DNA of 64,000 nucleotides from Actinocatenispora thailandica. GTDB taxonomy: Bacteria; Actinomycetota; Actinomycetes; Mycobacteriales; Micromonosporaceae. Position numbers and translations under genes: made by a program. Under the pieces are notes generated by a model, which had not been told where the DNA came from, did no database searches, and was given only the letters and a program-made list of their open reading frames with translations. The stretch covers positions 3,594,198-3,658,197 of the forward strand of contig NZ_AP023355.1 of assembly GCF_016865425.1 (NCBI RefSeq). Reading direction: 5' to 3'. Below, piece by piece: positions 1 through 64,000 of this stretch; the first letter of the stretch is position 1; every line of letters begins with the position of its first letter.

Positions 1-990
1 CTACCGCTGGTAGCCGGGGCGGCGCTCACCGCCGGGGCGTGGGCGGTGGCCGCCGGCTGGGGTGCCTCGAGTGCGGTCGCCTGCGCCAGCGCCGCGATCG
101 CCGGTGCCGCCGGTGCGCTGTTCCTGCCGGCGGCCACCGCGCTGATGCAGCAGCTGGTGCCGGCGCCGCGGCTACTGCGCCGCAACGCCGTCCTGCTGCT
201 GGCCAGCTCCCTGACCGCGTTCCTCGCCGCGCTGCTCGGCGGGGTGCTGATCGCGCTGGTCGGCTGGGCGGCGGCCCTCGCGGCCGCCGCGGTGCTGGCG
301 GCGCTCGCCGGCGCCGGCAGCCTGCTGCTGCATCGGGACCCTGCGACCGGCAACCTCGCTCCGGGCCGCGCCGGCCCCCGACGCGGCCCTTCGGTCCCGC
401 ACGGGCCGGCACTGCCGCGCCGGTGGAGGTGGCTGCTGACCGGCCAGTTGGGCATCCTCGCCGCGGTGGCGACGGTGGCGGCGGCCACCGGTCCACCGGC
501 CGGGTACGGCGTCGGGACGGTCGGGCCGATCCGCTCGGTGGTGGCCGCGACCGGGGTGGCCGCGGTCGCGGTGATCCTGGTGCTCGCTCCGGTACGCCGG
601 CCGGCCCGGCTCGCGTTGCTGGTCGGGCTCGGCGCCGTACCTGTCCTGCTGGTCGGCGCCACCGCCGCGCCGGGTTGGCTGCTGCTCGCCGCGCTCGGGG
701 TGGCCTCGATCAGCCACAGCGTGCTGGATCTGCTGTCCGAGACGGTGTTGGAGCTGCACGTCTCGGCCGCGGTGATCGGCCGGACCGCCGGGCTACGGTT
801 GCTCGGCCCCGGAGCGGTCTCGGTTCTCGCGCTCACCGCGCGGTTCTCCCATCACGCGACGCCGTTGGTTCTCGGCGCGGCGGCGGTCGCGGTCGGCAGC
901 ACCGGGGCGATCCTGCTCGTGCCCCGGATCCGGCGGCTCACCGCTCCGCTCGGTGCACCGGCACCGGTGGCCGAACGGCAGCCAGGCTGA
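1..990 (+). CDS. MFS-type transporter, C-terminal part (5' truncated by window)
   Basis: The frame is open from base 1 and ends at a TGA at 988-990, so the start lies outside the window. The visible 329 residues are strongly hydrophobic, with about eight Ala/Leu/Val-rich membrane segments. A basic, proline-rich cytoplasmic loop near residues 110-140 separates two helix groups. This layout resembles the C-terminal half of a major facilitator superfamily exporter, but no diagnostic motif is visible. Substrate unknown. The next gene is convergent on the opposite strand. Confidence 0.6.
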   Translation, partial: LPLVAGAALTAGAWAVAAGWGASSAVACASAAIAGAAGALFLPAATALMQQLVPAPRLLRRNAVLLLASSLTAFLAALLGGVLIALVGWAAALAAAAVLAALAGAGSLLLHRDPATGNLAPGRAGPRRGPSVPHGPALPRRWRWLLTGQLGILAAVATVAAATGPPAGYGVGTVGPIRSVVAATGVAAVAVILVLAPVRRPARLALLVGLGAVPVLLVGATAAPGWLLLAALGVASISHSVLDLLSETVLELHVSAAVIGRTAGLRLLGPGAVSVLALTARFSHHATPLVLGAAAVAVGSTGAILLVPRIRRLTAPLGAPAPVAERQPG

Positions 991-1067
991 CCGGTCGTCG
1001 GCCGCGCCGGGGCACCGTCGGCCGTGACCGGCTCGCCGGCCGGATCGTGCGGCACCGGTCGGGCGGC

Positions 1068-2015
1068 TCAGTTGGTGGCGAAGGTCCAGACGGCGCGCGG
1101 GCCGGGCCCCACGGCCAGGCTGGAGTGGCCGATGGTCTCGGTGTCCCGGCGGCCGGTGGGGTGGTTGAGGGACATGGTGATGCGGCGCAGGCCGACGTGG
1201 GCGACCGGGACCGCGTCGAACTGGATGGTGGTGCCGCCGCGCAACGCGACCGCCCCGGTGCCGTCGGCGCGCACCACGAATCCGCCGGCCCGCAGCAGCG
1301 GCAGCGTGCTGTCCAGGTCGCGCCGGGTGACCGCGAGTTCGATGCCGCTGACGTCGCGCATCAGGTGCTGGCGGTAGTCGTTCGACAGGTACCGGTCGCG
1401 GCCGACGTCGCCCGGAAAGCGGGCCGGTTCGGTGCCGCTGCGCGGATCGGCGAAGTACTCCGGCCGGTACTCCATCGCCCAGGCGCCGAAGGTGTCGTAC
1501 TGCTCGCTGGTGTACACCGCGTCGAACCACGGCACCGGCACGCCGTCGCCGAAGTCGCGGGTCTGTTGGAACGTGACCGGGTCGGGCACGCCCTCCGCCG
1601 GCAGCCGGCCGGTGACGGTCGCCAGGTCACCGGCGTGTTCGCTCGACACGCCCATCCCGGCCGCGCCCAGCTCGCCGTCCTTTCCGGGCACGTCACCGGT
1701 ACCGAACAGTTCCAGGTAGGTCTGGTGGCCGAGCAGGTAGCGCCCGGTCCAGGTCTCGCCGCCGGCCCCGGTGGTGGTCCGCACCTGGAAGTTCGCGAAG
1801 CCGCGCAGGTAGTCGGAGTGCTCGATCGCGTCGGCGGTGACCCGGTCGAACACCCCGTAGGCGTGGTTGAAGAACAGCAGTTGCCGGCCGGGCCACGGGT
1901 GCTGCGCCGCGGCAGCCGCCCGGCCGGCAGCGCCGACGACGGTGCCGGCCAGCGCCACCGCCAGCACCGCGGCGAGCAGGACGATTCGGCGCGGCAGCGC
2001 CCGCGACATCATCAT
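1068..2015 (-). CDS. DUF5829-like secreted protein
   Basis: This 316-residue protein starts at an ATG triplet cluster (Met-Met-Met-Ser-Arg), followed by Arg residues, a hydrophobic Ala/Leu/Val helix and an Ala-rich cleavage region, which is a typical Sec signal peptide. The mature part begins with an LLFFNHAYGV-type motif and a run about ascribing residues to 'DAIEHSDYLR', which I associate with the actinobacterial DUF5829 family; no function is established for it. An in-frame extension upstream to 2219 would overlap the GH76 gene and reads as low-complexity shadow, so I reject it. The 43-base gap to the upstream GH76 gene suggests cotranscription of two exported proteins. Confidence 0.7.
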   Translation of the reverse strand: MMMSRALPRRIVLLAAVLAVALAGTVVGAAGRAAAAAQHPWPGRQLLFFNHAYGVFDRVTADAIEHSDYLRGFANFQVRTTTGAGGETWTGRYLLGHQTYLELFGTGDVPGKDGELGAAGMGVSSEHAGDLATVTGRLPAEGVPDPVTFQQTRDFGDGVPVPWFDAVYTSEQYDTFGAWAMEYRPEYFADPRSGTEPARFPGDVGRDRYLSNDYRQHLMRDVSGIELAVTRRDLDSTLPLLRAGGFVVRADGTGAVALRGGTTIQFDAVPVAHVGLRRITMSLNHPTGRRDTETIGHSSLAVGPGPRAVWTFATN

Positions 2016-2058
2016 GCGGCCGATCGTAGGCGGGCGCCGCCAGCGGTTCGGTGGACCG

Positions 2059-3279
2059 TCAGTACAGCAGCCGGTAGCGCTGCGGGCTCCAGGCCAGGAC
2101 CGCGTAGATCTGGACCATCGCGGCCTGCTGGATCGCCTGCGTCGCACCGTTTTCGTCGAAGTGGAACAGGCCGGTCGCGGCGTCCCGGTCGGTGACCCAC
2201 ACCCGGTCGGCGTAGGCACGCAACGCGTCCCGGTAGGCGTGCCCGCCGGTCACCGACTCCAGCAACAGCAGGTTCTTGAAGAAGATCGCGTTGAAGTACG
2301 GCGGCTGCGTCGCGAGATGCCCCTGCCCGACGTAGTAGTCGTACGCCGCGGCGGCGGTGCGGCGGGCTCGCGCCAGGTAGCTGCGGTCGTGCGTCACCTG
2401 GTAGAACAGCACGTCCACACCGACCGGCACGCCCTGGTTGTACGACCAGTAGGTCTGCTCGACGGTGCCGGCCAGGTCCAGGTGGTCGTAGTACAGCCCG
2501 TCCGGGCCGAGCAGGTGCGCGTTGGTCCAGTCGTACATCCGGCGCGACCAGTCGAGGTAGCTGCGCTGGCCGGTGATCTGGTACAGCCGCAGCCCGAGTT
2601 CGGCACCGGGCATGTTCGACACGGTGTTGCGGTCGGTGCTCCAGCTCGCCTGGGTCCAGAACACCCCGCCGGGATCGGCGTGGCTGGCGTCGGTGTCCCA
2701 GCCGGAGACGACCAGGTCGAAGATCTGCCGGGCCCGGCCCAGCGCCTGCCGGTCGCCGCTGTCCAGGTAGCGCTGGACGTCGAACAGGCCGACCCACTCG
2801 TTGTCGTCGTAGAAGAAGTCGCCACCGCCGCCGTACGGCGCCACCGGGTACGAGGCGTAGCCCGGCACGCCGGTGGTGCCGCCCGAGCCGAGCCAGTACC
2901 GCTGCTGGCCGGCGTCCCGGGCGGCCAGGTCGGCGCGGTACCGGGCGCCGAGCGCGCCGGGCATCCCGGTCAGGTCCAGCGTCGCGCCGCGCACCTGGGA
3001 GTACGGCCACTCGTACGAGTAAACGTTGTCACCCGCCTGCACCGGGTACTGCTCGTGGTACAGCCCGGAGCCGTCGGATGCGGCGAAGTAGGTCTGCAAC
3101 GCCCGGTAGCTCGCCGCGGCGCGGGCCGCGGCCGAGGCCGGTGACGCGCCGGCCGGGGCCCCGGACAGGGCGACCAGGGCGGCCAGCCCGGCCGCCAGGA
3201 CGGCGCTCGCGATCCTCGCGCGTCGACCGATCCTGGCTGGTAGGGCACCCATCGCGGGCAGAATGGTTCTCGGTCGCAC
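2059..3279 (-). CDS. Glycoside hydrolase family 76 (alpha-1,6-mannanase-like), secreted
   Basis: The 406-residue protein has an Arg-rich N-terminus and a hydrophobic helix (residues about 22-42) ending in an Ala-rich signal cleavage site. The mature domain has the alpha/alpha toroid features of GH76, including the Asp-Asp pair at residues 158-159 within DFFYDDNEW, which in this family are the catalytic acid residues. Further Trp/Tyr-rich repeats follow (WDTD, WTNAH, TYWSYNQG). GH76 enzymes cleave alpha-1,6-mannan; exact substrate here is inferred. The GTG start at 3279 is supported by AGGAGAG 7 bases upstream. It is divergent from fur across about 220 bases. Confidence 0.88.
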   Translation of the reverse strand: MRPRTILPAMGALPARIGRRARIASAVLAAGLAALVALSGAPAGASPASAAARAAASYRALQTYFAASDGSGLYHEQYPVQAGDNVYSYEWPYSQVRGATLDLTGMPGALGARYRADLAARDAGQQRYWLGSGGTTGVPGYASYPVAPYGGGGDFFYDDNEWVGLFDVQRYLDSGDRQALGRARQIFDLVVSGWDTDASHADPGGVFWTQASWSTDRNTVSNMPGAELGLRLYQITGQRSYLDWSRRMYDWTNAHLLGPDGLYYDHLDLAGTVEQTYWSYNQGVPVGVDVLFYQVTHDRSYLARARRTAAAAYDYYVGQGHLATQPPYFNAIFFKNLLLLESVTGGHAYRDALRAYADRVWVTDRDAATGLFHFDENGATQAIQQAAMVQIYAVLAWSPQRYRLLY

Positions 3280-3502
3280 GGCACTCTCCTGCGGTCAGCT
3301 CGCTGATCCCGGCCGGCCCCGGAGGCGCCCGGACCCGGAGAAACGGCGTCGCCGGCGACGATGGCGGCGTCCGCGAACGAACGTATGCAGACCCGGTGAT
3401 TCCGTCAAGATCCGCCGGACGACCCGGTGCCCCGGGAAGATCCGGCAACTCCGGGCGCGGCTGTTCTTGATTGATTCCAGAAATTGCGGCAGACTTCGGA
3501 GG
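3280..3502. promoter_or_regulatory. Divergent GH76 / fur-katG control region
   Basis: This 223-base spacer separates the GH76 gene (minus) from fur (plus). Its last 50 bases are noticeably AT-richer than the surroundings (around 3460-3485, CTTGATTGATT and AGAAATTG), as expected for the promoter and operator of a FurA-type autoregulated gene. I see no certain Fur box; the placement is inferred from the established furA-katG arrangement in actinomycetes. Confidence 0.4.
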
Positions 3503-3934
3503 GTGCCCACGACATCGGAGTTCGAGCGGATGCTGCGTGCCGCCGCGTTGCGCGTGACACGCCCGCGGATGGCGGTGCTGTCCGCGGTGTACGAGCACCC
3601 GCACGCCGACACGGACTCGATCATCGGCGCCGTCCGGACCCGCCTCGGCGGCGTGTCCCACCAGGCCGTGTACGACGTGCTGCGGGCGCTGACCGCGGCC
3701 GGCCTGGTGCGCCGGATCGAACCGCCGGGCTCGGTGGCGCGCTACGAGGCGCGGGTCGGGGACAACCACCACCACGTCGTGTGCCGCTCCTGCGGCGTGA
3801 TCACCGACGTCGACTGCGCCGTCGGTGACGCACCCTGCCTGACCCCGTCGGACGACCACGGTTTCGTCATCGACGAGGCCGAGGTGGTCTACCGGGGGCT
3901 GTGCCCCGACTGCTCCATCTCAGCAAGTAACTGA
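3503..3934 (+). CDS. furA: Fur-family peroxide-sensing repressor upstream of katG
   Basis: The 143-residue protein begins at GTG 3503 (GGAGG just upstream). An N-terminal winged helix (residues 5-80, including VSHQAVYDVLRAL, the recognition helix region) is followed by a metal/dimer domain with the HHH cluster in NHHHVVC. Two CxxC pairs (CRSC and CPDC) are likely the structural zinc site. It sits 24 bases before katG in the same direction, the classic actinobacterial furA-katG pair in which the Fur protein represses both genes and is inactivated by peroxide. Length and motifs are typical. Regulation is inferred from family precedent. Confidence 0.92.
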   Translation: MPTTSEFERMLRAAALRVTRPRMAVLSAVYEHPHADTDSIIGAVRTRLGGVSHQAVYDVLRALTAAGLVRRIEPPGSVARYEARVGDNHHHVVCRSCGVITDVDCAVGDAPCLTPSDDHGFVIDEAEVVYRGLCPDCSISASN

Positions 3935-6193
<2,259 letters not shown>

Positions 6194-6195
6194 GC

Positions 6196-6273
6196 CACCG
6201 TCCCGGCACGGGGACACCTGGCACCGTCCCGGCGCCGGGACACCTGGCACCGTCCCGGTGCACCGGGACACCC
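6196..6273. repeat. Three-copy 26-bp tandem repeat after katG
   Basis: Three adjacent near-identical 26-base units start at 6196, 6222 and 6248. Each begins CACCGTCCCGG and ends CGGGACACC(TGG), so every unit contains its own short inverted repeat (TCCCGG/CCGGGA in copies two and three). They sit immediately after the katG stop and before the long terminator hairpin. Confidence 0.75.
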
Positions 6274-6308
6274 ACCGGCCGCCGCGTCGATCCGACGCGG
6301 CGGCCGGT
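6274..6308 (+). terminator. katG terminator hairpin
   Basis: A perfect 16-base-pair stem (arms 6274-6289 and 6293-6308, beginning ACCGGCCGCC) closes a three-base loop, 80 bases after the katG stop. There is no T-run, which is usual for terminators in very GC-rich actinomycetes. Confidence 0.7.
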
Positions 6309-6381
6309 TCACGCCCGGGTCGGAACGCCGTCCCCCGCCGGAGGGAGCCGACCGGCCGCGATCACCGCGAAGCTGTGCGGC

Positions 6382-7329
6382 ATGACGGAGAAGTTGGTGA
6401 CGCGACGGGCGGTCTGCGCGATGACGATCGCCGCGACCCTGCCCTACCTGACGTTGAAGGCGCTGTGGCTGACCGGGCACGGCACCGGGGCGGCCGACGC
6501 CGCGGGCGGCGCGGTTCTGCTGGACACCGTGCATCTGGTCGGTGATGTGGTGACCGCGGGGCTCGAGGTGGCGGCCATCGCGCTGGCGCTCGCGCTGACC
6601 TGCGGTTGGGGACGCCGGGTGCCGGCGGTGCTGGTGCTGTTCCCGATGTGGGTGGGCACCGGACTGCTCGCCCCGATCGCGGCCGGCGTGCCGCTGGGAC
6701 TGGCCGTTCAGGCGGTCGCCGGTGGTTCTCCCGCGCCGGCCGGCAACGGGCTGCACGGCTGGGTGTACGGGTGTGTCTACGGCGGCTTCCTGGTGCAGGC
6801 GGTGGGGCTGTTCGCGCTGTTTCCCGGGTACGTCCGGGGTCGCTGGCCGGGCCTGCTGCGCGACCGCGCGGCCAGCGTGGTCCCCGGCCCGCGCTGGGCG
6901 GTCCGGGTGGCCGGTGCGGTCGCCGTCGGGTACGCCGGGGCGCTGACGCTGTGGGCGGCGACCGGCAGCCGGTTCGCCGGGCCGGCCGGGTTCGAGACCC
7001 TCGCGCAGCGCACGTACCTGGCCGCCGGTGCGGTGCTGGTCGTCGTCGGAGTGCTCGCCGTGGCGGCGGCACGCCGCCCGAGCCGGGTGCGCTACGTCGC
7101 CGGCTGGGCCGGTACCGCGGTCATCGCGCTGTCCGGCCCGACCGGCGTCGCGTTGAGCAGCGACCACTCGCCGCAACCCGGATACGTGGCGGTGTGCCTG
7201 GTCGCGATGCTCGCCGGCCTGGTACTGACGGTGCTGGCGCTGCGCGCGCTCCGGCGCCCGGACCGACCGGCCGGAACGGCCCGGGCCCTGCCGCGCACCG
7301 TCACGCTCGGTTCGCCGGCCGGTCGCTGA
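6382..7329 (+). CDS. Conserved hypothetical multi-pass membrane protein
   Basis: The 315-residue protein contains about eight hydrophobic segments with small loops: residues 10-28, 45-70, 77-100, 120-145, 170-190, 210-235, 245-265 and 275-295. It ends in a basic, proline-containing tail. I recognise no functional motif. It resembles a type of actinomycete integral membrane protein of unknown role with an N-terminal TLPYLTLKALWLTG segment. It stands alone between katG and the convergent NADH dehydrogenase gene. The ATG at 6382 is the first in the frame after the katG terminator. Confidence 0.7.
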   Translation: MTEKLVTRRAVCAMTIAATLPYLTLKALWLTGHGTGAADAAGGAVLLDTVHLVGDVVTAGLEVAAIALALALTCGWGRRVPAVLVLFPMWVGTGLLAPIAAGVPLGLAVQAVAGGSPAPAGNGLHGWVYGCVYGGFLVQAVGLFALFPGYVRGRWPGLLRDRAASVVPGPRWAVRVAGAVAVGYAGALTLWAATGSRFAGPAGFETLAQRTYLAAGAVLVVVGVLAVAAARRPSRVRYVAGWAGTAVIALSGPTGVALSSDHSPQPGYVAVCLVAMLAGLVLTVLALRALRRPDRPAGTARALPRTVTLGSPAGR

Positions 7330-7392
7330 CCCCCGGCCCGGCCGGGGACGCCAGCCGGGCGGTCCCGGGGCGGCGCTCCGGATCCGGCCGGT

Positions 7393-8709
7393 TCACTTCG
7401 GTTCGCCGCCCGCGACGAACGCCCGCCGCGGGTGTTCCACCGATTCGAGCGAGACGATGTCGCGGCCGAACATCGCCTGGGTGAGCCACCCGGCGAGTAC
7501 CCGGATCTTGCGCTCCCAGGTCGGCACCGCGAGCACGTGGTACCCGCGGTGCATCAGCCACGCCGGAAGCCCCTTCACCACGATCCGCTTGTACTGGAAG
7601 ATCCCGCTGCCGATGCCGAGGGTGGCGACCGCGCCGAGGCTGTGGTGCAGGTACGGCCTGGTCGGGCGGCCACGCAGACTCGCGGCGATGTTGCGGGCCA
7701 GCAGCTTGCCCTGCCGGAGCGCGTTCTGCGCGTTCTGCACCACGTACCGGCCGGGGGTGCCGGCGGTGAGGTCCGGCACCGCGGCATCGTCACCGGCGGC
7801 CCAGGCGTCGGCGACCGGCTCGGCCTCGGTACCCACCCGCAGGTCCGCGCGCACCACCAGCTGGCCGCGGTCACCGATCGGTAGGTCGGTGTCCTTGCGC
7901 ACGACCGGGTTCGCGTCGTTGCCGGTGGTCCACACGATCAGCCCCGAGTCGTACTCCTCGCCGGTGGAGAGCACCACGTGCCCGTCGAGAGTGGAGGCGA
8001 CCTTGGTGTCCAGGTGCACCCGCCCGCCGCGCTCGGCGAACGACTGCGCCACCCAGCGGCTGGCCGGCTCGCCGACCTCGGGCAGGATCCGCCGGGTGGC
8101 CTCGACCAGGTGGAACCGCAGCTCGTCGCGGTGCAGTTGCGGGTACCGGCGAAGCAGCGAGTGGGCGAGCGACAGCGTCTCGCCGAAACCCTCCACACCG
8201 GAGAAGCCGCCGCCGACGAACGTGACGGTCAGCAGCCGCTGCCGCAGCGGCCCGGCGGGCAGCACCGACCCGCGGTCGAACGAGGTGAGCAGCCGGTCCC
8301 GGATCGCGACCGCCTCCTCGACGTGCTTCATCCCGATCGCCTGGCTGGTCACTCCGGGCACCGGGAACTTGCGGGTGACCGCGCCCGCGGTCAGCACGAT
8401 GACGTCGTAGGCCAGGTCGAACTCCGGGCCCGGATCCGGCCGTACCGTCACCCGGCGGTGCGCGTGGTCGACCTTCGTCACCCAGCCGGGCACCACTCGG
8501 GTCCGGCGCAGGTGACGGCGCAGCGACACCGCCGCGTGCCGCGGCTCGATCGAGCCGGCCGCGACCTCCGGCAGGAACGGCTGGTAGGTCAGGTACGGGC
8601 GCGGGTCGACGATGGTGAGGGTGGCCTCCCGCGGCCGCAGCCGCTTCTCCAGCTTCCACGCCGCGTAGAAGCCCGCGTACCCGCCGCCGACGATGAGGAT
8701 CCGCTTCAC
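7393..8709 (-). CDS. ndh: Type II NADH:quinone oxidoreductase (NDH-2)
   Basis: The 438-residue flavoprotein passes electrons from NADH to membrane quinone without proton pumping. The FAD-binding motif GGGYAGF is at residues 8-14 and a second dinucleotide motif, FVGGGFSGVE, is near residue 167 for NADH. A C-terminal amphipathic/basic region (after about 380) fits peripheral membrane attachment. The GTG start has GGGGGT upstream. It lies 80 bases downstream of the ECF41 sigma gene on the same strand, and oxidoreductase genes are common partners of ECF41 sigma factors, so it may be part of that regulon. Confidence 0.88.
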   Translation of the reverse strand: MKRILIVGGGYAGFYAAWKLEKRLRPREATLTIVDPRPYLTYQPFLPEVAAGSIEPRHAAVSLRRHLRRTRVVPGWVTKVDHAHRRVTVRPDPGPEFDLAYDVIVLTAGAVTRKFPVPGVTSQAIGMKHVEEAVAIRDRLLTSFDRGSVLPAGPLRQRLLTVTFVGGGFSGVEGFGETLSLAHSLLRRYPQLHRDELRFHLVEATRRILPEVGEPASRWVAQSFAERGGRVHLDTKVASTLDGHVVLSTGEEYDSGLIVWTTGNDANPVVRKDTDLPIGDRGQLVVRADLRVGTEAEPVADAWAAGDDAAVPDLTAGTPGRYVVQNAQNALRQGKLLARNIAASLRGRPTRPYLHHSLGAVATLGIGSGIFQYKRIVVKGLPAWLMHRGYHVLAVPTWERKIRVLAGWLTQAMFGRDIVSLESVEHPRRAFVAGGEPK

Positions 8710-8789
8710 GGTGTACCCCCGATCTGTGGGTTCACCCTGTTCGACAACGCGGCGGGCCCGTTCGTGACCGGTGTCCGGCGTCTACCGGG

Positions 8790-9677
8790 TCACAGCCGGA
8801 AGGTGGCCAGCTTCTCCGGGTTGATCTGCCACATCACCCGCTGGATCCCGTCCGCGGCGACATCGAGCGCGACCAGGCCGACCGGCTCGCCGTCCCGGCG
8901 AACCAACAGCACCGGCTGACCGTTCGCCTCGACCACGACCACCTCGGTACCGGGCCAGAACCGCGGGCCGATCGCCCGCACGAACTTCGCGACCCGCTCG
9001 ACGCCCACCACCGGCATCTTGGTGGCCCGGGCCAGCCCGCCGCCGTCCGAGGTGCTCACCACGTCCGCGCTGAGCAGCCGCTCCAACTCCGCCAGGTCCC
9101 CCGACCGGGCCGCGCCGACGAACGCGGTCAGCATCCGCTCGTGCTGTTCCCGGTCGACCGGCCGGCGCCGGTCCGCGGCGAGCCGGCGCCGGGCCCGGCT
9201 GACCAGTTGCCGGGCGGCGACCTCGGTGGTCTGCACGATGTCGGCGATCTGCCGGTACGGGTAGTCGAACGCCTCGCGCAAGACGTACGCGGCGCGCTCG
9301 GTCGGCGACAGCTTCTCCAGCAGCAGCAGTACCGCCAGTTCCAACGCGGCGCCACGCTCGGCACCCAGCTGCGGGTCGGCGGCGGTGTCCACCGGCTCCG
9401 GCAACCACTGCCCGGGGTACGTCTCGTGCCGGGCCCGCGCGCTGCGGCTGGCGTTGATCGCCAGCCGGGTCACCGCGGTCGCCAGGTACGCCGCGGGGTT
9501 CTGCACCGCGGCCCGGTCGGTGCGCTGCCAGCGCAGCCACACCTCCTGCACCAGGTCCTCGGCGTCGGCGGCGCTGCCGAGCATCCGGTAGGCGATGCCG
9601 AACAGGCGTGGTCGCACGGCGAGGAACACCGCCGTGGCATCCGACAGGTCCTCCTCGGGCGTCTCGATCTCGGGCAT
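8790..9677 (-). CDS. ECF41-group sigma factor (SigJ-like) with fused SnoaL-like C-terminal domain
   Basis: The 295-residue protein has sigma region 2 at about 22-75 (AYRMLGSAADAEDLVQEVW) and region 4 at about 122-168. A SnoaL/NTF2-like domain fills residues 175-290. The ECF41 signature elements are all visible: WLPEP at 91-95 in the linker, DGGG at 211-214 and NPEKL at 286-290. In this group the fused C-terminal domain controls activity instead of a separate anti-sigma factor. The ATG start is at 9677. Known ECF41 promoters carry TGTCACA and CGTC elements; a close match lies upstream of the cupin gene 1.4 kb away. Confidence 0.93.
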   Translation of the reverse strand: MPEIETPEEDLSDATAVFLAVRPRLFGIAYRMLGSAADAEDLVQEVWLRWQRTDRAAVQNPAAYLATAVTRLAINASRSARARHETYPGQWLPEPVDTAADPQLGAERGAALELAVLLLLEKLSPTERAAYVLREAFDYPYRQIADIVQTTEVAARQLVSRARRRLAADRRRPVDREQHERMLTAFVGAARSGDLAELERLLSADVVSTSDGGGLARATKMPVVGVERVAKFVRAIGPRFWPGTEVVVVEANGQPVLLVRRDGEPVGLVALDVAADGIQRVMWQINPEKLATFRL

Positions 9678-9825
9678 CCGGCGACGTCCCCTTCCCTGCG
9701 TACGCGATCTCCATCATCTGCCGTCACCGGCGGTCGCGCACGAGGTGTTCGCCACTTCGGTACCGAGGTCGTCGGCCCGCTGGCGGGTCAGGAAGGGGCG
9801 AGGGGCGGGAACCGCGACAGACTTC

Positions 9826-10455
9826 TCACCCCCGCTCGCCCGACCGGTCCGCGACCGCCTGGCGGACCGCACGGTCCATCCGGCGGTCCGGCACGATCCA
9901 CAGCACCGCGACGGCGACGTAGCAGGCCAGCGCGATCCAGACGCCGAGGTGGCCGGCACGGTCGACGGTCAGCGCGGCCAGTACCCCGGTGAGGTAGAGC
10001 ACCGCCGAGACCTTGCCCTTGACGTCGGCACCGATCGCCCGGCGCAGCGGCGATCCGGGCCCCTCCAGGTGGATGATCACCCGCTGCAGCACCAGGTACG
10101 CGGCGGCGGCGCAGAGCAGGTCCACGCCGTACAGCACGACCGGGGTGGGGGCGAACCGCGACTCGTCCATCCACGCGGTGGTGAACGGGAACAGCGACAG
10201 GAAGAACAGCATCGCCAGGTTCGCCCAGAGCGCACCGCCGGTGATCTGCTTCGCCAGCTGGAACATGTGATGGTGGTTGTTCCAGTAGATGCCGACGTAC
10301 ACGAAGCTGAGCAGGTAGGTCAGCAACCCGATCCCGGTGCTGTGCACCAGGTCGGCGAGCTGGTGACCGGACGGCACGGCCAGCTCCAGCACCATGACGG
10401 TGATGATGATGGCCATCACCCCGTCGCTGAACGCCTCCAACCGGTTGGTGGTCAC
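9826..10455 (-). CDS. TMEM175-family potassium channel-like membrane protein
   Basis: The 209-residue protein begins with the RxxxFSDGV signature (Arg5, Phe9-Ser10-Asp11) that forms the pore-lining first helix of bacterial TMEM175-type channels. Six hydrophobic segments follow, including a HHH sequence in the second to third helix loop (YWNNHHHMF), also typical. Bacterial members have about 200 residues with one six-helix repeat, as here. The GTG start is backed by AGGAGG. It lies between the ECF41 gene and the cupin gene on the same strand, although the gaps leave room for separate promoters. Confidence 0.85.
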   Translation of the reverse strand: MTTNRLEAFSDGVMAIIITVMVLELAVPSGHQLADLVHSTGIGLLTYLLSFVYVGIYWNNHHHMFQLAKQITGGALWANLAMLFFLSLFPFTTAWMDESRFAPTPVVLYGVDLLCAAAAYLVLQRVIIHLEGPGSPLRRAIGADVKGKVSAVLYLTGVLAALTVDRAGHLGVWIALACYVAVAVLWIVPDRRMDRAVRQAVADRSGERG

Positions 10456-10538
10456 CGCATCCTCCTGGTCGGGCCGTCCGGAACCGCGTCACACCGGGCC
10501 CGGGCACCGCGCGATGGCGTGCCCGGGGCCGGTGTGCC

Positions 10539-10976
10539 TCAGGCGGTCGCCGGGACCCGGCGGTCCGCCCGCGCGGCCAGCTCGTCCTCGTCGACCAGGG
10601 TGAGCATCGGTGAGCCGGGCGGGCACAGCATCGTGACCGTGTAGCGTACCGGCATGTCGTCCCGGTTGTTGCCGTTCTGGTAGTGGATGACGTCGCCGCC
10701 CGGCTCCCAGAAGGCCTCACCGGCCCGGACCACCCGCGGCGCCTCGCCCTCCAGCTCGAACAGCATCTCGCCGGACACCACGTACCCGAAGCACGGGCCG
10801 TTGTGCCGGTGCGGCGGGGTACCCGGGTCGCCGGCCGGGAACTCGACGATGACCGTCATGGCGTGGGCGCCGGCCGGGATCGTCGGCGGCTCGACCTCCT
10901 GGATCATCGTCAGCGCGGTCTGCCACGTACCCGCGCGCCGCTCGTCACCCACCGTGCTGGTTTCGCTGTCCGGCAT
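10539..10976 (-). CDS. Cupin-domain protein
   Basis: The 145-residue single-domain protein has the two cupin motifs: motif 1 around PPHRHNGPCFGYVVSGEM (His pair for metal binding, Glu in place further on) and motif 2 around GDVIHYQNGN. It is probably a small metal-binding beta-barrel enzyme or sensor; substrate unknown. The ATG at 10976 is chosen because AAGGAGAC precedes it; the longer frame to 11093 reads as basic low-complexity sequence. An ECF41-type promoter element lies about 105-130 bases upstream, and cupin genes occur among ECF41 neighbours, so control by the nearby sigma factor is likely. Confidence 0.82.
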   Translation of the reverse strand: MPDSETSTVGDERRAGTWQTALTMIQEVEPPTIPAGAHAMTVIVEFPAGDPGTPPHRHNGPCFGYVVSGEMLFELEGEAPRVVRAGEAFWEPGGDVIHYQNGNNRDDMPVRYTVTMLCPPGSPMLTLVDEDELAARADRRVPATA

Positions 10977-11079
10977 CTGTTGTCTCCTTCGCCGTGCGGG
11001 ATGTGTGCCCCGCCGTCGTCCGCTTCGGCGACCGCGCCCCCGCAGCCGCCGGGAAGGGCGATCGCCCTCCATCTCGTCT

Positions 11080-11106
11080 GACAGGGCACGCACCCGGGTT
11101 GTGACA
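11080..11106 (-). promoter_or_regulatory. Candidate ECF41-dependent promoter of the cupin gene
   Basis: Read on the minus strand, TGTCACA (11106-11100) is followed by 16 bases and then TGTC (11083-11080). The published ECF41 consensus is TGTCACA, 16-base spacer, CGTC, so the match is 7/7 plus 3/4 with exact spacing. It would give a leader of about 100 bases before the cupin start codon. Match is seen; recognition by the sigma factor encoded at 8790-9677 is inferred. Confidence 0.6.
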
Positions 11107-11176
11107 GCCGACCCGTCACGTCCGGCCGGACCACGCTGTCGTAGCTGACGAGCGGGATCGACGAAAAGGGGACACG

Positions 11177-12874
11177 ATGAGCAGCCCTACCGGGGACGAG
11201 GACGCCAGGCGAGACATCCGGCGACGGCGCCTACCGCACGACGGCTTTCTGCACGAGCTGGAGCACGGTGTCGAGGCCGAGCTCGACCTGGCGGAGGACG
11301 GGCCCGACGGGCGACCGGATCCCCGGCCGGTGGACGAGTGGCTCGACCCGGACGCCCAGCGGTACGAGATCGGCCTGCGGAACCTGCTCGGCGCGGTCGA
11401 GGCCGCCGAGGACTCGGTACACGAGGTGATGCCGGGCGCCGGCCACGCGTCCCGCCCGACCGCGTCGACGTCCGACACCCTGGGCGCGGCGCGGCGGATG
11501 GCCGCGGTGCCGTACCGGCACGGCAGCCGGGTGCCCGCCCACGACCACTGCCTGAACCCGGCGCGGGCCGCCGGCCGGCCGAGCGCCGCGGCCCGGTACG
11601 GCCGGATGTTCCCGCAGCTCGAACCGCTCGCCGGCGACCCGACGTCGGTACTGCGGGCCGGCGACGCCCACGACGCCGGCGCCGCCCTGGACCGACCGGA
11701 CGGCGCCGGCGACGACGCCGCCGAGGCCGCCGGCTGGCCGTTCTTCGGGCAGCTCGTCGGGCACGACATCACCGCCGGCCGCTCCCCCGCCGACGGCGCG
11801 ACCGAACCCGGCCAACCGCACGACGCGCGCGCCCCGAAGCTCGACCTGCAGCTGCTGTACGCCGACGGCCCGATCGGCTCACCGTTCCTGTTCGACCTCG
11901 ACGATCCGGCGAAGTTCCTGCTCGGGCCGGACGGCCGGGACGTACCGCGCAACCGGCAGGGCGTCGCGCTGATCGGCGACCCGCGCAACGACGTACACCT
12001 GTTCGCGCTGAGCCTGCACGTCGCGCTGTTGCGGGCGCACAACCGGATCGTCGACCGGCTGCGTACCGCCGGGGTGGCCGAGGCCGACCTGGTCGACGCC
12101 GCGCGCGTCACACTCACCTGGCACTACCAGTGGATCGTGGTGCACGACTTCCTGCCCCGGCTGGTGGGCACCGAGCTGGTCGAGCGGGTACTCGTCGAAG
12201 GCGGCCGGTGGTTCGCGCCGGAGCCCGGACACGGGTACGTCCCGCTGGAGTTCGCCGACGCCGCCTACCGGTACGGGCACGGCCAGATCCGGCACAGCTA
12301 CCGGCTCGTCGCGGGCGGCACGGCGGTACCGCTGTTTCCCGACCTGGTCGGCTTCGGGCCGCTGCGCGCGGACCGGCGGCTCGACTTCGCGCAGCTCTTC
12401 GACCTGCCCGGCCGCCCGGCGGCGCAGCGGGCGAAGCGGCTCGACGGGCGGCTCGCGACGAGCCTGGTCGGCCTGCCCGAGACGGTCACCGGCGACGTCG
12501 AGGCCGGCCACCGGCGGTCACTCGCGGCCCGCGACCTGCTCCGCGGCGCGTCGACCGGACTGCCCAGCGGCGAGGCGGTCGCCCGGCTGCTCGGCGCCGC
12601 CCCGCTGACCGCCGACGAGCTCGGTCACGACCATCCGCACGGCACCCCGCTCTGGTACTACGTGCTCCGGGAGGCGCAGCACCGGGGCGGCGGTGACCGG
12701 CTCGGCCCGGTGGGCGGCACGATCGTGGCGGAGGTGCTGATCGGGCTGCTGCGCGCCGATCCGGCGAGCTACCTGAGCCTGGAACCCGGCTGGCAGCCGA
12801 ACCTGCCGGCCGCGGGCGCGACGTACGCCCTGACCGACCTGCTCGCCCTCGGCGACGACCGGGAAGGAACGTGA
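11177..12874 (+). CDS. Animal-type (peroxinectin-like) haem peroxidase
   Basis: The 565-residue protein belongs to the animal haem peroxidase superfamily rather than the KatG class. The distal histidine is His196 in FFGQLVGHDIT. The calcium-site and helix sequences LIGDPRND and AHNRIVDRLR follow at 266-296, and the proximal histidine is His368 in AAYRYGHGQIRHS. No signal peptide is present, and the N-terminus is highly charged, so it is probably cytoplasmic or released non-classically. The ATG has AAAAGGGG upstream. It is divergent from the cupin gene and sits in a block of redox genes. Confidence 0.88.
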   Translation: MSSPTGDEDARRDIRRRRLPHDGFLHELEHGVEAELDLAEDGPDGRPDPRPVDEWLDPDAQRYEIGLRNLLGAVEAAEDSVHEVMPGAGHASRPTASTSDTLGAARRMAAVPYRHGSRVPAHDHCLNPARAAGRPSAAARYGRMFPQLEPLAGDPTSVLRAGDAHDAGAALDRPDGAGDDAAEAAGWPFFGQLVGHDITAGRSPADGATEPGQPHDARAPKLDLQLLYADGPIGSPFLFDLDDPAKFLLGPDGRDVPRNRQGVALIGDPRNDVHLFALSLHVALLRAHNRIVDRLRTAGVAEADLVDAARVTLTWHYQWIVVHDFLPRLVGTELVERVLVEGGRWFAPEPGHGYVPLEFADAAYRYGHGQIRHSYRLVAGGTAVPLFPDLVGFGPLRADRRLDFAQLFDLPGRPAAQRAKRLDGRLATSLVGLPETVTGDVEAGHRRSLAARDLLRGASTGLPSGEAVARLLGAAPLTADELGHDHPHGTPLWYYVLREAQHRGGGDRLGPVGGTIVAEVLIGLLRADPASYLSLEPGWQPNLPAAGATYALTDLLALGDDREGT

Positions 12875-13001
12875 CCCGGACCCGGACACCGGGATCCGGG
12901 CGGCCACCTGATCGGGGTCGGCCGGCCCTCCGGACTGCTGCACCGGCACCCCGACCCGCTGTCCGGGCGGCGAGGTTGGCGGCGATCGGTACGCTCACCG
13001 C

Positions 13002-13610
13002 ATGCAGCCCCAGCAATCGGACGGCGTACCGGCGTTCACGCCACCGGACCCGACCGCCCGGCGCCGCGTGCCGGCGTGGTTGATCTTGGTGCTCGTGCTC
13101 GGGGTCGTCGTGGTGGTCGGCGGTGCGATCACGGCCGTGGTGCTGGTCCGGCGCTCGTCCAGCGACGGGCCGATCGGCGTCGGCGACCACAGCGGGCCGC
13201 GCACGCTCGACCACTTCGTCGGGCTGCGCCCGGTCGGCGCGTCGCATCCCGCGCCCTGCAAGGGCGACGACCTGCCGGGCAAGGACACGACCGGGCAGGC
13301 GCTCTGTTTCCGGCTCGACTCCGGGATGAGCCTCAGCGCGGTGCAGGATCTCAGGGTCGAGCCGAGCCCGTACGGGGGCGGCGTGCTGATCCAGATCTCG
13401 CTGCGGCCCGCGGACGCGAAGCGGTTCGCCGACCTGACGAAAAAGATCTCGGCAGCCTCGCCACCCGGAAACCAGCTCGCCATCGTGGTGCGCGACGAGG
13501 TGGTGTCCGCCCCGGTGGTTCAGGACCCGATCGCCGGCGGCGAGCTGGAGATATCCGGTGGTTTCGACGCCGACCAGGCCACCAACCTGGCCAACAAGAT
13601 TCTCACCTGA
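13002..13610 (+). CDS. Membrane-anchored protein with SecDF P1-head-like domain
   Basis: This 202-residue protein has a Pro-rich cytoplasmic start, one transmembrane helix (residues about 25-48) and an extracytoplasmic domain. The C-terminal 60 residues match the head subdomain of the SecD first periplasmic region: SAPVVQDPIAGGELEISGGF followed by DADQATNLANKI. There is no SecD membrane core, so this is a stand-alone head domain displayed outside the cell. Role unknown; it could bind peptides or envelope proteins. Two cysteines (CKGDD and LCFRL) could form a disulfide. Confidence 0.72.
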   Translation: MQPQQSDGVPAFTPPDPTARRRVPAWLILVLVLGVVVVVGGAITAVVLVRRSSSDGPIGVGDHSGPRTLDHFVGLRPVGASHPAPCKGDDLPGKDTTGQALCFRLDSGMSLSAVQDLRVEPSPYGGGVLIQISLRPADAKRFADLTKKISAASPPGNQLAIVVRDEVVSAPVVQDPIAGGELEISGGFDADQATNLANKILT

Positions 13611-13632
13611 CCCGGGCACCGGCCCGGGCCGG

Positions 13633-13935
13633 CTACGACGAGGCCAGCGAGCCCAACCCGGCCCGCAGGTCGTCCAGGCTCATCGCCGGGCTCACGTCGA
13701 TGCGGGCCCGCATCGACGTCCACATCGGCTCGGTCAGCGACACCAGCTGGGACGGGTCGGCCAGGTCGAAGACCAGGATCCCGCCGCGGCAGCCGTTCAT
13801 CGGGAAGAAGTAGGCCGCCTCCGGCTTCAGCATCTCCAGCATCCGATCGAGGCCCTTCTGCAACGCGCCGTCCTTGAGCAGGTCGTTGCCGGCCCCGGTG
13901 TCGATCTCGAAGCGCATCACGGTACGCATCGCCAT
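13633..13935 (-). CDS. Small DUF3303-like / muconolactone isomerase-fold protein
   Basis: This protein of about 100 residues has the motif set GCRGGILVFDLADPSQL and PMWTSMRARIDVSPAM, which looks like the short ferredoxin-like alpha/beta fold of DUF3303-type and muconolactone-isomerase-like proteins. The ATG at 13935 is preferred because TAAGGCGG precedes it; a Met at 13959 is possible, while the frame up to 14079 is probably non-coding. It is convergent with the SecD-head-like gene, with only 22 bases between stops. Function unknown. Confidence 0.6.
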   Translation of the reverse strand: MAMRTVMRFEIDTGAGNDLLKDGALQKGLDRMLEMLKPEAAYFFPMNGCRGGILVFDLADPSQLVSLTEPMWTSMRARIDVSPAMSLDDLRAGLGSLASS

Positions 13936-14104
13936 CACCGCCTTACCGATGGTGCCCATGATCCCGCAGGCACGCGGGTCACGAACACCGGCCGAGCGGG
14001 CGGCGAGGCGGGCCGATCGGTCCCGCCCGATCGGGTGCCCGTACGCCGGCGACACCCCGGCTTCCGGCCGGGGCGCCACGGCGGCACCGTTGCCGTGCCT
14101 GGGT

Positions 14105-15289
14105 TCACGCCGGTGGCTGGCGGTACCGGGCGACCATCCTGGTGTACTCGTACGGTGCCTGTCGCACGCCGCTGCACGTGTCCGGCAGGTCGGACCCGTC
14201 CGCGCGGCACTGCCGGTCGCGGTTGACGTTCCAGAACGTGAGGCGCCCGATCCGGTGCCGGTACGCGTAGCCGAGCACCTGGCGGAAATCCTGCAGCGTG
14301 ATCACCTCGCCCGGGTCCTCGTTGACGCCGGCCAGGCTGGACAACCCGATGCGCCGGTAGGCCTCGCGGTCGCTCATCCCGTACACGTCCCGAACGACGG
14401 CCTGCATGCCGTTCATCGCCCGGATCGACGCGTCGCCCATGTCGATGGCTCCCTTGCCGAACCAGAACGCCATCCCCGCCCAGGCGGTCACGTCCAGCCT
14501 CGCCGCCCGGGCCTCGTGCACCAGCGCGACGCCGTTGCCGCTGAACCCGGTGTCGAACACCGGCACCGTCAGGTACACCCTCAGGCCCGGGTTGCGGTCC
14601 TGCAGGAGCCGGAGCGCGGCGACGTTGCGCTGCCGCGCCGCCGGGTCGGCGAACTCGGCACCCTCGATGTCGAGGTCCACCGCCGTCAACCGGTACGCGT
14701 CGATCACCCGCTGGTAGGCGTCGGCCAGCGCCTGCGCGGTGCCGCACGCCTGCCCCAGCTTGTCCTCGCCACCGCCGCCGAGCGAGGGAATCACGTCCCC
14801 GCCCGCCCTGCGAATGGCACCGATCGCCTTGCTCGGAGCCGATTCCGGGTCGAGCGAGGCGCCCCCGTCCCACTGCGGGGAGCAGGTGGTCGCGTCCGGC
14901 GCGACGACGAACGCCAGCGTGAACCAGCGCACGCCGGTCCGCCGCATGATGTCCACCGGGTCCGGCCGGTTGTACGAGTCGACGTAGTAGTACGGCGCCG
15001 CGGCGATCGTGCCCGGCGGGGTGGCGGGCGCCGCCGGGTCGGACGCATGGGCCGGCGGGGTGGCGGGCGCCGCCGGGTCGGACGCATGGGCCGGCGGGGT
15101 GGCGGGCGCCGCCGGGTCGGACGCATGGGCCGGCGGGGTGGCGGGCGCTGCCTGGTCGGACGCGTGGGCCGGCCCGGCGGCGGCCATCGGGAGGGCGGCG
15201 GCGACCGCAGCCGCCGTCGCGGCGAGTCGCCGCAGGTGCCGGCCTCGGGCCGGCCGGGCCAACTCGGCGCGGGGGTAGCTGGTTTTCAA
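14105..15289 (-). CDS. Secreted GH18 chitinase-like protein with repeat linker
   Basis: The 394-residue protein has an Arg-rich N-terminus, a hydrophobic helix (about 22-41) and an Ala-His-Ala cleavage site. Residues about 41-92 are four 13-residue repeats (AHASDPAAPATPP), a flexible wall-spanning linker. The GH18 barrel follows, with the catalytic DxDxE signature as Asp205-Leu-Asp207-Ile-Glu209. This subtype resembles actinobacterial chitinases with GGxxx and SLGG motifs (residues 166-174). It probably cleaves beta-1,4-GlcNAc polymers outside the cell. The start is a TTG at 15289 preceded by GAGGGTG; no ATG or GTG is available at the right place. Confidence 0.85.
   Translation of the reverse strand: MKTSYPRAELARPARGRHLRRLAATAAAVAAALPMAAAGPAHASDQAAPATPPAHASDPAAPATPPAHASDPAAPATPPAHASDPAAPATPPGTIAAAPYYYVDSYNRPDPVDIMRRTGVRWFTLAFVVAPDATTCSPQWDGGASLDPESAPSKAIGAIRRAGGDVIPSLGGGGEDKLGQACGTAQALADAYQRVIDAYRLTAVDLDIEGAEFADPAARQRNVAALRLLQDRNPGLRVYLTVPVFDTGFSGNGVALVHEARAARLDVTAWAGMAFWFGKGAIDMGDASIRAMNGMQAVVRDVYGMSDREAYRRIGLSSLAGVNEDPGEVITLQDFRQVLGYAYRHRIGRLTFWNVNRDRQCRADGSDLPDTCSGVRQAPYEYTRMVARYRQPPA
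15015..15174. repeat. 39-bp coding minisatellite in chitinase gene
   Basis: About four tandem 39-base units (GGTGGCGGGCGCCGCCGGGT plus 19 more bases) encode the AHASDPAAPATPP repeats. The first three units are almost identical in DNA; the most signal-peptide-proximal unit has a few substitutions (GCTGCCTGG). Near identity at the DNA level, not only protein, points to recent slippage expansion. Confidence 0.85.
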
Positions 15290-15536
15290 CGCACACCCTC
15301 AACATGTTGGAAATATACGGGTGCCCGGAGTCTATTGCCTTGCGCAAGGCCTGCCCCGGTACGAGCGCGAAGTCGCCCGGATACCCGCTCGACCGGGTCA
15401 TCCTCTGGTGCGCGGTTCGGCGACGACGCCGGGTCGCCCACGGCACAGCCAGGTCCGGACCGGCCGGATCACCCGATCCGGTCCGGCGTCACCGACCGAC
15501 CCGGGACGCGAGGTGACCTCGTGCCCGGCCGAATCG

Positions 15537-16364
15537 TCACCGCGACCCCGCGGCCACCAGCGTCGCGGTGATCGGTTCCAGCGCGGCGACCAGCTCGTCG
15601 AGTTCGGCGGGCGCCAGGGTCTCGTACGGCGCGGCGGCGAGCTCGTCGGTCAGGTCCTCGATGCGTTGTTTGGTCGCGCGTCCGGCGTCGGTGAACCGAC
15701 CGTCCGCGTCGACGAGCCCCCGCTCGCGCAGCCCGTTCATGACCGCGGCCAGCCGCTGCTTCGGCAGGTGGTGGATGCGCCCGAACGACTCCGGCGGATG
15801 GACGCCCATCTGCAGCGCGGACAGCACGTGCGCCTCGGTACCGCCGATGCGCGCGCCGACGAGCGCGGCGATGTGCCCGTCGCCGCGGTGCTCGCGCAGC
15901 ATCGTCGCCGAGTGCCACAGCCGGGCCACCGGGTCGGCCGGCACCGGCAGGGTACGCATCCCCGCGTACATGACCCGCCCCTCGGTGGGTGCACTGGTCG
16001 CGGCCTTGGTGGTCAGATCGGCGGCGCGCACCAGCCCCGGGGAGGCGGCCAGTTCGGCACCGAGGATGCGCCGCAGCGAGGCCGCGCTGCCCCGCTCCCG
16101 GGCCGCCACCGACGCCTCGGGCGGGATCGTCTCCCACGCACTCGGGATGTGCCGCGCCGCCTCCCCGTCGGCGAAGTTGTAGAACGCCGCGTGGACGACC
16201 TGCGCCGGCACCCGCCCCAGCGGCGCCGCGCGGCTGGCGAAGTAGCCGTCCCAGTAGGCGCGGTGCCCCAGCGCCGCCAACGCCTCGTTGCACTCGTCGG
16301 CGAAGAACGTGACCAGGCAGATCGGCTCCAGAAGCTCGAACATGCGCCGAGCAGTGTGCGTCAT
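15537..16364 (-). CDS. SCO6745-family helix-turn-helix protein
   Basis: This protein of 275 residues starts at the ATG of MTHTARRMFELLEPI. It matches the actinobacterial SCO6745 family: an N-terminal helical region with the YWDGYFASRAAPLG segment, a central Ala-rich helical part and a C-terminal winged-helix-like domain (residues about 175-255, LPKQRLAAVMNGLRERGLVDADGRFTDAG). Its role is unknown, probably regulatory. An earlier in-frame ATG exists at 16403, but most family members start near the MTHTARR position. It is transcribed toward the chitinase gene. Confidence 0.78.
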   Translation of the reverse strand: MTHTARRMFELLEPICLVTFFADECNEALAALGHRAYWDGYFASRAAPLGRVPAQVVHAAFYNFADGEAARHIPSAWETIPPEASVAARERGSAASLRRILGAELAASPGLVRAADLTTKAATSAPTEGRVMYAGMRTLPVPADPVARLWHSATMLREHRGDGHIAALVGARIGGTEAHVLSALQMGVHPPESFGRIHHLPKQRLAAVMNGLRERGLVDADGRFTDAGRATKQRIEDLTDELAAAPYETLAPAELDELVAALEPITATLVAAGSR

Positions 16365-16473
16365 GGCCACATCATGTCCGGCCCACGCCAGCGCCCTGCC
16401 CAACAGCTACCGAACGCCCACCTACCCAGCACAACGTGCGAACCGCGATGACGGACAGGGCCGTTCGGTAACG

Positions 16474-16541
16474 GGCAACGCCCCGATCCGAGATCGGACC
16501 GGGGCGTTGTACCTGGTGCGCGGTACAGGGATCGAACCTGT
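16474..16541. repeat. attL-like 68-bp direct repeat (tRNA-Val 3' end copy)
   Basis: These 68 bases repeat 20553-20620 with two mismatches (16511 and 16533). The copy comprises the last part of tRNA-Val(GAC), its CCA end and the downstream terminator hairpin, but the rest of the tRNA is absent. This is what an attachment-site duplicate left by tRNA-targeted integration looks like. Confidence 0.85.
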
Positions 16542-16715
16542 TCCGCGTCAGTTACCAGCAGCGAGGTCCGATGCAGCCTTCACCGCAGGTCAGCGGCCTG
16601 GCGCGTCATGATCAGGTCGCGTCTGGCTGGGCTCGTTGCGGTACTTCTCTGCTGTACATCGACCCGCCCGGCCTTCGCACAGAGCCTCGCTCGGCACCGC
16701 GCGGGACAGACATCG

Positions 16716-17099
16716 TCAACTCTTGACCGCCAACATGACCAAGCTCGTTACGGTCGACACGAGCCCGCCGACCGATACCAGCGTGGCGAGCCCCTCCTTG
16801 GGCGACACCCACAGACCCCGATTCAACGCCCGCCACTGGTGCGGAACGATCGTCATCTTCAACTTCTGCAACTTGTGCTGCCGATAGCTGCAACCCAGCA
16901 GCAGCCCGCGAGAGTTGTTCCGGCACAGCGAACCATCGCGGTTCACCGCGCAGCAGAACACCGGCGCCCGGAACAGAAAGAACACCATGACCAGCACCGA
17001 CAGCACGACCAAGGCCAATGGACCGACCGCCGACGTCCACCACGCCGTGATCAGCAGAAGCAACACAAGGTAGCCCCAGTACTTCCCGATCCCCTTCAT
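16716..17099 (-). CDS. Island membrane protein with CRNN...RQHKLQKL motif, unknown function
   Basis: The 127-residue protein (ATG at 17099; a GTG at 17138 is also possible) has two closely spaced transmembrane helices near the N-terminus and one at the C-terminus (VSVGGLVSTVTSLVMLAV). Between them is a Cys-containing cytoplasmic segment: CCAVNRDGSLCRNNSRGLL followed by GCSYRQHKLQKLKM. The pattern of four cysteines with CRNN and RQHK suggests a small metal-binding knuckle. Proteins of this type are frequent in actinomycete mobile elements, but no function is known to me. It lies just inside the left end of the relic island. Confidence 0.65.
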   Translation of the reverse strand: MKGIGKYWGYLVLLLLITAWWTSAVGPLALVVLSVLVMVFFLFRAPVFCCAVNRDGSLCRNNSRGLLLGCSYRQHKLQKLKMTIVPHQWRALNRGLWVSPKEGLATLVSVGGLVSTVTSLVMLAVKS

Positions 17100-17453
17100 G
17101 GACCGGACTCTATCTACTAAACGGGACACCGAGTGCACCCAGTGTCGTCAACGCGACACAAACCGTGCATCTTCTCCAAACGGCTTACCGCGTCGACCAA
17201 GAACCTGCCGGTTCCGGGCCCTCACTCTCAGCGTTGCCCACTGCTTCCCTCTACCCCTCCCCACCTGCGACGTTAGCCAACCATCGAGCCTTCTGGTTGC
17301 CCTCAGTTCCCATCACTTCCCATCCAACGACATGGGTTACCTATGGCGCGCCAGGAGGTCGCTTGAGCCAAGCACCCTTCGCCCGACCCACCGCCGCCCG
17401 CCTCGCTGATCTGCCCAAAAAGTGGATGAGAATGTCTACGGACGAGCGTATAA
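17100..17453. other. Non-coding spacer between island membrane gene and IS element
   Basis: This 354-base stretch has no convincing gene on either strand and is lower in GC than the chromosome. A small inverted repeat, GTGTCG/CGACAC (about 17142-17159), lies upstream of the membrane-protein gene and may mark its promoter region. Otherwise I see nothing in it. Confidence 0.5.
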
Positions 17454-18312
17454 GAGCGTGTCTCACTTGGTGAGGCGGTTGTAGCAGATCAGGGCGGCGG
17501 CGAGGCCGAGGAACAGGTGGGGGTAGCGCTCGTAGCGGATGGTCAGGCGCCGTCGGCCGAACAGCCAGGCGATGCAGCTTTCGATGATCCAGCGGTGTCG
17601 GCCGAGTTTGTCGGATGGTTCGATTCCACGGCGGGCGATCCGCGGCGTGATCCGGCGCTGGCGGAGCATGGCGCGCAGGTGTGGGAAGTCGTAGCCCTTG
17701 TCAGCATGCAGTTTGTCGGGTCTGCGGCGCCGCCGGCCGCGACGGGACCGGATCGCGGGGATGGCCTGCACCAGCGGCTCCAGAGCAAGGCTGTCGTGGG
17801 TGTTGGCCGCCGAGATCGCGACGGCCAGGGGCAGGCCGGTCCGGTCGGCCAGCACGTGAATCTTGGAGCCCTTCTTGCCCCGATCTACAGGGTTTCGCCC
17901 GGTCAGCGCGCCCCCCTTTTCGCCCGTACCACCGCGCCGTCGGCGACCACCCTCGACCAGTCCACCTCACCCGCGGCGCCGAGCTGGTCGAGGACAGCCA
18001 CATGCAGCCGCCGCCACACCCCGGCCCGCGTCCACGCCTGGAACCGGCGATGCGCCGTCGGCGTGCTCACCCCGAACTCTGCCGGCAGATGCCGCCACGC
18101 ACAACCCGAGGTCAGCACGTACACGATCGCCGTGAACACCGCCCGATCGTCAACTGGACGCAGCCCACCACCCTGCCGCCTACGCTTCGGCGCCGGCAGC
18201 AACGGCGCCACGATCTCCCACAACCCGTCCGGAACAAGCCGCTTCGCAAGCCGATCATCCACAGTGGATGATCATCACACCTGATCAGGCGCCAACCAAG
18301 TGAGACACGCTC
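17454..18312 (-). mobile_element. IS5-family (IS427-group-like) insertion sequence, complete
   Basis: The 859-base element is bounded by perfect inverted repeats (GAGCGTGTCTCACTTGGT at the left; its complement at the right, 18295-18312). It is flanked by a TAA target duplication (17451-17453 and 18313-18315). It encodes a transposase split in two overlapping phases, typical of IS427-group elements. Intact ends, intact coding capacity and an exact target duplication suggest insertion was recent relative to the decay of the island. Confidence 0.88.
17463..18262 (-). CDS. IS5-family transposase, expressed by frameshift between two ORFs
   Basis: The upstream phase (GTG 18262 to about 17903, 119 residues) has the DUF4096-like N-terminal domain (WEIVAPLLPAP, CAWRHLPAEFG) and the first catalytic Asp region (VVADGAVVRAKRG). 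The downstream phase (about 17910 to 17463) has the rest of the DDE domain: LADRTGLPLAVAISAANTHD and the Glu region HRWIIESCIAWLFGRRRL. The phases join at an A4G6 run near 17911-17920, where a -1 shift would fuse them. That run is the expected site of programmed slippage. A sequencing error is less likely because IS427-group elements normally use this design. Confidence 0.85.
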
Positions 18313-18345
18313 TAAGTCTAATCGAGCACAATACCAGGAGGTGCC

Positions 18346-19134
18346 GTGGAGCGTCGCATCCCAATGCAAACCATGAAGTTCCCGACCCAAGACGCAAGTG
18401 ACGCTGCGATGGAAATCCTCTATCTCCAAGAGGTCGCCAGGCAAGCGACTATCGGCAGCGAGGCCATCGTGAAAGCTCTGCGTCTCGGACTGAATCACGA
18501 CTCCCGCGATCCAGAGGTTTGGGCATCTATTCAGACTTCATTGTTTGCATGCATTTGTGTAGTTAGATTGATCTACTCATCAGATCGGATCCTTTGGCAG
18601 CCAACAAATGGGGACCGACACCATGCGCGGGCAGTGTCGACCAACCGATCGGATCGCATTAAAGATCTTCTAGACATGGGAGATGACTCACCTCTTCTGC
18701 AAGTTGCCGAAGTTCGAAACGCATTTGAACATTTCGACGAAAGACTCGATCAGAGGATCGATTCAGGAGCCGAGTGCGTCAGCGATTGGTACATATCAGA
18801 CGGTACCGTCATGATGACGCCGCAGAACGGCCACCAAACCGCGGTGGGGTTACGCATCTTTTACCCCGAAGGTGGACTATTGCTCTTCGATGACCAAAGG
18901 GTCGATCCATATTCCGTTGATCTTCAATTGATGTATCTCCAAAAGAAGACAGCAGAAAAAATCCGAGAAATTGAGCAACGGGTTAAAGGATCAGGCCGAT
19001 TCAGCCCGGGCCCCATAGCAACTCTCATGAGCCGCGAGGTTGCCGAAGACCGCCGCCGCGAATGGCTTCAGAAGCGTAAAAGCGCCATGATACAAATTAA
19101 GGAACTACCTGTGGTCAGGCTTCCAGATAGCTGA
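18346..19134 (+). CDS. Low-GC hypothetical protein with HEPN-like RN(A/F)xxH motif
   Basis: The 262-residue protein starts at GTG 18346 with a good AGGAGG site. GC content is near 50 percent, far below the chromosome, with codons such as ATA, AGA and TTA rare elsewhere, so the gene was acquired. Residues 10-130 look alpha-helical. The sequence VRNAFEHFDERLD places Arg124-Asn and His129 in the Rx4H spacing of HEPN ribonuclease domains; DERL continues the helix. A beta-rich segment follows (WYISDGTVMM, GLRIFYPEGG) and then a charged helical tail. No antitoxin is adjacent. Function is unproven. The IS element sits 33 bases upstream and may have separated it from its promoter. Confidence 0.65.
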   Translation: MERRIPMQTMKFPTQDASDAAMEILYLQEVARQATIGSEAIVKALRLGLNHDSRDPEVWASIQTSLFACICVVRLIYSSDRILWQPTNGDRHHARAVSTNRSDRIKDLLDMGDDSPLLQVAEVRNAFEHFDERLDQRIDSGAECVSDWYISDGTVMMTPQNGHQTAVGLRIFYPEGGLLLFDDQRVDPYSVDLQLMYLQKKTAEKIREIEQRVKGSGRFSPGPIATLMSREVAEDRRREWLQKRKSAMIQIKELPVVRLPDS

Positions 19135-19513
19135 CTCGTCTCACTGCAAGCCACTCAAGCCATCCCGTCGCCGTCGTCCCACCGTCTGGGGAGCGGGCCG
19201 GTTTCGGGGCCGCCACCTGCCGACGGCCTGGACGTGCCCGCCCACGCTGGCGGCCCCGGCGGCGGTCTGCTCGGCTGTGCCTGGGGCGACGGTGACGGGA
19301 TGGCGGCCAGTGACCACCCCGCAACCCGCCGGCCGGCCAGCGGTCCCCGGCCACCTTGGAGCCTGAGCGCCCCGCCGGAGGCGCCGTAACCGGCACCGCC
19401 TGACGACCGCTGTCCGGCGGGACCGCCCGGCGTGCCCCCGCCGCCCGGCGCCGGCGGTGACCGGCGCGGCAAGTAGCCACGATTCGAGCGATGGGGCCGC
19501 ACGGCGGCGGGGC
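19135..19513. other. Spacer in island without a convincing gene
   Basis: The 379 bases return to high GC. Several frames are open on the minus strand, one of them Gly/Pro-rich, but none shows a recognisable domain, ribosome site or consistent codon bias. It may hold the eroded tail of a Gly/Pro-rich protein gene; I do not annotate it as coding. Confidence 0.4.
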
Positions 19514-19801
19514 ATGATGACCAGCATGGACTGCTTCGCAGGCGAGTGTTGGCTGGACTGGTGGGCCAACTCCGCCACCAACCTTGCCGGCATCGCTGTC
19601 TCTGCGGTGATCGCCTCAACCTCGGATGGCTGGGATGCACATGCTTACCTGGTCAACCCTGACGACCGGAAGACCTTCGCCTTCCTGTACGGCCTGGATC
19701 CGCTGTTCATGCTGCGATTCCAGGACGGGAGCACCATTCCAGTCACCGCCACGCTCACCGACGACCGGCTCACCCTCACCGAGCAAGCCGAATCGCTGTA
19801 G
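19514..19801 (+). CDS. Small hypothetical protein in island
   Basis: A 95-residue open frame begins at two consecutive ATG codons. It has a Trp/Cys-rich start (MDCFAGECWLDWWANS), a short Ala/Ile/Val hydrophobic stretch and a beta-rich C-terminus (FLYGLDPLFMLRFQDGSTIPVTATLTDDRLTLT). I recognise no family. It ends 18 bases before the convergent Nudix stop. Coding potential is moderate; the ribosome site is weak. Confidence 0.45.
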   Translation: MMTSMDCFAGECWLDWWANSATNLAGIAVSAVIASTSDGWDAHAYLVNPDDRKTFAFLYGLDPLFMLRFQDGSTIPVTATLTDDRLTLTEQAESL

Positions 19802-19819
19802 CTGGTGAGTGCGCAACTG

Positions 19820-20311
19820 CTACGACTGCTGGCGTTCCACCGCACCGTTTTCCAGGTAGAGCGACAGGCCAGCGCGACGCGCTTCCTCGGCTGCCGTGAT
19901 GCGCTGGACGAGGCGATCGATCGTGTACTTGGCAAGGTCATTCGGCGCGATGTACTCGTAGCGGCTGATTTCGCCGTCCGGAAATCGGATCGCGTCGTGC
20001 TGTTCCGGGGTGAGTCGGCCGCCCTCGAAGATGAACAGCATCTTGTCGCCGTCCTTCTTCGTGGGCGCCCAGTCCGCGACCAGCAGCCGCCCGATCCTCG
20101 GCTCAATCCCCAGTTCCTCCCGCACTTCGCGGGCGCAAGCATCGGCCGGGCTCTCGCCTGGTTCGACGTAGCCGCCGGGGATGTCCCAGTAGTTCTTGTA
20201 CGTGGGTTCGACCAGCATGACCCGGCCGGCGTCGTCCACGAACAGAGCACCAGCGGCCATGGCGGCACGCGTCGGGTTGTGGGCCGGAGCCTCTACGGCG
20301 AACATGGCCAT
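19820..20311 (-). CDS. Nudix hydrolase
   Basis: The 163-residue protein has a full Nudix box: Gly47, five residues, Glu53, seven residues, then REVREELGI (61-69). This motif binds the Mg-diphosphate of nucleoside-diphosphate-linked substrates. The rest of the fold is complete (WDIPGGYVEPGE, LLVADWAPTKKDGDKMLFIFEGG). Exact substrate is unknown. ATG 20311 is the first start; a second Met codon follows two codons later. A broken helix-turn-helix frame ends 25 bases upstream on the same strand, so the two may once have formed an operon. Confidence 0.85.
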   Translation of the reverse strand: MAMFAVEAPAHNPTRAAMAAGALFVDDAGRVMLVEPTYKNYWDIPGGYVEPGESPADACAREVREELGIEPRIGRLLVADWAPTKKDGDKMLFIFEGGRLTPEQHDAIRFPDGEISRYEYIAPNDLAKYTIDRLVQRITAAEEARRAGLSLYLENGAVERQQS

Positions 20312-20335
20312 CAGAGTACGTCCAGAGTCGATCGG

Positions 20336-20437
20336 CTACTTGTCGACATGGACACGGCGGGCGAGCTGTGCCGGCGCGTGGCTCGGCTCGCTCTTGCCTC
20401 GCCGGATCCAATCTTGGATCGTTTGCCGGCTGATGGC
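20336..20437 (-). pseudogene. Helix-turn-helix protein fragment (C-terminal part)
   Basis: On the minus strand a frame ending in TAG (20338-20336) reads CAISRQTIQDWIRRGK and then SEPSHAPAQLARRVHVDK. The first part has the spacing and residues of a recognition helix-turn-helix as in MerR-like or excisionase-type DNA-binding proteins. No start codon or N-terminal half is present: the frame runs into the oppositely oriented integrase remnant near 20437. I read it as a truncated regulator or excisionase left at a deletion junction. Confidence 0.4.
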
Positions 20438-20530
20438 ACAGGTCGCAATGACGATGAAGGTCTACGCGCAGGCCACCTCGGCGAAGACCCGGGACGCGCT
20501 CAAGCGACTGGGGAGAGCCTGGGTGAGTGA
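20433..20530 (+). pseudogene. Tyrosine integrase, C-terminal remnant
   Basis: The plus strand encodes MAQVAMTMKVYAQATSAKT followed by RDALKRLG, the characteristic end of actinomycete tyrosine recombinases (the Tyr of KVYAQ is the expected catalytic nucleophile). One G appears to be missing after the CTG near 20513-20517; restoring it gives the usual ending RLGESLGE and a TGA at 20528-20530. The rest of the enzyme is absent. The remnant ends 22 bases from the right-hand attachment repeat, the usual position of an integrase gene. Confidence 0.65.
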
Positions 20531-20552
20531 CCTACTGCTGTACTTCGTAGCT

Positions 20553-20620
20553 GGCAACGCCCCGATCCGAGATCGGACCGGGGCGTTGTGCCTGGTGCGC
20601 GGTACAGGGATTGAACCTGT
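20553..20620. repeat. attR-like 68-bp direct repeat overlapping tRNA-Val
   Basis: This copy contains the 3' third of the intact tRNA-Val(GAC) and its downstream terminator and matches 16474-16541 at 66 of 68 positions. Together they delimit the relic island. Confidence 0.85.
20556..20587 (-). terminator. Terminator of the tRNA cluster
   Basis: A nine-base-pair stem (AACGCCCCG at 20556-20564 with CGGGGCGTT at 20579-20587) with a 14-base loop that itself contains GATC repeats lies just after the tRNA-Val 3' end on the minus strand. A copy exists at the left end of the island (16477-16508). Confidence 0.65.
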
Positions 20621-20667
20621 GACCTCTTCCGTGTCAGGGAAGCGCTCTCCCGCTGAGCTAACCGCGC
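20593..20667 (-). tRNA. tRNA-Val(GAC)
   Basis: A complete cloverleaf: acceptor GCGCGGT pairs with ACCGCGC, the D arm is GCTCAGCGGGAGAGC, the anticodon loop CTGACAC has GAC at 34-36, the T arm is CAGGTTCAATCCCTG, and CCA is encoded. Last gene of the Gly-Cys-Val cluster on the minus strand and the integration target of the island. Confidence 0.95.
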
Positions 20668-20668
20668 G

Positions 20669-20740
20669 AGGTGGGAGCGGGAATCGAACCCGCGTACAGG
20701 GCTTTGCAGGCCCTTGCCTAAGCCACTCGGCCACCCCACC
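20669..20740 (-). tRNA. tRNA-Cys(GCA)
   Basis: The acceptor GGTGGGG pairs with TCCCACC (one G-U pair), the anticodon loop CTGCAAA holds GCA, and U73 is present as expected for tRNA-Cys. CCA is not encoded. Only one base separates it from tRNA-Val, so they are processed from one transcript. Confidence 0.95.
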
Positions 20741-20794
20741 GGGTGTCCCGGCACCGCCGGGCGAGGGACGAACGCCACGCGGGCGCCGCATCCG

Positions 20795-20867
20795 AGCGGA
20801 CGACGGGATTCGAACCCGCGACCCTCACCTTGGCAAGGTGATGCGCTACCAGCTGCGCTACGTCCGC
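20795..20867 (-). tRNA. tRNA-Gly(GCC)
   Basis: The acceptor GCGGACG pairs with CGTCCGC; the anticodon stem-loop TCACC-TTGCCAA-GGTGA holds GCC; the T arm is GCGGGTTCGAATCCCGT. First gene of the Gly-Cys-Val cluster, a conserved arrangement in Actinobacteria. Confidence 0.95.
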
Positions 20868-20983
20868 ACGTCGCCGGTGCTTGCTGCCCCGGCGGCGAGT
20901 GAAACTGTAGCCGATCGCTCGGTACCGGCCAAACCCGGGGTCGTACCGACTCCCCCGGCATCGAACAGCACCGATGCGGTCGT

Positions 20984-22051
20984 TCATCCCGGCGTATCGG
21001 ACAATCCAGCACAGCCACGAAGATCGTCGACCTTGCTGGTGACGCGGCGCGCCGTGGCGCCGGTCACCGGGATCGGTTGACCGGTACGGCGGGAGATCTC
21101 GGCCGGCAGGAACCGGGTGCCGGTCAGCGTGCCACCGGTCAGCGTCAGTCGCAGCACCCCGGTGTCGTTGCTGTACGCGTCGTCTCGCCACCACAGGAAG
21201 TTGCCCAACCCGTAGTCGACGTAGGTGCGACCCTCCCAGCCGGCGCCGAGCAGCAGGTGTGCGTGGGTGCCGACCACCGCGGTGGCGCCGGCCTTCGCCA
21301 TCGCCGCGGCGAAGCTGCGCTGGTCGGCGATCGGGCAGTGGTTGCCCTCCTGCCCCCAGTGCGGGTAGACGATCACCGCGTCGGCCCGCTTCTTCGCCGC
21401 CCGTACCGCGGCGACCGCCTTCGCGGTGTCGAACGTCTCGGCGATCCCGGACCGGTCCGGCGTCGCCCGCCACTGCTGTGCGAGTTCGGTGATCTGGCTG
21501 AACGCCAGGAACGCGATCCGCACCCCGCGCACCGTGGTGATCCACGGCCGGTACGCGGCCGCCTCGTTCGCGCCCGCCCCGATCACCGGCATCCCCGCCG
21601 CCTTGGCGTAGCGCAGGGAGTCGGCGAGGCCGGTACGGCCGTAGTCCATCGCGTGGTTGTTCGCCATCGTGACCACGTCCACCCCGGCCGCCTTGACCGC
21701 GTCGAACGCCGCCGGCGGCGCGCGGAAGTGGAACTCCTTCGGCTGCGGCGTGCCGCCGGTGGTCACCGCGGTCTCCAGGTTCACGATCGTCACGTCCGCC
21801 GCCGACAGCTGCTTCGCGACCGGGCCGAACGCGGTGTCCGGGTGGTCGAGCAACCCGGCGGTACGGCCGGTGAAGTGCACGTCGCCGGCGAAATCGATGG
21901 TGATCGTCGGCGGCCCGGTCGGACTCGGGCTCGCGGTGGCGTGGGTACGTGAGGGGCGCGCACCGGCCGTCGACCGGTCGCCGCTCGACGAACACGCCGC
22001 CAGGGTGACCACCGCGACCGCGGCGGCCAGGTACCGCAGGACAGCTCGCAT
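20984..22051 (-). CDS. CapA-family (poly-gamma-glutamate synthesis-like) lipoprotein
   Basis: The 355-residue protein has a lipoprotein signal (hydrophobic helix, then LAAC at the lipobox, Cys20) and a Ser/Thr/Pro linker. The CapA metallophosphatase-like fold follows: FAGDVHFTG, VNLETAVTT, FRAPP, MANNHAMDYG, YPHWGQEG, VGTHAHLL and YGLGNFLW carry the metal and active-site residues of this family. It is therefore an exported hydrolase anchored to the membrane; a polymer substrate is suggested by the family name but not shown here. It ends 116 bases before the tRNA cluster. Confidence 0.88.
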   Translation of the reverse strand: MRAVLRYLAAAVAVVTLAACSSSGDRSTAGARPSRTHATASPSPTGPPTITIDFAGDVHFTGRTAGLLDHPDTAFGPVAKQLSAADVTIVNLETAVTTGGTPQPKEFHFRAPPAAFDAVKAAGVDVVTMANNHAMDYGRTGLADSLRYAKAAGMPVIGAGANEAAAYRPWITTVRGVRIAFLAFSQITELAQQWRATPDRSGIAETFDTAKAVAAVRAAKKRADAVIVYPHWGQEGNHCPIADQRSFAAAMAKAGATAVVGTHAHLLLGAGWEGRTYVDYGLGNFLWWRDDAYSNDTGVLRLTLTGGTLTGTRFLPAEISRRTGQPIPVTGATARRVTSKVDDLRGCAGLSDTPG

Positions 22052-22202
22052 CGGCTCAGGCTACGCAGCTGCACCCCGCCACCCGAGGCGCCGTGCCGGG
22101 CTGGGCACCGCCGATCGTGGACGCACGCCGCCCGCGGCGCCCTGAACGAGTGCTCGACGACCCCGTTCGCCCACCCAGGATGGCAAGGACCGAAGCAATC
22201 TC

Positions 22203-22316
22203 GTGACCGAGACTTCCGCCGCGCCCGATCCGACCATGGAGGCCATCGGCCACGCCGTGGTCCTCGGGCGCGAGGGGAATCCTCACTGTCAGGCGAGGGG
22301 GCCGAGTAGCTCCGCG
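22203..22316 (+). pseudogene. N-terminal fragment of an actinomycete TPR-like protein
   Basis: A frame beginning at GTG 22203 encodes a start similar to TETSAAPDPTMEAIGHAVVL, resembling the N-terminus of a common actinomycete tetratricopeptide-like protein (E-[AR]-[ML]-x-HAV-x-L-x-R-x-G). The similarity stops after about 28 residues and the frame closes soon after, at the 3' end of the DinB-like gene on the other strand. If correct, this is a relic of a deleted gene; the match is from memory only. Confidence 0.3.
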
Positions 22317-22795
22317 TAGGCGGTGATGCCGGCGACGTGGTGGACGATCTGGCGGATCGTCCAGGCGCCGGAGGCCGGGGCCGATGGTGCGTCGAGCGTC
22401 GCCGCCGGCAACCCGGCCAGCCGGGACCGGTAGCAGAGTGCCAGCCGCCGCAGCCGGCTCGTCGCCTCGTCCAGGTCCGCCTCGGTGAACCGGGCGAAAT
22501 CGGCGTCGAGGGTGAGCCGGCGGCCGTGCCAGCGATCCGGCTCGGTGGGTACGCCGGCGAGCCGGCACTCGATCTCGGCGAGATGGTCGATGAGGTGGTC
22601 GGCCACCCGGCGCAGTGCCTTGTGCGGCGTCCAGGCGTTCCCGTCCCGTACGACGGGGCTCCCGTCGAAGGCGAGCCACGTCTCGGCGATCGCCAGCACC
22701 GCGTCCACCGCGTCCGGGATCAGGGTGGTCACGTCGCGTTCGTCGGTCTCGGGTACCGATCCGTCGTCGTCCTCGATGCTCAGATAGCGGGTCAC
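22289..22795 (-). CDS. DinB-like four-helix protein
   Basis: The 168-residue protein has the DinB/YfiT-type pattern: a helical bundle with His residues at helix ends (ALRRVADHLIDHLAEIECRL; GAWTIRQIVHHVAGITAYAELL) that usually bind a metal. Some members of the superfamily are thiol-dependent S-transferases. I place the start at GTG 22795 because a longer frame would run through the divergent ArsR gene. It is divergent from that regulator across 66 bases, so the two may be a regulated pair. Confidence 0.72.
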   Translation of the reverse strand: MTRYLSIEDDDGSVPETDERDVTTLIPDAVDAVLAIAETWLAFDGSPVVRDGNAWTPHKALRRVADHLIDHLAEIECRLAGVPTEPDRWHGRRLTLDADFARFTEADLDEATSRLRRLALCYRSRLAGLPAATLDAPSAPASGAWTIRQIVHHVAGITAYAELLGPLA

Positions 22796-22861
22796 GCCGC
22801 CAGACGCTACGGCCCGCACGCTTCGCCGCCGGCCGAAACGTGCCCGCGCTAGCGTGCAGGC

Positions 22862-23635
22862 ATGAGTACCGAACCGGTCGGGTCGGCGACCGCCACCGGC
22901 GACGCACCGGCGCGGCCGGTCGGCGCCGGCGACGTGGACGTGGCCGCGGTGGCTCGGCTGATCGGCGAGCCGGCGCGGGCGGCGATGCTGGACGCGCTGC
23001 TCGCCGGCCGGGCGCTCGCGGCCGGCGAGCTGGCCCGCATCGCCGGCGTCTCCCCCGGCACGGCCAGCGAGCACCTGGCCCGGCTGCGCGACGGCGGGCT
23101 GGTCGAGGTGGTGGCCGCCGGCCGGCACCGCTACCACCGGCTCGCGTCCCCCGAAGTCGGTCAGGTACTGGAGGCGCTGGCGCTGGTCGGCCAGCCCAAG
23201 CCGGTGCGCACCCTGCGGCAGTCCCGGGCGAACGCCGCGCTGCTCGTCGCCCGTACCTGCTACGACCATCTCGCCGGGCAGGTCGGGGTCGCGGTGCACG
23301 ACGCGCTCGTCTCCCGGGAAGCGCTGCGCACCGTCCCGAACGGGTACCAGCTGACCCCGGCCGGCGGGCAGCTGCTCACCGGCCTCGGTGTGGACGTGGC
23401 GGCGGCGCGCTCGGCGCGCCGCGCGTTCGCCCGGCCCTGCCTGGACTTCACCGAGCGGCGCAGCCACCTGGCCGGCGCGCTCGGCGCCGCGCTCTGCGCC
23501 CACTTCCTGTCCCACGGCCTGCTGGTACTCCGCGCTTCCGGGCACCGCGGCCTGCGGGTCACCGACGGCGGCCGGCGGATGCTCGCGGACACGTTCGGCA
23601 TCACCGAGACCCAGTACCCGGGGGATCCGAGCTGA
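22862..23635 (+). CDS. ArsR-family winged-helix regulator
   Basis: The 257-residue protein has an ArsR-type winged helix at residues 26-95 (LIGEPARAAMLDALLAGRALAAGELA; ISPGTASEHLARLRDGGLVE; RHRYHRLA). A long C-terminal region follows with further winged-helix-like segments (GYQLTPAGGQLL, RVTDGGRRML) and the DFTERRSHLAGALGAALC motif seen in a large actinobacterial ArsR subgroup. No CVC-type metal site is seen. It is divergent from the DinB-like gene, its probable target. Confidence 0.85.
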   Translation: MSTEPVGSATATGDAPARPVGAGDVDVAAVARLIGEPARAAMLDALLAGRALAAGELARIAGVSPGTASEHLARLRDGGLVEVVAAGRHRYHRLASPEVGQVLEALALVGQPKPVRTLRQSRANAALLVARTCYDHLAGQVGVAVHDALVSREALRTVPNGYQLTPAGGQLLTGLGVDVAAARSARRAFARPCLDFTERRSHLAGALGAALCAHFLSHGLLVLRASGHRGLRVTDGGRRMLADTFGITETQYPGDPS

Positions 23636-23739
23636 CGCCGCAGGACCGTCCGGGCGGCCACCGACACGCCGGCTGGACCGATCCCGACGAGCGGCCACCA
23701 CGGGCGTGGGCCAGCAACACGCCGGGCCCGCGCCCCGGG

Positions 23740-24174
23740 CTACTCCGGGCGCGGGGACTGGCGCAGCAGGCGGCCGACCGCGGAGTCCACGTCGAGGTAG
23801 CGGCTCTCCTCGCCGGTCGGCACCGCGGCGAAGGTACGCCGCAGGAACCGGACCAGGATCTCCCGCGGCACCTCGAACAGCGCGTTACCGTCGGGCGAGG
23901 ACAGCGCGAGGGCGACCACGTCGCCGCGCGACGAGGACCACGGCCAGACCCGCACGTCGCCGATGCCGGTCGCCTCGGTCAGCCCGGACACCAACAGATC
24001 CCGGGCGAACGACCAGCTCACCGGGCCACCGGTGACGCCGTCCGGGTGGAACAGCACGTGCACCGCGTACGGGTCGGTCGGGTCGTAGCGCAGGCTCGAC
24101 CGGACCGGGAGCATCACCGAGTCAGGGGCAACAAGCTGGAGTGAGGCTTCGACTTCGACGGTCGTCGGGTGCAT
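23740..24174 (-). CDS. SsgA-family sporulation/cell division regulator (SsgB-like)
   Basis: The 144-residue protein matches SsgA-like proteins, which are found only in morphologically complex actinomycetes. It has RSSLRYDPTDPYAVHVLFH, VSWSFARDLLVSGL, GDVRVWPW and ALFEVPREILVRFLRRTF, all conserved in this family. SsgB members recruit FtsZ to septation sites. The ATG at 24174 has AGGAGAC upstream; the longer frame is rejected. Its presence supports a mycelial, spore-forming or similarly differentiating host. Confidence 0.93.
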   Translation of the reverse strand: MHPTTVEVEASLQLVAPDSVMLPVRSSLRYDPTDPYAVHVLFHPDGVTGGPVSWSFARDLLVSGLTEATGIGDVRVWPWSSSRGDVVALALSSPDGNALFEVPREILVRFLRRTFAAVPTGEESRYLDVDSAVGRLLRQSPRPE

Positions 24175-24460
24175 CGGCGTCTCCTGGCCTGCTCGGCGGG
24201 AACGGCACGGTCCCGCGCTGACGGTAAGACCGGGGCCGACCGCGGGTCGTGACAACCCACCGACCGGTCCCGATCGTCGCTCTGTTCAGGTGATACCCCG
24301 TCTTCAGCCGGCGCATACGCCGTTGGCCACAACCTGGCAGAAGTTCGCCGGACAGCCCATCCGCGGTCGGGACAAAAGCGGCAGTGCACCGCCGCCAGCC
24401 CGGTACCGTCGAGGCAGTACCGGCGACCCAGGCCGGGTGACCGGCGAGGCGAGGTGAGCG

Positions 24461-24907
24461 GTGCCGGCGGAGACACGACAGCACGAGCAGCACCCGGCGA
24501 CGGCCGCGGGCCACCCGCACCGGGAGCGGCACCGGCCGCGTCCGCTCGACCGGATCCGGGCCGCGCCCGGGGGACGCCTGGCGCTCAAGATCGGCGCCGG
24601 GGCCTTCGGCGGCGCGCTCGTCGTGCTCGGGCTGATCCTGGTGCCGCTGCCGGGGCCGGGCTGGCTCATCGTGATCGCCGGCCTCGCCGTCCTCGCCGTC
24701 GAGTACGCCTGGGCCCGGCACCTGCTGCGCTTCACCCGGCGCCAACTGCGGCGCTGGACCGACTGGCTGCTGCGTCGCGGCTGGCCGATCCGCCTCCTCG
24801 TCGGCACCGCCGGATTCGTCCTGGTCGCGGCCGTGATCTGGGCGTCCGTACGGGTCAGCTTCGGCATCGACCTCGCCGCCGTCAGCTGGGGGTATCTGAA
24901 CACCTGA
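24461..24907 (+). CDS. TIGR02611-family membrane protein
   Basis: The 148-residue protein has a His/Arg-rich cytoplasmic N-terminus of about 40 residues, then a helical hairpin with the diagnostic loop LVPLPGPGWLIVIAGLAVLA, a basic amphipathic segment and a final transmembrane helix. The PGPGW loop defines the TIGR02611 family of unknown function. GTG 24461 is preceded by GAGGTGAG. It is divergent from the SsgA-like gene across about 290 bases and lies just before tRNA-Val(CAC). Confidence 0.82.
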   Translation: MPAETRQHEQHPATAAGHPHRERHRPRPLDRIRAAPGGRLALKIGAGAFGGALVVLGLILVPLPGPGWLIVIAGLAVLAVEYAWARHLLRFTRRQLRRWTDWLLRRGWPIRLLVGTAGFVLVAAVIWASVRVSFGIDLAAVSWGYLNT

Positions 24908-24959
24908 CCCTGCCCTGCACCCCCATCGGCACCGTCGGGTACAGTTCTCCACGTCCCGG

Positions 24960-25034
24960 GCGCGATTAGCTCAGCGGGAGAGCGCTTCGTTCACACCGAA
25001 GAGGTCACTGGTTCGATCCCAGTATCGCGCACCA
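24960..25034 (+). tRNA. tRNA-Val(CAC)
   Basis: Acceptor GCGCGAT pairs with ATCGCGC; D arm GCTCAGCGGGAGAGC; anticodon stem-loop CTTCG-TTCACAC-CGAAG gives CAC; T arm CTGGTTCGATCCCAG; CCA is encoded at 25032-25034. It is closely related to the Val(GAC) gene at 20593. Confidence 0.96.
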
Positions 25035-25050
25035 CTATTTTTGCAGGTCA

Positions 25051-25084
25051 GAGCCTCAATCCCGGACATCGAGGATTGAGGCTC
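25051..25084 (+). terminator. Terminator after tRNA-Val(CAC)
   Basis: A perfect 12-base-pair stem (GAGCCTCAATCC at 25051-25062 with GGATTGAGGCTC at 25073-25084) and a 10-base loop follow the tRNA by 16 bases. Confidence 0.8.
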
Positions 25085-25188
25085 CGTTCATTGGGTCGCG
25101 CGGTTCGTTCGTTGCGTTGCACGCGGGTCCGAGACGGCGGTCGCCGGTGGTGCGGCGCCGATCGTCACGATCGCGTGCCCTGTCCCCG

Positions 25189-25788
25189 TCACTCCTTCTG
25201 CCAGGTGCCGAGGAAGTCCTGTCCGATCTGGGCGGAGCAGATGTTGTAGCCGCCGGACGCGTGCCCAGCGGCGACGACCTTGGTACCGACCAGCACCTCG
25301 CACGTGATGTCGCCACCGCTGTTGAGCTGCGCGGTGACGGCGTAGTACAGGGTTTTTCCGGAGTCGTCGCGGGGCAGGGACGCCTGCCACGGCACCGCGT
25401 TCGGGCCCTGCCGGCTATCCGAGTCGGACCCGTACGTGATGTCCACGCCCGAGGCGGTTCCGTCCACCTTGAACGTGACCGTGGCCGGCTCCGTCGAGCT
25501 CGGCGGCGGTGCCGGCGGGTGGGTGGTAGCCGTCTTCTTGGCGATCGGTTTCCGCTTTGTGGGCTGCGGCGACCGTTCGTGCTTCGTCCGGGTCGGGGTC
25601 GGGGATTCGGCCTTCGTGGCTGGCTTGCTTCCTCCGCAGCCCGTCATCGCGGTCAGCGCGACGAGCAGCGCCAGGGACCCGACCGCCGTGCCGAGTATCG
25701 ACAGCGCCAGGTGCCTGCCCCTGCGCCTCCCCGAGCACGGCGGGGAAGGGCGGCCGGCCGGCGGTGTCGGTGGTGGTTGCTGTGTCAT
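25189..25788 (-). CDS. Secreted/lipid-anchored protein, MmpS-like beta domain
   Basis: The 199-residue protein has a Pro-rich cytoplasmic start, a transmembrane helix (about 27-49) ending in MTGCGGS, a possible lipobox. A Thr/Pro/Lys-rich linker follows, then a beta-sandwich domain (VTFKVDGTASGVDITYGSDSD to CEVLVGTKVVAAGHASGGYNICSAQIG) with two cysteines. The domain resembles the extracytoplasmic part of MmpS-like proteins of actinomycetes; no MmpL partner is nearby. Function unknown. Confidence 0.65.
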   Translation of the reverse strand: MTQQPPPTPPAGRPSPPCSGRRRGRHLALSILGTAVGSLALLVALTAMTGCGGSKPATKAESPTPTRTKHERSPQPTKRKPIAKKTATTHPPAPPPSSTEPATVTFKVDGTASGVDITYGSDSDSRQGPNAVPWQASLPRDDSGKTLYYAVTAQLNSGGDITCEVLVGTKVVAAGHASGGYNICSAQIGQDFLGTWQKE

Positions 25789-25991
25789 TTCTTCCTCCCC
25801 GGTAGGTCGTGAACAGGACCCGATGTCGGACCACTACCCTCTACAGTGGACAGTCAGTGGCCGGGGGCGCGCCAGCGTAGGCCGCACGCCGCAGCAGCGT
25901 CCCGACATGGCCGGCAGCGCAGCGAGCTCCGCCCGAACGGCGGGTCGCCGCAGCATCCGGCGCCGGCTGGCGGCGGGCCGGCGTGGGCCGG

Positions 25992-26312
25992 TCAGTAGGT
26001 GGACGTGGAGCCGGTGCTGGCGGCGCCGGCGACGAGCATCACGATGGTGATGCACAGCAGCGCGGCCGGGACGATGCCGATGTAACCGACGAGCAGGCCG
26101 GCGATGGCGGCGCTGCGGCCCTTCTTGTGTTCACCGCGGGTGTCACGCAGGGCGATGTGCCCGGTGACGATTCCGACGATCGATCCGACGCCAAAGGTGA
26201 TCAACCCGAACAGCGCCGTCACCAGCGACACGACGGCGAGCGAGGACGTGGGCCGGTAGTCGCCGGTGGGTTGGTAGTTCACGGTCTGCGTCGGATAGTT
26301 GGCGGTGGCCAT
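25992..26312 (-). CDS. DUF4190-domain small membrane protein
   Basis: The 106-residue protein has a Tyr/Thr/Pro-rich cytoplasmic N-terminus and two transmembrane helices (about 24-50 and 66-95) separated by HIALRDTRGEHKKGRSAAIAG. The GHIAL...GR..AIAGL signature defines DUF4190 proteins, common small envelope proteins of unknown function in Gram-positive bacteria. Confidence 0.85.
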   Translation of the reverse strand: MATANYPTQTVNYQPTGDYRPTSSLAVVSLVTALFGLITFGVGSIVGIVTGHIALRDTRGEHKKGRSAAIAGLLVGYIGIVPAALLCITIVMLVAGAASTGSTSTY

Positions 26313-26620
26313 GGGTGACCCTCTGTTCCCACCGCCGTCGAACGAGGATCGCAGCGAACATGCCGGCGATGGAGGACACGCGCCTGCCTGGGTTGCCCGC
26401 CCGGTACGTCACACGCGGCGCGAACAACTCGCTACTCAGTGTGTTCTCACTGAGCACGGAAGGTATCGGTCGGCCGGTCGACCGCCCACGACGAACCGTG
26501 GACCTTCGGCTACCGGGTGGGCTGTCGTCGGCGCCATCAGGCCAGCTGGCACCGCCCGCACAGAGCCAGCTGCGGGCCCGATCGGCTATCCGAGGTCGGC
26601 GCTCTGGCCGGTGCCTGCGG
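26313..26620. other. Spacer upstream of the DUF4190 gene, no gene seen
   Basis: These 308 bases hold no supported gene. The half next to the DUF4190 start is lower in GC and includes GTTCTCACTGAGCAC, a possible promoter region on the minus strand. The other half is the downstream end of the long minus-strand operon; I see no clear terminator stem. Confidence 0.4.
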
Positions 26621-27421
26621 TCAACGGCGGGCGTCGCGGAGGGTGTTGCGGGCGGTGCGGAGGATGGCCTCGTCGACGAAACGGCCGTCCGGCAGCGCCG
26701 CCGCCCCGGTGTCCTCGACCGCGAGTACCGCGCGGGCGGCGGCCAGCTCCGCCTCGGTCGGGGCGTACTCGGCGGCGATGACCGGCAGTTGCGCGGGATG
26801 GATCGCGGCGCGGCCCCGGAAGCCGACCCGACGCCCGGCCCGGCAGGAGGCGGCGAGCCCGGTCAGGTCCCGCACGTTCGGGTACACCGACTGGGCGGGC
26901 GCCGGGAGGCCCGCCGCCCGCGCGGCGACCAGTACCCGGGAGCGCGGGTAGGCCAGTCCGTCGTCGGCGTCGGCGGGCAGCCCGAGGTCGGCGCGCAGGT
27001 CTGCCTCGCCCAGCCCGATCGAGGCGACCGCCGCGTCGGCGGTCGCGATCCGGTACGCGCGTTCCACGCCCAACGCCGACTCCAGCAACGGATGCAGCGC
27101 GCGTCCGGGTAGCCGCGCGGCGACCACCCGGACGGTGTCCGCGTCCTCGATCTTCGGCAGCCGTACCCCGATCCCCCGCGGCAGGCCGGCGAGCATCGCG
27201 AGGTCGGCGTCGCCGGCGGCGGTGCGCACGTCGTTCACCCGTACCTGCACGTTCCGGTCGGTGATGGTGGCGAGCAGCCGGGCGGCCTGCTCGCGGGCGT
27301 GGCGCTTGCGGTCCGGGGCGACCGCGTCCTCCAGGTCGACCAGGACCACGTCGGCGTCACCGGCCAGCGCCTTGCCGACCCGGTCCGGCCGGTCCGCCGG
27401 CACGTACAGCGCGGTCAGCAT
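26621..27421 (-). CDS. HpcH/HpaI aldolase / citrate-lyase-beta-like (CoA ester lyase)
   Basis: The 266-residue TIM-barrel protein carries the CitE-like signatures: VLVDLEDAVAPDRK near residue 27 (metal-binding region), the RVND segment, LPKIEDADTV, LLESALGVERA (Glu metal ligand) and IGLGEADLRADLGL. Enzymes of this family cleave or form 3-hydroxyacyl-CoA thioesters such as malyl-CoA or citramalyl-CoA. It is the last gene of the minus-strand ribosyl operon, 55 bases after the CoA-transferase, so the pair probably activates and splits a carboxylic acid derived from the imported substrate (inference). Confidence 0.85.
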   Translation of the reverse strand: MLTALYVPADRPDRVGKALAGDADVVLVDLEDAVAPDRKRHAREQAARLLATITDRNVQVRVNDVRTAAGDADLAMLAGLPRGIGVRLPKIEDADTVRVVAARLPGRALHPLLESALGVERAYRIATADAAVASIGLGEADLRADLGLPADADDGLAYPRSRVLVAARAAGLPAPAQSVYPNVRDLTGLAASCRAGRRVGFRGRAAIHPAQLPVIAAEYAPTEAELAAARAVLAVEDTGAAALPDGRFVDEAILRTARNTLRDARR

Positions 27422-27476
27422 CCGGCGCCCCGGTTCGGGAGCCGGTCGCCGCGTTCCGGGGCCTCGACGCGGTGCA

Positions 27477-28735
27477 CTAGATCACCCCGGCGGCGCGCAG
27501 CGCGGCGACCTCGCCGTCCGGGTAGCCGAGTTCGGCGAGGATCTCGTCGGTGTCGGCGCCCTGGGAACGGCCGGTGAACCGGACCGACCCGGGGTGGCGG
27601 ACAGCCGGAACGGTACGTTCTGCATGGCGATCGGGCCGAGGTCCGCGTCGTCGACCCGGACGATGGTGTGCAGCGCCGCGTACTGCGGGTCGGCGGCGAT
27701 GTCGGCGGCGTCGTAGATGGGTGCCACGGCCGCCTGCGCCTGCTCGAACGCGGCGAGCACCTCGTCCCGGGTCCGGTCGGCGATCCAGGCGGCGACGGCA
27801 CCGTCGAGTTCGTCGGCGTGCGCGACGCGGCCGGCGCCGGTGGCGAACCACGGTTCGCCCACCACGTCGGGCCGGCCGACCAACCGCATCACCCGCTCGG
27901 CGATGTTCTGCGCGCTGGTCGAGACCGCGACCCAGCGACCGTCGGCGCACCGGTAGGTGTTGCGCGGCGCGTTGTTCGCCGACCGGTTGCCGGTGCGTGG
28001 CTGAACGGTGCCCAGCTGGTCCCACTGGGTGATCTGCGGGCCGAGCATGGCGAGCATCGGCTCCACGATGGACAGGTCGACGACCTGGCCGGATCCCGTG
28101 TGGTGCCGGGAATGCAGCGCGGCGAGCACCGCGTACGCGGCGGCGAACGAGGTGATGCCGTCGGCGAGCCCGAACGGCGGCAGCGTGGGCGGCCCGTCCG
28201 GCGCACCGGTCATCGCGGCGAACCCGCTCATCGCCTCGGCGAGCGTGCCGAAGCCGGGCCGGCGGCGGTACGGGCCGAGCTGGCCGAAGCCGGTGATGCG
28301 GGCGAGGACCAGGCCCGGGTTGTCGGCCGCCAGCACGTCGTAGCCGAGACCCCAGCGCTCCAGCGTGTCCGGCCGGAAGTTCTCCACCACCACGTCGGCG
28401 GTGCCGGCCAGCCGGCGGAACACGTCCCGGCCGCCGTCGGTGGACAGGTCGAGCGTCATCGTCCGCTTGTTGCGGCCGAGTGTCTTGTACCAGAGGTTGT
28501 GGCCGTCGCGGGCGGGGCCGTGACCGCGGGCGGGGTCCGGCCGGCGCGGGTGCTCCACCTTCACCACGTCGGCGCCCAGGTCACCGAGGTGCATCGCGGT
28601 CAGCGGGCCGGCGAACAGGGTCGAGGCGTCCACCACCCGCAGCCCGTGCAGCGGCCCGCGGCCGGCCTCGGGATGGCCCGTTCCCCCGGGCGCCGGCGCG
28701 CCTCCGGCCGGACTGCGCTCGTCGTGCTCGGTCAT
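27477..28735 (-). CDS. CaiB/BaiF class III CoA-transferase, frameshifted near its 3' end
   Basis: The protein of about 419 residues transfers CoA between carboxylic acids. Family features: GLRVVDASTLFAGPLTAMHLGDLGADVVKVEHP at the N-terminus, the catalytic-Asp region, LLRNKRTMTLDLS-type motif (RNKRTMTLDLSTDGG), VVENFRPDTLERWGLGYD and SIVEPMLAMLGPQ. Near 27588-27594 one base of a G/C run is missing: the frame passes from FRLSATPG into nonsense, while the neighbouring phase supplies the expected ending (SVRFTGRSQGADTDEILAEL, then GYPDGEVAALRAAGVI). Unrepaired, the product would end at 27482 with a scrambled tail of about 35 residues. The ATG overlaps the ribokinase stop (ATGA). Confidence 0.82.
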
Positions 28736-29628
28736 GCCGCACCGCCGAGGAAGGCGTCGACCTGCGCCGCGGTGGGCGCCGAGTCGGACGCGCCGGGTCG
28801 CTGGACCGACAGTGCCGCCGCGGCCGACGCCCGCCGCATCGCGTCCGGCATCGCCGTGCCGGCCGCGAGCGCGCTCGCCAGTACGCCGACGAACGTGTCA
28901 CCGGCCGCCGTGGTGTCGACGGCGGTGACCGGGAACGCCGGTACCGTCACCGGCTCGGCGCCGGCGGTCGCGTACACGGCACCGCGCTCGCCGAGGGTCA
29001 TCAGCACGTCGCACCGCCGCGCGAGCACGGCGGCCGCCTGGTGCGGGTCGTCGACGCCGGCGATGATCGTCGCCTCGTGCTCGTTGGGTACCAGCAGATC
29101 CACCGCGGCGAGGAGTTCGTCGGGCAGCGGGCGGGCCGGCGCCGGGGTGAGGACGGTCCGCACGCCGCACGCCCGGGCGTGCGCCGCCGCGGCCCGGACC
29201 ACCGACAGCGGCAACTCCAGTTGCAGCAGCAGGGTGTCGGCGCCGGCGATGACCGCGGCGTGCGCCGGCAGCAGCTCGGTCAGCGTGCCGTTGGCGCCGG
29301 GCACCACCACGATCGTGTTGTCGCCGCCGGCCGCCACGGTGATGTGCGCGGTGCCGGTGGGCGCGTCGGCGCGTACCACCGCGGTGGTGTCGACCCCGGC
29401 GGCGCCGAGCGCGGCGAGGATCTGCCGGCCGAGATCGTCGTCGCCGACCGCGCCGGCGAACCGGACGGTGCCGCCGGAGCGGGCGGCGGCGATCGCCTGG
29501 TTGGCGCCCTTGCCCCCGGGCACCTGCCGGAAGGTGTGGCCGGCGATCGTCTCGCCCCGGCCGGGCAGCCGGTCGGTGGTCGCGACCAGGTCCATGTTGG
29601 CGCTGCCGAGCACCACGACGTCGGCCAT
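28732..29628 (-). CDS. rbsK: Ribokinase (PfkB family)
   Basis: The 298-residue kinase phosphorylates D-ribose (or a close relative) with ATP. It has GSANMDLV (sugar lid start), GGKGANQAIAAAR (substrate-binding Gly-Gly), and the C-terminal PfkB signature AVDTTAAGDTFVG whose Asp is the catalytic base. It begins inside the TGATG junction with the preceding ADP-ribosylglycohydrolase gene and ends in the ATGA junction with the CoA-transferase, so it is translationally coupled on both sides. Context implies that the upstream glycohydrolases release free ribose (or a ribose-like sugar) which this enzyme traps. Confidence 0.92.
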   Translation of the reverse strand: MADVVVLGSANMDLVATTDRLPGRGETIAGHTFRQVPGGKGANQAIAAARSGGTVRFAGAVGDDDLGRQILAALGAAGVDTTAVVRADAPTGTAHITVAAGGDNTIVVVPGANGTLTELLPAHAAVIAGADTLLLQLELPLSVVRAAAAHARACGVRTVLTPAPARPLPDELLAAVDLLVPNEHEATIIAGVDDPHQAAAVLARRCDVLMTLGERGAVYATAGAEPVTVPAFPVTAVDTTAAGDTFVGVLASALAAGTAMPDAMRRASAAAALSVQRPGASDSAPTAAQVDAFLGGAA

Positions 29629-31043
29629 CAGTTGCACTCCCGTTCGTTGGCAAGGTTGTCCGCGACCGACAGGGTCCGGTCGGCGAGCTCGTCGAAGCCG
29701 ATGCCGTCGAAGCCGGGCAGGCTGGAGGCGAGACGGTTGCGCAGCGGCGCGACCCAGCGGTCCGGCAGCGCACCGGCTCCGCTCAGCGCGCCGGCGATGG
29801 CCCCGGCGGTGGCGCCGTTGGAGTCGGTGTCCCAGCCGCCGCGCACCGCGCAGGTGATGGTCGTGGTGAAGTCGCCGGCACCGTAGACCAGGGCCGCGGT
29901 CAGCAGCGCCGCGTTGTTGAGCACGTGCACCCAGTGCAGTTCGCCGTACCGGGCGGCGATCGCGTCCACCGCGTCCTCGAAGTCGGTGTGCCGGGCCGGC
30001 AGCGCCCGGGCGAACCGGACCGCCCCGGCGTACCGGGAGTCCGGTGGTATCGCGGCGAGCCCGGCGTCGAGTACCTCGTCGACGCGGGTACCGGCGACCG
30101 CGGCCGAGCTGGCCGCGGCGACGAACATCGCCCCGTACACCCCGTTGCGGGTGTGGCTGAGCACCGCGTCCCGCCAGGCCAGATCCGCGGCGACGAGCGG
30201 CACGCCGGGGTGCACCCAGCCGTAGACGTCGGCGCGGATCTGCGCACCGATCCAGTCCCGGAACGGGTTGCGCACCGTCGCGGTGTCCGGCGGTACCTGA
30301 CCGAGCAGCAGGTTGCGGTAGGCCACCCGCTCGGCGGTGAACAGCCGGCCGGCCGGCAGCTCGGTCAGCCAGGCCTGCGCGACGTCCTCGGTGGACAGTG
30401 CGGAACCGTGCCGTTCCAGCAGTTCCAGCGCCAGCAGCGCGAAGTTCAGGTCGTCGTCCTCGGGCATCCCGGCGATGTTCTCGGCCAGGCTGGTCGGTGC
30501 GCTGCGGCGGTTCCACGGCCACCGCCGGGCCACCTCCGGCGGCAGGCCTTCGGCGGTGAACCAGTCGGTCAGCGGCCACCGGCCGGTCGCGGTCAGGATC
30601 TGCCGGATGCCGGCCCGCGGGATCTTCTCCACCGGCTTGCCGAGCAGGCATCCCACCGCGCGGCCCAGCCACGCACCGTGCAGCCGGTCGCGGTACCCGG
30701 CCGCGCCGGCCACCGCCCGCCCGTCGCCCACCGCGCCGGGCTCCGGCGTCCGCACGCCGTCCGGTGCCGCACCGGTACGCAGCCGGCGGATCGCGGCGAG
30801 GTCGGTCGGCTCGGCGGCGTCGAGGGCGGCGGGGCGGCGGTCCAGCTCGTCCAGGATCTCGCCGGCGAGCGCCCGCAGCGCGGGCGTGGCCGGCCGCTCG
30901 GACGCGCCGGAGTGCAACGGCTCGGGGTCCCCGCCGGCGGCCACCCAGGACTCGCGCAGGTCGGTGACCTCGACGCCGTCGAGCACCGCCTGGGCGAGCC
31001 CGTGGCCGACCAGGTCCTCGGGCTGGACCCAGGTCAACCGCAT
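29628..31043 (-). CDS. ADP-ribosylglycohydrolase family protein 1 (with N-terminal extension)
   Basis: The 471-residue protein has an unrecognised N-terminal region of about 115 residues. The ADP-ribosylglycohydrolase (DraG/ARH) all-helical domain follows: LHGAWLGRAVGCLLGKPVEK, the first acidic motif PEDDDLNFALLALELL, and the second metal motif GGWDTDSNGATAGAIAGA. Both acidic clusters that hold the binuclear Mg centre are present. ARH enzymes hydrolyse alpha-ribosyl bonds; substrate here is unknown. The ATG at 31043 overlaps the stop of the next upstream family member (TGATG), and its own stop overlaps the ribokinase start. Confidence 0.88.
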   Translation of the reverse strand: MRLTWVQPEDLVGHGLAQAVLDGVEVTDLRESWVAAGGDPEPLHSGASERPATPALRALAGEILDELDRRPAALDAAEPTDLAAIRRLRTGAAPDGVRTPEPGAVGDGRAVAGAAGYRDRLHGAWLGRAVGCLLGKPVEKIPRAGIRQILTATGRWPLTDWFTAEGLPPEVARRWPWNRRSAPTSLAENIAGMPEDDDLNFALLALELLERHGSALSTEDVAQAWLTELPAGRLFTAERVAYRNLLLGQVPPDTATVRNPFRDWIGAQIRADVYGWVHPGVPLVAADLAWRDAVLSHTRNGVYGAMFVAAASSAAVAGTRVDEVLDAGLAAIPPDSRYAGAVRFARALPARHTDFEDAVDAIAARYGELHWVHVLNNAALLTAALVYGAGDFTTTITCAVRGGWDTDSNGATAGAIAGALSGAGALPDRWVAPLRNRLASSLPGFDGIGFDELADRTLSVADNLANERECN

Positions 31044-32191
31044 CACGACAGCAGCCCGTCGTACCCGGCGTCGACGGCGGCCCGCGCGGCCCGGTCTGCG
31101 GTACGGATCCGGCGGGTCACCGCGGCGAGCCGCTCCCCCGGTGCGACCAGGTCGGTCCGGCTGGCCGTCGCGACCGCCGCGGCAAGGTCGGCGTCCACGG
31201 CGTCGCGGCCGTGCAGGGCGCCGGCGATGGCACCGGCCATCGACGCGATCGAGTCGGCGTCCCGGCCGTAGTTGACGCTGCCCAGCACGGCCTCCCGCCA
31301 GTCGCCCTTGGCCAGTACCAGCATGCCGAGCGCCAGCGGCAGTTCCTCGATGCTGTGCACCCGGCTGGGCCGGCGGGCGCCGAGCCCCTGGTCGCGGTAG
31401 TCGTCGCCGACCGTGTCGTACGGGCGGATCGCGGCGCGCAGCGCGCCGGACTCGATCGCCTCGGTCCAGTGCGCGAGCGTGCCGGCGGCGGTCACCACCG
31501 CCTCCACGGCCGCCCGGGTGCCGTCCTTGGCCAGCCGCAGCGCGGCGGCCACCACGTCGTCGACGGTGGCGCCGGGCGCCGCGGCGGCGGCCACGCTCGC
31601 GGCGAGCACCCCGGCCGCCTCCCGGCCGTAGGAGGCCTGGTGCGCGCCGGCGACGTCGATCGCCTCCGCGTACGCGGCGTCCGGGTCGGCGGCGTTGACG
31701 ATGCCCACCGGCGCCATGTACATCGCCGCGCCGCAGTTGACCGCGTTGCCGACGCCCGCCTCGCGCGGGTCGGCGTGCGCCCAGTGCAGCCGCAGCGCCA
31801 GGTACTTCTCGGCGAGGAACACCCGTTGCAGCGGCAGCGCCGCCGCCTCCAGCTCCGGCACCCAGCGGCGCTCACCGAGCATCAGCGGTACCAGCCGGGC
31901 CGCCACGTCGTAGGCGGTCAGGTGGGTGCCGGCCTGCTCGTACACCTCGACGAGCAGGTGCGTCATCAGGGTGTCGTCGGTGACGTGGCCGTCGCCCTTG
32001 TGGTACGGGGCGATCGGGCGCGCGTTGCGCCAGTCGGCGAAGTACGGGCCGACGATGCCGTCCACCCAGCCGCCCCAGCGCTGCGCGATCTGCGCCGGGC
32101 TCCAGCCCTCCGTCGCGCCGCCCAGGGCGTCACCGACTGCGGCGCCGACGAGGCAGCCGACCGCGCGCGATTCGAGGCTCTCACTGGCCAC
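31043..32191 (-). CDS. ADP-ribosylglycohydrolase family protein 2
   Basis: The 382-residue protein starts at GTG 32191, with AAAGGA nine bases upstream. It contains the whole ARH domain: AVGCLVGAAVGDALGGATEG, the VTDDTLMTHLLVEVY motif with Asp-Asp-Thr for metal and catalysis, and NYGRDADSIASMAGAIAGAL near the C-terminus. It is the most canonical of the four copies together with copy 4. It overlaps the preceding gene by 11 bases and the following one by one base, showing tight coupling within the operon. Confidence 0.9.
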   Translation of the reverse strand: MASESLESRAVGCLVGAAVGDALGGATEGWSPAQIAQRWGGWVDGIVGPYFADWRNARPIAPYHKGDGHVTDDTLMTHLLVEVYEQAGTHLTAYDVAARLVPLMLGERRWVPELEAAALPLQRVFLAEKYLALRLHWAHADPREAGVGNAVNCGAAMYMAPVGIVNAADPDAAYAEAIDVAGAHQASYGREAAGVLAASVAAAAAPGATVDDVVAAALRLAKDGTRAAVEAVVTAAGTLAHWTEAIESGALRAAIRPYDTVGDDYRDQGLGARRPSRVHSIEELPLALGMLVLAKGDWREAVLGSVNYGRDADSIASMAGAIAGALHGRDAVDADLAAAVATASRTDLVAPGERLAAVTRRIRTADRAARAAVDAGYDGLLS

Positions 32192-33374
32192 GGGTGGTCC
32201 TTTCCACGATGTCGAGCAGGTCGACCCCGGCGAGCGTGGGGTCGCAGCAGCCGGCCAGGATCCGACACCGGTCGGTCCAGGACGGCGGCAGGTCGGCGGC
32301 GCCGCGTACCGCACCGAGCAGGGCGCCGGTGAGGGCCGGCGCGCTGTCGGCGAGCGACGGCAGGGCGGTCGCGGCGAGGATGGTGTCGATCGCCGGGGTA
32401 CCGCTGCGCAGCGCCACCGCGGTCAGCGCGGCGGCGACCGGTACGGTCTGGGCGGCGGCGCAGCCGTAGCTGTACACCCGGTCCACCAGCTCGTCCAGCA
32501 ACGGCACGGCGTCCGCCGGCGTACCGGCCGGGTCGACGAGCGCGAGCGCCCGCCGCAGCGTGCGGCCGGGCAGCCGGTCCGCCGGCAGCTCGTCGGCCAG
32601 CGCGGCCAGCAGCGTGCTCGCGGCGGCGTCTCCGGTCGGCGCGGCATCGGCGGCGACCGGCGGACCGGACCGCACCACCGGCGCCGCATCCGCGGACGGT
32701 GCTGGTGCCGCGTCCCCGGCCGGTGCCGCATCCGCGGACGGTGCCGGGGCGGGGGGCGGCGCGGCGGTGACGGCGGCGGCGATCGCGGCGGCGACGGCGC
32801 GCGCGGCGGCGATCCCGTCCCCGGCGTGCGTCACCTCGGCGTCCCATTCGGCGAGCGTCGCCGCGTGCGCCGGGGTCGCGCCCAGCACGCCGAAGCCGAC
32901 CGCCCGGATCGCCGCGGCGTCGTCGAAGTGGTGCGGGTTGCGGCGGCCGGAGTCCGGCGGCGACACACCGCGGCGCAGGTTGTCCACGGCGGCGGCCACC
33001 GCGATCCGGCCGGCCGGGACCGTACCGTCGGTCACCGCCGCCGTCCAGTGCGCGTGCACCGTGGCGCGGTCGGTCGGCCGGGTCGCGCCGGAGCGCAGCA
33101 GCGTCCAGGCGACCCATTCGGCGTCGTCGCCGGGACCGAGCCGTAACGGCGTCGGGTCCTGGTTGAGCGCGAACGGAACCGGCAGCGTGGTCACCGACTC
33201 CGCCTCGGCGAACGCGTCCAGTTCGCGGCGCAGCCGGCGGGTCCAGCCGGGAAGCAGCCGGGAGCGGTGCACCCGGGCCGGCCAGCCGGCGGCATCGCCG
33301 ACCGCGAGGCCCAGTACCGCGCCGCGACGGCGGTCCCGCTGGTGCGTGTCGGTGCGGTCGATCGGTTCGCTCAT
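32181..33374 (-). CDS. ADP-ribosylglycohydrolase family protein 3, degenerate metal motif
   Basis: The 397-residue protein is a diverged family member. The N-terminal motif is clear (GAVLGLAVGDAAGWPARVH), but the canonical TDDT is replaced by GDDAEWVAW. The C-terminal motif DADS/DTDS has become LADSAPALTGALLGAV, so the first Asp is Leu. A linker of about 55 residues rich in Ala/Pro/Asp (repeats of APAPSADAAP and similar) interrupts the domain near residues 215-265. This pattern suggests altered specificity or a non-catalytic partner role. Its ATG overlaps the stop of copy 4 (ATGA). Confidence 0.8.
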   Translation of the reverse strand: MSEPIDRTDTHQRDRRRGAVLGLAVGDAAGWPARVHRSRLLPGWTRRLRRELDAFAEAESVTTLPVPFALNQDPTPLRLGPGDDAEWVAWTLLRSGATRPTDRATVHAHWTAAVTDGTVPAGRIAVAAAVDNLRRGVSPPDSGRRNPHHFDDAAAIRAVGFGVLGATPAHAATLAEWDAEVTHAGDGIAAARAVAAAIAAAVTAAPPPAPAPSADAAPAGDAAPAPSADAAPVVRSGPPVAADAAPTGDAAASTLLAALADELPADRLPGRTLRRALALVDPAGTPADAVPLLDELVDRVYSYGCAAAQTVPVAAALTAVALRSGTPAIDTILAATALPSLADSAPALTGALLGAVRGAADLPPSWTDRCRILAGCCDPTLAGVDLLDIVERTTRGQ

Positions 33375-34477
33375 CGCGGTGCGGTCCTTGCCTCGGGGCC
33401 GGCCGTCGACGGCGGCTGCGGGGCTGCCGCCCTGGCAAGTCGTGCCTCGACGAGGCGGTCGGCGAGGTCGGTCATGGTCAGCCCGGCGACGACCTCACCC
33501 AGGCAGCGGCCGGTCACCGGGCCGATCGCGGCGGCCCAGTCGGCGGGGATGCCAGCCATCCCGCGACTCGCACCGCACAGCGCGCCGGCGATCGCGGCGG
33601 TGGTGTCCGCGTCCCGGCCCATCGCCACCGCGGCCGGTACGGCCCGGCGCAGCTCACCGTCCGCGGCGAGGAAGGCGCCGAACGCCAGCCCGACCGCCTC
33701 CGGCGCGAGGTCGGTCCACGGGTAGCTGCGCACCACCAGCGCGTCGAGCAGCGCGTCCGGCCCGGCGGCGGTACCGGCGGTGGCCAGCGCCGCCGCCGTC
33801 CACGAGTCGCCCGGTACGCAGCCGCGGGCCGCGGTGAGGACGGCACCGGGGCGGGCGCCGTCCAGGGCGGCGGCGACCGCGGCGGCGACCGCCTGGCCGG
33901 CGTACACGCCCTCGCCGTCGTGGCTGACCGCGCCGTCCACCGCGGCCAGCCGGGCGGCCGTGGCGACGTCGCCCGCCGCGTACACCCCGTGCACCGCGGC
34001 GCGCATCGCGAGCCCGTCGCTCCACGAGTGCAGGTGCTGACCGGACGCGGGCGGCCGCAGCCCGGCGCGCAGGTTCTCGATGGTGCCCAGTTCGCTGAAC
34101 CCGGCGCCCGGAAACCCGCCGGACCGGCCGGCGAGGTGGCGTACCCACGCGTCGGCGACCTGCTCGCTGGTCAGCGCGGTGCCGTGCTCGATCAGCAGCA
34201 GCGCGCTGAACGCCGCGTACTCGGTGTCGTCGGTACCGGCCGGCTCGTCGCGCAGGAACCCGGTCACCGTGCCCCACCGTTGCGCGATGGCCGCGGCGGT
34301 CATGTTCTCCGCCGGCGCGCCCATCGCGTCCCCGATCGCGAGGCCCAGCAGGGTGCCACGAGCCCGGTCGCGGGCCGCGCCGGGGTCGGGTCCGGCCCGG
34401 CCGGGTGTGGGATGCCCGGCCGGCCCGTGGACGTCGTGCTCGCGGTTCAGTGTCCGCCCCCGGCGACCTGCTTCCAA
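33371..34477 (-). CDS. ADP-ribosylglycohydrolase family protein 4
   Basis: The recognisable domain is complete: RGTLLGLAIGDAMGAPAENM, PAGTDDTEYAAFSALLLIEHG with Asp-Asp-Thr, and AMGRDADTTAAIAGALCGA with the second metal-ligand pair. The start is uncertain: no ATG or GTG lies between the end of the binding-protein gene and the domain. A TTG at 34477 (30-base overlap) is the nearest option; an ATG at 34567 would give 398 residues and a 121-base overlap. It lies directly behind the transporter genes, linking uptake to hydrolysis. Confidence 0.85.
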   Translation of the reverse strand: MEAGRRGRTLNREHDVHGPAGHPTPGRAGPDPGAARDRARGTLLGLAIGDAMGAPAENMTAAAIAQRWGTVTGFLRDEPAGTDDTEYAAFSALLLIEHGTALTSEQVADAWVRHLAGRSGGFPGAGFSELGTIENLRAGLRPPASGQHLHSWSDGLAMRAAVHGVYAAGDVATAARLAAVDGAVSHDGEGVYAGQAVAAAVAAALDGARPGAVLTAARGCVPGDSWTAAALATAGTAAGPDALLDALVVRSYPWTDLAPEAVGLAFGAFLAADGELRRAVPAAVAMGRDADTTAAIAGALCGASRGMAGIPADWAAAIGPVTGRCLGEVVAGLTMTDLADRLVEARLARAAAPQPPSTAGPEARTAPR

Positions 34478-35745
34478 CCCTTGGTGAGCTGGTCGGTGAG
34501 CTTGCTGGTGCTGATGTCGTTCGCCAGGTAGCGCTGCAGCGCCGGGGTGGCGATCTGGTCCTTCCACTGCGGGTAGTCCTTGGCGTGCAGGTACGGCGCG
34601 TCCACGCTGTGCTCGCCGGAGACCAGGATCTGGTCCCAGCCGTCCTTGCCGCCGGTCTGCGCCCGGACCGCCTTGCGGGCGCTCGCGGTGGCCGGGATCA
34701 GCCAGTCGCTCTGCGCCAGCTTCGCCAGGTTGGCGTCGGCGACGAAGTAGTCGATGAACTGCGCCGCCTCCTTGACGTGCTTGGTCGCCTTGGACACCGA
34801 CAGCGTCTGCGAACTCGCCGGCTGGGCGCTGGTGGTACCGGCCAGCGGCGGCAGCACCGCCCAGCCGAAGCCCTTCGGCGCCTGCTCCTGGATCTGCTGC
34901 GCCACGTACGATCCGGCCACCATCATGGCGTACTTCCCGGCGTAGAAGCCGGGCAGCACGTCACCGCCGGACTGCGTCAGGCTGGTCAGGTCGATCGACT
35001 TGTCGTCGTAGGCCATCGCGTGGATGCGCTGCGGCACCTGCAGCTCCGCAGTACCGACGGTGATGCTCGCGCTGTCCCCGGTGTTCCGGAACCACTTCCC
35101 ACCGAAGTTCGCGGACAGGTTGAGCACGGTGGCGGCCGGTTGCTTCAGCCCCCACCCGACCCCGTGACTGCCCTTGCCGGTCAGCTTCTTCGCCATCGCC
35201 CGGAAGTCGTCCCAGGACAGCGACTTCCCGGTCGGTACCGAGACACCGGCCTTGCCGAGCGCGGTGGTGTTGGCGAACACCACGTAGGTCTGCTGCAGGG
35301 TGGGTACCGCGATCACCTTGCCGTCGACGGTCAGCGAGCTCCACACCCCGTCGGAGACGTTGTCACGCAGTGAGCTCGACAGGTACGGCTTGAGGTCGGC
35401 GAAGTAGCCCTGCTGGCCGAACCCGATGATGTCGGCGTTCTCGTCGTGGATGATGTCCGGCGCGGTGCCGCCGGCAAGCTGGGTGACGAGCTGGTCGTGC
35501 ACGTTGTCCCAGCTGCCCTGGATCAGTTCGACCTGCACCTTGGGGTGCTTCGCGTTCCAGGCCTTGACGGCCTTCTTGGTCTGCGCGACGGTCGTGTCGG
35601 CGAACGCCAGCGACTGGAACTTCAGGTGCACCGTGCCGTTGGCGTCGGTGTTGTCGGAGCTGCTGCCGCCGCCGTTGGTGGCGCAGCCGGTCAGGGTCGC
35701 TGCCGAGGCCGCGAGCATCGCGGTCAGGGCCGTCCTTCTGTGCAT
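34447..35745 (-). CDS. ABC sugar importer, extracellular solute-binding lipoprotein
   Basis: The 432-residue protein has a lipoprotein signal (MHRRTALTAMLAASAATLTG followed by Cys21) and a family 1 solute-binding fold (WNAKHPKVQVELIQGSW, GGTAPDIIHDEN, GQQGYFADLKPYL, PTLQQTYVVFANTTALGKAG). It delivers substrate to the two permeases encoded just upstream. The ATG has AAGGAAC before it. Because the following genes are ADP-ribosylglycohydrolases and ribokinase, the ligand may be a riboside or ribose-containing compound rather than a common oligosaccharide (inference). Confidence 0.9.
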   Translation of the reverse strand: MHRRTALTAMLAASAATLTGCATNGGGSSSDNTDANGTVHLKFQSLAFADTTVAQTKKAVKAWNAKHPKVQVELIQGSWDNVHDQLVTQLAGGTAPDIIHDENADIIGFGQQGYFADLKPYLSSSLRDNVSDGVWSSLTVDGKVIAVPTLQQTYVVFANTTALGKAGVSVPTGKSLSWDDFRAMAKKLTGKGSHGVGWGLKQPAATVLNLSANFGGKWFRNTGDSASITVGTAELQVPQRIHAMAYDDKSIDLTSLTQSGGDVLPGFYAGKYAMMVAGSYVAQQIQEQAPKGFGWAVLPPLAGTTSAQPASSQTLSVSKATKHVKEAAQFIDYFVADANLAKLAQSDWLIPATASARKAVRAQTGGKDGWDQILVSGEHSVDAPYLHAKDYPQWKDQIATPALQRYLANDISTSKLTDQLTKGWKQVAGGGH

Positions 35746-35777
35746 CGGAGGGGTTCCTTCCTTCACCTGTGGCGGGG

Positions 35778-36617
35778 TCAGCCCTTGACCGCGCCGGCCA
35801 GCAGGCCGGAGGTCAGTCGGCGCTGCATCAGCGCGAAGAAGACCAGGCTGGGGATCATCGACAGCAGCGATCCCGCGGCGAGCGGGCCGAGCTGTACCTG
35901 GCCCTCCTGGCCGACGAAGCGGGCAAGCGCCAACGGCAGGGTGTTGAGCGTGGGATCCTGGATGAGCACGAGCGCGAAGAAGAACTCGTTCCAGGACAGG
36001 ACGAACGCGAACATCGAGGTGGCTGCGATGCCCGGCAGCAGCAGCGGGAACACGATGGAGGTCAGGGTGCGCAGCCGGCTCGCACCGTCGGTCGCCGCCG
36101 CCTCCTCCAGCTCGGCGGGGATCTTCGCCACGTAGCCCTGCAGCATCCACAGGGCGAACGGCAGCGACCAGACCAGGTCGACCAGGACCAGGCCGACCAG
36201 CGAGTCGATCAGCCCGAACTGCTTCAGGATCAGGAACAGCGGCACCACGATCAGGATGATCGGGAACACCTGGGAGACGAGGATCCACCCCATCGCCACG
36301 CCCCGCAGCCGGCTGCGGAACCGCGCCAGGGCGTACGAGGCGGGTACCGACACGAGGATCACCAGTGCGGTCGTGCAGCCCGCCACGATCAGGCTGTTCG
36401 CCCCGGCCCGCAGCAGGTCCTGCTGCTCGATCGCGGACCGGAAGTTGGTCAGCGAGAACGACTCCGGCAGCAGGCTCGGCGACAGCGACGCCAGCTCGCG
36501 GGGTGTCTTGAACGACGTGGACAGCAGCCAGACGAGCGGGAAGCCGAGCAGCACGACGTAGCCGGCGAGTGCGAGGTAGGACAGCGCCCGGCCGACGGTG
36601 AGGCGACGTGGAGTCAC
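35778..36617 (-). CDS. ABC sugar importer permease (MalG-type)
   Basis: The 279-residue membrane protein has six hydrophobic helices and the inner-membrane EAA loop (EEAAATDGASRLRTLTSIVFPLLLPG) that contacts the ATPase. Length and end are typical of MalG-like carbohydrate permeases. GTG 36617 overlaps the stop of the partner permease (GTGA). No ATPase gene is in the cluster; a shared MsiK-type ATPase elsewhere is the usual actinomycete solution. Confidence 0.92.
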   Translation of the reverse strand: MTPRRLTVGRALSYLALAGYVVLLGFPLVWLLSTSFKTPRELASLSPSLLPESFSLTNFRSAIEQQDLLRAGANSLIVAGCTTALVILVSVPASYALARFRSRLRGVAMGWILVSQVFPIILIVVPLFLILKQFGLIDSLVGLVLVDLVWSLPFALWMLQGYVAKIPAELEEAAATDGASRLRTLTSIVFPLLLPGIAATSMFAFVLSWNEFFFALVLIQDPTLNTLPLALARFVGQEGQVQLGPLAAGSLLSMIPSLVFFALMQRRLTSGLLAGAVKG

Positions 36618-37540
36618 TGGGCGGCCCGCCTTTGCGCACGCAGGTACACGAACATCAGCAGCACGATCACCGCGACGATCACCACTCCCATCGCGGCGGC
36701 CAGCCCGAAGTTGCCGTACTTGAACGCCTCGTTGTACGCGAACAGCATCGGCAGCATCGTCTTGCCGCCGGGCCCACCGGCGGTGAGCACGTACACCAGG
36801 CCGAACTCGTTGAACGACCAGATGAAGTCGAGCGTGGTGATGGCCACGATCACCGGGCGCAGCGAGGGCAGGACGATGTGCCAGAACCGGCGCCAGCTGC
36901 TGGCACCGTCGACCGCGCCGGCCTCCAGCACGGCCGGGTCGACCGACTGCAACCCGGCCAGCAGCACCACGGTGGTGGCCGGCATCCCCACCCAGACGCC
37001 GACGAAGATCACCGCCGGCAGCGCGGTCGAGAAGTCGCCCAGCCAGTTGACGTTGTGGTCGATGATGCCCAGCGTGGACAGGATCCCGTTCACCGGACCC
37101 GATCGCGGGTCGTACATCAGCTTCCACATGATCGCGATGATCACCGGCGGCATCGCCCACGGGATCAGCGCGAGCACCCGGGCGAACGCGGCTCCGCGCA
37201 GCCTCATGTTGAGCAGCAGCGCCAGCCCGAGCGCGAGCAGGAACTGCAGCACGGTCACCGAGACCGCCCAGACCAGGCCGATCCGGAACGAGTCCCAGAA
37301 CAGCCCGTACGAGCCGAGGTCGGCGAAGTTGCGCAGCCCGACGAACGCGCCCGGCCGGCCGGCCGTGGTGTCGGTGAAGGCGAGGTAGATGCCCTGCAGC
37401 AGCGGCCAGACCGACAGCAGCGCCACCGGGATCAACGCCGGCAGGACCAGGATGGTGCCGCCCGCGTCGCGCCGGCGCCGGCGGGCCGCCGGCGCGGCGG
37501 GCGCCGGTACCGGCGGGTCGAGTGTCGCGTGCTGGCTCAT
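36614..37540 (-). CDS. ABC sugar importer permease (MalF-type)
   Basis: The 308-residue protein begins with a Pro/Ala-rich cytoplasmic tail and an Arg cluster, then six transmembrane helices with the EAA loop LEAGAVDGASSWRRFWHIVLPSLRP. It is the MalF-like partner of the following permease. Its ATG overlaps the LacI stop (ATGA), so the regulator, transporter and enzymes form one transcript. Confidence 0.92.
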   Translation of the reverse strand: MSQHATLDPPVPAPAAPAARRRRRDAGGTILVLPALIPVALLSVWPLLQGIYLAFTDTTAGRPGAFVGLRNFADLGSYGLFWDSFRIGLVWAVSVTVLQFLLALGLALLLNMRLRGAAFARVLALIPWAMPPVIIAIMWKLMYDPRSGPVNGILSTLGIIDHNVNWLGDFSTALPAVIFVGVWVGMPATTVVLLAGLQSVDPAVLEAGAVDGASSWRRFWHIVLPSLRPVIVAITTLDFIWSFNEFGLVYVLTAGGPGGKTMLPMLFAYNEAFKYGNFGLAAAMGVVIVAVIVLLMFVYLRAQRRAAQ

Positions 37541-38556
37541 CGGACCCCTTCCTGCGGTGCCGGGGTGGACGACTCGCGGACGGTCAGCCACGGGTCGACG
37601 ACGACCCGCTCGGCGGGCCGGTCCGGGTCGGCGATCCGGTCCAGCAGCAGCCGGGCGGCGGCCGCACCGCGCTCGCCGGAACCGAGGTTGACGCTGGTCA
37701 GGCCGGGTGAGACGACCGCGGCCAGGTCGGTGTCGTCGATGCCGACCACGGCGAGCTCGTCCGGCACCCGGATGCCGCGCGAGTGCGCCACCCGCATCAC
37801 GCCGAAGGCGAGCAGGTCGTTGGCGCACAGCACGGCGTCGGGTCGGTCGTCGAGCACCCGTTCGGCGATCTGCCGACCGGCGTCGACGGTGAACGCGCCG
37901 GCCGCGTAGCGCCGCCCGGCGCCGGCCAGCAGCCGCTCGTCGGCCCGGTCGAAACCGCGCTGTCGCGCGCTGCCCGGCACGGTGTCGACGGGACCGTTGA
38001 CGAACGCGATCCGGCGCCGGTCGGTGTCCACCAGGTGCTGCATCGCCAGCTGCACGCCGGCGGCCGAGTCGGCCTGCACCGCGTCCACCGGTACCGCCGC
38101 GGGCGGGGTACCGATGACCACGGCGGGGTGCCGCAGCCGTTGCAGCGCCTGCAGGATCGGTTCGGTCATCCGCAGCGGGCTGATGATCACGCCGTCGGCG
38201 TAGCCGCTGGACAGCCCGTCCAGGATGGCGATCTCCTCGGCCACCTCGGAGTTGCCGGTGGACAGCAGCAGCCGGTAGCCGGCGTCCTTGACCACGGCGG
38301 CGACCGCGCGCATCAACCCGGTGTAGACCGGGTTGCCGACGTCCGGCACCACCAGGACGAGCTGCTCGGTGCGCCCGACCTTGAGCGACCGGGCCCGGGC
38401 GTCCGGGGTGTACCCGAGCGAGTCGACGGCGGCGCGCACCCGGGTGGTCATCTCGGGGCTCGCCGGCAGGCCGTTGAGGACCCGGGACACCGAGGCGACG
38501 GACACCCCGGCCAGGTCGGCGACCTGACTGAGCGTAGGGCGTGCGGACAGCGTCAA
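37537..38556 (-). CDS. LacI-family repressor of the ribosyl operon
   Basis: The 339-residue regulator has the LacI DNA-binding domain at residues 8-60 (TLSQVADLAGVSVASVSRVLNG) and a periplasmic-binding-protein-like effector domain (VLVVPDVGNPVYTGLMRAV; VIISPL; VVGIDDTDLAAVVSPGLTSV). It is the first gene of the operon and overlaps the permease gene, so it is autoregulated with it. The effector is presumably the transported compound or a breakdown product. A repeat of A/TAAACG lies 31-48 bases before its start. Confidence 0.92.
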   Translation of the reverse strand: MTLSARPTLSQVADLAGVSVASVSRVLNGLPASPEMTTRVRAAVDSLGYTPDARARSLKVGRTEQLVLVVPDVGNPVYTGLMRAVAAVVKDAGYRLLLSTGNSEVAEEIAILDGLSSGYADGVIISPLRMTEPILQALQRLRHPAVVIGTPPAAVPVDAVQADSAAGVQLAMQHLVDTDRRRIAFVNGPVDTVPGSARQRGFDRADERLLAGAGRRYAAGAFTVDAGRQIAERVLDDRPDAVLCANDLLAFGVMRVAHSRGIRVPDELAVVGIDDTDLAAVVSPGLTSVNLGSGERGAAAARLLLDRIADPDRPAERVVVDPWLTVRESSTPAPQEGVR

Positions 38557-38942
38557 CCCACCGCTCCTCTCCCGGATGACCAGCTGAAAACGTTCTTGTA
38601 AACGACTACAGCGGCAAGCTACCGCACGCCTCCGAGCACGTCAACGGTCGATTTCGCGGGGAGAACACGCAGGTTACGGCGGTACCCGACAGTTCGGGCG
38701 GGGGTTTTCGCGGGTGCCGGGCGGCGCACCCTGCCGGGCACCCGAAACCGTACGCAGGCGGACTACCGTGCGTCATCTTCGGCCGGCACGGTGGCCCGGT
38801 ACCCGAAGCGCGGCGACGACCATCGTGGTCGTCGCCGCGGCGGGCTCCGATCGGGCCGGCCCGCGGGCCGGCCGCACCGCCCGGCCGGCCGTACTGCCCG
38901 GCCGGGCGGCGCGTGGAGCGCTCAGTGGAAGGTGTGGAGTGC
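38557..38942. other. Intergenic region with operon promoter and hairpins
   Basis: The 386 bases separate the LacI-led operon from the small secreted-protein gene; both are on the minus strand. Next to lacI is an AT-rich promoter/operator. In the middle is a hairpin (CGGGTGCC at 38711-38718 with GGCACCCG at 38737-38744). Near 38854-38873 is a perfect 20-base palindrome (GGCCGGCCCG and its complement), probably a terminator of the secreted-protein gene. No gene is seen. Confidence 0.55.
38587..38604. promoter_or_regulatory. Candidate operator of the LacI-led operon
   Basis: The hexamers AAAACG (38587-38592) and TAAACG (38599-38604) are repeated at 12-base spacing in an otherwise GC-rich spacer; CGTT-N6-AACG within them also forms an inverted pair. 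Location directly upstream of a LacI gene and AT-rich context suggest the autoregulatory site. Protein binding is inferred. Confidence 0.45.
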
Positions 38943-39413
38943 TCAGTGGAAGGTGAGGGAGACCGAGTCGACGGTCTCGCTGCCCGGGCACAGGAAGCTG
39001 CCGGACGTCTTGGCCGCCGTGTACGGCCCGCCGGTGTAGGTGCGGGTGCCGCTCTGCCGGCTGACCGTCAGGTCGGTCACCTGGTACCCGCAGGAGATGC
39101 CGGCGACCGTTGCCGAGACGTCGATCTCGGGCGAGGTCGCGGTACCGGTGGAGTCGTCGAACGTGACGCTGGGGTCGTTGCCGAGGCTGGCGCTGATGCT
39201 GCCGCCGCAGCTCGCGGACACCGTGGTGTGGTCGATGGTCAGCGTGTTCGGCGGTACGTCGCTGGTGCTGGCGTTGGTCCAGGTGCAGGTCGAGCCGGCG
39301 ACGGTGATCGAGCCGTCGACCTGGCCGCCCGCGGCGTAGGCGGCGTTGCTGCCGAGCAGCAGCGCCGCGCTGGCCGCGACCGTCAGGCCGACGAGGGTAC
39401 GGACGGGCTTCAT
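38943..39413 (-). CDS. Small secreted protein of unknown function
   Basis: The 156-residue protein has a clear Sec signal (MKPVRTLVGLTVAASAALLL, cleavage near AAYAAG). The mature part is Thr/Ser/Gly-rich and beta-rich and contains four cysteines (STCTWTN, VSASCGG, ISCGYQV, FLCPGS), probably two disulfides. I recognise no family. A strong GAGGAGG ribosome site supports the start. It is preceded by an unusually AT-rich stretch (about 39430-39500), probably a strong promoter. The final codons and stop (CTCAGTGGAAGGTG on the plus strand) are duplicated just downstream at about 38918 and 38940. Confidence 0.75.
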   Translation of the reverse strand: MKPVRTLVGLTVAASAALLLGSNAAYAAGGQVDGSITVAGSTCTWTNASTSDVPPNTLTIDHTTVSASCGGSISASLGNDPSVTFDDSTGTATSPEIDVSATVAGISCGYQVTDLTVSRQSGTRTYTGGPYTAAKTSGSFLCPGSETVDSVSLTFH

Positions 39414-39502
39414 GGGGGCCTCCTCGCTGGCGACGAAACACGAAGAAGTTTCAGAACCATCGAAGCACATCATGATGAATACGTCTATATACCCTAAAGG
39501 GT

Positions 39503-41788
39503 TCAATCGCGCCGAACGGGCACAGTTGCCGCGTGGCGCACCTCCCGCGCCGCCGCGACCAGGTTGCGCAGGGCCTCGGTCACCTCGGCGTAGCCCCGGG
39601 TCTTCAGCCCGCAGTCCGGGTTCGCCCACACCCGGCCGGCGGGCAGCGCCACCCGCGCGGCACGCAGCTCGTCGGCGATCTCGACGACCGACGGCACCCG
39701 CTGCGAGTGGATGTCGTACACGCCGGGGCCCAGGCCGCGCGCGAAGGACCGCAGCGCCGGCTCGACCAGGATCCGGCCGTGCGAGCGCGCCGACTCGATG
39801 CTCGTCACGTCGGCGTCCAGCGCATCGATCGCCGCGAGTACCTCGTCGGCATCGGAGTAGCAGAGGTGGGTGTGGATCTGGGTGTCGTCACCGGCACCCG
39901 AGGTCGCCCGACGGTACGCGGCGACCGCCCAGTCCAGGTAGTCGTCCCGCTCGGCGGCGCGCAGCGGCAGCAGCTCGCGCAGCGCCGGCTCGTCGACCTG
40001 CACGATGCCGATACCCTCCGCCTCCAGATCCGCCACCTCACCCCGGACGGCCTCCGCGACCTGGTGCACCACCGTGCGCAGCGGCAGGTCGCCGCGCACG
40101 AACGACCACGCCACGATCGTCACCGGTCCGGTCAGCATCCCCTTGACCGGCCGGTCGGTCCGGGACTGCGCGTAGCGGGCCCAGCGCACCGTGATCGGCC
40201 CGGTCCGGCGCACCTCGCCGTGCAGGATCGGCGGCCGGGTGCAGCGCGACCCGTACGACTGGACCCAGCCGTTGCCGGTGACCGCGAACCCGTCCAGGTG
40301 CTCGGCGAAGTACTGCACCATGTCGTTGCGTTCCGGCTCGCCGTGCACCAGCACGTCGAGGCCGAGCTGCTCCTGCAGCGCCAGCACCCGGTCGATCTCG
40401 GCCTCGATGATCGCGTCGTACCGGGCGGGGTCGAGCCGGCCGGCGGCCAGCTCGGCGCGGGCGGCGCGCAGCTCGCCGGTCTGCGGGAACGAGCCGATCG
40501 TGGTGGTCGGCAGGTCCGGCAACGCCAGCCGCGCGGCCTGCGCCGCGGCCCGCACCGGGTACGGCGAGCGGTCGGTGACCGGGGGAAGCGCGGCCGGGGC
40601 GGCGGCCGGTACCGGGGCCGGGACGGTCCCGGTACCGGTGTCGCCGGCGGCGAGCGCCACCACCTCGTCCACCTTCTGCGCCGCGAACGCCAACTGCCCG
40701 GTCAGGTCCGCCGGCAGGTCGGTCTCCGCGGCCAGGTCGTACGGCACGTGCAGCAGCGAGCACGAGGTGCTCACGGAGACGGGCACGCCCGCGGCGCGCA
40801 GCCGGTCCAGCTGCTCGTTGGCCCGCGTCGCGTCGGTTCGCCAGACGTCCCGGCCGGACACCACACCGGCGACGATCACCTTGCCCCGCACCACGTCCAG
40901 CTCGTCCGGCAGCTCGCCGCGGACCAGGTCCAGGCCGATCGCCTCCACCGGCGAGGCGGCGAGCACCGGCAGCGCCTCCCGCAACGCGCCGAAGTACGAG
41001 GCGACGAACAGCGCCGGCCGGTGCGCCAACCCGCCGAGCCGCCGGTACGCGGTGGCCGTCGCGGCCAGCTCGTCCGGGGTGCGGTCGGCGACCAGCGCCG
41101 GCTCGTCCAGCTGCACCCAGCCGGCACCGGCGTCGGCCAACGCACCGAGGATCTGCTCGTACGCGTCGAGCACGGCGTCGAGCCGGGACAGCGGCGTGAA
41201 CCCGGCCGGCGCGCCGGCGGTCGGCTCGGACAGCAGCAGGAAGGTGACCGGACCGAGCAGTACCGGCCGGGTCTCGACCCCGAGCTCCCGCGCCTCGGCG
41301 TACTCGGCCAGCGGCTTGGCCGGGTCGGCCCGGAACCGGGTCTCCGGCCCGATCTCCGGCACCAGGTAGTGGTAGTTGGTGTCGAACCACTTGGTCATCC
41401 GCAGCGGCGCGAGCCCGTCCGCACCGCGGGCAGCGGCGAACACGGTGTCCTCCGGCGTGCTCCGCCGGTACCGGTCGGGTACCGCACCGAGCAGCAGCGC
41501 CGCGTCGAGTACCTGGTCGTAGTCGGAGAAGGTGTTGGAGACCTGGCCGGCCAGGCCACGCCCGGCGAGATCGGTCCAGGTCCCGGCGCGCAGCCGGCGA
41601 CCGGTCTCGCGCAGCTGCGCGAGGTCGGCCTTGCCGGCCCAGTACGCCTCCATCGCTCGCTTCAGCTCCCGCCGCGGGCCGATCCGCGGGTACCCGAGGA
41701 TCGTCGCCGCCGGGAACTCCGGCGCGGCGACGCGGCGCCGGCCGGCGGACTCGGGTACCGGGCGGTGCGGGGTGGCTGGCTGCGGCAT
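39503..41788 (-). CDS. metE: Cobalamin-independent methionine synthase MetE
   Basis: The 761-residue enzyme moves a methyl group from 5-methyl-tetrahydropteroyltri-glutamate to homocysteine. The N-terminal barrel starts TILGYPRIGPRRELKRAME; the C-terminal catalytic barrel has TTIGSFPQTGELR, GEPERNDMVQYFAEHLDGF, YGSRCTRPPI, IVQVDEPALRE, and the zinc ligands in HTHLCYSD, the Glu strand and NPDCGLKTR. The ATG at 41788 has GAGGAG upstream. A divergent LysR gene 101 bases away is probably its regulator. I see no cobalamin riboswitch in the short leader. Confidence 0.96.
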   Translation of the reverse strand: MPQPATPHRPVPESAGRRRVAAPEFPAATILGYPRIGPRRELKRAMEAYWAGKADLAQLRETGRRLRAGTWTDLAGRGLAGQVSNTFSDYDQVLDAALLLGAVPDRYRRSTPEDTVFAAARGADGLAPLRMTKWFDTNYHYLVPEIGPETRFRADPAKPLAEYAEARELGVETRPVLLGPVTFLLLSEPTAGAPAGFTPLSRLDAVLDAYEQILGALADAGAGWVQLDEPALVADRTPDELAATATAYRRLGGLAHRPALFVASYFGALREALPVLAASPVEAIGLDLVRGELPDELDVVRGKVIVAGVVSGRDVWRTDATRANEQLDRLRAAGVPVSVSTSCSLLHVPYDLAAETDLPADLTGQLAFAAQKVDEVVALAAGDTGTGTVPAPVPAAAPAALPPVTDRSPYPVRAAAQAARLALPDLPTTTIGSFPQTGELRAARAELAAGRLDPARYDAIIEAEIDRVLALQEQLGLDVLVHGEPERNDMVQYFAEHLDGFAVTGNGWVQSYGSRCTRPPILHGEVRRTGPITVRWARYAQSRTDRPVKGMLTGPVTIVAWSFVRGDLPLRTVVHQVAEAVRGEVADLEAEGIGIVQVDEPALRELLPLRAAERDDYLDWAVAAYRRATSGAGDDTQIHTHLCYSDADEVLAAIDALDADVTSIESARSHGRILVEPALRSFARGLGPGVYDIHSQRVPSVVEIADELRAARVALPAGRVWANPDCGLKTRGYAEVTEALRNLVAAAREVRHAATVPVRRD

Positions 41789-41889
41789 GGCGCTCTCCTC
41801 GGGCCTCGCGACGTACGGGTCCGGGCAGGCTAGCCAGCCCGGCAACCGCCCCGGTCGATCAATTTGACAGACTTATCGCTGGTGACGAC
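41789..41889. promoter_or_regulatory. metE-lysR divergent control region
   Basis: The 101-base spacer contains GGCTAGCC (41839-41846), a short palindrome, and an AT-rich stretch ATCAATTTGACAGACTTATC that includes a TTGACA-like hexamer. It must hold both promoters and the LysR binding site; the precise T-N11-A site cannot be fixed by eye. Confidence 0.45.
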
Positions 41890-42798
41890 ATGACGGGGAT
41901 GCTGGAGCGGTTGCCCTCGCTGCGCGACGTGCGCTGCTTCGTCACCGTGTCCGAGTTGCGGAGCTTCTCCGCCGCGGCCCGCTCGCTCGGGCTCTCCCAA
42001 CCCGCGATCAGCCAGGCGGTCGGCCGGTTCGAGCGGGCACTCGGCTGCCGGCTGCTGGAGCGCAGCAGCCGGTCGGTGCGGCTGTCGGCCGCGGGTGAGG
42101 CGCTGCTCGCACCGGCCCGGTCGCTGTTGACCGAGGCCGGCGCGCTGCTCGCCGCCGCGGACCGCTGGTCGGCGGCGCCGGGACCAACGATCACGCTTGC
42201 TTATCCGCCGATGCTGGGGACCTTTGCGGCCCGGATCGCCCGGCGGCTGACCCGCCGGCAGCCCGGCGCCGAGGTGTTGCTGCGCTCCGCCGGCCAGCGG
42301 GAGGCCGCCGAGCTGGCCGCCACCGGTACCGTCACCGCCGCGATCCTGGCCGCACCGGTTCCGCTGCACCTGACCGCGATCCCGCTGTTCACCGTGATGA
42401 TCGACCGGCTGGCGGTACCGACCGGCGACCCGCTGGCGCAGCGCCGCTCGCTCGGCCCGGCGGCACTGACCGGCCGCCGGGTGCTGGTACCGGCCCACCG
42501 CCCAGCCGGCGGACCGTGGCCGGCGCTGGTCGCGGCGCTACCGCCGCGCTCGCCGTACCCGGCCGCCGACGACCTGGAGGACCCGTCGGCGGCGCTGGAT
42601 CTGGTCGCCGCCCGGATCGCCCTGCTACCCCTGCCGAGCCTGGTCGCCGACACCGTCCGCCGCCCCGACGTCCGGTTCGTACCGCTGGCCGAGCCGCCAC
42701 CGCCGCTGCGGTTCCGCCTGGCCTGGGCGGCGGACGCCCAGGATCCGGCGGTGCTGATCCTGGCCCAGGCCGTCCAACGACTCCTGCAAACCCGCTGA
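41890..42798 (+). CDS. LysR-family regulator divergent from metE
   Basis: The 302-residue protein has the LysR winged helix at residues 8-66 (LRDVRCFVTVSELRSFSAAA; LGLSQPAISQAVGRFERALG; LLERSSRSVRLSAAG) and a shortened co-inducer domain. The divergent placement next to metE is the classical MetR-like arrangement, so control of methionine synthesis, perhaps with homocysteine as co-inducer, is a reasonable inference. Other targets are possible. Confidence 0.88.
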   Translation: MTGMLERLPSLRDVRCFVTVSELRSFSAAARSLGLSQPAISQAVGRFERALGCRLLERSSRSVRLSAAGEALLAPARSLLTEAGALLAAADRWSAAPGPTITLAYPPMLGTFAARIARRLTRRQPGAEVLLRSAGQREAAELAATGTVTAAILAAPVPLHLTAIPLFTVMIDRLAVPTGDPLAQRRSLGPAALTGRRVLVPAHRPAGGPWPALVAALPPRSPYPAADDLEDPSAALDLVAARIALLPLPSLVADTVRRPDVRFVPLAEPPPPLRFRLAWAADAQDPAVLILAQAVQRLLQTR

Positions 42799-42829
42799 CA
42801 CCGCCGACCACCGCGTGTCCGGCGGCCGG

Positions 42830-43537
42830 TCAGGAACCGTCGCGGCGGGCGACGAGCAGCTCGACGCCGTCCAGGATGCGGTCCAGGCCGAAGTCGAGCG
42901 CCTGGTCGCTGCCGCCGTGCTCGACGGTCGCATCGAGCGCGGCGGTGAGCGCCGGGTAGCGGTCCCGGTGCGCGCGCAGCACCGCCACCATCCCCTCCTG
43001 CAGGTTCCGCTCCGGGCTGGCCGAACCCGCCGCCGCGTCCTGCTGCGCGATCGAGCGCACGTGCCCGATCAGCGTCGCGGCCACGTCGAGCATCTCACCT
43101 CCGGTCAGCCCGGTACCGGCCAGCCGGGCGCAGGCGACCTCCATCCAGGCCAGTTCGTTCGGCCCGACGGGCCGCGGGCCGACGGTGGTGGACAGCGCCC
43201 ACGGATGCCGCAGGTAGCCGGCGAAGATGTGCCGGGCCCAGGCGTCCATCGCCGGCCGCCACGGCCCGGCGGGCAGCTCCGGCGGGCCGCCGAGCGCGGC
43301 CTCGGTCATCAGTGCGATCAGCTCCGCCTTACCGGGGACGTACCGGTACAGCGCCATCTTGGTCACTTCCAGGGCCTCGGCGACCCGCTGCATGGTGACG
43401 GCGGTCAGCCCTTCGGCGTCGGCGAGCGCGACGCCCGCGGCGGCGATCCGGTCGTGCGTGAGCGTCGGCTTCGGGCCGCGTCGGCCGGCCGGTGGCCGCT
43501 CCCACAGCAACGCGAGCGCGTCCTTGCGTACCGCCAT
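42830..43537 (-). CDS. TetR-family repressor
   Basis: The 235-residue protein has the TetR helix-turn-helix (residues 24-70: THDRIAAAGVALADAEGLTA; MQRVAEALEVTKMALYRYVPGKAEL) and a TetR_C-like ligand-binding domain with the WRPAMDAWARHIFAGYLRHPW segment. This subgroup often controls drug-modifying monooxygenases. The ATG at 43537 has AAGGAGG upstream. It is divergent from an FAD monooxygenase 76 bases away, its likely target. Confidence 0.9.
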   Translation of the reverse strand: MAVRKDALALLWERPPAGRRGPKPTLTHDRIAAAGVALADAEGLTAVTMQRVAEALEVTKMALYRYVPGKAELIALMTEAALGGPPELPAGPWRPAMDAWARHIFAGYLRHPWALSTTVGPRPVGPNELAWMEVACARLAGTGLTGGEMLDVAATLIGHVRSIAQQDAAAGSASPERNLQEGMVAVLRAHRDRYPALTAALDATVEHGGSDQALDFGLDRILDGVELLVARRDGS

Positions 43538-43563
43538 CGGATTCCTCCTTGCCGCCGGATCAG

Positions 43564-43588
43564 ATCTGTGTCTATAGTAATCTGTATC
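43564..43588. promoter_or_regulatory. Candidate TetR operator between tetR and the monooxygenase gene
   Basis: ATCTGTGTC (43564-43572) is repeated as ATCTGTATC (43580-43588), 16 bases apart, in the only AT-rich part of the divergent spacer, flanking TATAGT, a possible -10 element. Placement suggests repression of both genes. Confidence 0.4.
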
Positions 43589-43613
43589 CGATGGAAACAA
43601 TTAAGGAGCGGTC

Positions 43614-44804
43614 ATGACAGCGGCACTGAACGGCTACCGGGTCCTCGTCTCCGGCGGCGGCGTCGCCGGCCCCGCGCTCGCCTGGTGGCTCGCGCACTAC
43701 GGCGCCGAGGTCACCGTGGTGGAGAAGGCGGCAGCGCTGCGCGAGAGCGGCTTCGCGGTCGACTTCCGCGGCCCGACCCACCTCGGCGTGCTGGCGAAGA
43801 TGGGCGTGCTCGACGAGCTACGGGCGCTGCAGACCGGCGGCAACGCCATGTGCAGCGTGGACGGGGACGGCCGGGAGATCTTCACGCTGCCGGCCGAGTT
43901 CACCGGCGGCGAGATCGAGGTGTACCGGCGGGACCTGTCCCGGGTGTTCTACGAGCACAGCCGCGGCAGCTGCCGCTACCTGTTCGGCGACGAGATCGTC
44001 GAGCTGACCGACACGGACAGCGGGGTGCGGGTCAGCTTCGCCGGTGGCGACACCCAGCGCTACGACCTGGTCGTCGGCGCGGACGGGCTGCACTCGGCGG
44101 TGCGCCGGCTCGCGTTCGGCCCGGAGTCGCGGTTCGTGCGGCACCTCGGCTACCACATCGCCGGTTGGGAGCTGCCCAACGACATCGGCGCCGACCGCAC
44201 CTCCCGGCAGTACAACGAGCCGGGCCGGATGGCAAGCGTCGCGGCCGACCTGCGGGTCGCCGGTACCGCCGGTGCGATGGCGGTGTTCCGGTCCAGGCCG
44301 GCGAACGTCGACTGGCACGACCAGGACGCGCAGAAGGAATTCGTCACCGCGGCACTGTCCGGGATGGGCTGGCACGTGCCGCGACTGCTGGCCGGGCTCG
44401 CCGACGCCGACGAACTGTACTTCGACGAGATCGCGCGGGTGCACGCCGCGCGCTGGACCGCCGGCCGGGTGGCGCTGCTCGGCGACGCCGCGTGGGGCGT
44501 CACCCTCGGCGGGATGGGCGTCGGCACCGGCGTGGTCGGCGGGTACGTGCTGGCCGGCGAGCTGGCGGCGACGGGCGGCGCGCACCAGCCGGCACTCGCC
44601 GCGTACGAGCGGCGGATGCGGCGGTTCGCCGGTCGCTGGCAGCGCGGCGCCCACCCGGGCCGGTTCCTCGCCCCGGCCACCGGGTACGGGCTGACGCTGC
44701 GCAACGGCATGTTCGCCAACCGGTTGGTGCGCCGGATGATGCTGTCCGGCACCTCCTCGCTCGCCACCGACGCCGGCCTGCCCGACTACCAGGCCGCGGC
44801 CTGA
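43614..44804 (+). CDS. FAD-dependent monooxygenase (PHBH/TetX-like)
   Basis: The 396-residue flavoprotein has the FAD motif VLVSGGGVAGPALAWWLA near residue 10, the DG motif DLVVGADGLHSAVRRLAF and the second FAD motif GRVALLGDAAWGVTLGGMGVG. This is the class A hydroxylase architecture used for aromatic or antibiotic oxidation. The AAGGAGCGG ribosome site supports the ATG. Divergence from a TetR regulator suggests induction by its substrate or a toxic compound. Substrate unknown. Confidence 0.9.
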   Translation: MTAALNGYRVLVSGGGVAGPALAWWLAHYGAEVTVVEKAAALRESGFAVDFRGPTHLGVLAKMGVLDELRALQTGGNAMCSVDGDGREIFTLPAEFTGGEIEVYRRDLSRVFYEHSRGSCRYLFGDEIVELTDTDSGVRVSFAGGDTQRYDLVVGADGLHSAVRRLAFGPESRFVRHLGYHIAGWELPNDIGADRTSRQYNEPGRMASVAADLRVAGTAGAMAVFRSRPANVDWHDQDAQKEFVTAALSGMGWHVPRLLAGLADADELYFDEIARVHAARWTAGRVALLGDAAWGVTLGGMGVGTGVVGGYVLAGELAATGGAHQPALAAYERRMRRFAGRWQRGAHPGRFLAPATGYGLTLRNGMFANRLVRRMMLSGTSSLATDAGLPDYQAAA

Positions 44805-44938
44805 GCACCGGGACCGCGGGGCGGCCCGCCCGCATCGGCCCGGTGCGCCGACCGTCGGTGATCGTCGGCACCCTGTCGCCCGTCGCGGTACCCGACCGGC
44901 TGGAGCATCTGGTGCTCGCGGCCGGCGAAGGTGCCGGG

Positions 44939-45805
44939 TCACTTGAAGCCGGAGGTCTTGATCGACTCGACGATGCGGCGCTGGAAGATCACGAACAGCC
45001 CCAGCGTCGGCAGCGCCGAGATCGTCGACGCGGCCAGGCTGAAGTTCCAGTCCGCGGCGTGCTGCTGCTGGAACGCGGCGATCCCCACCTGCACCAGGGA
45101 CAGGTCGGTGCTGGTGGTGACCACCATCGGCCACAGGAACGCGTTCCAGTTGGCCAGGAAGAACAGCACCGCGAGGGCGGCGAACACCGGCCGGGACAGC
45201 GGCAGGATGACCTTCCAGTACACCCGCCAGTAGCCGCAGCCGTCGACGATCGCCGCCTCCTCCAACTCCTTGGGCAGCGACAGGTAGAACTGCCGGAGCA
45301 GGAAGATGCCGAACGCGTTGAAGATCGACGGGATGATGATCCCCGCGTAGCTGTCCAGGATCCCCAGCGTGTGCACGATCAGGAACAGCGGCACCAGGAT
45401 CACCGGGAACGTGATCAGCAGGGTGGAGAAGATCAGCACGAACACGGTGTCGCGGCCGGGGAACCGCAGCCGGGCCAGCGCGTACGCGGCCATCGAGTGG
45501 AAGAACAGCGCCACCACGGTGACCACCACGGCCACGATCAGGCTGTTGAGCAGGTAGCGCGGGAACGGCACCTGGGTCAGCACGTACGAGAAGTTGTGCA
45601 GCGTCGGGTGCGCCGGCAGCAGCGACGGCGAGAACACGTCGTCGGGGGTGCGGAACGCGCCGGACACCATCCACAGCAGCGGGAACACCGCCGCCACCGC
45701 GAGCACCAGCGCGACGGCGAACCGTACCCAGCCGCTCCTGGCGGTCCGGGCGCGGGCCGGTCGGCGTGCCGCCCCGGCGGCGGGCGCCGGGTCAGTCGCG
45801 GGCAT
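44939..45805 (-). CDS. ABC sugar importer permease (MalG-type), GH172 cluster
   Basis: The 288-residue protein has an Ala/Arg-rich N-terminal tail, six transmembrane helices and the EAA loop LEEAAIVDGCGYWRVYWKVILPLSRPV. It overlaps the end of the partner permease by 14 bases. It ends the cluster that begins with the GH172 gene. No ATPase is encoded nearby. Confidence 0.92.
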   Translation of the reverse strand: MPATDPAPAAGAARRPARARTARSGWVRFAVALVLAVAAVFPLLWMVSGAFRTPDDVFSPSLLPAHPTLHNFSYVLTQVPFPRYLLNSLIVAVVVTVVALFFHSMAAYALARLRFPGRDTVFVLIFSTLLITFPVILVPLFLIVHTLGILDSYAGIIIPSIFNAFGIFLLRQFYLSLPKELEEAAIVDGCGYWRVYWKVILPLSRPVFAALAVLFFLANWNAFLWPMVVTTSTDLSLVQVGIAAFQQQHAADWNFSLAASTISALPTLGLFVIFQRRIVESIKTSGFK

Positions 45806-46679
45806 CGTTGAACCGCCCTCCCCGGGTCAGCGCGAACAGGCCGACCGACCACGCCAGCAGGATCGCCACGATGAACGCGCCGATCGCCGAGGCGTAGCCG
45901 TACTCCCCGTAGACGAACGCCTGCTCGTAGATGTAGTAGATGATCAGTGAGGTGGAGTTCGCCGGGCCACCGGAGGTCATCACGTAGATCAGGTCGATGC
46001 CGCCGGTGAGCATCGAGACGGTCGAGGTGAGCAGGATGAAGAAGCTGGTCGGCTTCAGCAGCGGCCAGGTGATGTGCCGGAACTGCTGCCACAGGCTCGC
46101 CCCGTCGATCGTGGCGACCTCGTAGTACTCGCGTGGGATGTCCTGCAGGCCGGCCAGGAAGATCAGCATGTAGTAGCCCATCGCGAACCAGATGGTGACC
46201 GCGACGACCATCCACAACGCGAGGTGCGGGCTGCCCAGCCAGCTCGGCGAGCTGATCCGAAAGAAGCCCAGCACCCGGACCGCGAAGCCGGTCTGGTCGG
46301 TGAGCATGAACTTCCAGATCAGCCCGATCACCACCAGGCTGATCACGTTCGGCGCGAAGAACGCTCCGCGGAACAGCCCGACCAGCGGGAACTTCTGCCG
46401 GATCAGCAGCGCCAGCGCCAGGCTGACCACGAACAGCCCGGGGATGAGCACCACCAGGTAGAGCAGCGTGGTCTGCAGGCTGCCGAGGAACAGCGGGTCG
46501 GCGAACATCCGCCGGTAGTTGTCCAGCCCGATGAACGTGTAGCCGCCGAACCCGTCGACCTGGAAGAAGCCGAGCACGATGCACACGACCATCGGCACAC
46601 CGACGAACAGCGCGAGGCCCAGCACGTCCGGCGCGAGGAACAGCCCGGCCGCGAGGCGTTCCCGGCTGCGGCGCGACAA
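45792..46679 (-). CDS. ABC sugar importer permease (MalF-type), GH172 cluster
   Basis: The 295-residue protein has six transmembrane helices, the GLDNYRRMFADPLFLGSLQTT periplasmic region and the EAA loop YYEVATIDGASLWQQFRHITWPLLKP. It is the MalF-like half of the importer and lies 61 bases after the binding-protein gene on the same strand. Confidence 0.92.
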   Translation of the reverse strand: MSRRSRERLAAGLFLAPDVLGLALFVGVPMVVCIVLGFFQVDGFGGYTFIGLDNYRRMFADPLFLGSLQTTLLYLVVLIPGLFVVSLALALLIRQKFPLVGLFRGAFFAPNVISLVVIGLIWKFMLTDQTGFAVRVLGFFRISSPSWLGSPHLALWMVVAVTIWFAMGYYMLIFLAGLQDIPREYYEVATIDGASLWQQFRHITWPLLKPTSFFILLTSTVSMLTGGIDLIYVMTSGGPANSTSLIIYYIYEQAFVYGEYGYASAIGAFIVAILLAWSVGLFALTRGGRFNDARD

Positions 46680-46740
46680 CCGGGGGTCGTGCGGGTCGTC
46701 GGCGCCTCGCGCGCCGAGCGTTTCCCCACCGCGAGATCGG

Positions 46741-48062
46741 TCACAGGATCTGCACCCCCCGGTAGCTGGTGAGGTAGGCGTCGATGGTGTCGCTGGCGAG
46801 CCTGGCCTGCGTGGCCGGATCGGCGCCGGCGAACTCGCACTGCTGGATCGCGTCCGAGATCGCCTTGTACACCACGGGCGGGTAGCGCGGTTCGCCCCGG
46901 CCGGTCGGGAAGATCTCGTCGGCGAACTTCCTCATCACCGGATGGTCGTACCCGCCGGACCTGCGCCCGGCCGCGAGCGCCGAGGCGCGCGGGGCGATGT
47001 CGCTCTTGGCCACCGTGCACCAGTCGACGACCCGCTGGATCGAGTCCCGCTCCATCGAACCGAGCGCCCAGACGCAGAACTTCGCCGCCGTCTCCGGATC
47101 CTTGCCGCGCGCGTTCGCCACGAAGGCCCAGCCACCCAGCGCGGTCCGGGCGGTGCCGCCGGCCGGCCTCGGCAGCGGGATCACGCCGTACCGGTACTTC
47201 GGCTTGCGGTACTTGAACGCCGACACCGTCCAGATGCCGCTGAGCGACATCGTGGCGTACCCGCCGCCGAGGCCGGCGACCGCGTCGCTGTCGGGTACCG
47301 GGGAGGTGCGCGGGCGATACCGGTCTGGATGCAGTCCTGCCACAGCTTCAGCGCGGCCCGGGCGCCGGACGAGTCGAAGCCGGAGTGGCCGTGAGTGACC
47401 GCGTCCGCGCCGGTCTGCCACAGGAACGGGTACCAGGTGAAGTTCTGGTAGTAGCCCTGCTGGTTGGGCAGCATGATCGGTGGCGCCTTGCGGGTCTTGA
47501 GCTTGTCGCCGAAGTCCAGCAGCTGGTCCCAGGTGCGCGGCAGGTCGGACTCGGCCAGGTGCGCGGACTCCATCGCCGGCTCGGAGTAGAACATCGCGAG
47601 CGGCTCGATCTCCATCGGCAGCCCGTACACCTTGCCGTCGGCGGTGCGGGTGGCCATGTTCGGCGCGAAGAAGTCCTTGACCGCCGCCGGCTCCATGTAC
47701 GGGGTCAGCTCGGCGAGCACGCCGCCGTTGTAGTAGCGGGCGAAGTCGCCCGGCGAGAGCAGGAAGATGTCCGGCCCCTCCCCCGCGGCGAACGCGGTGG
47801 CGAGCTTCGGGTTGCCGAGCACCGTGACGTACTCCAGCCGGATCTTCGTCTCGTGCTGCGCGTTCCAGTCATTCACCATCCTGGTGAACCACTGGCTCTG
47901 CTTCACCACGTCCGGCGAGCCGCCGACCGGGGTGGGTGCGTAGAACTGCCAGAAGACCAGTTCCTTGCGGCCGGAGGCGGACGACCCGCAGCCGGACAGC
48001 AGAGCCGGCGCGGCGAGCGCACCGGCGCCCGCGCCGAACAGCGACCGGCGGCTGACGCCCAT
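46741..48062 (-). pseudogene. ABC solute-binding protein of the GH172 cluster, frameshifted
   Basis: The start (ATG 48062) encodes a twin-arginine-like lipoprotein signal (MGVSRRSLFGAGAGALAAPA, then LLSGC). The first 250 residues form a normal family 1 binding protein (LVFWQFYAPTPVGGSPDVVK; GEGPDIFLLSPGDFARYYNGG; PMEIEPLAMFYSEPAM). After LWQDCIQTGIARA the frame turns to nonsense; the neighbouring phase continues with TSPVPDSDAVAGLGGGYATM and runs to a stop at 46741. One base is missing near 47306-47312 (GGTGCGCGGG). Either the importer has lost its receptor or this is an assembly error; an intact protein would have about 440 residues. Confidence 0.82.
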
Positions 48063-48064
48063 GG

Positions 48065-49132
<1,068 letters not shown>

Positions 49133-49154
49133 GATGTCCTCCGCGCCCGCCACG

Positions 49155-49233
49155 GCGGTCCGCTGATGTCCTCGGCGTCCCGCTGGCGCGGTCCGCTGAT
49201 CTACCCGGCGTCCCGCTGGCGCGGTCCGTCCTG
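49155..49233. repeat. 33-bp tandem repeat upstream of GH172 gene
   Basis: Units beginning GCGGTCCGCTGAT start at 49155 and 49188, with a partial third at 49221; each carries CGGCGTCCCGCTGGC. The repeats lie in the leader between the LacI operator and the GH172 ribosome site. Confidence 0.7.
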
Positions 49234-49238
49234 TCGCA

Positions 49239-49252
49239 AGAAACCGATTTCT
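49239..49252. promoter_or_regulatory. LacI-type operator between GH172 cluster and its regulator
   Basis: AGAAACCGATTTCT is an almost perfect palindrome centred on CG (AGAAA/TTTCT arms), the usual form of LacI-family operators. It is the only AT-rich element in the divergent spacer between the GH172 gene (minus) and the LacI gene (plus). Confidence 0.75.
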
Positions 49253-49359
49253 CGTAAGGTAGGGCGAGGCCCCCCGGCAGTCAAGGGCCGGCGCCGCCCC
49301 ATCGACGCCGGGGCCGCCGTCCTGGGGCGTGCGGCGCCCCGGCACACGATGGGAGGACG

Positions 49360-50364
49360 ATGGTGGCCATGCCGACCATCTACGACGTGGCCCGCCAAGC
49401 CGGCGTCTCGCCGGCGACCGTGTCCCGGGTGCTGAACGGAAGATCCACAGTGGACGCCGGGCTGCGGGACCGGGTCAACGCGGCCGCGCAGCGGCTCGGC
49501 TACCGGCCCAACTCGCTGGCCCGCAACCTGCGCCGCGCCACCACCAACCTGTGGGCGGTGGTCATCTCCGACATCAACAACCCGTTCTTCACCGCGCTGG
49601 TGCGCGGCGTCGAGGATGTCGGCCAGGGGCTCGGCTACTCGGTCGTGCTGTGCAACTCCGACGAGAACCCGGACAAGGAGGCCGACTACCTGCGCGCGCT
49701 GCTCGCCGACCAGATCTCCGGCTTCATCGTCTCGCCGACCAGCCGCACCGAGAACCTCGCCGCGCTGCACGCGGCGGGCCGCGCCGTCGTGGCGATCGAC
49801 CGGCGACCCCGCGGCCTCGCCGTCGACACCGTCCTGGTGGACAACGAACACGGTGCCCGACAAGCCACCACACACCTGGTCGAGCAGGGTTTCCGACGCA
49901 TCGCGTGCATCACCGGCCCGGCCCGGCTGAGTACCGCCAGCCGGCGGTTGCGCGGCTACCGGGCGGCGCTGCGGGCGGCCGGCATCGAACCGGACCCTTC
50001 GCTTTCGCGGCACGCCGACTTCCGCCAGCACGGCGGGTACGCGGCGATGGCCAGCCTGCTCGCCACCCGGCCGGCACCGGACGCGGTCTTCGTGACCAAC
50101 AACCTGATGACCGTCGGTGCCCTGGAGTGCCTGGCGGACAACGACATCCGCATCCCGCAGCAGGTCGGCGTCGTCGGCTTCGACGACGTACCGTGGGCCA
50201 CCTTCATCCGGCCCCCGCTGTCCACCGTCACCCAGCCGACGTACGAGCTCGGGCGCACCGCCGCGACCCTGCTCAAGGCGCGCATCGACGACCCGGACCG
50301 GCCGCCGGAGACCGCCACCCTGCACACCACCCTGCACGCCCGGGCCAGCTCACGGCGGCCCTGA
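49360..50364 (+). CDS. LacI-family repressor of the GH172/ABC cluster
   Basis: The 334-residue protein has the LacI DNA-binding domain at residues 4-58 (MPTIYDVARQAGVSPATVSR, VLNGRSTVDAGLRDRV) with hinge helix RPNSLARNLRR, then the effector domain (VVISDINNPFFTALVRGVED; FVTNNLMTVGALECL; VVGFDDVPWATFIRPPLSTV). It is divergent from the GH172-ABC genes and an ideal operator lies between them. GGGAGG supports the ATG at 49360. Effector likely the furanoside taken up by the cluster. Confidence 0.93.
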   Translation: MVAMPTIYDVARQAGVSPATVSRVLNGRSTVDAGLRDRVNAAAQRLGYRPNSLARNLRRATTNLWAVVISDINNPFFTALVRGVEDVGQGLGYSVVLCNSDENPDKEADYLRALLADQISGFIVSPTSRTENLAALHAAGRAVVAIDRRPRGLAVDTVLVDNEHGARQATTHLVEQGFRRIACITGPARLSTASRRLRGYRAALRAAGIEPDPSLSRHADFRQHGGYAAMASLLATRPAPDAVFVTNNLMTVGALECLADNDIRIPQQVGVVGFDDVPWATFIRPPLSTVTQPTYELGRTAATLLKARIDDPDRPPETATLHTTLHARASSRRP

Positions 50365-50415
50365 CGGTGCGCCGCGCACCCCGGTCGGCCCACCTGTCGT
50401 AGCCTGCCCACGGGG

Positions 50416-51141
50416 GTGGATGCGATGGTCGAGGTGCCGGGGCACCAGGAGCCGCACGACACCGGTTCGCTCGGACAGCGGTTGAACTGGCTGCGTGCCG
50501 GCGTGCTCGGCGCCAACGACGGGATCGTCTCGACGGCCGGGCTGGTGGTCGGTGTCGCCTCGGCGACCGCCGCCCGCGGCCCGATCCTCACCGCCGGGCT
50601 GGCCGGCCTCGCCGCCGGCGCGGTCTCGATGGCACTCGGCGAGTACGTGTCGGTGTCCAGCCAGCGCGACACCGAACGGGCCCTGCTCCGGCAGGAGCGC
50701 CGCGAGCTGCGCGAGGACGCCGACGCCGAGCTCGCCGAGCTGACCGCGATCTACCAGGCGAAGGGGCTGCGGCCGGAGACCGCCCAGCAGGTCGCGAAGG
50801 AGCTGACCGAGCACGACGCGTTCGCCGCGCACGCCGAGGCGGAACTGGGCATCGACCCGGAGGCGCTGACCAACCCGTGGCACGCGGCGATCGCCTCGGC
50901 GATCTCGTTCACCGTCGGCGCGTTGCTGCCGCTCGCCGCGATCCTGCTGCCCCCGCACGGGCTGCGCACCCCGATCACGTTCGCCGTGGTGCTGGTGGCG
51001 CTCGCCATCACCGGTACCGTCGCGGCGAAACTCGGCAGCGCCCCCGCAGGCCGGGCCGCGGTCCGGGTCGTCGTCGGCGGCGCGATCGCAATGCTGGTCA
51101 CCTTCGGCATCGGCCACGCGTTCGGTACCACCGCGGCCTGA
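50416..51141 (+). CDS. VIT1/CCC1-family transporter
   Basis: The 241-residue membrane protein has the VIT family start LNWLRAGVLGANDGIVSTAG, membrane helices with VSMALGEYVSVSSQRDTERA, a charged cytoplasmic helical segment with Glu residues (metal-binding domain, about 95-150), and three C-terminal helices. Family members export or sequester Fe(II)/Mn(II). The start may be GTG 50416 or ATG 50425. Confidence 0.92.
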   Translation: MDAMVEVPGHQEPHDTGSLGQRLNWLRAGVLGANDGIVSTAGLVVGVASATAARGPILTAGLAGLAAGAVSMALGEYVSVSSQRDTERALLRQERRELREDADAELAELTAIYQAKGLRPETAQQVAKELTEHDAFAAHAEAELGIDPEALTNPWHAAIASAISFTVGALLPLAAILLPPHGLRTPITFAVVLVALAITGTVAAKLGSAPAGRAAVRVVVGGAIAMLVTFGIGHAFGTTAA

Positions 51142-51224
51142 TCGGGTCGCTACCGGTGGGCCCGGCCGCCGGTACCGGTGACCACCCGCGCCGGGCAGCC
51201 ACGGCCGGCGCGCGACCGCTGTTG

Positions 51225-52217
51225 TCAGCGGCCACGGAAGGCGGCGCGGTAGGCCGACGGTGAGGTGTGCAACGCGGTCGCGAGGTGGGCGCGCAGCGAC
51301 GCCGCGGTACCGAAGCCGGCCTGCGCGGCGACCCGGTCGACCGGCACGTCGGTGCCCTCCAGCAACTCGCGGGCCCGTTCCAGCCGGCGCTGCAGCAGCC
51401 ACTCCCCCGGCGCGACACCGACCTCGGCACGGAACCGCCGGGTGAAGGTGCGCACGCTCATCGAGCCGCGCCGCGCCAGCTCGGCGAGCGGCAGCGGGCG
51501 ATCCAGGTGGGCCAGCGCCCACTCGCGGACCGCCGCGGTCGTCGCGGCGGTCGCCGCCGGCACCGGCTGCCGGATGTACTGCGCCTGGCCTCCCTCGCGG
51601 TGCGGCGCGACCACGGTGTCCCGAGCGATCTCGTTGGCGACCGCGGCACCGTGGTCGCGCCGGACCAGGTGCAGGCACAGGTCGATGCCGGCCGCCTCGC
51701 CGGCCGAGGTGAGCACCTCGCCCTCGTCCACGTACAGCACGTCGGGGTCCAGCCGCACGGCGGGAAACAGCGTGCGGAACAGCGGCGCGGACCGCCAGTG
51801 GGTGGTTGCCCGGCGCCCGTCCAGCAGGCCGGCCGCGGCCAGCACGAACGCACCGGTACAGATCGACGCGATCCGGCTGCCCGCCCGCCGCTGCGCGAGC
51901 GTCGCGGCGAGCCGCGCGTCCAGCCGGCCGGTCTCGTCGGTGGCACCCGGCGCGTGCGCGGCCGGGACCAGCACCGTGTCGGCGGTACCCACGGTGTCCG
52001 GCCCCCGCTCGACCACGATCGGGAAGTCGGCGTCGGTACGCACCGGGCCGGGCACCGGCGTGCAGGTCAGCACGCGGTAGAGCGGGTCGCCGGTGGCCGA
52101 CCGGGCTCGCCCGAGCACCTGATGCACCAGACCGAGTTCCAACGGCACCACACCGTCCCGGACCAGCACGGCCACCCGGTGCGGCCGGCGGCCGGGCGGC
52201 GGTGGGGTGGCAGGCAT
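51225..52217 (-). CDS. GlxA-type AraC-family regulator with DJ-1/PfpI domain
   Basis: The 330-residue protein has an N-terminal class I glutamine amidotransferase-like (DJ-1/PfpI) domain: VAVLVRDGVVPLELGLVHQV and the nucleophile-elbow region SICTGAFVLAAAGLLDGRRA. A C-terminal AraC DNA-binding pair of helix-turn-helices follows at about 225-325 (LAELARRGSMSVRTFTRRFR; VAPGEWLLQRRLERARELLE). ATG 52217 is preferred because AAGGATC precedes it. It is divergent from a quinone reductase gene across 99 bases. Confidence 0.9.
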   Translation of the reverse strand: MPATPPPPGRRPHRVAVLVRDGVVPLELGLVHQVLGRARSATGDPLYRVLTCTPVPGPVRTDADFPIVVERGPDTVGTADTVLVPAAHAPGATDETGRLDARLAATLAQRRAGSRIASICTGAFVLAAAGLLDGRRATTHWRSAPLFRTLFPAVRLDPDVLYVDEGEVLTSAGEAAGIDLCLHLVRRDHGAAVANEIARDTVVAPHREGGQAQYIRQPVPAATAATTAAVREWALAHLDRPLPLAELARRGSMSVRTFTRRFRAEVGVAPGEWLLQRRLERARELLEGTDVPVDRVAAQAGFGTAASLRAHLATALHTSPSAYRAAFRGR

Positions 52218-52236
52218 GGCCTGATCCTTGCACATG

Positions 52237-52279
52237 TTGGCCTTCGGGCCAATCGCGTGCCGGGCCCGGGCCCGGCACG
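52237..52279. promoter_or_regulatory. Palindromes in the glxA-like / quinone reductase spacer
   Basis: Two inverted repeats lie side by side: TTGGCC-TTCG-GGCCAA (52237-52252) and a perfect 24-base palindrome (52256-52279, half-site CGTGCCGGGCCC). Their position between divergent genes suggests operator sites or a structured leader. Confidence 0.5.
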
Positions 52280-52316
52280 GTGGAGGCGTGAACGCAACCG
52301 ATGGAGGAGGTTCGCG

Positions 52317-53144
52317 GTGAAGATCCTGTGGGTGTCGGCGCATCCGGAGCCGCGGTCGCTGACCGGCGCGCTGCGCGCCGACGGGCTGCGCACCCTCGCC
52401 GCGCTCGGCCACCTGTACCGCGAGTCGGACCTGTACGCGATGGGCTTCGACCCGGTGGTCCGACGCGATGACTACCCGGCCGAGCCGCCCGGCGCTCGGC
52501 TGGACGTGGCTGCGGCGTCGCACCGCGCGTACCGGGGTGGGACCCTGCCCGCCGAGATCCGCACCGAACAGGACAAACTACGCTGGGCGGACACCGTCGT
52601 GGTGCAGTTCCCGCTGTGGTGGTACGGCCTGCCGGCCATCCTCAAGGGCTGGTTCGACCGGGTGTTCGTCAAGGGGTTCGGCTACGGCGTGACCGATCGC
52701 GACACCGGCCGGATCCGCCGGTACGGCGACGGCACGCTCGCCGGCCGCCGCGCCCTCGCCGTGGTCACCGTCGGCGCGCACGGCCCGAGCCTGGGACCGC
52801 GCGGCATCCACGGTGACCTCACCGACACGCTGTTCGGCCTGCTGCACGGCACCTTCCACTACACCGGGATGCAGGTGCTGCCACCGCTGCTGCTCACCGG
52901 CGCGAACCGGGTGAGCGCGCAACGCTACGAGGCGATGCGCACCGAGCTGACCGACCGGTTGCACACCCTGGCCGACACCCCGCCGCTGCCGTACCGGTCG
53001 GAGCGCGGCGGCGACTACGACGCCGACCTGGTGCTGCGCGCCGACCTCGCCCCGGGCCGTACCGGCCCCGCCGTGCACAGCACCGACGGCGACGAGGAGC
53101 ACCGGGCGCCGAAGACCGCGGCTGGGACCGTACCGCTGCCGTGA
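52317..53144 (+). CDS. NAD(P)H-dependent quinone reductase (flavodoxin-like, NQO1/YwrO type)
   Basis: The 275-residue protein has the flavodoxin-like fold of the NQO1 family: KILWVSAHPEPRSLTGALRA at the N-terminus, TEQDKLRWADTVVVQFPLWW and YGLPAILKGWFDRVFVKGFGYG, which bind FMN/FAD and the quinone. These enzymes make two-electron reductions of quinones or electrophiles. The C-terminal 60 residues form an extra tail. GTG 52317 has GGAGGAGG upstream. It is divergent from the GlxA-type regulator. Confidence 0.88.
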   Translation: MKILWVSAHPEPRSLTGALRADGLRTLAALGHLYRESDLYAMGFDPVVRRDDYPAEPPGARLDVAAASHRAYRGGTLPAEIRTEQDKLRWADTVVVQFPLWWYGLPAILKGWFDRVFVKGFGYGVTDRDTGRIRRYGDGTLAGRRALAVVTVGAHGPSLGPRGIHGDLTDTLFGLLHGTFHYTGMQVLPPLLLTGANRVSAQRYEAMRTELTDRLHTLADTPPLPYRSERGGDYDADLVLRADLAPGRTGPAVHSTDGDEEHRAPKTAAGTVPLP

Positions 53145-53189
53145 CCACCGGGCGGTCCGGAGCGGGCCGGCGTGCGGGTCGGGAGCGGC

Positions 53190-53663
53190 TCAGCCGTCCG
53201 TCGACGCAACGCCGGTGTCCGCGTCGGCCCCGCTGGAGCCCGGCGCCGGTGCACCGTCGTCGCTGCGGAGCTCCATGAAACGGTCCGAATCGGCCAGCGG
53301 TCGGAAGCCGAACTGCCCGTAGAGACCGTGCGCGTCCGCGGTCGCCAGCATGACGCGCCGCAGACCCAGCGGTACCAGCGTCTCCCGGACCGCGGCCAGC
53401 AGCGCCTTGCCGACGCCCCGGCCGCGGGCGCCGGCGTCCACGAACACGTCGCAGAGCCAGGCGAACTCGACCTCGTCGGTGACCAGCCGGGCGTACCCGA
53501 CCTGCTCGCCGTCCAGGTAGGCGCCGAAGTTGAGGGACTGCTCGATGCCACGGTCCACCTTCACCCGGGACCGGCCGCGGGCCCAGTACGACTCCTTCGA
53601 GAGCCACCGGAAGATCCGCTCCCGGTCCAGTCGGCCCGGGTCGGTGCAAATCTCGACATCCAT
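53190..53663 (-). CDS. GNAT-family N-acetyltransferase
   Basis: The 157-residue protein has the acetyl-CoA signature DVFVDAGARGRGVGKALLAAV (R/Q-x-x-G-x-G/A) and the C-terminal motif LYGQFGFRPL. The opening region includes SYWARGRSRVKVDRGIEQSL, typical of a GNAT subgroup (SYWAxGR). Substrate unknown. ATG 53663 has GGAGATC upstream. It is convergent with the quinone reductase gene. Confidence 0.88.
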   Translation of the reverse strand: MDVEICTDPGRLDRERIFRWLSKESYWARGRSRVKVDRGIEQSLNFGAYLDGEQVGYARLVTDEVEFAWLCDVFVDAGARGRGVGKALLAAVRETLVPLGLRRVMLATADAHGLYGQFGFRPLADSDRFMELRSDDGAPAPGSSGADADTGVASTDG

Positions 53664-54363
53664 GATCTCCGACGCTACGCCCGAGCCGGAGTCGCGGCCG
53701 AACGCCCGCCGGACGGGCGACGGACCTCCGCAGCCGCGAGCCGAGACCGGTCGGTCCATACTGACCGGAGAGGCGGGGCGACCGGAGCCCGCCGCAGGTC
53801 ATGCCGCCGGCCGCACACCCGAGGCGGTGACGCCGGCCGGCGCACCACGGTGGACAGCGCGGGGTGGACAGCGCGAGGCACGCGCGGTGCGGTGCGAGCG
53901 GCTGGGACGGCGGCTCGGTGGCTCGGTGTCGGCATCGGAAATGCCGTGTGTTTGCTGAGACATTCCGCCACGACACCGTCCGATGTGGTCGATCGGCAGC
54001 CGGTCGGGCATGCTGGGGAGCGTCCCGGCCGGTCCGACGACAACGGCGTCGTCGGCACGGTTGTCGACGGCGACTTCACCCGGCCCCGCCGGATGGGGTC
54101 CGTGCGGTGCCACCGGGGGGTGCGGCGACGGCACAGGGTGTCTCCGGGTGGGTGTGGCAGTTCGGGCGGCAATGGGCGATTGTCCTGACCGCGAGTCCCG
54201 ATAACACCACCGCTCGTTGAGCACAGATGTGACCTCGGCCCCGGCGGTTGGCCGCCCGCGGGTCCGGTTTGCGATGATGTCCTACGGTGCCTACGGCCGG
54301 GACTGCGGCCGTAGGCACCGCGACGGCTACGGGGGCCGGAGCACGACGCGCGTGTGAGGGGCC
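53664..54363. other. 700-base intergenic region, hairpin near its right end
   Basis: Several frames remain open through base composition, but none has a plausible ribosome site plus family motif, so I annotate no gene. The region contains the upstream area of the GNAT gene and, at 54286-54319, a strong hairpin in front of the PAP2 gene. It is large for this gene-dense window and could hold an unrecognised RNA or small ORF. Confidence 0.4.
54286..54319 (+). promoter_or_regulatory. 14-bp hairpin upstream of PAP2 gene
   Basis: GGTGCCTACGGCCG (54286-54299) pairs perfectly with CGGCCGTAGGCACC (54306-54319) across the loop GGACTG. It ends 44 bases before the PAP2 start codon. It may be a terminator, an attenuator or the 3' end of a small RNA. 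Confidence 0.5.
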
Positions 54364-55356
54364 ATGACCACGGGAGGCAACCGGCTGGTGAGTCCGGGGA
54401 CGCAGATTCCGCGACCGCGAGGTGCCGTTGGCGCGCACCGCGCGGTGCCGCCGCGGGTGCGGCCGACCGGCTGGTGGTTCGACGTGGTGCTGGTCGCCAT
54501 CTTCGTGGCGATCACCATCCCGCTGATCTTCAACGAGCGGCACATCCTGGCTCTCGACACCGCCGCGCTGCACTGGTCGGACAACCACCGCAACGCGCTG
54601 AGCTGGTGGACCGGATACGCGCTGAGCTGCCTCGGCCAGGGCGGCCCGCTGACCTACGGCACCCTCGCCATCGCGGTGTTCCTGGCCTGGCGCCGGCGCA
54701 CCATCCGGCCGGTGTTCGTGCCGGCCGCCGCGTTCCTGCTCACCTACCTGGTGATCGGCCCGATCAAGGTGTGGAGCAACCGCGCCGTGCCGCACCACGG
54801 TCCGGTGGAGATGTTCGCGCACCCCTCCGGGCCGTACAGCATGGCCTACCCGTCCGGGCACACCGGCAACGCGATCGTCTGGTACGGGGCGCTGATGCTG
54901 CTCATCGGGCCGTACCTACCCCGGGCGATCTACTGGCTGGTCCGGTTCGGCGCGCCGGCGACGGTGGCGGCCACCATGGTGTACATCGACTACCACTGGC
55001 TGACCGACGTGGTCGCGGCGATCCCGCTCGGGCTGTTCCTGAGCCGGGTGCTCTACCGCATCCCGTTCGACACGATGCCGCTGCCACCCTGGCGACGACG
55101 GTCCGAGCAGCCGAGCAGGATCGAGTCCGACGAGCCGCGGCGCACGCTGCCCGCGCTCGTGCCGGCGTCCTGGGCCCAGCTGTCCGCCGGGCGACGCCCG
55201 GGCCCGCTGGCCCGGATCTGGTCCACCGGCCGGCCGGCCGGGCCGCCGGTCCGGTCCGACACGCCGGTGCAGCGCCGGCCCGGGGGCACCGGCCCGGCGG
55301 GCCGGCACCCGCACGCGCGAAGCGGCCCGATCCGGGTCCGCGACGATCACGAGTAG
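54364..55356 (+). CDS. PAP2-family membrane phosphatase
   Basis: The 330-residue integral membrane protein has the PAP2 catalytic motifs: KVWSNRAVP (motif 1), YPSGHTGN (motif 2, Ser-Gly-His) and DYHWLTDVVAAIPLG (motif 3 with His and Asp). It probably dephosphorylates lipid or polyprenyl phosphates on the outer face of the membrane. After the last helix a Pro/Arg-rich cytoplasmic tail of about 100 residues follows, unusual in length for the family. Confidence 0.88.
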   Translation: MTTGGNRLVSPGTQIPRPRGAVGAHRAVPPRVRPTGWWFDVVLVAIFVAITIPLIFNERHILALDTAALHWSDNHRNALSWWTGYALSCLGQGGPLTYGTLAIAVFLAWRRRTIRPVFVPAAAFLLTYLVIGPIKVWSNRAVPHHGPVEMFAHPSGPYSMAYPSGHTGNAIVWYGALMLLIGPYLPRAIYWLVRFGAPATVAATMVYIDYHWLTDVVAAIPLGLFLSRVLYRIPFDTMPLPPWRRRSEQPSRIESDEPRRTLPALVPASWAQLSAGRRPGPLARIWSTGRPAGPPVRSDTPVQRRPGGTGPAGRHPHARSGPIRVRDDHE

Positions 55357-55410
55357 CCGCCCGGCCGCGGGCGTGGCCGCGAGCGACGATCCCGCCGTAG
55401 CGTGGTGCGG

Positions 55411-56823
55411 GTGACGACTCCCATCGCACCCGAACACCTGCCCCGCACGACCGGCGCGCTGCGCGCCTCGGGTCACCGGTACCGCAGCATCCGCATCGAG
55501 ATCCGTGACAACCTGCTCGCCCGGCTGCGCGCGGGCCAGGATCCCTGGCCTGGCATCGTCGGCTTCGACACGACCGTTCTGCCCCAGTTGGAGCGGGCCC
55601 TGATCGCCGGGCACGACGTGGTGCTGCTCGGCGAGCGCGGCCAGGGCAAGACCCGTCTGCTGCGCGCCCTGGCCGGTCTGCTCGACGAGTGGTCCCCGGT
55701 CATCGACGGCGCCGAGCTGGGCGAACACCCGTACCAGCCGATCACGCCGGCGTCGCTGCGGCGGGCCGCCGAGCTCGGCGACGAGCTGCCGGTCGCCTGG
55801 CGGCACCGCTCCGAACGCTACGCGGAGAAGCTGGCCACGCCGGACACCAGCGTGGCCGACCTGGTCGGCGACGTGGATCCGGTGAAGGTCGCCGCCGGGC
55901 GCAGCCTCGGTGACCCGGAGACCATCCACTACGGTCTCGTGCCACGGGCGCACCGCGGCATCATCGCGGTCAACGAGCTGCCCGACCTGGCCGAGCGGAT
56001 CCAGGTCGCGCTGCTCAACGTGATGGAGGAGCGCGACATCCAGGTCCGCGGGTACAACCTGCGGCTGCCGCTGGACGTGCTGCTGGTCGGGTCGGCCAAC
56101 CCCGACGACTACACCAACCGTGGACGGATCATCACCCCGCTCAAGGACCGGTTCGGGGCCGAGATCCGCACCCACTATCCGCCGACGGTCACCGCCGAGA
56201 TCGCACTGGTCCGGCAGGAGGCGCAGCTGGTCGCCGAGGTGCCGGACACCCTGCTGGAGGTGGTGGCGCGGCTGTCCCGGCTGCTGCGCGAGTCGACCTC
56301 GATCGACCAGCGTTCCGGCGTGTCGGCCCGGTTCGCGATCGCCGCAGCGGAGACCGTGGCCGCCGCCGCGCTGCGCCGTGCCGCGCTGACCGGCGAGGAC
56401 CCGGCAGTGGCTCGGCCGGTCGACCTGACGACGGTGCCGGGGGTGCTGCGCGGCAAGCTGGAGTTCGAGCCCGGCGAGGAGGGCCGGGAGGACGAGCTGC
56501 TGCACTACCTGCTGCGTCGCGCGGTCGCGGAGACCGGCCGGTCCCGGCTGTCCGGGCTCGACCTGACCGAACTCGCCGACGCGGTCTCCGACGGCCACCA
56601 GGTACTCACCGGCGAACGGGTGCCGGCCGGCGAGGTGCTCGCCGCGCTGCCGAAGCTGCGCGTGCTCGACGAGTTGGTGGACCGGCTGCAGCTGCCGGCC
56701 GACGCGGGTGACGGGGCCCGCGCGGCGGCGGTCGAGCTGGCCCTGGAGCACCTCTACCTGACCCGCCGGCTGGCCAAGCAACCGACCGATGCCGACCCCG
56801 ACACGGTGGTGTACGGAGCGTGA
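55411..56823 (+). CDS. MoxR-type AAA+ ATPase (magnesium chelatase-like)
   Basis: The 470-residue ATPase has Walker A GERGQGKTRLLRAL at about 74-87, Walker B-like GIIAVNELPDLAERIQVALL, sensor 1 VLLVGSANPDDYTNRGRI and the arginine-finger region TPLKDRFGAEIRTHYPP. The C-terminal part is helical. It is followed by a VWA-domain protein gene, the usual MoxR-VWA chaperone pair that matures or assembles metal enzymes and complexes. GTG 55411 is one choice; GTG 55402 is also possible. Confidence 0.9.
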   Translation: MTTPIAPEHLPRTTGALRASGHRYRSIRIEIRDNLLARLRAGQDPWPGIVGFDTTVLPQLERALIAGHDVVLLGERGQGKTRLLRALAGLLDEWSPVIDGAELGEHPYQPITPASLRRAAELGDELPVAWRHRSERYAEKLATPDTSVADLVGDVDPVKVAAGRSLGDPETIHYGLVPRAHRGIIAVNELPDLAERIQVALLNVMEERDIQVRGYNLRLPLDVLLVGSANPDDYTNRGRIITPLKDRFGAEIRTHYPPTVTAEIALVRQEAQLVAEVPDTLLEVVARLSRLLRESTSIDQRSGVSARFAIAAAETVAAAALRRAALTGEDPAVARPVDLTTVPGVLRGKLEFEPGEEGREDELLHYLLRRAVAETGRSRLSGLDLTELADAVSDGHQVLTGERVPAGEVLAALPKLRVLDELVDRLQLPADAGDGARAAAVELALEHLYLTRRLAKQPTDADPDTVVYGA

Positions 56824-56864
56824 CCGGACCGGTGGACCCCGCGACCGCGGTGGAAGGAACGCCG

Positions 56865-56945
56865 ATGAGCGAGCGCCAGCGAACGAACCAGAAGCATCGC
56901 GTGTCGTGCCTCATCGGCGTTCCGACCAAGGAGGAACGTCAGTGA
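56865..56945 (+). CDS. Putative 26-codon leader peptide 1
   Basis: ATG 56865, 41 bases after the ATPase stop and preceded by GGAAGGAAC, opens a 26-codon frame (MSERQRTNQKHRVSCLIGVP, then TKEERQ) that ends in TGA overlapping the start of an identical second frame (GTGA). The last third of the frame contains the AAGGAGG that serves the next start. No family is known; a regulatory or coupling role is inferred from structure. Confidence 0.5.
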   Translation: MSERQRTNQKHRVSCLIGVPTKEERQ

Positions 56946-57022
56946 GCGAGCGCCAGCGAACGAACCAGAAGCATCGCGTGTCGTGCCTCATCGGCGTTCC
57001 GACCAAGGAGGAACGTCGATGA
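56942..57022 (+). CDS. Putative 26-codon leader peptide 2
   Basis: GTG 56942 opens the second copy, identical through 25 codons and ending in Arg instead of Gln. Its TGA overlaps the ATG of the VWA gene (ATGA). AAGGAGG lies 8 bases before each start. Because the copies are 77 bases apart, not a multiple of three, the same peptide is kept only through the overlapping stop-start, which argues that translation of both copies matters. Confidence 0.5.
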   Translation: MSERQRTNQKHRVSCLIGVPTKEERR

Positions 57023-58977
57023 GTTCCGATCCGTCCTTCCGTTACTCCCGGTTCCTGGGCGGCCCGGACCCGCTGGCCCCGCCGTACGATCCGGCTGCCG
57101 CGCTGGACGCCATCGGCGACGACGTGCTGGCCGGCGCGTCCCCGTCGGCGGCGCTGCGCGAGCTGCTGCGCCGCGGTCTGGGCGACCGGGCCGGGCTGGA
57201 CGAGCTGTCTCGCCGGGTGCACGAGCGGCGCCGGGAGCTGCGCTCCCGGTACCGGCTGGACGGCACGCTGCGGCAGGTCGACCAGCTGCTGCGGCAGGCG
57301 CTGGCGGACGAGCGCGACGCGCTGGCCGCGGAACGCTCCGACGACGCGCGGTTCCGGGAGATGCAGCTGGACGCGTTGCCGGCCGACACCGCCGGCGCGG
57401 TGCGCGAGCTCGCCGGCTACGACTGGCGCAGCGCCGAGGGCGCCGCGGCGTACGCCGAGATCCAGCGGCTGCTCGGCCGGGAGCTGCTGGACCAGCGGTT
57501 CGCCGGGATGCGGGACGCGATGCGGCAGGTCACCGACGCCGACGTGGCCCGGGTCGCGGACATGCTCGCCGATCTGAACGCGCTGCTTGCCGCGCATGCC
57601 CGCGGTGAGCCGGACATCGACCGCCGGTTCGCCGAGTTCATCCGCCAGCACGGCGAGTTCTTCCCGGAACGGCCGGGCAGCATCGACGAGCTGATCGAGT
57701 CGCTGGCGCAGCGCTCGGCGCAGGCGTCCCGGCTGCTCAACTCGCTGACCGAGGAGCAGCGCGCCGAACTGGCCGAGCTGTCCGCGCAGGCGTTCGGCGA
57801 TCCGCGGATCGGCGCCGCGCTCGCCGAGCTGGACGCGCAGTTGCAGGCACTGCGGCCGGACCTGGACTGGTCCGGCGGGGCCGAGTTCGACGGCGATCAG
57901 CCGCTCGGGCTGGGCCAGGCGAGTCGGGCGATGGGCGAGCTGGCCGACCTGGATGCGCTGGCCGAGCAGCTGGCCCAGTCGTACCCGGGTGCGCAGCTGG
58001 CCGACATCGACCTGGAGGCGCTGGAGCGTACCCTCGGGCCGCGGTCGGTGGCCGACGCCCGCCGGCTGGCGGAGCTGGAGCAGGCGCTGCGCGCGGACGG
58101 GCTGTTCGAGCGGGCCGCGGACGGTTCGTTGCGGCTCTCGCCGCGGGCGCTGCGCCGGCTCGGCGAGACCGCACTGCGGGACGTGTCGCAGCAGCTGTCG
58201 GCACGTTCCGGTCAGCGTGACACCCGGCTGGCCGGCGCCGCCGGAGAGCCGACCGGCGCGAGCCGGGAGTGGCGCTTCGGCGACACCGAGCCCTGGGACG
58301 TGCCGCGCACGCTGGGCAACGCGGTGCTGCGGCGGGCCGCCGACCCGGCCGACGACGCGCCGTTCGCGCTGGCCGACGTGGCCATCGCGGAGACCGAGGC
58401 GCGCAGCCGGGCCGCGGTCGCGCTGTGCGTGGACACGTCCTGGTCGATGGTGGCCGAGGGGCGCTGGGTGCCGATGAAGCGCACCGCGCTGGCGCTGCAT
58501 CAGCTGGTCCGCACCCGGTTCCGCACCGACGCGCTGGAGCTGATCACGTTCGGCCGGCTCGCCCGGACCGTCTCCGCCGAGGAACTGGTCGGCCTCGACG
58601 GCGCGTACGAGCAGGGCACCAACCTGCACCACGCGCTGCTGCTGGCCGGCCGGCACCTGCGCAAGCACCCCGACGCGCAGCCGGTGCTGTTGGTGGTCAC
58701 CGACGGCGAGCCGACCGCGCGGCTGACCCCGGACGGCGACGGGCGCTTCGACTACCCGCCGGACCCGGAGACCCTCCGGGTGACCGTCGCGGAGCTGGAT
58801 CACCTGGCACGGCTGGGCGCCGCGGTGACGGTGTTCATGCTCGGCGAGGACCCGAGCCTGCGGGCGTTCGTCGACCTGGTGGCGCGGCGTACCGGCGGCC
58901 GGGTGGTGACCCCGGACCCGGATGGTCTCGGCGCCGCGGTGGTCAGCGACTACCTGCGCTCCCGCCGCCGAACCTGA
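57019..58977 (+). CDS. VWA-domain protein, MoxR partner
   Basis: The 652-residue protein has a long, charged helical region (residues 20-440, many Arg/Glu/Leu) and a C-terminal von Willebrand A domain. The metal-ion-dependent adhesion site reads ALCVDTSWSM with Asp472, Ser and Ser, followed by the Thr in EQGTNLHHAL and Asp in VVTDGEPTARL, so it is intact. Together with the upstream ATPase it forms a MoxR-VWA pair. ATG 57019 overlaps the leader 2 stop, so translation is probably coupled to the leader. Confidence 0.88.
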   Translation: MSSDPSFRYSRFLGGPDPLAPPYDPAAALDAIGDDVLAGASPSAALRELLRRGLGDRAGLDELSRRVHERRRELRSRYRLDGTLRQVDQLLRQALADERDALAAERSDDARFREMQLDALPADTAGAVRELAGYDWRSAEGAAAYAEIQRLLGRELLDQRFAGMRDAMRQVTDADVARVADMLADLNALLAAHARGEPDIDRRFAEFIRQHGEFFPERPGSIDELIESLAQRSAQASRLLNSLTEEQRAELAELSAQAFGDPRIGAALAELDAQLQALRPDLDWSGGAEFDGDQPLGLGQASRAMGELADLDALAEQLAQSYPGAQLADIDLEALERTLGPRSVADARRLAELEQALRADGLFERAADGSLRLSPRALRRLGETALRDVSQQLSARSGQRDTRLAGAAGEPTGASREWRFGDTEPWDVPRTLGNAVLRRAADPADDAPFALADVAIAETEARSRAAVALCVDTSWSMVAEGRWVPMKRTALALHQLVRTRFRTDALELITFGRLARTVSAEELVGLDGAYEQGTNLHHALLLAGRHLRKHPDAQPVLLVVTDGEPTARLTPDGDGRFDYPPDPETLRVTVAELDHLARLGAAVTVFMLGEDPSLRAFVDLVARRTGGRVVTPDPDGLGAAVVSDYLRSRRRT

Positions 58978-59058
58978 ACACGGTTGGCTTGGCTGCCGGC
59001 GGATGGGGACCGCCGGCGGCCAGGCAAACCCGCCCGACGATGTCCGCCGTCGCTCGCC

Positions 59059-59712
59059 TCAGAGCCGGAACAGGGCGGCCACCCGGTCAGCCAGCACCTC
59101 CTCCGACACGGTGCCATCGACGGGGACCGCGGCCAGGCCCAGTTCGCGCAGTTCACCGGCCAGCCGGTCGGTGAACAGCCGGTCGCGTTCCAGCAGGTTG
59201 GCCAGCGCCCGCGGCGGTGCGCTGGTCCGCCCGGCGATGGTCCAGGTGTCGCCACGACGATCCAGGGCGAGTCGGCGGAACTCCGGGGTCGGCAACAGCC
59301 AGGCGGCCCGGGAAGGGTCGGCCAGCAGCGGCGCGACCAGCCGCGGCAGCAGCCGGAACCCCTCGACGATCACGCCCGAGGTGTCGGGCAGGGCGAGCAG
59401 GTCGTCGACGATGTGGCCGAAGCCCTCACCGCGGAACCAGTGGAACGTCTCCAGCATCGTCTCGGGGCTGCGCAGCAGCCAGCGCTCGTCCATGTCCATC
59501 GCGACGAACTCGGCCAGCCGCGGGCTGTCTGCCGCGGTGCTGCGGGCGGCGTGGTCGGACATCACCTCGTCGGTGCCGTAGTAGCGCAGCCCGTACCGGT
59601 CGGCGAGGCGGCGGGCGATCGTCGACTTGCCGGCACCCGACCCGCCGCCCAGCCAGTACACGTGACGCAGCCGCGCGGCCGGCGACCCGGCGCCCGGCGG
59701 CGGCGCGCTCAT
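59059..59712 (-). CDS. P-loop nucleoside/uridine-kinase-like protein
   Basis: The 217-residue protein has a Walker A motif WLGGGSGAGKSTIARRLADR near residue 20 and a lid/base region typical of small-molecule kinases (YYGTDEVMSDHAA; GVIVEGFRLLP). No substrate motif is specific. The ATG overlaps the stop of the VOC gene (ATGA), so the two are cotranscribed. Confidence 0.78.
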   Translation of the reverse strand: MSAPPPGAGSPAARLRHVYWLGGGSGAGKSTIARRLADRYGLRYYGTDEVMSDHAARSTAADSPRLAEFVAMDMDERWLLRSPETMLETFHWFRGEGFGHIVDDLLALPDTSGVIVEGFRLLPRLVAPLLADPSRAAWLLPTPEFRRLALDRRGDTWTIAGRTSAPPRALANLLERDRLFTDRLAGELRELGLAAVPVDGTVSEEVLADRVAALFRL

Positions 59713-60146
59713 CGGTCCTGGCCCGCTGCCGGCTGCCCGGCGGTACCGGCGATCCGGGGACGGGCGGGCTCCAGCAGGTCCCAGCGGTTGCCGTACCGGT
59801 CGGTGAAGACGGCGACGGTGCCGTACGGCTCGTGCCGGGGATCCTCGGCGAACCGGACTCCGGCGGCGAGCAGCCGCGCGTGGTCGGCGGCGAAGTCGTC
59901 GGTGTAGAGGAAGAAGCCGACCCGGCCGCCGGTCTGGTCGCCGATCCTGGCCCGCTGCCGGTCGTCCGCCGCGCGGGCCAGCAGCAGCGCGGTGCCGGTG
60001 GTGTCGCCCGGCGACACCACCACCCACCGCTTGCCGTCGCCGAGAGCGGTGTCCTCGACCAGCCGGAAGCCCAGGTCGCCGACGTAGTGGGTGATCGCGG
60101 TGTCGTAGTCGTCGACCACGATGGTCACCAGTGCAAGACGTGCCAT
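59709..60146 (-). CDS. VOC-superfamily (glyoxalase/bleomycin resistance-like) protein
   Basis: The 145-residue protein has two beta-alpha-beta-beta-beta modules: VTIVVDDYDTAITHYVGDLGFRLVED, WVVVSPGDTTGTALLLARA, VGFFLYTDDFAADHARLLAAGVRF and GTVAVFTDRYGNRWDLLEPAR, with the final Glu as a usual metal ligand. Such proteins bind metals or drugs; the reaction is unknown. It precedes the kinase gene with a 4-base overlap. Confidence 0.88.
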   Translation of the reverse strand: MARLALVTIVVDDYDTAITHYVGDLGFRLVEDTALGDGKRWVVVSPGDTTGTALLLARAADDRQRARIGDQTGGRVGFFLYTDDFAADHARLLAAGVRFAEDPRHEPYGTVAVFTDRYGNRWDLLEPARPRIAGTAGQPAAGQDR

Positions 60147-60178
60147 CCCGCCATCATGCCCGGCACCCGCGGCGTGCT

Positions 60179-60670
60179 TCACCGACGGCGGCGGGACAGC
60201 AGCCGGCGCAGCAGCCCCCGGCGGGCGACGGCACCGGGCAGCGGCCCGTCGATCACGGGGTGCCCGGCGGCCCGCCACGCCTTGGTGCCGCCGCGCACCG
60301 ACAGCGCGGTACGGCCGAGGGCCGCGAGCCGCTGTGCCGCCTGCCAGGACCGCCCGCCGCTGGTACACACGGTGAGCAGTTGACCGCCGGGCAGTTCCCG
60401 GGCCGCGGCGGGCAACCGGTCCAGCGGAACGTTGCGGGCGCCGGCGACGTGCCCGGTCGCGTACTCCTCCGGCGTGCGGACGTCGAGCACCAGGTCGCCG
60501 GCCGCCCACGCCGCGGCCGCCACCTCGACGTCGATCCGCTCCGCGGTCCCCCGCGGGGTACCGTCCGATGCCGTGCTCCGCGCGCAGCCAGCTCGGTTCG
60601 CACCGGCTCGGGCCGCGCTCCGCGCCGGGCCAGGTCGGTCGGCACCGGACGGGGTCGGGTTCGCCGCCAT
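60179..60670 (-). CDS. Rhodanese-like sulfurtransferase
   Basis: The 163-residue protein has a rhodanese domain (residues about 45-140): DLVLDVRTPEEYATGHVAGARNVPLDRLP and the active-site loop VCTSGGRSWQAA with Cys, the persulfide carrier. The N-terminal 40 residues are Ala/Arg/Pro-rich and the C-terminus is basic (RRGLLRRLLSRRRR). It lies 32 bases before the VOC gene on the same strand. Confidence 0.88.
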   Translation of the reverse strand: MAANPTPSGADRPGPARSAARAGANRAGCARSTASDGTPRGTAERIDVEVAAAAWAAGDLVLDVRTPEEYATGHVAGARNVPLDRLPAAARELPGGQLLTVCTSGGRSWQAAQRLAALGRTALSVRGGTKAWRAAGHPVIDGPLPGAVARRGLLRRLLSRRRR

Positions 60671-60752
60671 GGTCCGACGGTACCGGGAAAGCGGTTCGAG
60701 AAGCCCGCAGGACATCCATCGGATCTTCACATCGGCTGTCGATACTTCTCGC

Positions 60753-61259
60753 ATGCGGATCAGGCGGGTGCGTGGCTATCTGATCGTGTTCATGGTGGGC
60801 CTGGTGGTCAGCGGGCTGACGGCGTTCCCGCTGGTCAGCGAGTCGCGCCTGCTCGTGCAGGTGATGCACGCACTGTCGGTGGACTCGCTGTTGCCCGGCC
60901 CGGCGGCGTTTCTGGGCTCGGTCGCCGACGGGCTGCGCGACGCGAGCGTCCGCTACCCGTACCTCGCCTACGGCACCGACTGGCTGGCGTTCGCGCATCT
61001 GGTGATCGCGCTGGCCTTCGTCGGGCCACTGCGCGACCCGGTACGCAACGTCTGGGTGGTGCAGTTCGGGATGATCGCCTGTGTGGCGGTGATCCCGCTG
61101 GCGCTCATCGCCGGACCGATCCGGGACATCCCGCTGTACTGGCGCTTCGTCGACTGCTCGTTCGGCGTGTTCGGCATCGTCCCGCTGCTGCTCGCCTACC
61201 GGCAGATCCGCCGGGCCGACACCGCTGCGCCGCAACCGCTCGTCGCTGCCCGGAAGTGA
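60753..61259 (+). CDS. Conserved four-helix membrane protein
   Basis: The 168-residue protein has four hydrophobic helices and the conserved sequences SGLTAFPLVSES, YPYLAYGTDWLAFAHLVIAL, VGPLRDPVRNVWVVQFGMIA and DCSFGVFGIVPLLLAYRQI. The same motif set occurs in membrane proteins of unrelated phyla (for example Bacteroidota) whose function is not known to me. It is divergent from the rhodanese gene. Confidence 0.78.
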   Translation: MRIRRVRGYLIVFMVGLVVSGLTAFPLVSESRLLVQVMHALSVDSLLPGPAAFLGSVADGLRDASVRYPYLAYGTDWLAFAHLVIALAFVGPLRDPVRNVWVVQFGMIACVAVIPLALIAGPIRDIPLYWRFVDCSFGVFGIVPLLLAYRQIRRADTAAPQPLVAARK

Positions 61260-61291
61260 CGGCGCCGTCCGGTGGGGGCAGCCCTTGGCGG

Positions 61292-61354
61292 CCCTTTGCT
61301 CTGGACACCTGAGCGCACCACCGGGTGGTGCATACGAGTGTCCAGAGCAAAGGG
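61292..61354. terminator. Nested long hairpin between convergent genes
   Basis: CCCTTTGCTCTGGACAC (61292-61308) pairs perfectly with 61338-61354; inside the loop GCACCAC (61315-61321) pairs with GTGGTGC (61325-61331). It lies between two convergent genes and could stop transcription in both directions. Its size and symmetry also fit an interspersed palindromic repeat. Confidence 0.65.
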
Positions 61355-61449
61355 TGCAGCGAAGGGATGGCCGCTCTGGGCGCCCGCCACGAGGGAGCGG
61401 CGGCCGGCGCCGCCCGCCACGAGGGGTGCGGACGGCGCCGGCGCTGCGG

Positions 61450-64000
61450 TCAGCGGTGCGACTGGTACTGGACGACCTGCTGGTAGGTGGGCCGGTTCTG
61501 CCAGCCGATCGTCGGATCGGTGACGCCGCCCAGCGGGTGCTGGATGATCGAGTCGGCGCACCACTGGTCGCCGGCGTCGCAGCTGTCGTCACCCGGGTAC
61601 ACCTGATCGGCCGGTTCGGCCGCGGCCTGCCGCAGGCTGGTCAGCAGCGCGGTACGGCACTGGGCCAGGTCACCGCCGCCGCAGAAGGTGGCGCCGAGCC
61701 CACCGGACACCGGCTTGCCGAGTACCGACCGCAGGTCCTTGTGCACGTAGCCCCACCAGCCGTACTGGAAGGACGAGCCCTTGTGGCCCTGGGACTCGTT
61801 GACCGAGCTACCGCCGCCGGTGTCGCCGTTCTGCCCGCCGGACGGCGACTCGTTGATCTGCAGCGCCGCGGCCTGCGCCGCGTACAGCGAGTCGCCCATG
61901 TCCGGGCGGAACTCGGCCGAGACCAGCAGCGGCCACCACGCGTCCATGATCCGGATGGTGTCTGCGTCCACGTAGGACTTGTCGCCGGCGCTGGCGGACA
62001 CCCGGTGCGAACCCGCCTGCTGCCATGCCTTCAGCGCGTCCACCACCTTGGCCAGGTCCGGGTCGGTGACCGGAGCGGTGTCGATGACCTGCAGGGCCAG
62101 CGGCAGCACGTCCTCACCACGCAGGTCGGCGTTGGCCGCGTCCTCCATCGCCTTGGTCAGGTCCGCCCGGGTCACCTTCTGACCGCTGTCGACCAGCGCC
62201 CTGACCCGGTCGTCGAGCAGGTTCGCCCGGTGTACCGGGCCGTCTCCCGGGCCCGAGGTGGAGTAGTCGAGGGCCTGCTTGTTGTTCCAGCTGACGTAGT
62301 AGTCCTGGTTTCGCGACTGCGGATGCGCGGCGAACGGGGTGTACTTCGCGGTGTTGTCGGACGGATCGAAGTCGACCCACTCGTACTGCGGCTCCGCCCT
62401 GGTCGGCAGGTCGAAGTCCACCGTGGACGGGCGCACCGGGTTGTCGCCGGAGTTGAAGTACGCGGTGTCGGTCGAGTCGACGTAGAACCAGTTGAACGTG
62501 TAGTTCACGTCGGCCGCGGCGTGCTGGAAGTCGGTCGCGGAGTGGATCGCACCCGGATCGTTGAACTCCTGGAACCCGATGATCGAGTCCACCTCGTGCC
62601 GGTAGCTGGAGCGCAGCGTGGTGAACACCACCGGCTTGCCGTCCACCGTGGCCCGGGACTGCACCAGCCCGTACTTCGTCCGGTACATCACCAGCTTGTA
62701 CGAGCCCTTCGCGGTCTGGTCGGCCAGCGTCGGCGACCACGCGTCGTCGCGCTCCAGCCGCTGCATCGCGGTGCACTTGCCGTGGTAGAGGTACGACTGC
62801 GACGCCTTCGTCGCGGGCGACCCGTCGGCGTTGCACAGCGGTACCGCGTAGGTGTCGGTGATGTCCTGGCCGGCCGAGGTGGCGCTCCACGAGTAGTCCT
62901 GGCCGCGCCCGAGCTCCACGTAGAAGCTCAGCCCGGCGAACGCGGCACCGCGGGCGCTGATCCCGGGACCCTCCAGCTCCTCCAGCATCAGCAGCTGCGG
63001 CGCGTAGTAGCCGGTCTGCGGACCGAACACCGCGACCGGGTGCCCGCCCTCGGCATGCGCGGCGGACACCACCAGCGCGTTGGACATCCCGCGCTTCGGC
63101 GAGTTCAGCAGGTCCGCGGGCAGCACCCCGTGGTTGTACATGCCGGCCACCGAGGAGTACTTCTTCGGCGCCGCGGCGGCCTTCGACACCGCCGAGGAGC
63201 CGGCGGAGCCGGTCGGGTCGTACACCAGTTGCTCGGGGGTCACCGAACCCGGGTCGGGCATCGCCACGCTCGGCGCGTCGGCGCCGGCCCCGCCGTACGG
63301 GAACTTCTGCCCGTCGTGCACGGTCAGCACCGCCTCCGGGTCGTTCTGCTCCCGGAACGCCTGCCACATCGCGTCGCCCCTGGCCATCCCGTACTTGGCG
63401 TCGAACGCCTGCTTGGCCAGCGCGTTGGTGACCTCGTTGCCGCCGCCGGAGCCGAACAGCGCGCCGATCACCGCGGCGATCGCGACCAGGTCGGTCGGCT
63501 TGAAGTGGTCGATCCCGCCGGCATTGGTGATCGGGTCTACGTGCCCGGTCAGGTCGTACTCGCCGGGGAAGGTGCGCGACGAGTACGCCTTGTCGATGTA
63601 GGCGTTGACCCCGTCGACGTAGTTGGTCACGTCCCGCAACGCCTGCGCACCGCGGGCGCCGGAGCTCGCCACCCGGTCGACCTGGTCCTGCAGGTCCTGC
63701 TCGGTGTACGGCGCCTGCCGCCAGAACTGCTGCTCCAGCGCCCGGTTGCCCGGGGCGCCGCCGGCGAAGCCGGTCAGCTCGCCGCGGCCGACGTGCCGGA
63801 ACAGGTCCATCAGCCACAGCCGGTCCTGCGCGGCGGCGTAGCCGGCGCCGTACTCGGTACCGGCCCGGGTGCTGCCGTAGACGTGCGGCACGCCGGTGGC
63901 CTTGTCCCGCACGATCGTCACGTCGTCGCGCGGCTGGATGCTGCTCGCCACCTGGTCGTCGGGCACGCCCAGGGACGAGTCGTCGAAGTAGCTGCCGAGC
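61450..64000 (-). CDS. Penicillin acylase family protein (5' part beyond window)
   Basis: At least 849 residues of an Ntn-hydrolase of the penicillin amidase family are visible; the start is outside the window. The alpha-chain region (VTIVRDKATGVPHVYGSTRA, YAAAQDRLWLMDLFRHVGRGEL) is followed by the likely self-cleavage point before Ser in MSNALVVSAAHAEGGHP and AVFGPQTGYYAP, the nucleophile of the beta chain. Later Asn/Arg residues and SVNESQGHKGSSFQYGWWGYVHKDLR fit large acylases that cleave amides of penicillins, acyl-homoserine lactones or lipopeptides. Substrate cannot be told from sequence. Confidence 0.9.
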   Translation of the reverse strand, partial: LGSYFDDSSLGVPDDQVASSIQPRDDVTIVRDKATGVPHVYGSTRAGTEYGAGYAAAQDRLWLMDLFRHVGRGELTGFAGGAPGNRALEQQFWRQAPYTEQDLQDQVDRVASSGARGAQALRDVTNYVDGVNAYIDKAYSSRTFPGEYDLTGHVDPITNAGGIDHFKPTDLVAIAAVIGALFGSGGGNEVTNALAKQAFDAKYGMARGDAMWQAFREQNDPEAVLTVHDGQKFPYGGAGADAPSVAMPDPGSVTPEQLVYDPTGSAGSSAVSKAAAAPKKYSSVAGMYNHGVLPADLLNSPKRGMSNALVVSAAHAEGGHPVAVFGPQTGYYAPQLLMLEELEGPGISARGAAFAGLSFYVELGRGQDYSWSATSAGQDITDTYAVPLCNADGSPATKASQSYLYHGKCTAMQRLERDDAWSPTLADQTAKGSYKLVMYRTKYGLVQSRATVDGKPVVFTTLRSSYRHEVDSIIGFQEFNDPGAIHSATDFQHAAADVNYTFNWFYVDSTDTAYFNSGDNPVRPSTVDFDLPTRAEPQYEWVDFDPSDNTAKYTPFAAHPQSRNQDYYVSWNNKQALDYSTSGPGDGPVHRANLLDDRVRALVDSGQKVTRADLTKAMEDAANADLRGEDVLPLALQVIDTAPVTDPDLAKVVDALKAWQQAGSHRVSASAGDKSYVDADTIRIMDAWWPLLVSAEFRPDMGDSLYAAQAAALQINESPSGGQNGDTGGGSSVNESQGHKGSSFQYGWWGYVHKDLRSVLGKPVSGGLGATFCGGGDLAQCRTALLTSLRQAAAEPADQVYPGDDSCDAGDQWCADSIIQHPLGGVTDPTIGWQNRPTYQQVVQYQSHR

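Follow-up and report, generated by a model that had tools for sequence, protein, structure and literature searches.

An Actinocatenispora operon with four ADP-ribosylglycohydrolase-family genes and a possible role in the LacI-controlled catabolism of an imported ribofuranoside-like conjugate

Enzymes of the ADP-ribosylglycohydrolase (ARH) family are known mainly as removers of ADP-ribose from proteins, and the family is hardly known for a food-processing role. Two described loci nevertheless place an ARH gene beside a kinase and a transporter: Escherichia coli yegTUV, whose function is called unknown in the available portion of PMC10819704, and a staphylococcal ARH-permease-ribokinase trio (SERP2216-2218 type), which carries no assigned function in the available portion of PMC3637587. 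An earlier note on the DNA analysed here had stated that no characterised pathway was known to have this design. Among the papers listed in searches of open-access PMC text, none names the operon itself, but the ARH-kinase-transporter loci already recorded in the available portions of those two sources make the idea less isolated than the note had held.

The operon lies in a 64,000-nucleotide stretch of the Actinocatenispora thailandica genome (the window). Like yegTUV-yegW (GgaR), it unites an ARH, a sugar kinase and a transporter in one operon with one regulator (PMC10819704, available portion), but yegTUV-yegW has an MFS-type transporter, a GntR-type regulator, a single ARH and no adjoining CoA genes. 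An ABC importer with four ARHs, against an MFS nucleoside-type symporter with one, places the Actinocatenispora operon outside the yegTUV type; YegU shares 26% identity with ARH2 over 328 residues and YegV 25% with RbsK over 310. The staphylococcal trio likewise combines an ARH, a ribokinase and a transporter, whereas its permease is of the cytosine/purine type, its ARH is single and the table in the available portion of PMC3637587 lists no LacI or CoA genes with it. Rhizobial plasmid loci (LacI-ABC-ARH2-long ARH-ugpC-(ribokinase)) arrange lacI, both permease genes, the binding-protein gene, ARH2 and an ARH1-type gene in the same order, but carry their own ATPase gene ugpC, encode an ARH1-type protein of ~700 residues and have no annotated CaiB/CitE; of the three stretches, only that of Agrobacterium includes a ribokinase. 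The itaconate degradation operon (RipABC type) shares a CoA-transferase and a CitE-like lyase; however, the lyase described here, whose best NCBIfam match is RipC, falls far under that equivalog cut-off (164 versus 375 bits), and no hydratase family was found among the ten Pfam-scanned proteins.

Eleven open genes occupy the minus strand from 38556 to 26621, at the coordinates that the earlier note gave, in the order lacI, permA, permB, SBP (binding protein), ARH4-ARH3-ARH2-ARH1, rbsK, caiB and citE. Pfam was run on ten of the eleven proteins, the binding protein being identified through NCBIfam and the PDB instead, and all ten exceeded the cut-offs for the families stated below, with E-values of 1.3e-29 (HpcH/HpaI), 1e-121 (CoA_transf_3), 4.3e-68 (PfkB) and 6.8e-52, 2e-48, 3.6e-24 and 3e-49 (ADP_ribosyl_GH, four ARHs) and two matches to BPD_transp_1 (the two permeases). 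Seven junctions overlap by 1-11 bases: by 4 at lacI/permA, permA/permB, ARH4/ARH3, ARH2/ARH1 and rbsK/caiB, by 11 at ARH3/ARH2 and by 1 at ARH1/rbsK. A 32-base gap separates permB from SBP, and 60 bases separate citE from the printed caiB stop. The SBP-ARH4 junction is uncertain because the true start of ARH4 is uncertain, its homology beginning near 34375. The open frames and matched families confirm that the gene set first proposed is real, and its reading as a single regulated operon is supported.

The identical eleven genes occur in identical order in 4/4 genomes of the genus (its own included). Of 354 host-family genomes, 92 carry ARH1, and ARH1-type genes (not whole operons) were found on at least 588 contig stretches. 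We fetched 80 loci, the best 80 of 588 confirmed ARH1 stretches, a sample that therefore leans to close relatives; ARH1 and ARH2 were adjacent in all 80. Nine Streptomyces-like stretches were selected for an ARH3 match and fifteen host-family stretches mostly for paired ARH matches. Gene presence was scored as a tblastn match within 9 kb on the same strand as ARH1, and 71 loci with at least 7.5 kb before and at least 6 kb after ARH1 were treated as uncut. ARH3 and ARH4 were each found in 47/71 uncut loci and neither ever singly; the only loci with ARH3 and no same-strand ARH4 were three that are each cut at a contig end. CaiB and CitE were likewise each present in 61/71, neither singly on the ARH1 strand. 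Ribokinase was present in 52 uncut loci and missing from 19. A LacI-ABC importer stood directly upstream in 46; the 25 without a transporter were all Streptomyces or Kitasatospora by record title, and import is therefore not universal. A gene encoding an amylase-like barrel with an FGE-type C-terminus (GHF) accompanied the operon in 26/71 uncut loci and an esterase gene in 9/71. The conservation in relatives on which the earlier note had staked its reading was thus found, as was the co-occurrence of at least two ARH genes with rbsK, CaiB/CitE and a transporter at the frequencies given above. Ribokinase and the CoA pair being optional, ribose trapping and acid degradation are not obligatory to the core, and in this respect the route as the earlier note wrote it is not supported. 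RbsD was absent from the 115 related loci searched (L083-L197) and was seen only in a second ARH locus of the A. thailandica genome. Distant ARH1-like genes (L205-L207) had neither ARH2 nor an operon alongside.

All four ARHs belong to PF03747 (86-177 bits versus a cut-off of 26.2). The acidic motif residues of the ADP-ribosylglycohydrolase superfamily bind metals, and the two-metal motif pair is complete in ARH4 (33371-34567; TDDT and DADT), ARH2 (31043-32191; TDDT and DADS) and ARH1 (29628-31046; EDDD in place of TDDT, plus DTDS), the motif Asp residues being kept in 61-62/62, 108/108 and 107-108/108 alignment rows respectively. The pair is incomplete in the divergent paralogue ARH3 (32181-33374), where the second motif reads L-A-D-S: its first Asp position is Asp in 0/61 rows and V or L in 57/61, and the A-D-S remainder is kept in 59-60/61. 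ARH3, which lacks one conserved metal-motif Asp, is therefore probably a partner subunit of ARH4, and the earlier count of four hydrolases needs correction, ARH3 being probably no ordinary catalyst. Decay of a fourth ARH was rejected as an explanation because the altered motif is itself conserved and ARH3 stands apart from ARH4 only in the three truncated loci. ARH1 has a conserved N-terminal extension of ~115 residues, and its predicted structure (pLDDT 85) matches the ARH3, DraG and MJ1187 structures. The NCBIfam equivalog cut-offs for DraG (at most 53 versus 337 bits) and Tri1 (36 versus 490) were missed. The paralogues have separate ancestry: the four classes form separate groups in the ARH tree (SH-aLRT 98-100), and recent tandem duplication was rejected on this ground. 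ARH3 and ARH4 join with a support of 96, at a place where the tree program flags long branches, and ARH2 of three alphaproteobacterial plasmids clusters with actinobacterial ARH2. Anti-phage defence was rejected as a function, no PADLOC model matching any of the four.

The importer comprises two PF00528 (BPD_transp_1) permeases, the carbohydrate-type permease A (36614-37540) and permease B (35778-36617), with an extracellular sugar-type binding lipoprotein (34447-35745), the composition of a carbohydrate-type (CUT1) ABC importer. The N-terminus of the lipoprotein contains TLTGC, its NCBIfam matches, to sugar-binding proteins, are below cut-off and its nearest solved relatives in the PDB are varied sugar-binding proteins. 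Together with the permease type, these relatives uphold the sugar-type import first proposed. None of the eleven operon genes encodes an ABC ATPase subunit; a UgpC relative (63%) is encoded elsewhere in the same genome (C1:94525-95613). The regulator (37537-38556; Pfam LacI/Peripla_BP_3) has the ribose repressor RbsR as its best NCBIfam match, below cut-off (190 versus 382 bits). A candidate LacI-type operator, CAAGAACGTTTTCA (minus strand, 38585-38598), lies 28 bases upstream of the lacI start and matches 11 of 14 positions of a LacI-type consensus that we chose after the window was seen. At 10/14 or better, candidate operators occur upstream of lacI in 69/69 regions versus 28/1380 shuffles, which preserve single-base composition only; no enrichment was seen in 33 transporter-less loci (2/33 versus 12/660 shuffles). 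A sigma-70-like TTGACG-17-TAGCTT was seen by eye directly upstream of the operator.

RbsK (28732-29628) is predicted to be a ribokinase: it exceeds the TIGR02152 equivalog cut-off (303 versus 299.65 bits) and its main motif residues are invariant in 83/83 rows; a second ribokinase model, PRK11142, was missed (269 versus 341 bits). The only other close ribokinase in the genome (47%) belongs to the second ARH locus, where RbsD lies between ribokinase and ARH; a LacI gene precedes this group and a permease match follows it. This gene content hints at ribose as an ARH product. The long ARH at this locus has a C-terminus with a weak match to a levanase module (E 2.6e-4), presumably CBM66, a binder of fructofuranosides. 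ARH-ribokinase-ABC-LacI loci recur on plasmids of Agrobacterium, Mycolicibacterium and Deinococcus, and ARH with ABC genes, ribokinase not being annotated, on plasmid stretches of Phyllobacterium, Nitratireductor, Pseudochrobactrum, Rhizobium ACO-34A and Enterobacter. The ribose phosphorylation of the earlier note is thus supported for the enzyme by its cut-off, its motifs and the second locus, but not as a constant step, ribokinase being optional.

The class III CoA-transferase CaiB/BaiF (27477-28735) has an intact body, but relative to three congeners its frame is broken near base 27590. About 30 residues at the end are therefore out of frame, and the C-terminus of the printed frame, which stops at 27482, is unrelated. 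Its Asp motif is kept in 94/95 rows (the remaining row is a gap), and it falls under every equivalog cut-off among the NCBIfam matches listed. The CitE/RipC-like C-C lyase (26621-27421; PF03328) keeps its acidic motifs in 92-94/94 rows. Ten uncut loci lack the pair; in the gene lists of four of them (L126, L132, L144 and L176), inspection by eye found no consistent substitute genes. Another of the ten, L137, carries a CaiB together with ARH3 and ARH4 on the other strand, where its contig begins.

Our preferred reading, on which we are evenly divided, is that of a LacI-controlled catabolic operon that would import and hydrolyse a putative ribofuranoside-like conjugate. The lipoprotein and the two permeases would import the glycoside, the energy probably coming from a shared UgpC/MsiK-type ATPase whose gene lies elsewhere. 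The pair of ARH2 and ARH1, constant in operons of this type, is predicted to hydrolyse ribofuranosyl-type glycosidic bonds by a two-metal chemistry as in ADP-ribosyl hydrolases, and the conserved add-on of ARH4 and its probable, altered partner ARH3 probably widens the range of cleavable bonds. Ribokinase would phosphorylate the released ribose and so trap it as ribose 5-phosphate. A short organic acid, derived either from the aglycone or from an acyl group, may be activated by CaiB to a CoA thioester, which the CitE-like enzyme may split to acetyl-CoA and an oxo acid.

The optional ribokinase (52/71), the occasional company of GHF (26/71) and esterase (9/71), the levanase-like C-terminus at the second locus and the varied sugars bound by relatives of the binding protein would all suit degradation of a non-ribosyl furanoside or glycoside (fructo-, psico- or apio-furanosides, or an acylated oligosaccharide), the PfkB kinase phosphorylating another sugar. 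We consider this rather unlikely, given that RbsK exceeds a ribokinase cut-off with motifs held in 83/83 rows and that ribokinase and RbsD genes adjoin the ARH of the second locus.

Intracellular salvage, in which the ARHs would clear cell-made ADP-ribosylated molecules or damaged NAD-type ribosides and the kinase recycle ribose, has against it the LacI-ABC importer that stands directly upstream in 46/71 uncut loci. This reading appears improbable despite a fold and metal motifs as in ADP-ribosyl hydrolases, the 25/71 loci without transporter, the missing operator of transporter-less loci and a distant ARH1-like gene (L206) near a gene that looks by eye like a Sir2-type NAD-dependent deacylase: the ten Pfam-scanned proteins include no ADP-ribosyltransferase, and the ARHs match no PADLOC defence model and fall far short of the NCBIfam cut-offs for DraG and Tri1. 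Known ARHs cleave both N- and O-linked ribosyl bonds, which would allow a route in which they serve as N-ribosidases and the imported substrate is a modified nucleoside or a nicotinamide- or benzimidazole-type riboside. The predicted nucleoside symporter next to the E. coli ARH (PMC10819704, available portion) and the cytosine/purine-type permease of the staphylococcal trio (PMC3637587, available portion) favour such a route. The importer of the present operon is of the carbohydrate type, however, no base-degrading enzyme occurs among the ten Pfam-scanned proteins and CaiB and CitE would fit better with a hydroxy acid than with a base, so that we regard N-riboside catabolism as improbable.

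Returning to the preferred reading, we tentatively propose, at somewhat below even confidence, that the ARH fold has a second widespread role in nutrient-degrading furanoside hydrolases, with an ancient ARH1 and ARH2 pair as core and often an ARH4/ARH3 catalyst-partner pair. These would serve an undescribed actinobacterial and rhizobial pathway that imports ribofuranosyl conjugates, passes ribose to ribokinase and passes the attached acid to a CaiB/CitE cleavage cycle. If this is true, many soil-bacterial PF03747 genes annotated as ADP-ribosylglycohydrolase would be carbohydrate enzymes, a ribose-containing nutrient would be common enough to retain ARH1 in about a quarter of the host-family genomes, and yegTUV and the staphylococcal ARH loci would gain a testable function.

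The minus strand of the window between 38556 and 26621 carries eleven co-directional genes in the order lacI, two ABC permeases, a binding lipoprotein, ARH4, ARH3, ARH2, ARH1, rbsK (ribokinase), caiB (class III CoA-transferase) and citE (CitE-like lyase), the four ARHs being PF03747 (ADP-ribosylglycohydrolase) genes numbered against the direction of transcription. All ten operon proteins that were scanned scored above the Pfam cut-offs, and the binding protein was identified from NCBIfam and PDB matches. The gene overlaps claimed in the earlier note were borne out, with 1, 4 or 11 bases shared at seven junctions; gaps of 32 and 60 bases lie ahead of the binding-protein gene and citE, respectively, and the start position of ARH4 is uncertain. 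In three congeners caiB stays in a single frame up to its usual stop, but in the window the frame is broken near 27590, leaving about the last 30 residues out of frame (27477-27620). This break is either a mutation or a sequencing error.

The same three congeners, whose loci were fetched, demonstrated the identical eleven genes in identical order, and each of the four genomes of the genus (own included) has six PF03747 matches, four of them clustered in the operon. Fifteen more stretches, chosen from a match list and belonging to the same family, all contain lacI, both permeases, the binding protein, ARH2, ARH1 and rbsK, with ARH3 and ARH4 in none and caiB plus citE in 14. The co-occurrence of ARH genes, rbsK, CaiB and CitE beside a LacI-ABC unit that the earlier note proposed to look for is present in 14 of these 15 stretches. 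Nine stretches from a Streptomyces-like genus, selected for matching ARH3, display ARH4-ARH3-ARH2-ARH1 with caiB and citE (rbsK in six) and no match to the transporter genes of the window. By eye, two of these nine loci (L101 and L103) place the ARH-CaiB-CitE block between glutamate synthase-like and lgt/trp-like genes.

An ARH1 alignment scan of genome contigs confirmed at least 588 stretches, of which the best 80, all actinobacterial by title, were taken as loci; ARH2 adjoins ARH1 in every one of these 80. Gene presence in the 71 uncut loci among these best 80 (at least 7.5 kb before and 6 kb after ARH1) was as follows: lacI 47, transporter 46, ARH3 and ARH4 47 each, caiB and citE 61 each, rbsK 52 and an esterase 9, with neither the ARH3-ARH4 nor the caiB-citE pair ever separated on the ARH1 strand. 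The 25 transporter-less uncut loci are all Streptomyces or Kitasatospora by title. ARH1 was matched at E 1e-100 or better in 92 of 354 genomes of the host family and at 1e-60 in 14 of 396 genomes of a phylum sample (own included), five of these 14 having further or only ARH1 matches that are weaker. Three weaker-match stretches that were read (L205-L207) contain neither ARH2 nor the operon, so the ARH1-ARH2 pairing holds throughout only within the close ARH1 type. One of them has a distant ARH1-like gene without ARH2 near a gene resembling, by eye, a Sir2-type deacylase (L206:8444-10900).

An additional optional protein, GHF (L086:12015-14003, and a list of 30 loci), is about 650 residues long, lies 3' of rbsK or ARH1 in 26 of the 71 uncut loci and is absent from the window. 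Pfam matched only the FGE-type C-terminus in the four members scanned. One member was modelled (pLDDT 78, with a weak region at about 218-256): its N-terminal part matches amylase-clan barrels (best E 5e-9, TM only about 0.35) and its C-terminal part matches EgtB/FGE proteins, which gives a model of an amylase-like barrel fused to an FGE/SUMF-type domain.

The four ARHs had been taken as four ADP-ribosylglycohydrolase hydrolases; all four are PF03747 genes, but ARH3, judged by its sequence, is probably not an ordinary hydrolase. Its second metal motif usually reads (V/L)-A-D-S and none of the 61 aligned rows has the first Asp, whereas both Asp of D-x-D are kept in ARH1 (107/108 rows), ARH2 (108/108) and ARH4 (62/62). 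ARH1 carries EDDD in place of the TDDT or TDDT-like motif of the other ARHs, and has a conserved N-terminal extension. The hydrolase part of an ARH1 model (pLDDT 85) matches solved ARH3, DraG, MJ1187 and Thermus ARH structures. None of the four ARHs approached the NCBIfam cut-offs for DraG or Tri1 or matched a PADLOC defence model. The Ycf2/Orf2971-FtsHi motor complex may also contain an ARH-like fold, since one of its chains is matched by the ARH1 model (8xqw_G and 8xks_Q).

A tree of 95 ARH rows resolved ARH1, ARH2, ARH3 and ARH4 as four groups (support 98-100). ARH3 joins ARH4 (support 96), ARH2 from three alphaproteobacterial plasmids groups with ARH2, and the long ARHs group with ARH1. 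The method was a quick one, and for several of these joins the program warned that long branches meet. The window and the congeneric locus L083 fall beside Jiangellaceae and Actinopolymorpha, while L084, from the same genus, is placed elsewhere. Such placement of operons of one genus in different parts of the tree suggests horizontal exchange.

Upstream regions were scored over 14 positions against a LacI-type operator consensus of our choosing, TGAAAACGTTTTCA. A site scoring at least 10/14 was detected upstream of lacI in all 69 regions (the window plus 68 loci, out of 98 given, whose lacI match was strong) versus 28 of 1380 shuffles; the window's own site sits 28 bases ahead of lacI and follows a sigma-70-like promoter assigned by eye. 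No enrichment was seen upstream of ARH4 in loci without lacI and transporter (38 given, 33 with an ARH4 match), where 2 of 33 reached 10 or more against 12 of 660 shuffles. LacI therefore probably controls the import version of the operon but not the Streptomyces version, at least not through this site.

RbsK scores above the ribokinase cut-off TIGR02152 and below PRK11142, and aligns with solved ribokinases. Its N-x-D, GGKG-x-N, Q-x-E and GD positions, which we take to contact ribose or perform catalysis, are kept in 83 of 83 rows. RbsR is the top NCBIfam match of LacI, under the cut-off. The strongest hint for a ribose link comes from a second ARH locus of the genome (L204, C1:1906000-1922000), where the one further close ribokinase homologue of the genome (47%) sits shortly before another PF03747 gene. 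Positions 5857-10728 of this locus encode a LacI regulator, the ribokinase, an RbsD/FucU-family protein and a 686-residue ARH, followed by a permease-like gene (match in 12607-13923). This ARH (8668-10725) is of the long type, and its C-terminus (residues 525-658) weakly matches a levanase module (E 2.6e-4). LacI, ABC, ARH and ribokinase genes also occur together on Agrobacterium, Mycolicibacterium and Deinococcus plasmids; the ARH and ABC stretches of Phyllobacterium, Nitratireductor, Pseudochrobactrum, Rhizobium ACO-34A and Enterobacter have no annotated ribokinase.

Among the papers listed by searches of open-access PMC text, none names the operon. The nearest known loci are E. coli yegTUV (PMC10819704) and a staphylococcal trio (PMC3637587), which, in the available portions of these sources, share the ARH-kinase-transporter theme and have no established substrate. 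Unlike the operon, yegTUV lacks this importer type, multiple ARHs and CoA genes, as does the trio within the available text.

In the mechanism we propose, an imported glycoside would be cleaved intracellularly by ARH2 and ARH1, assisted by the ARH4/ARH3 pair where present; RbsK would trap freed ribose, and CaiB would activate an acid that the CitE-like enzyme would then split. Doubt arises because rbsK and caiB/citE are optional and because most Streptomyces versions lack an adjoining importer. The acid step is a tentative prediction, and ribose is a slightly favored candidate product. We file the operon under the LacI-ABC sugar catabolic type, with hydrolases drawn from the ADP-ribosylglycohydrolase superfamily, and consider it likely to serve the catabolism of a predicted imported glycoside.
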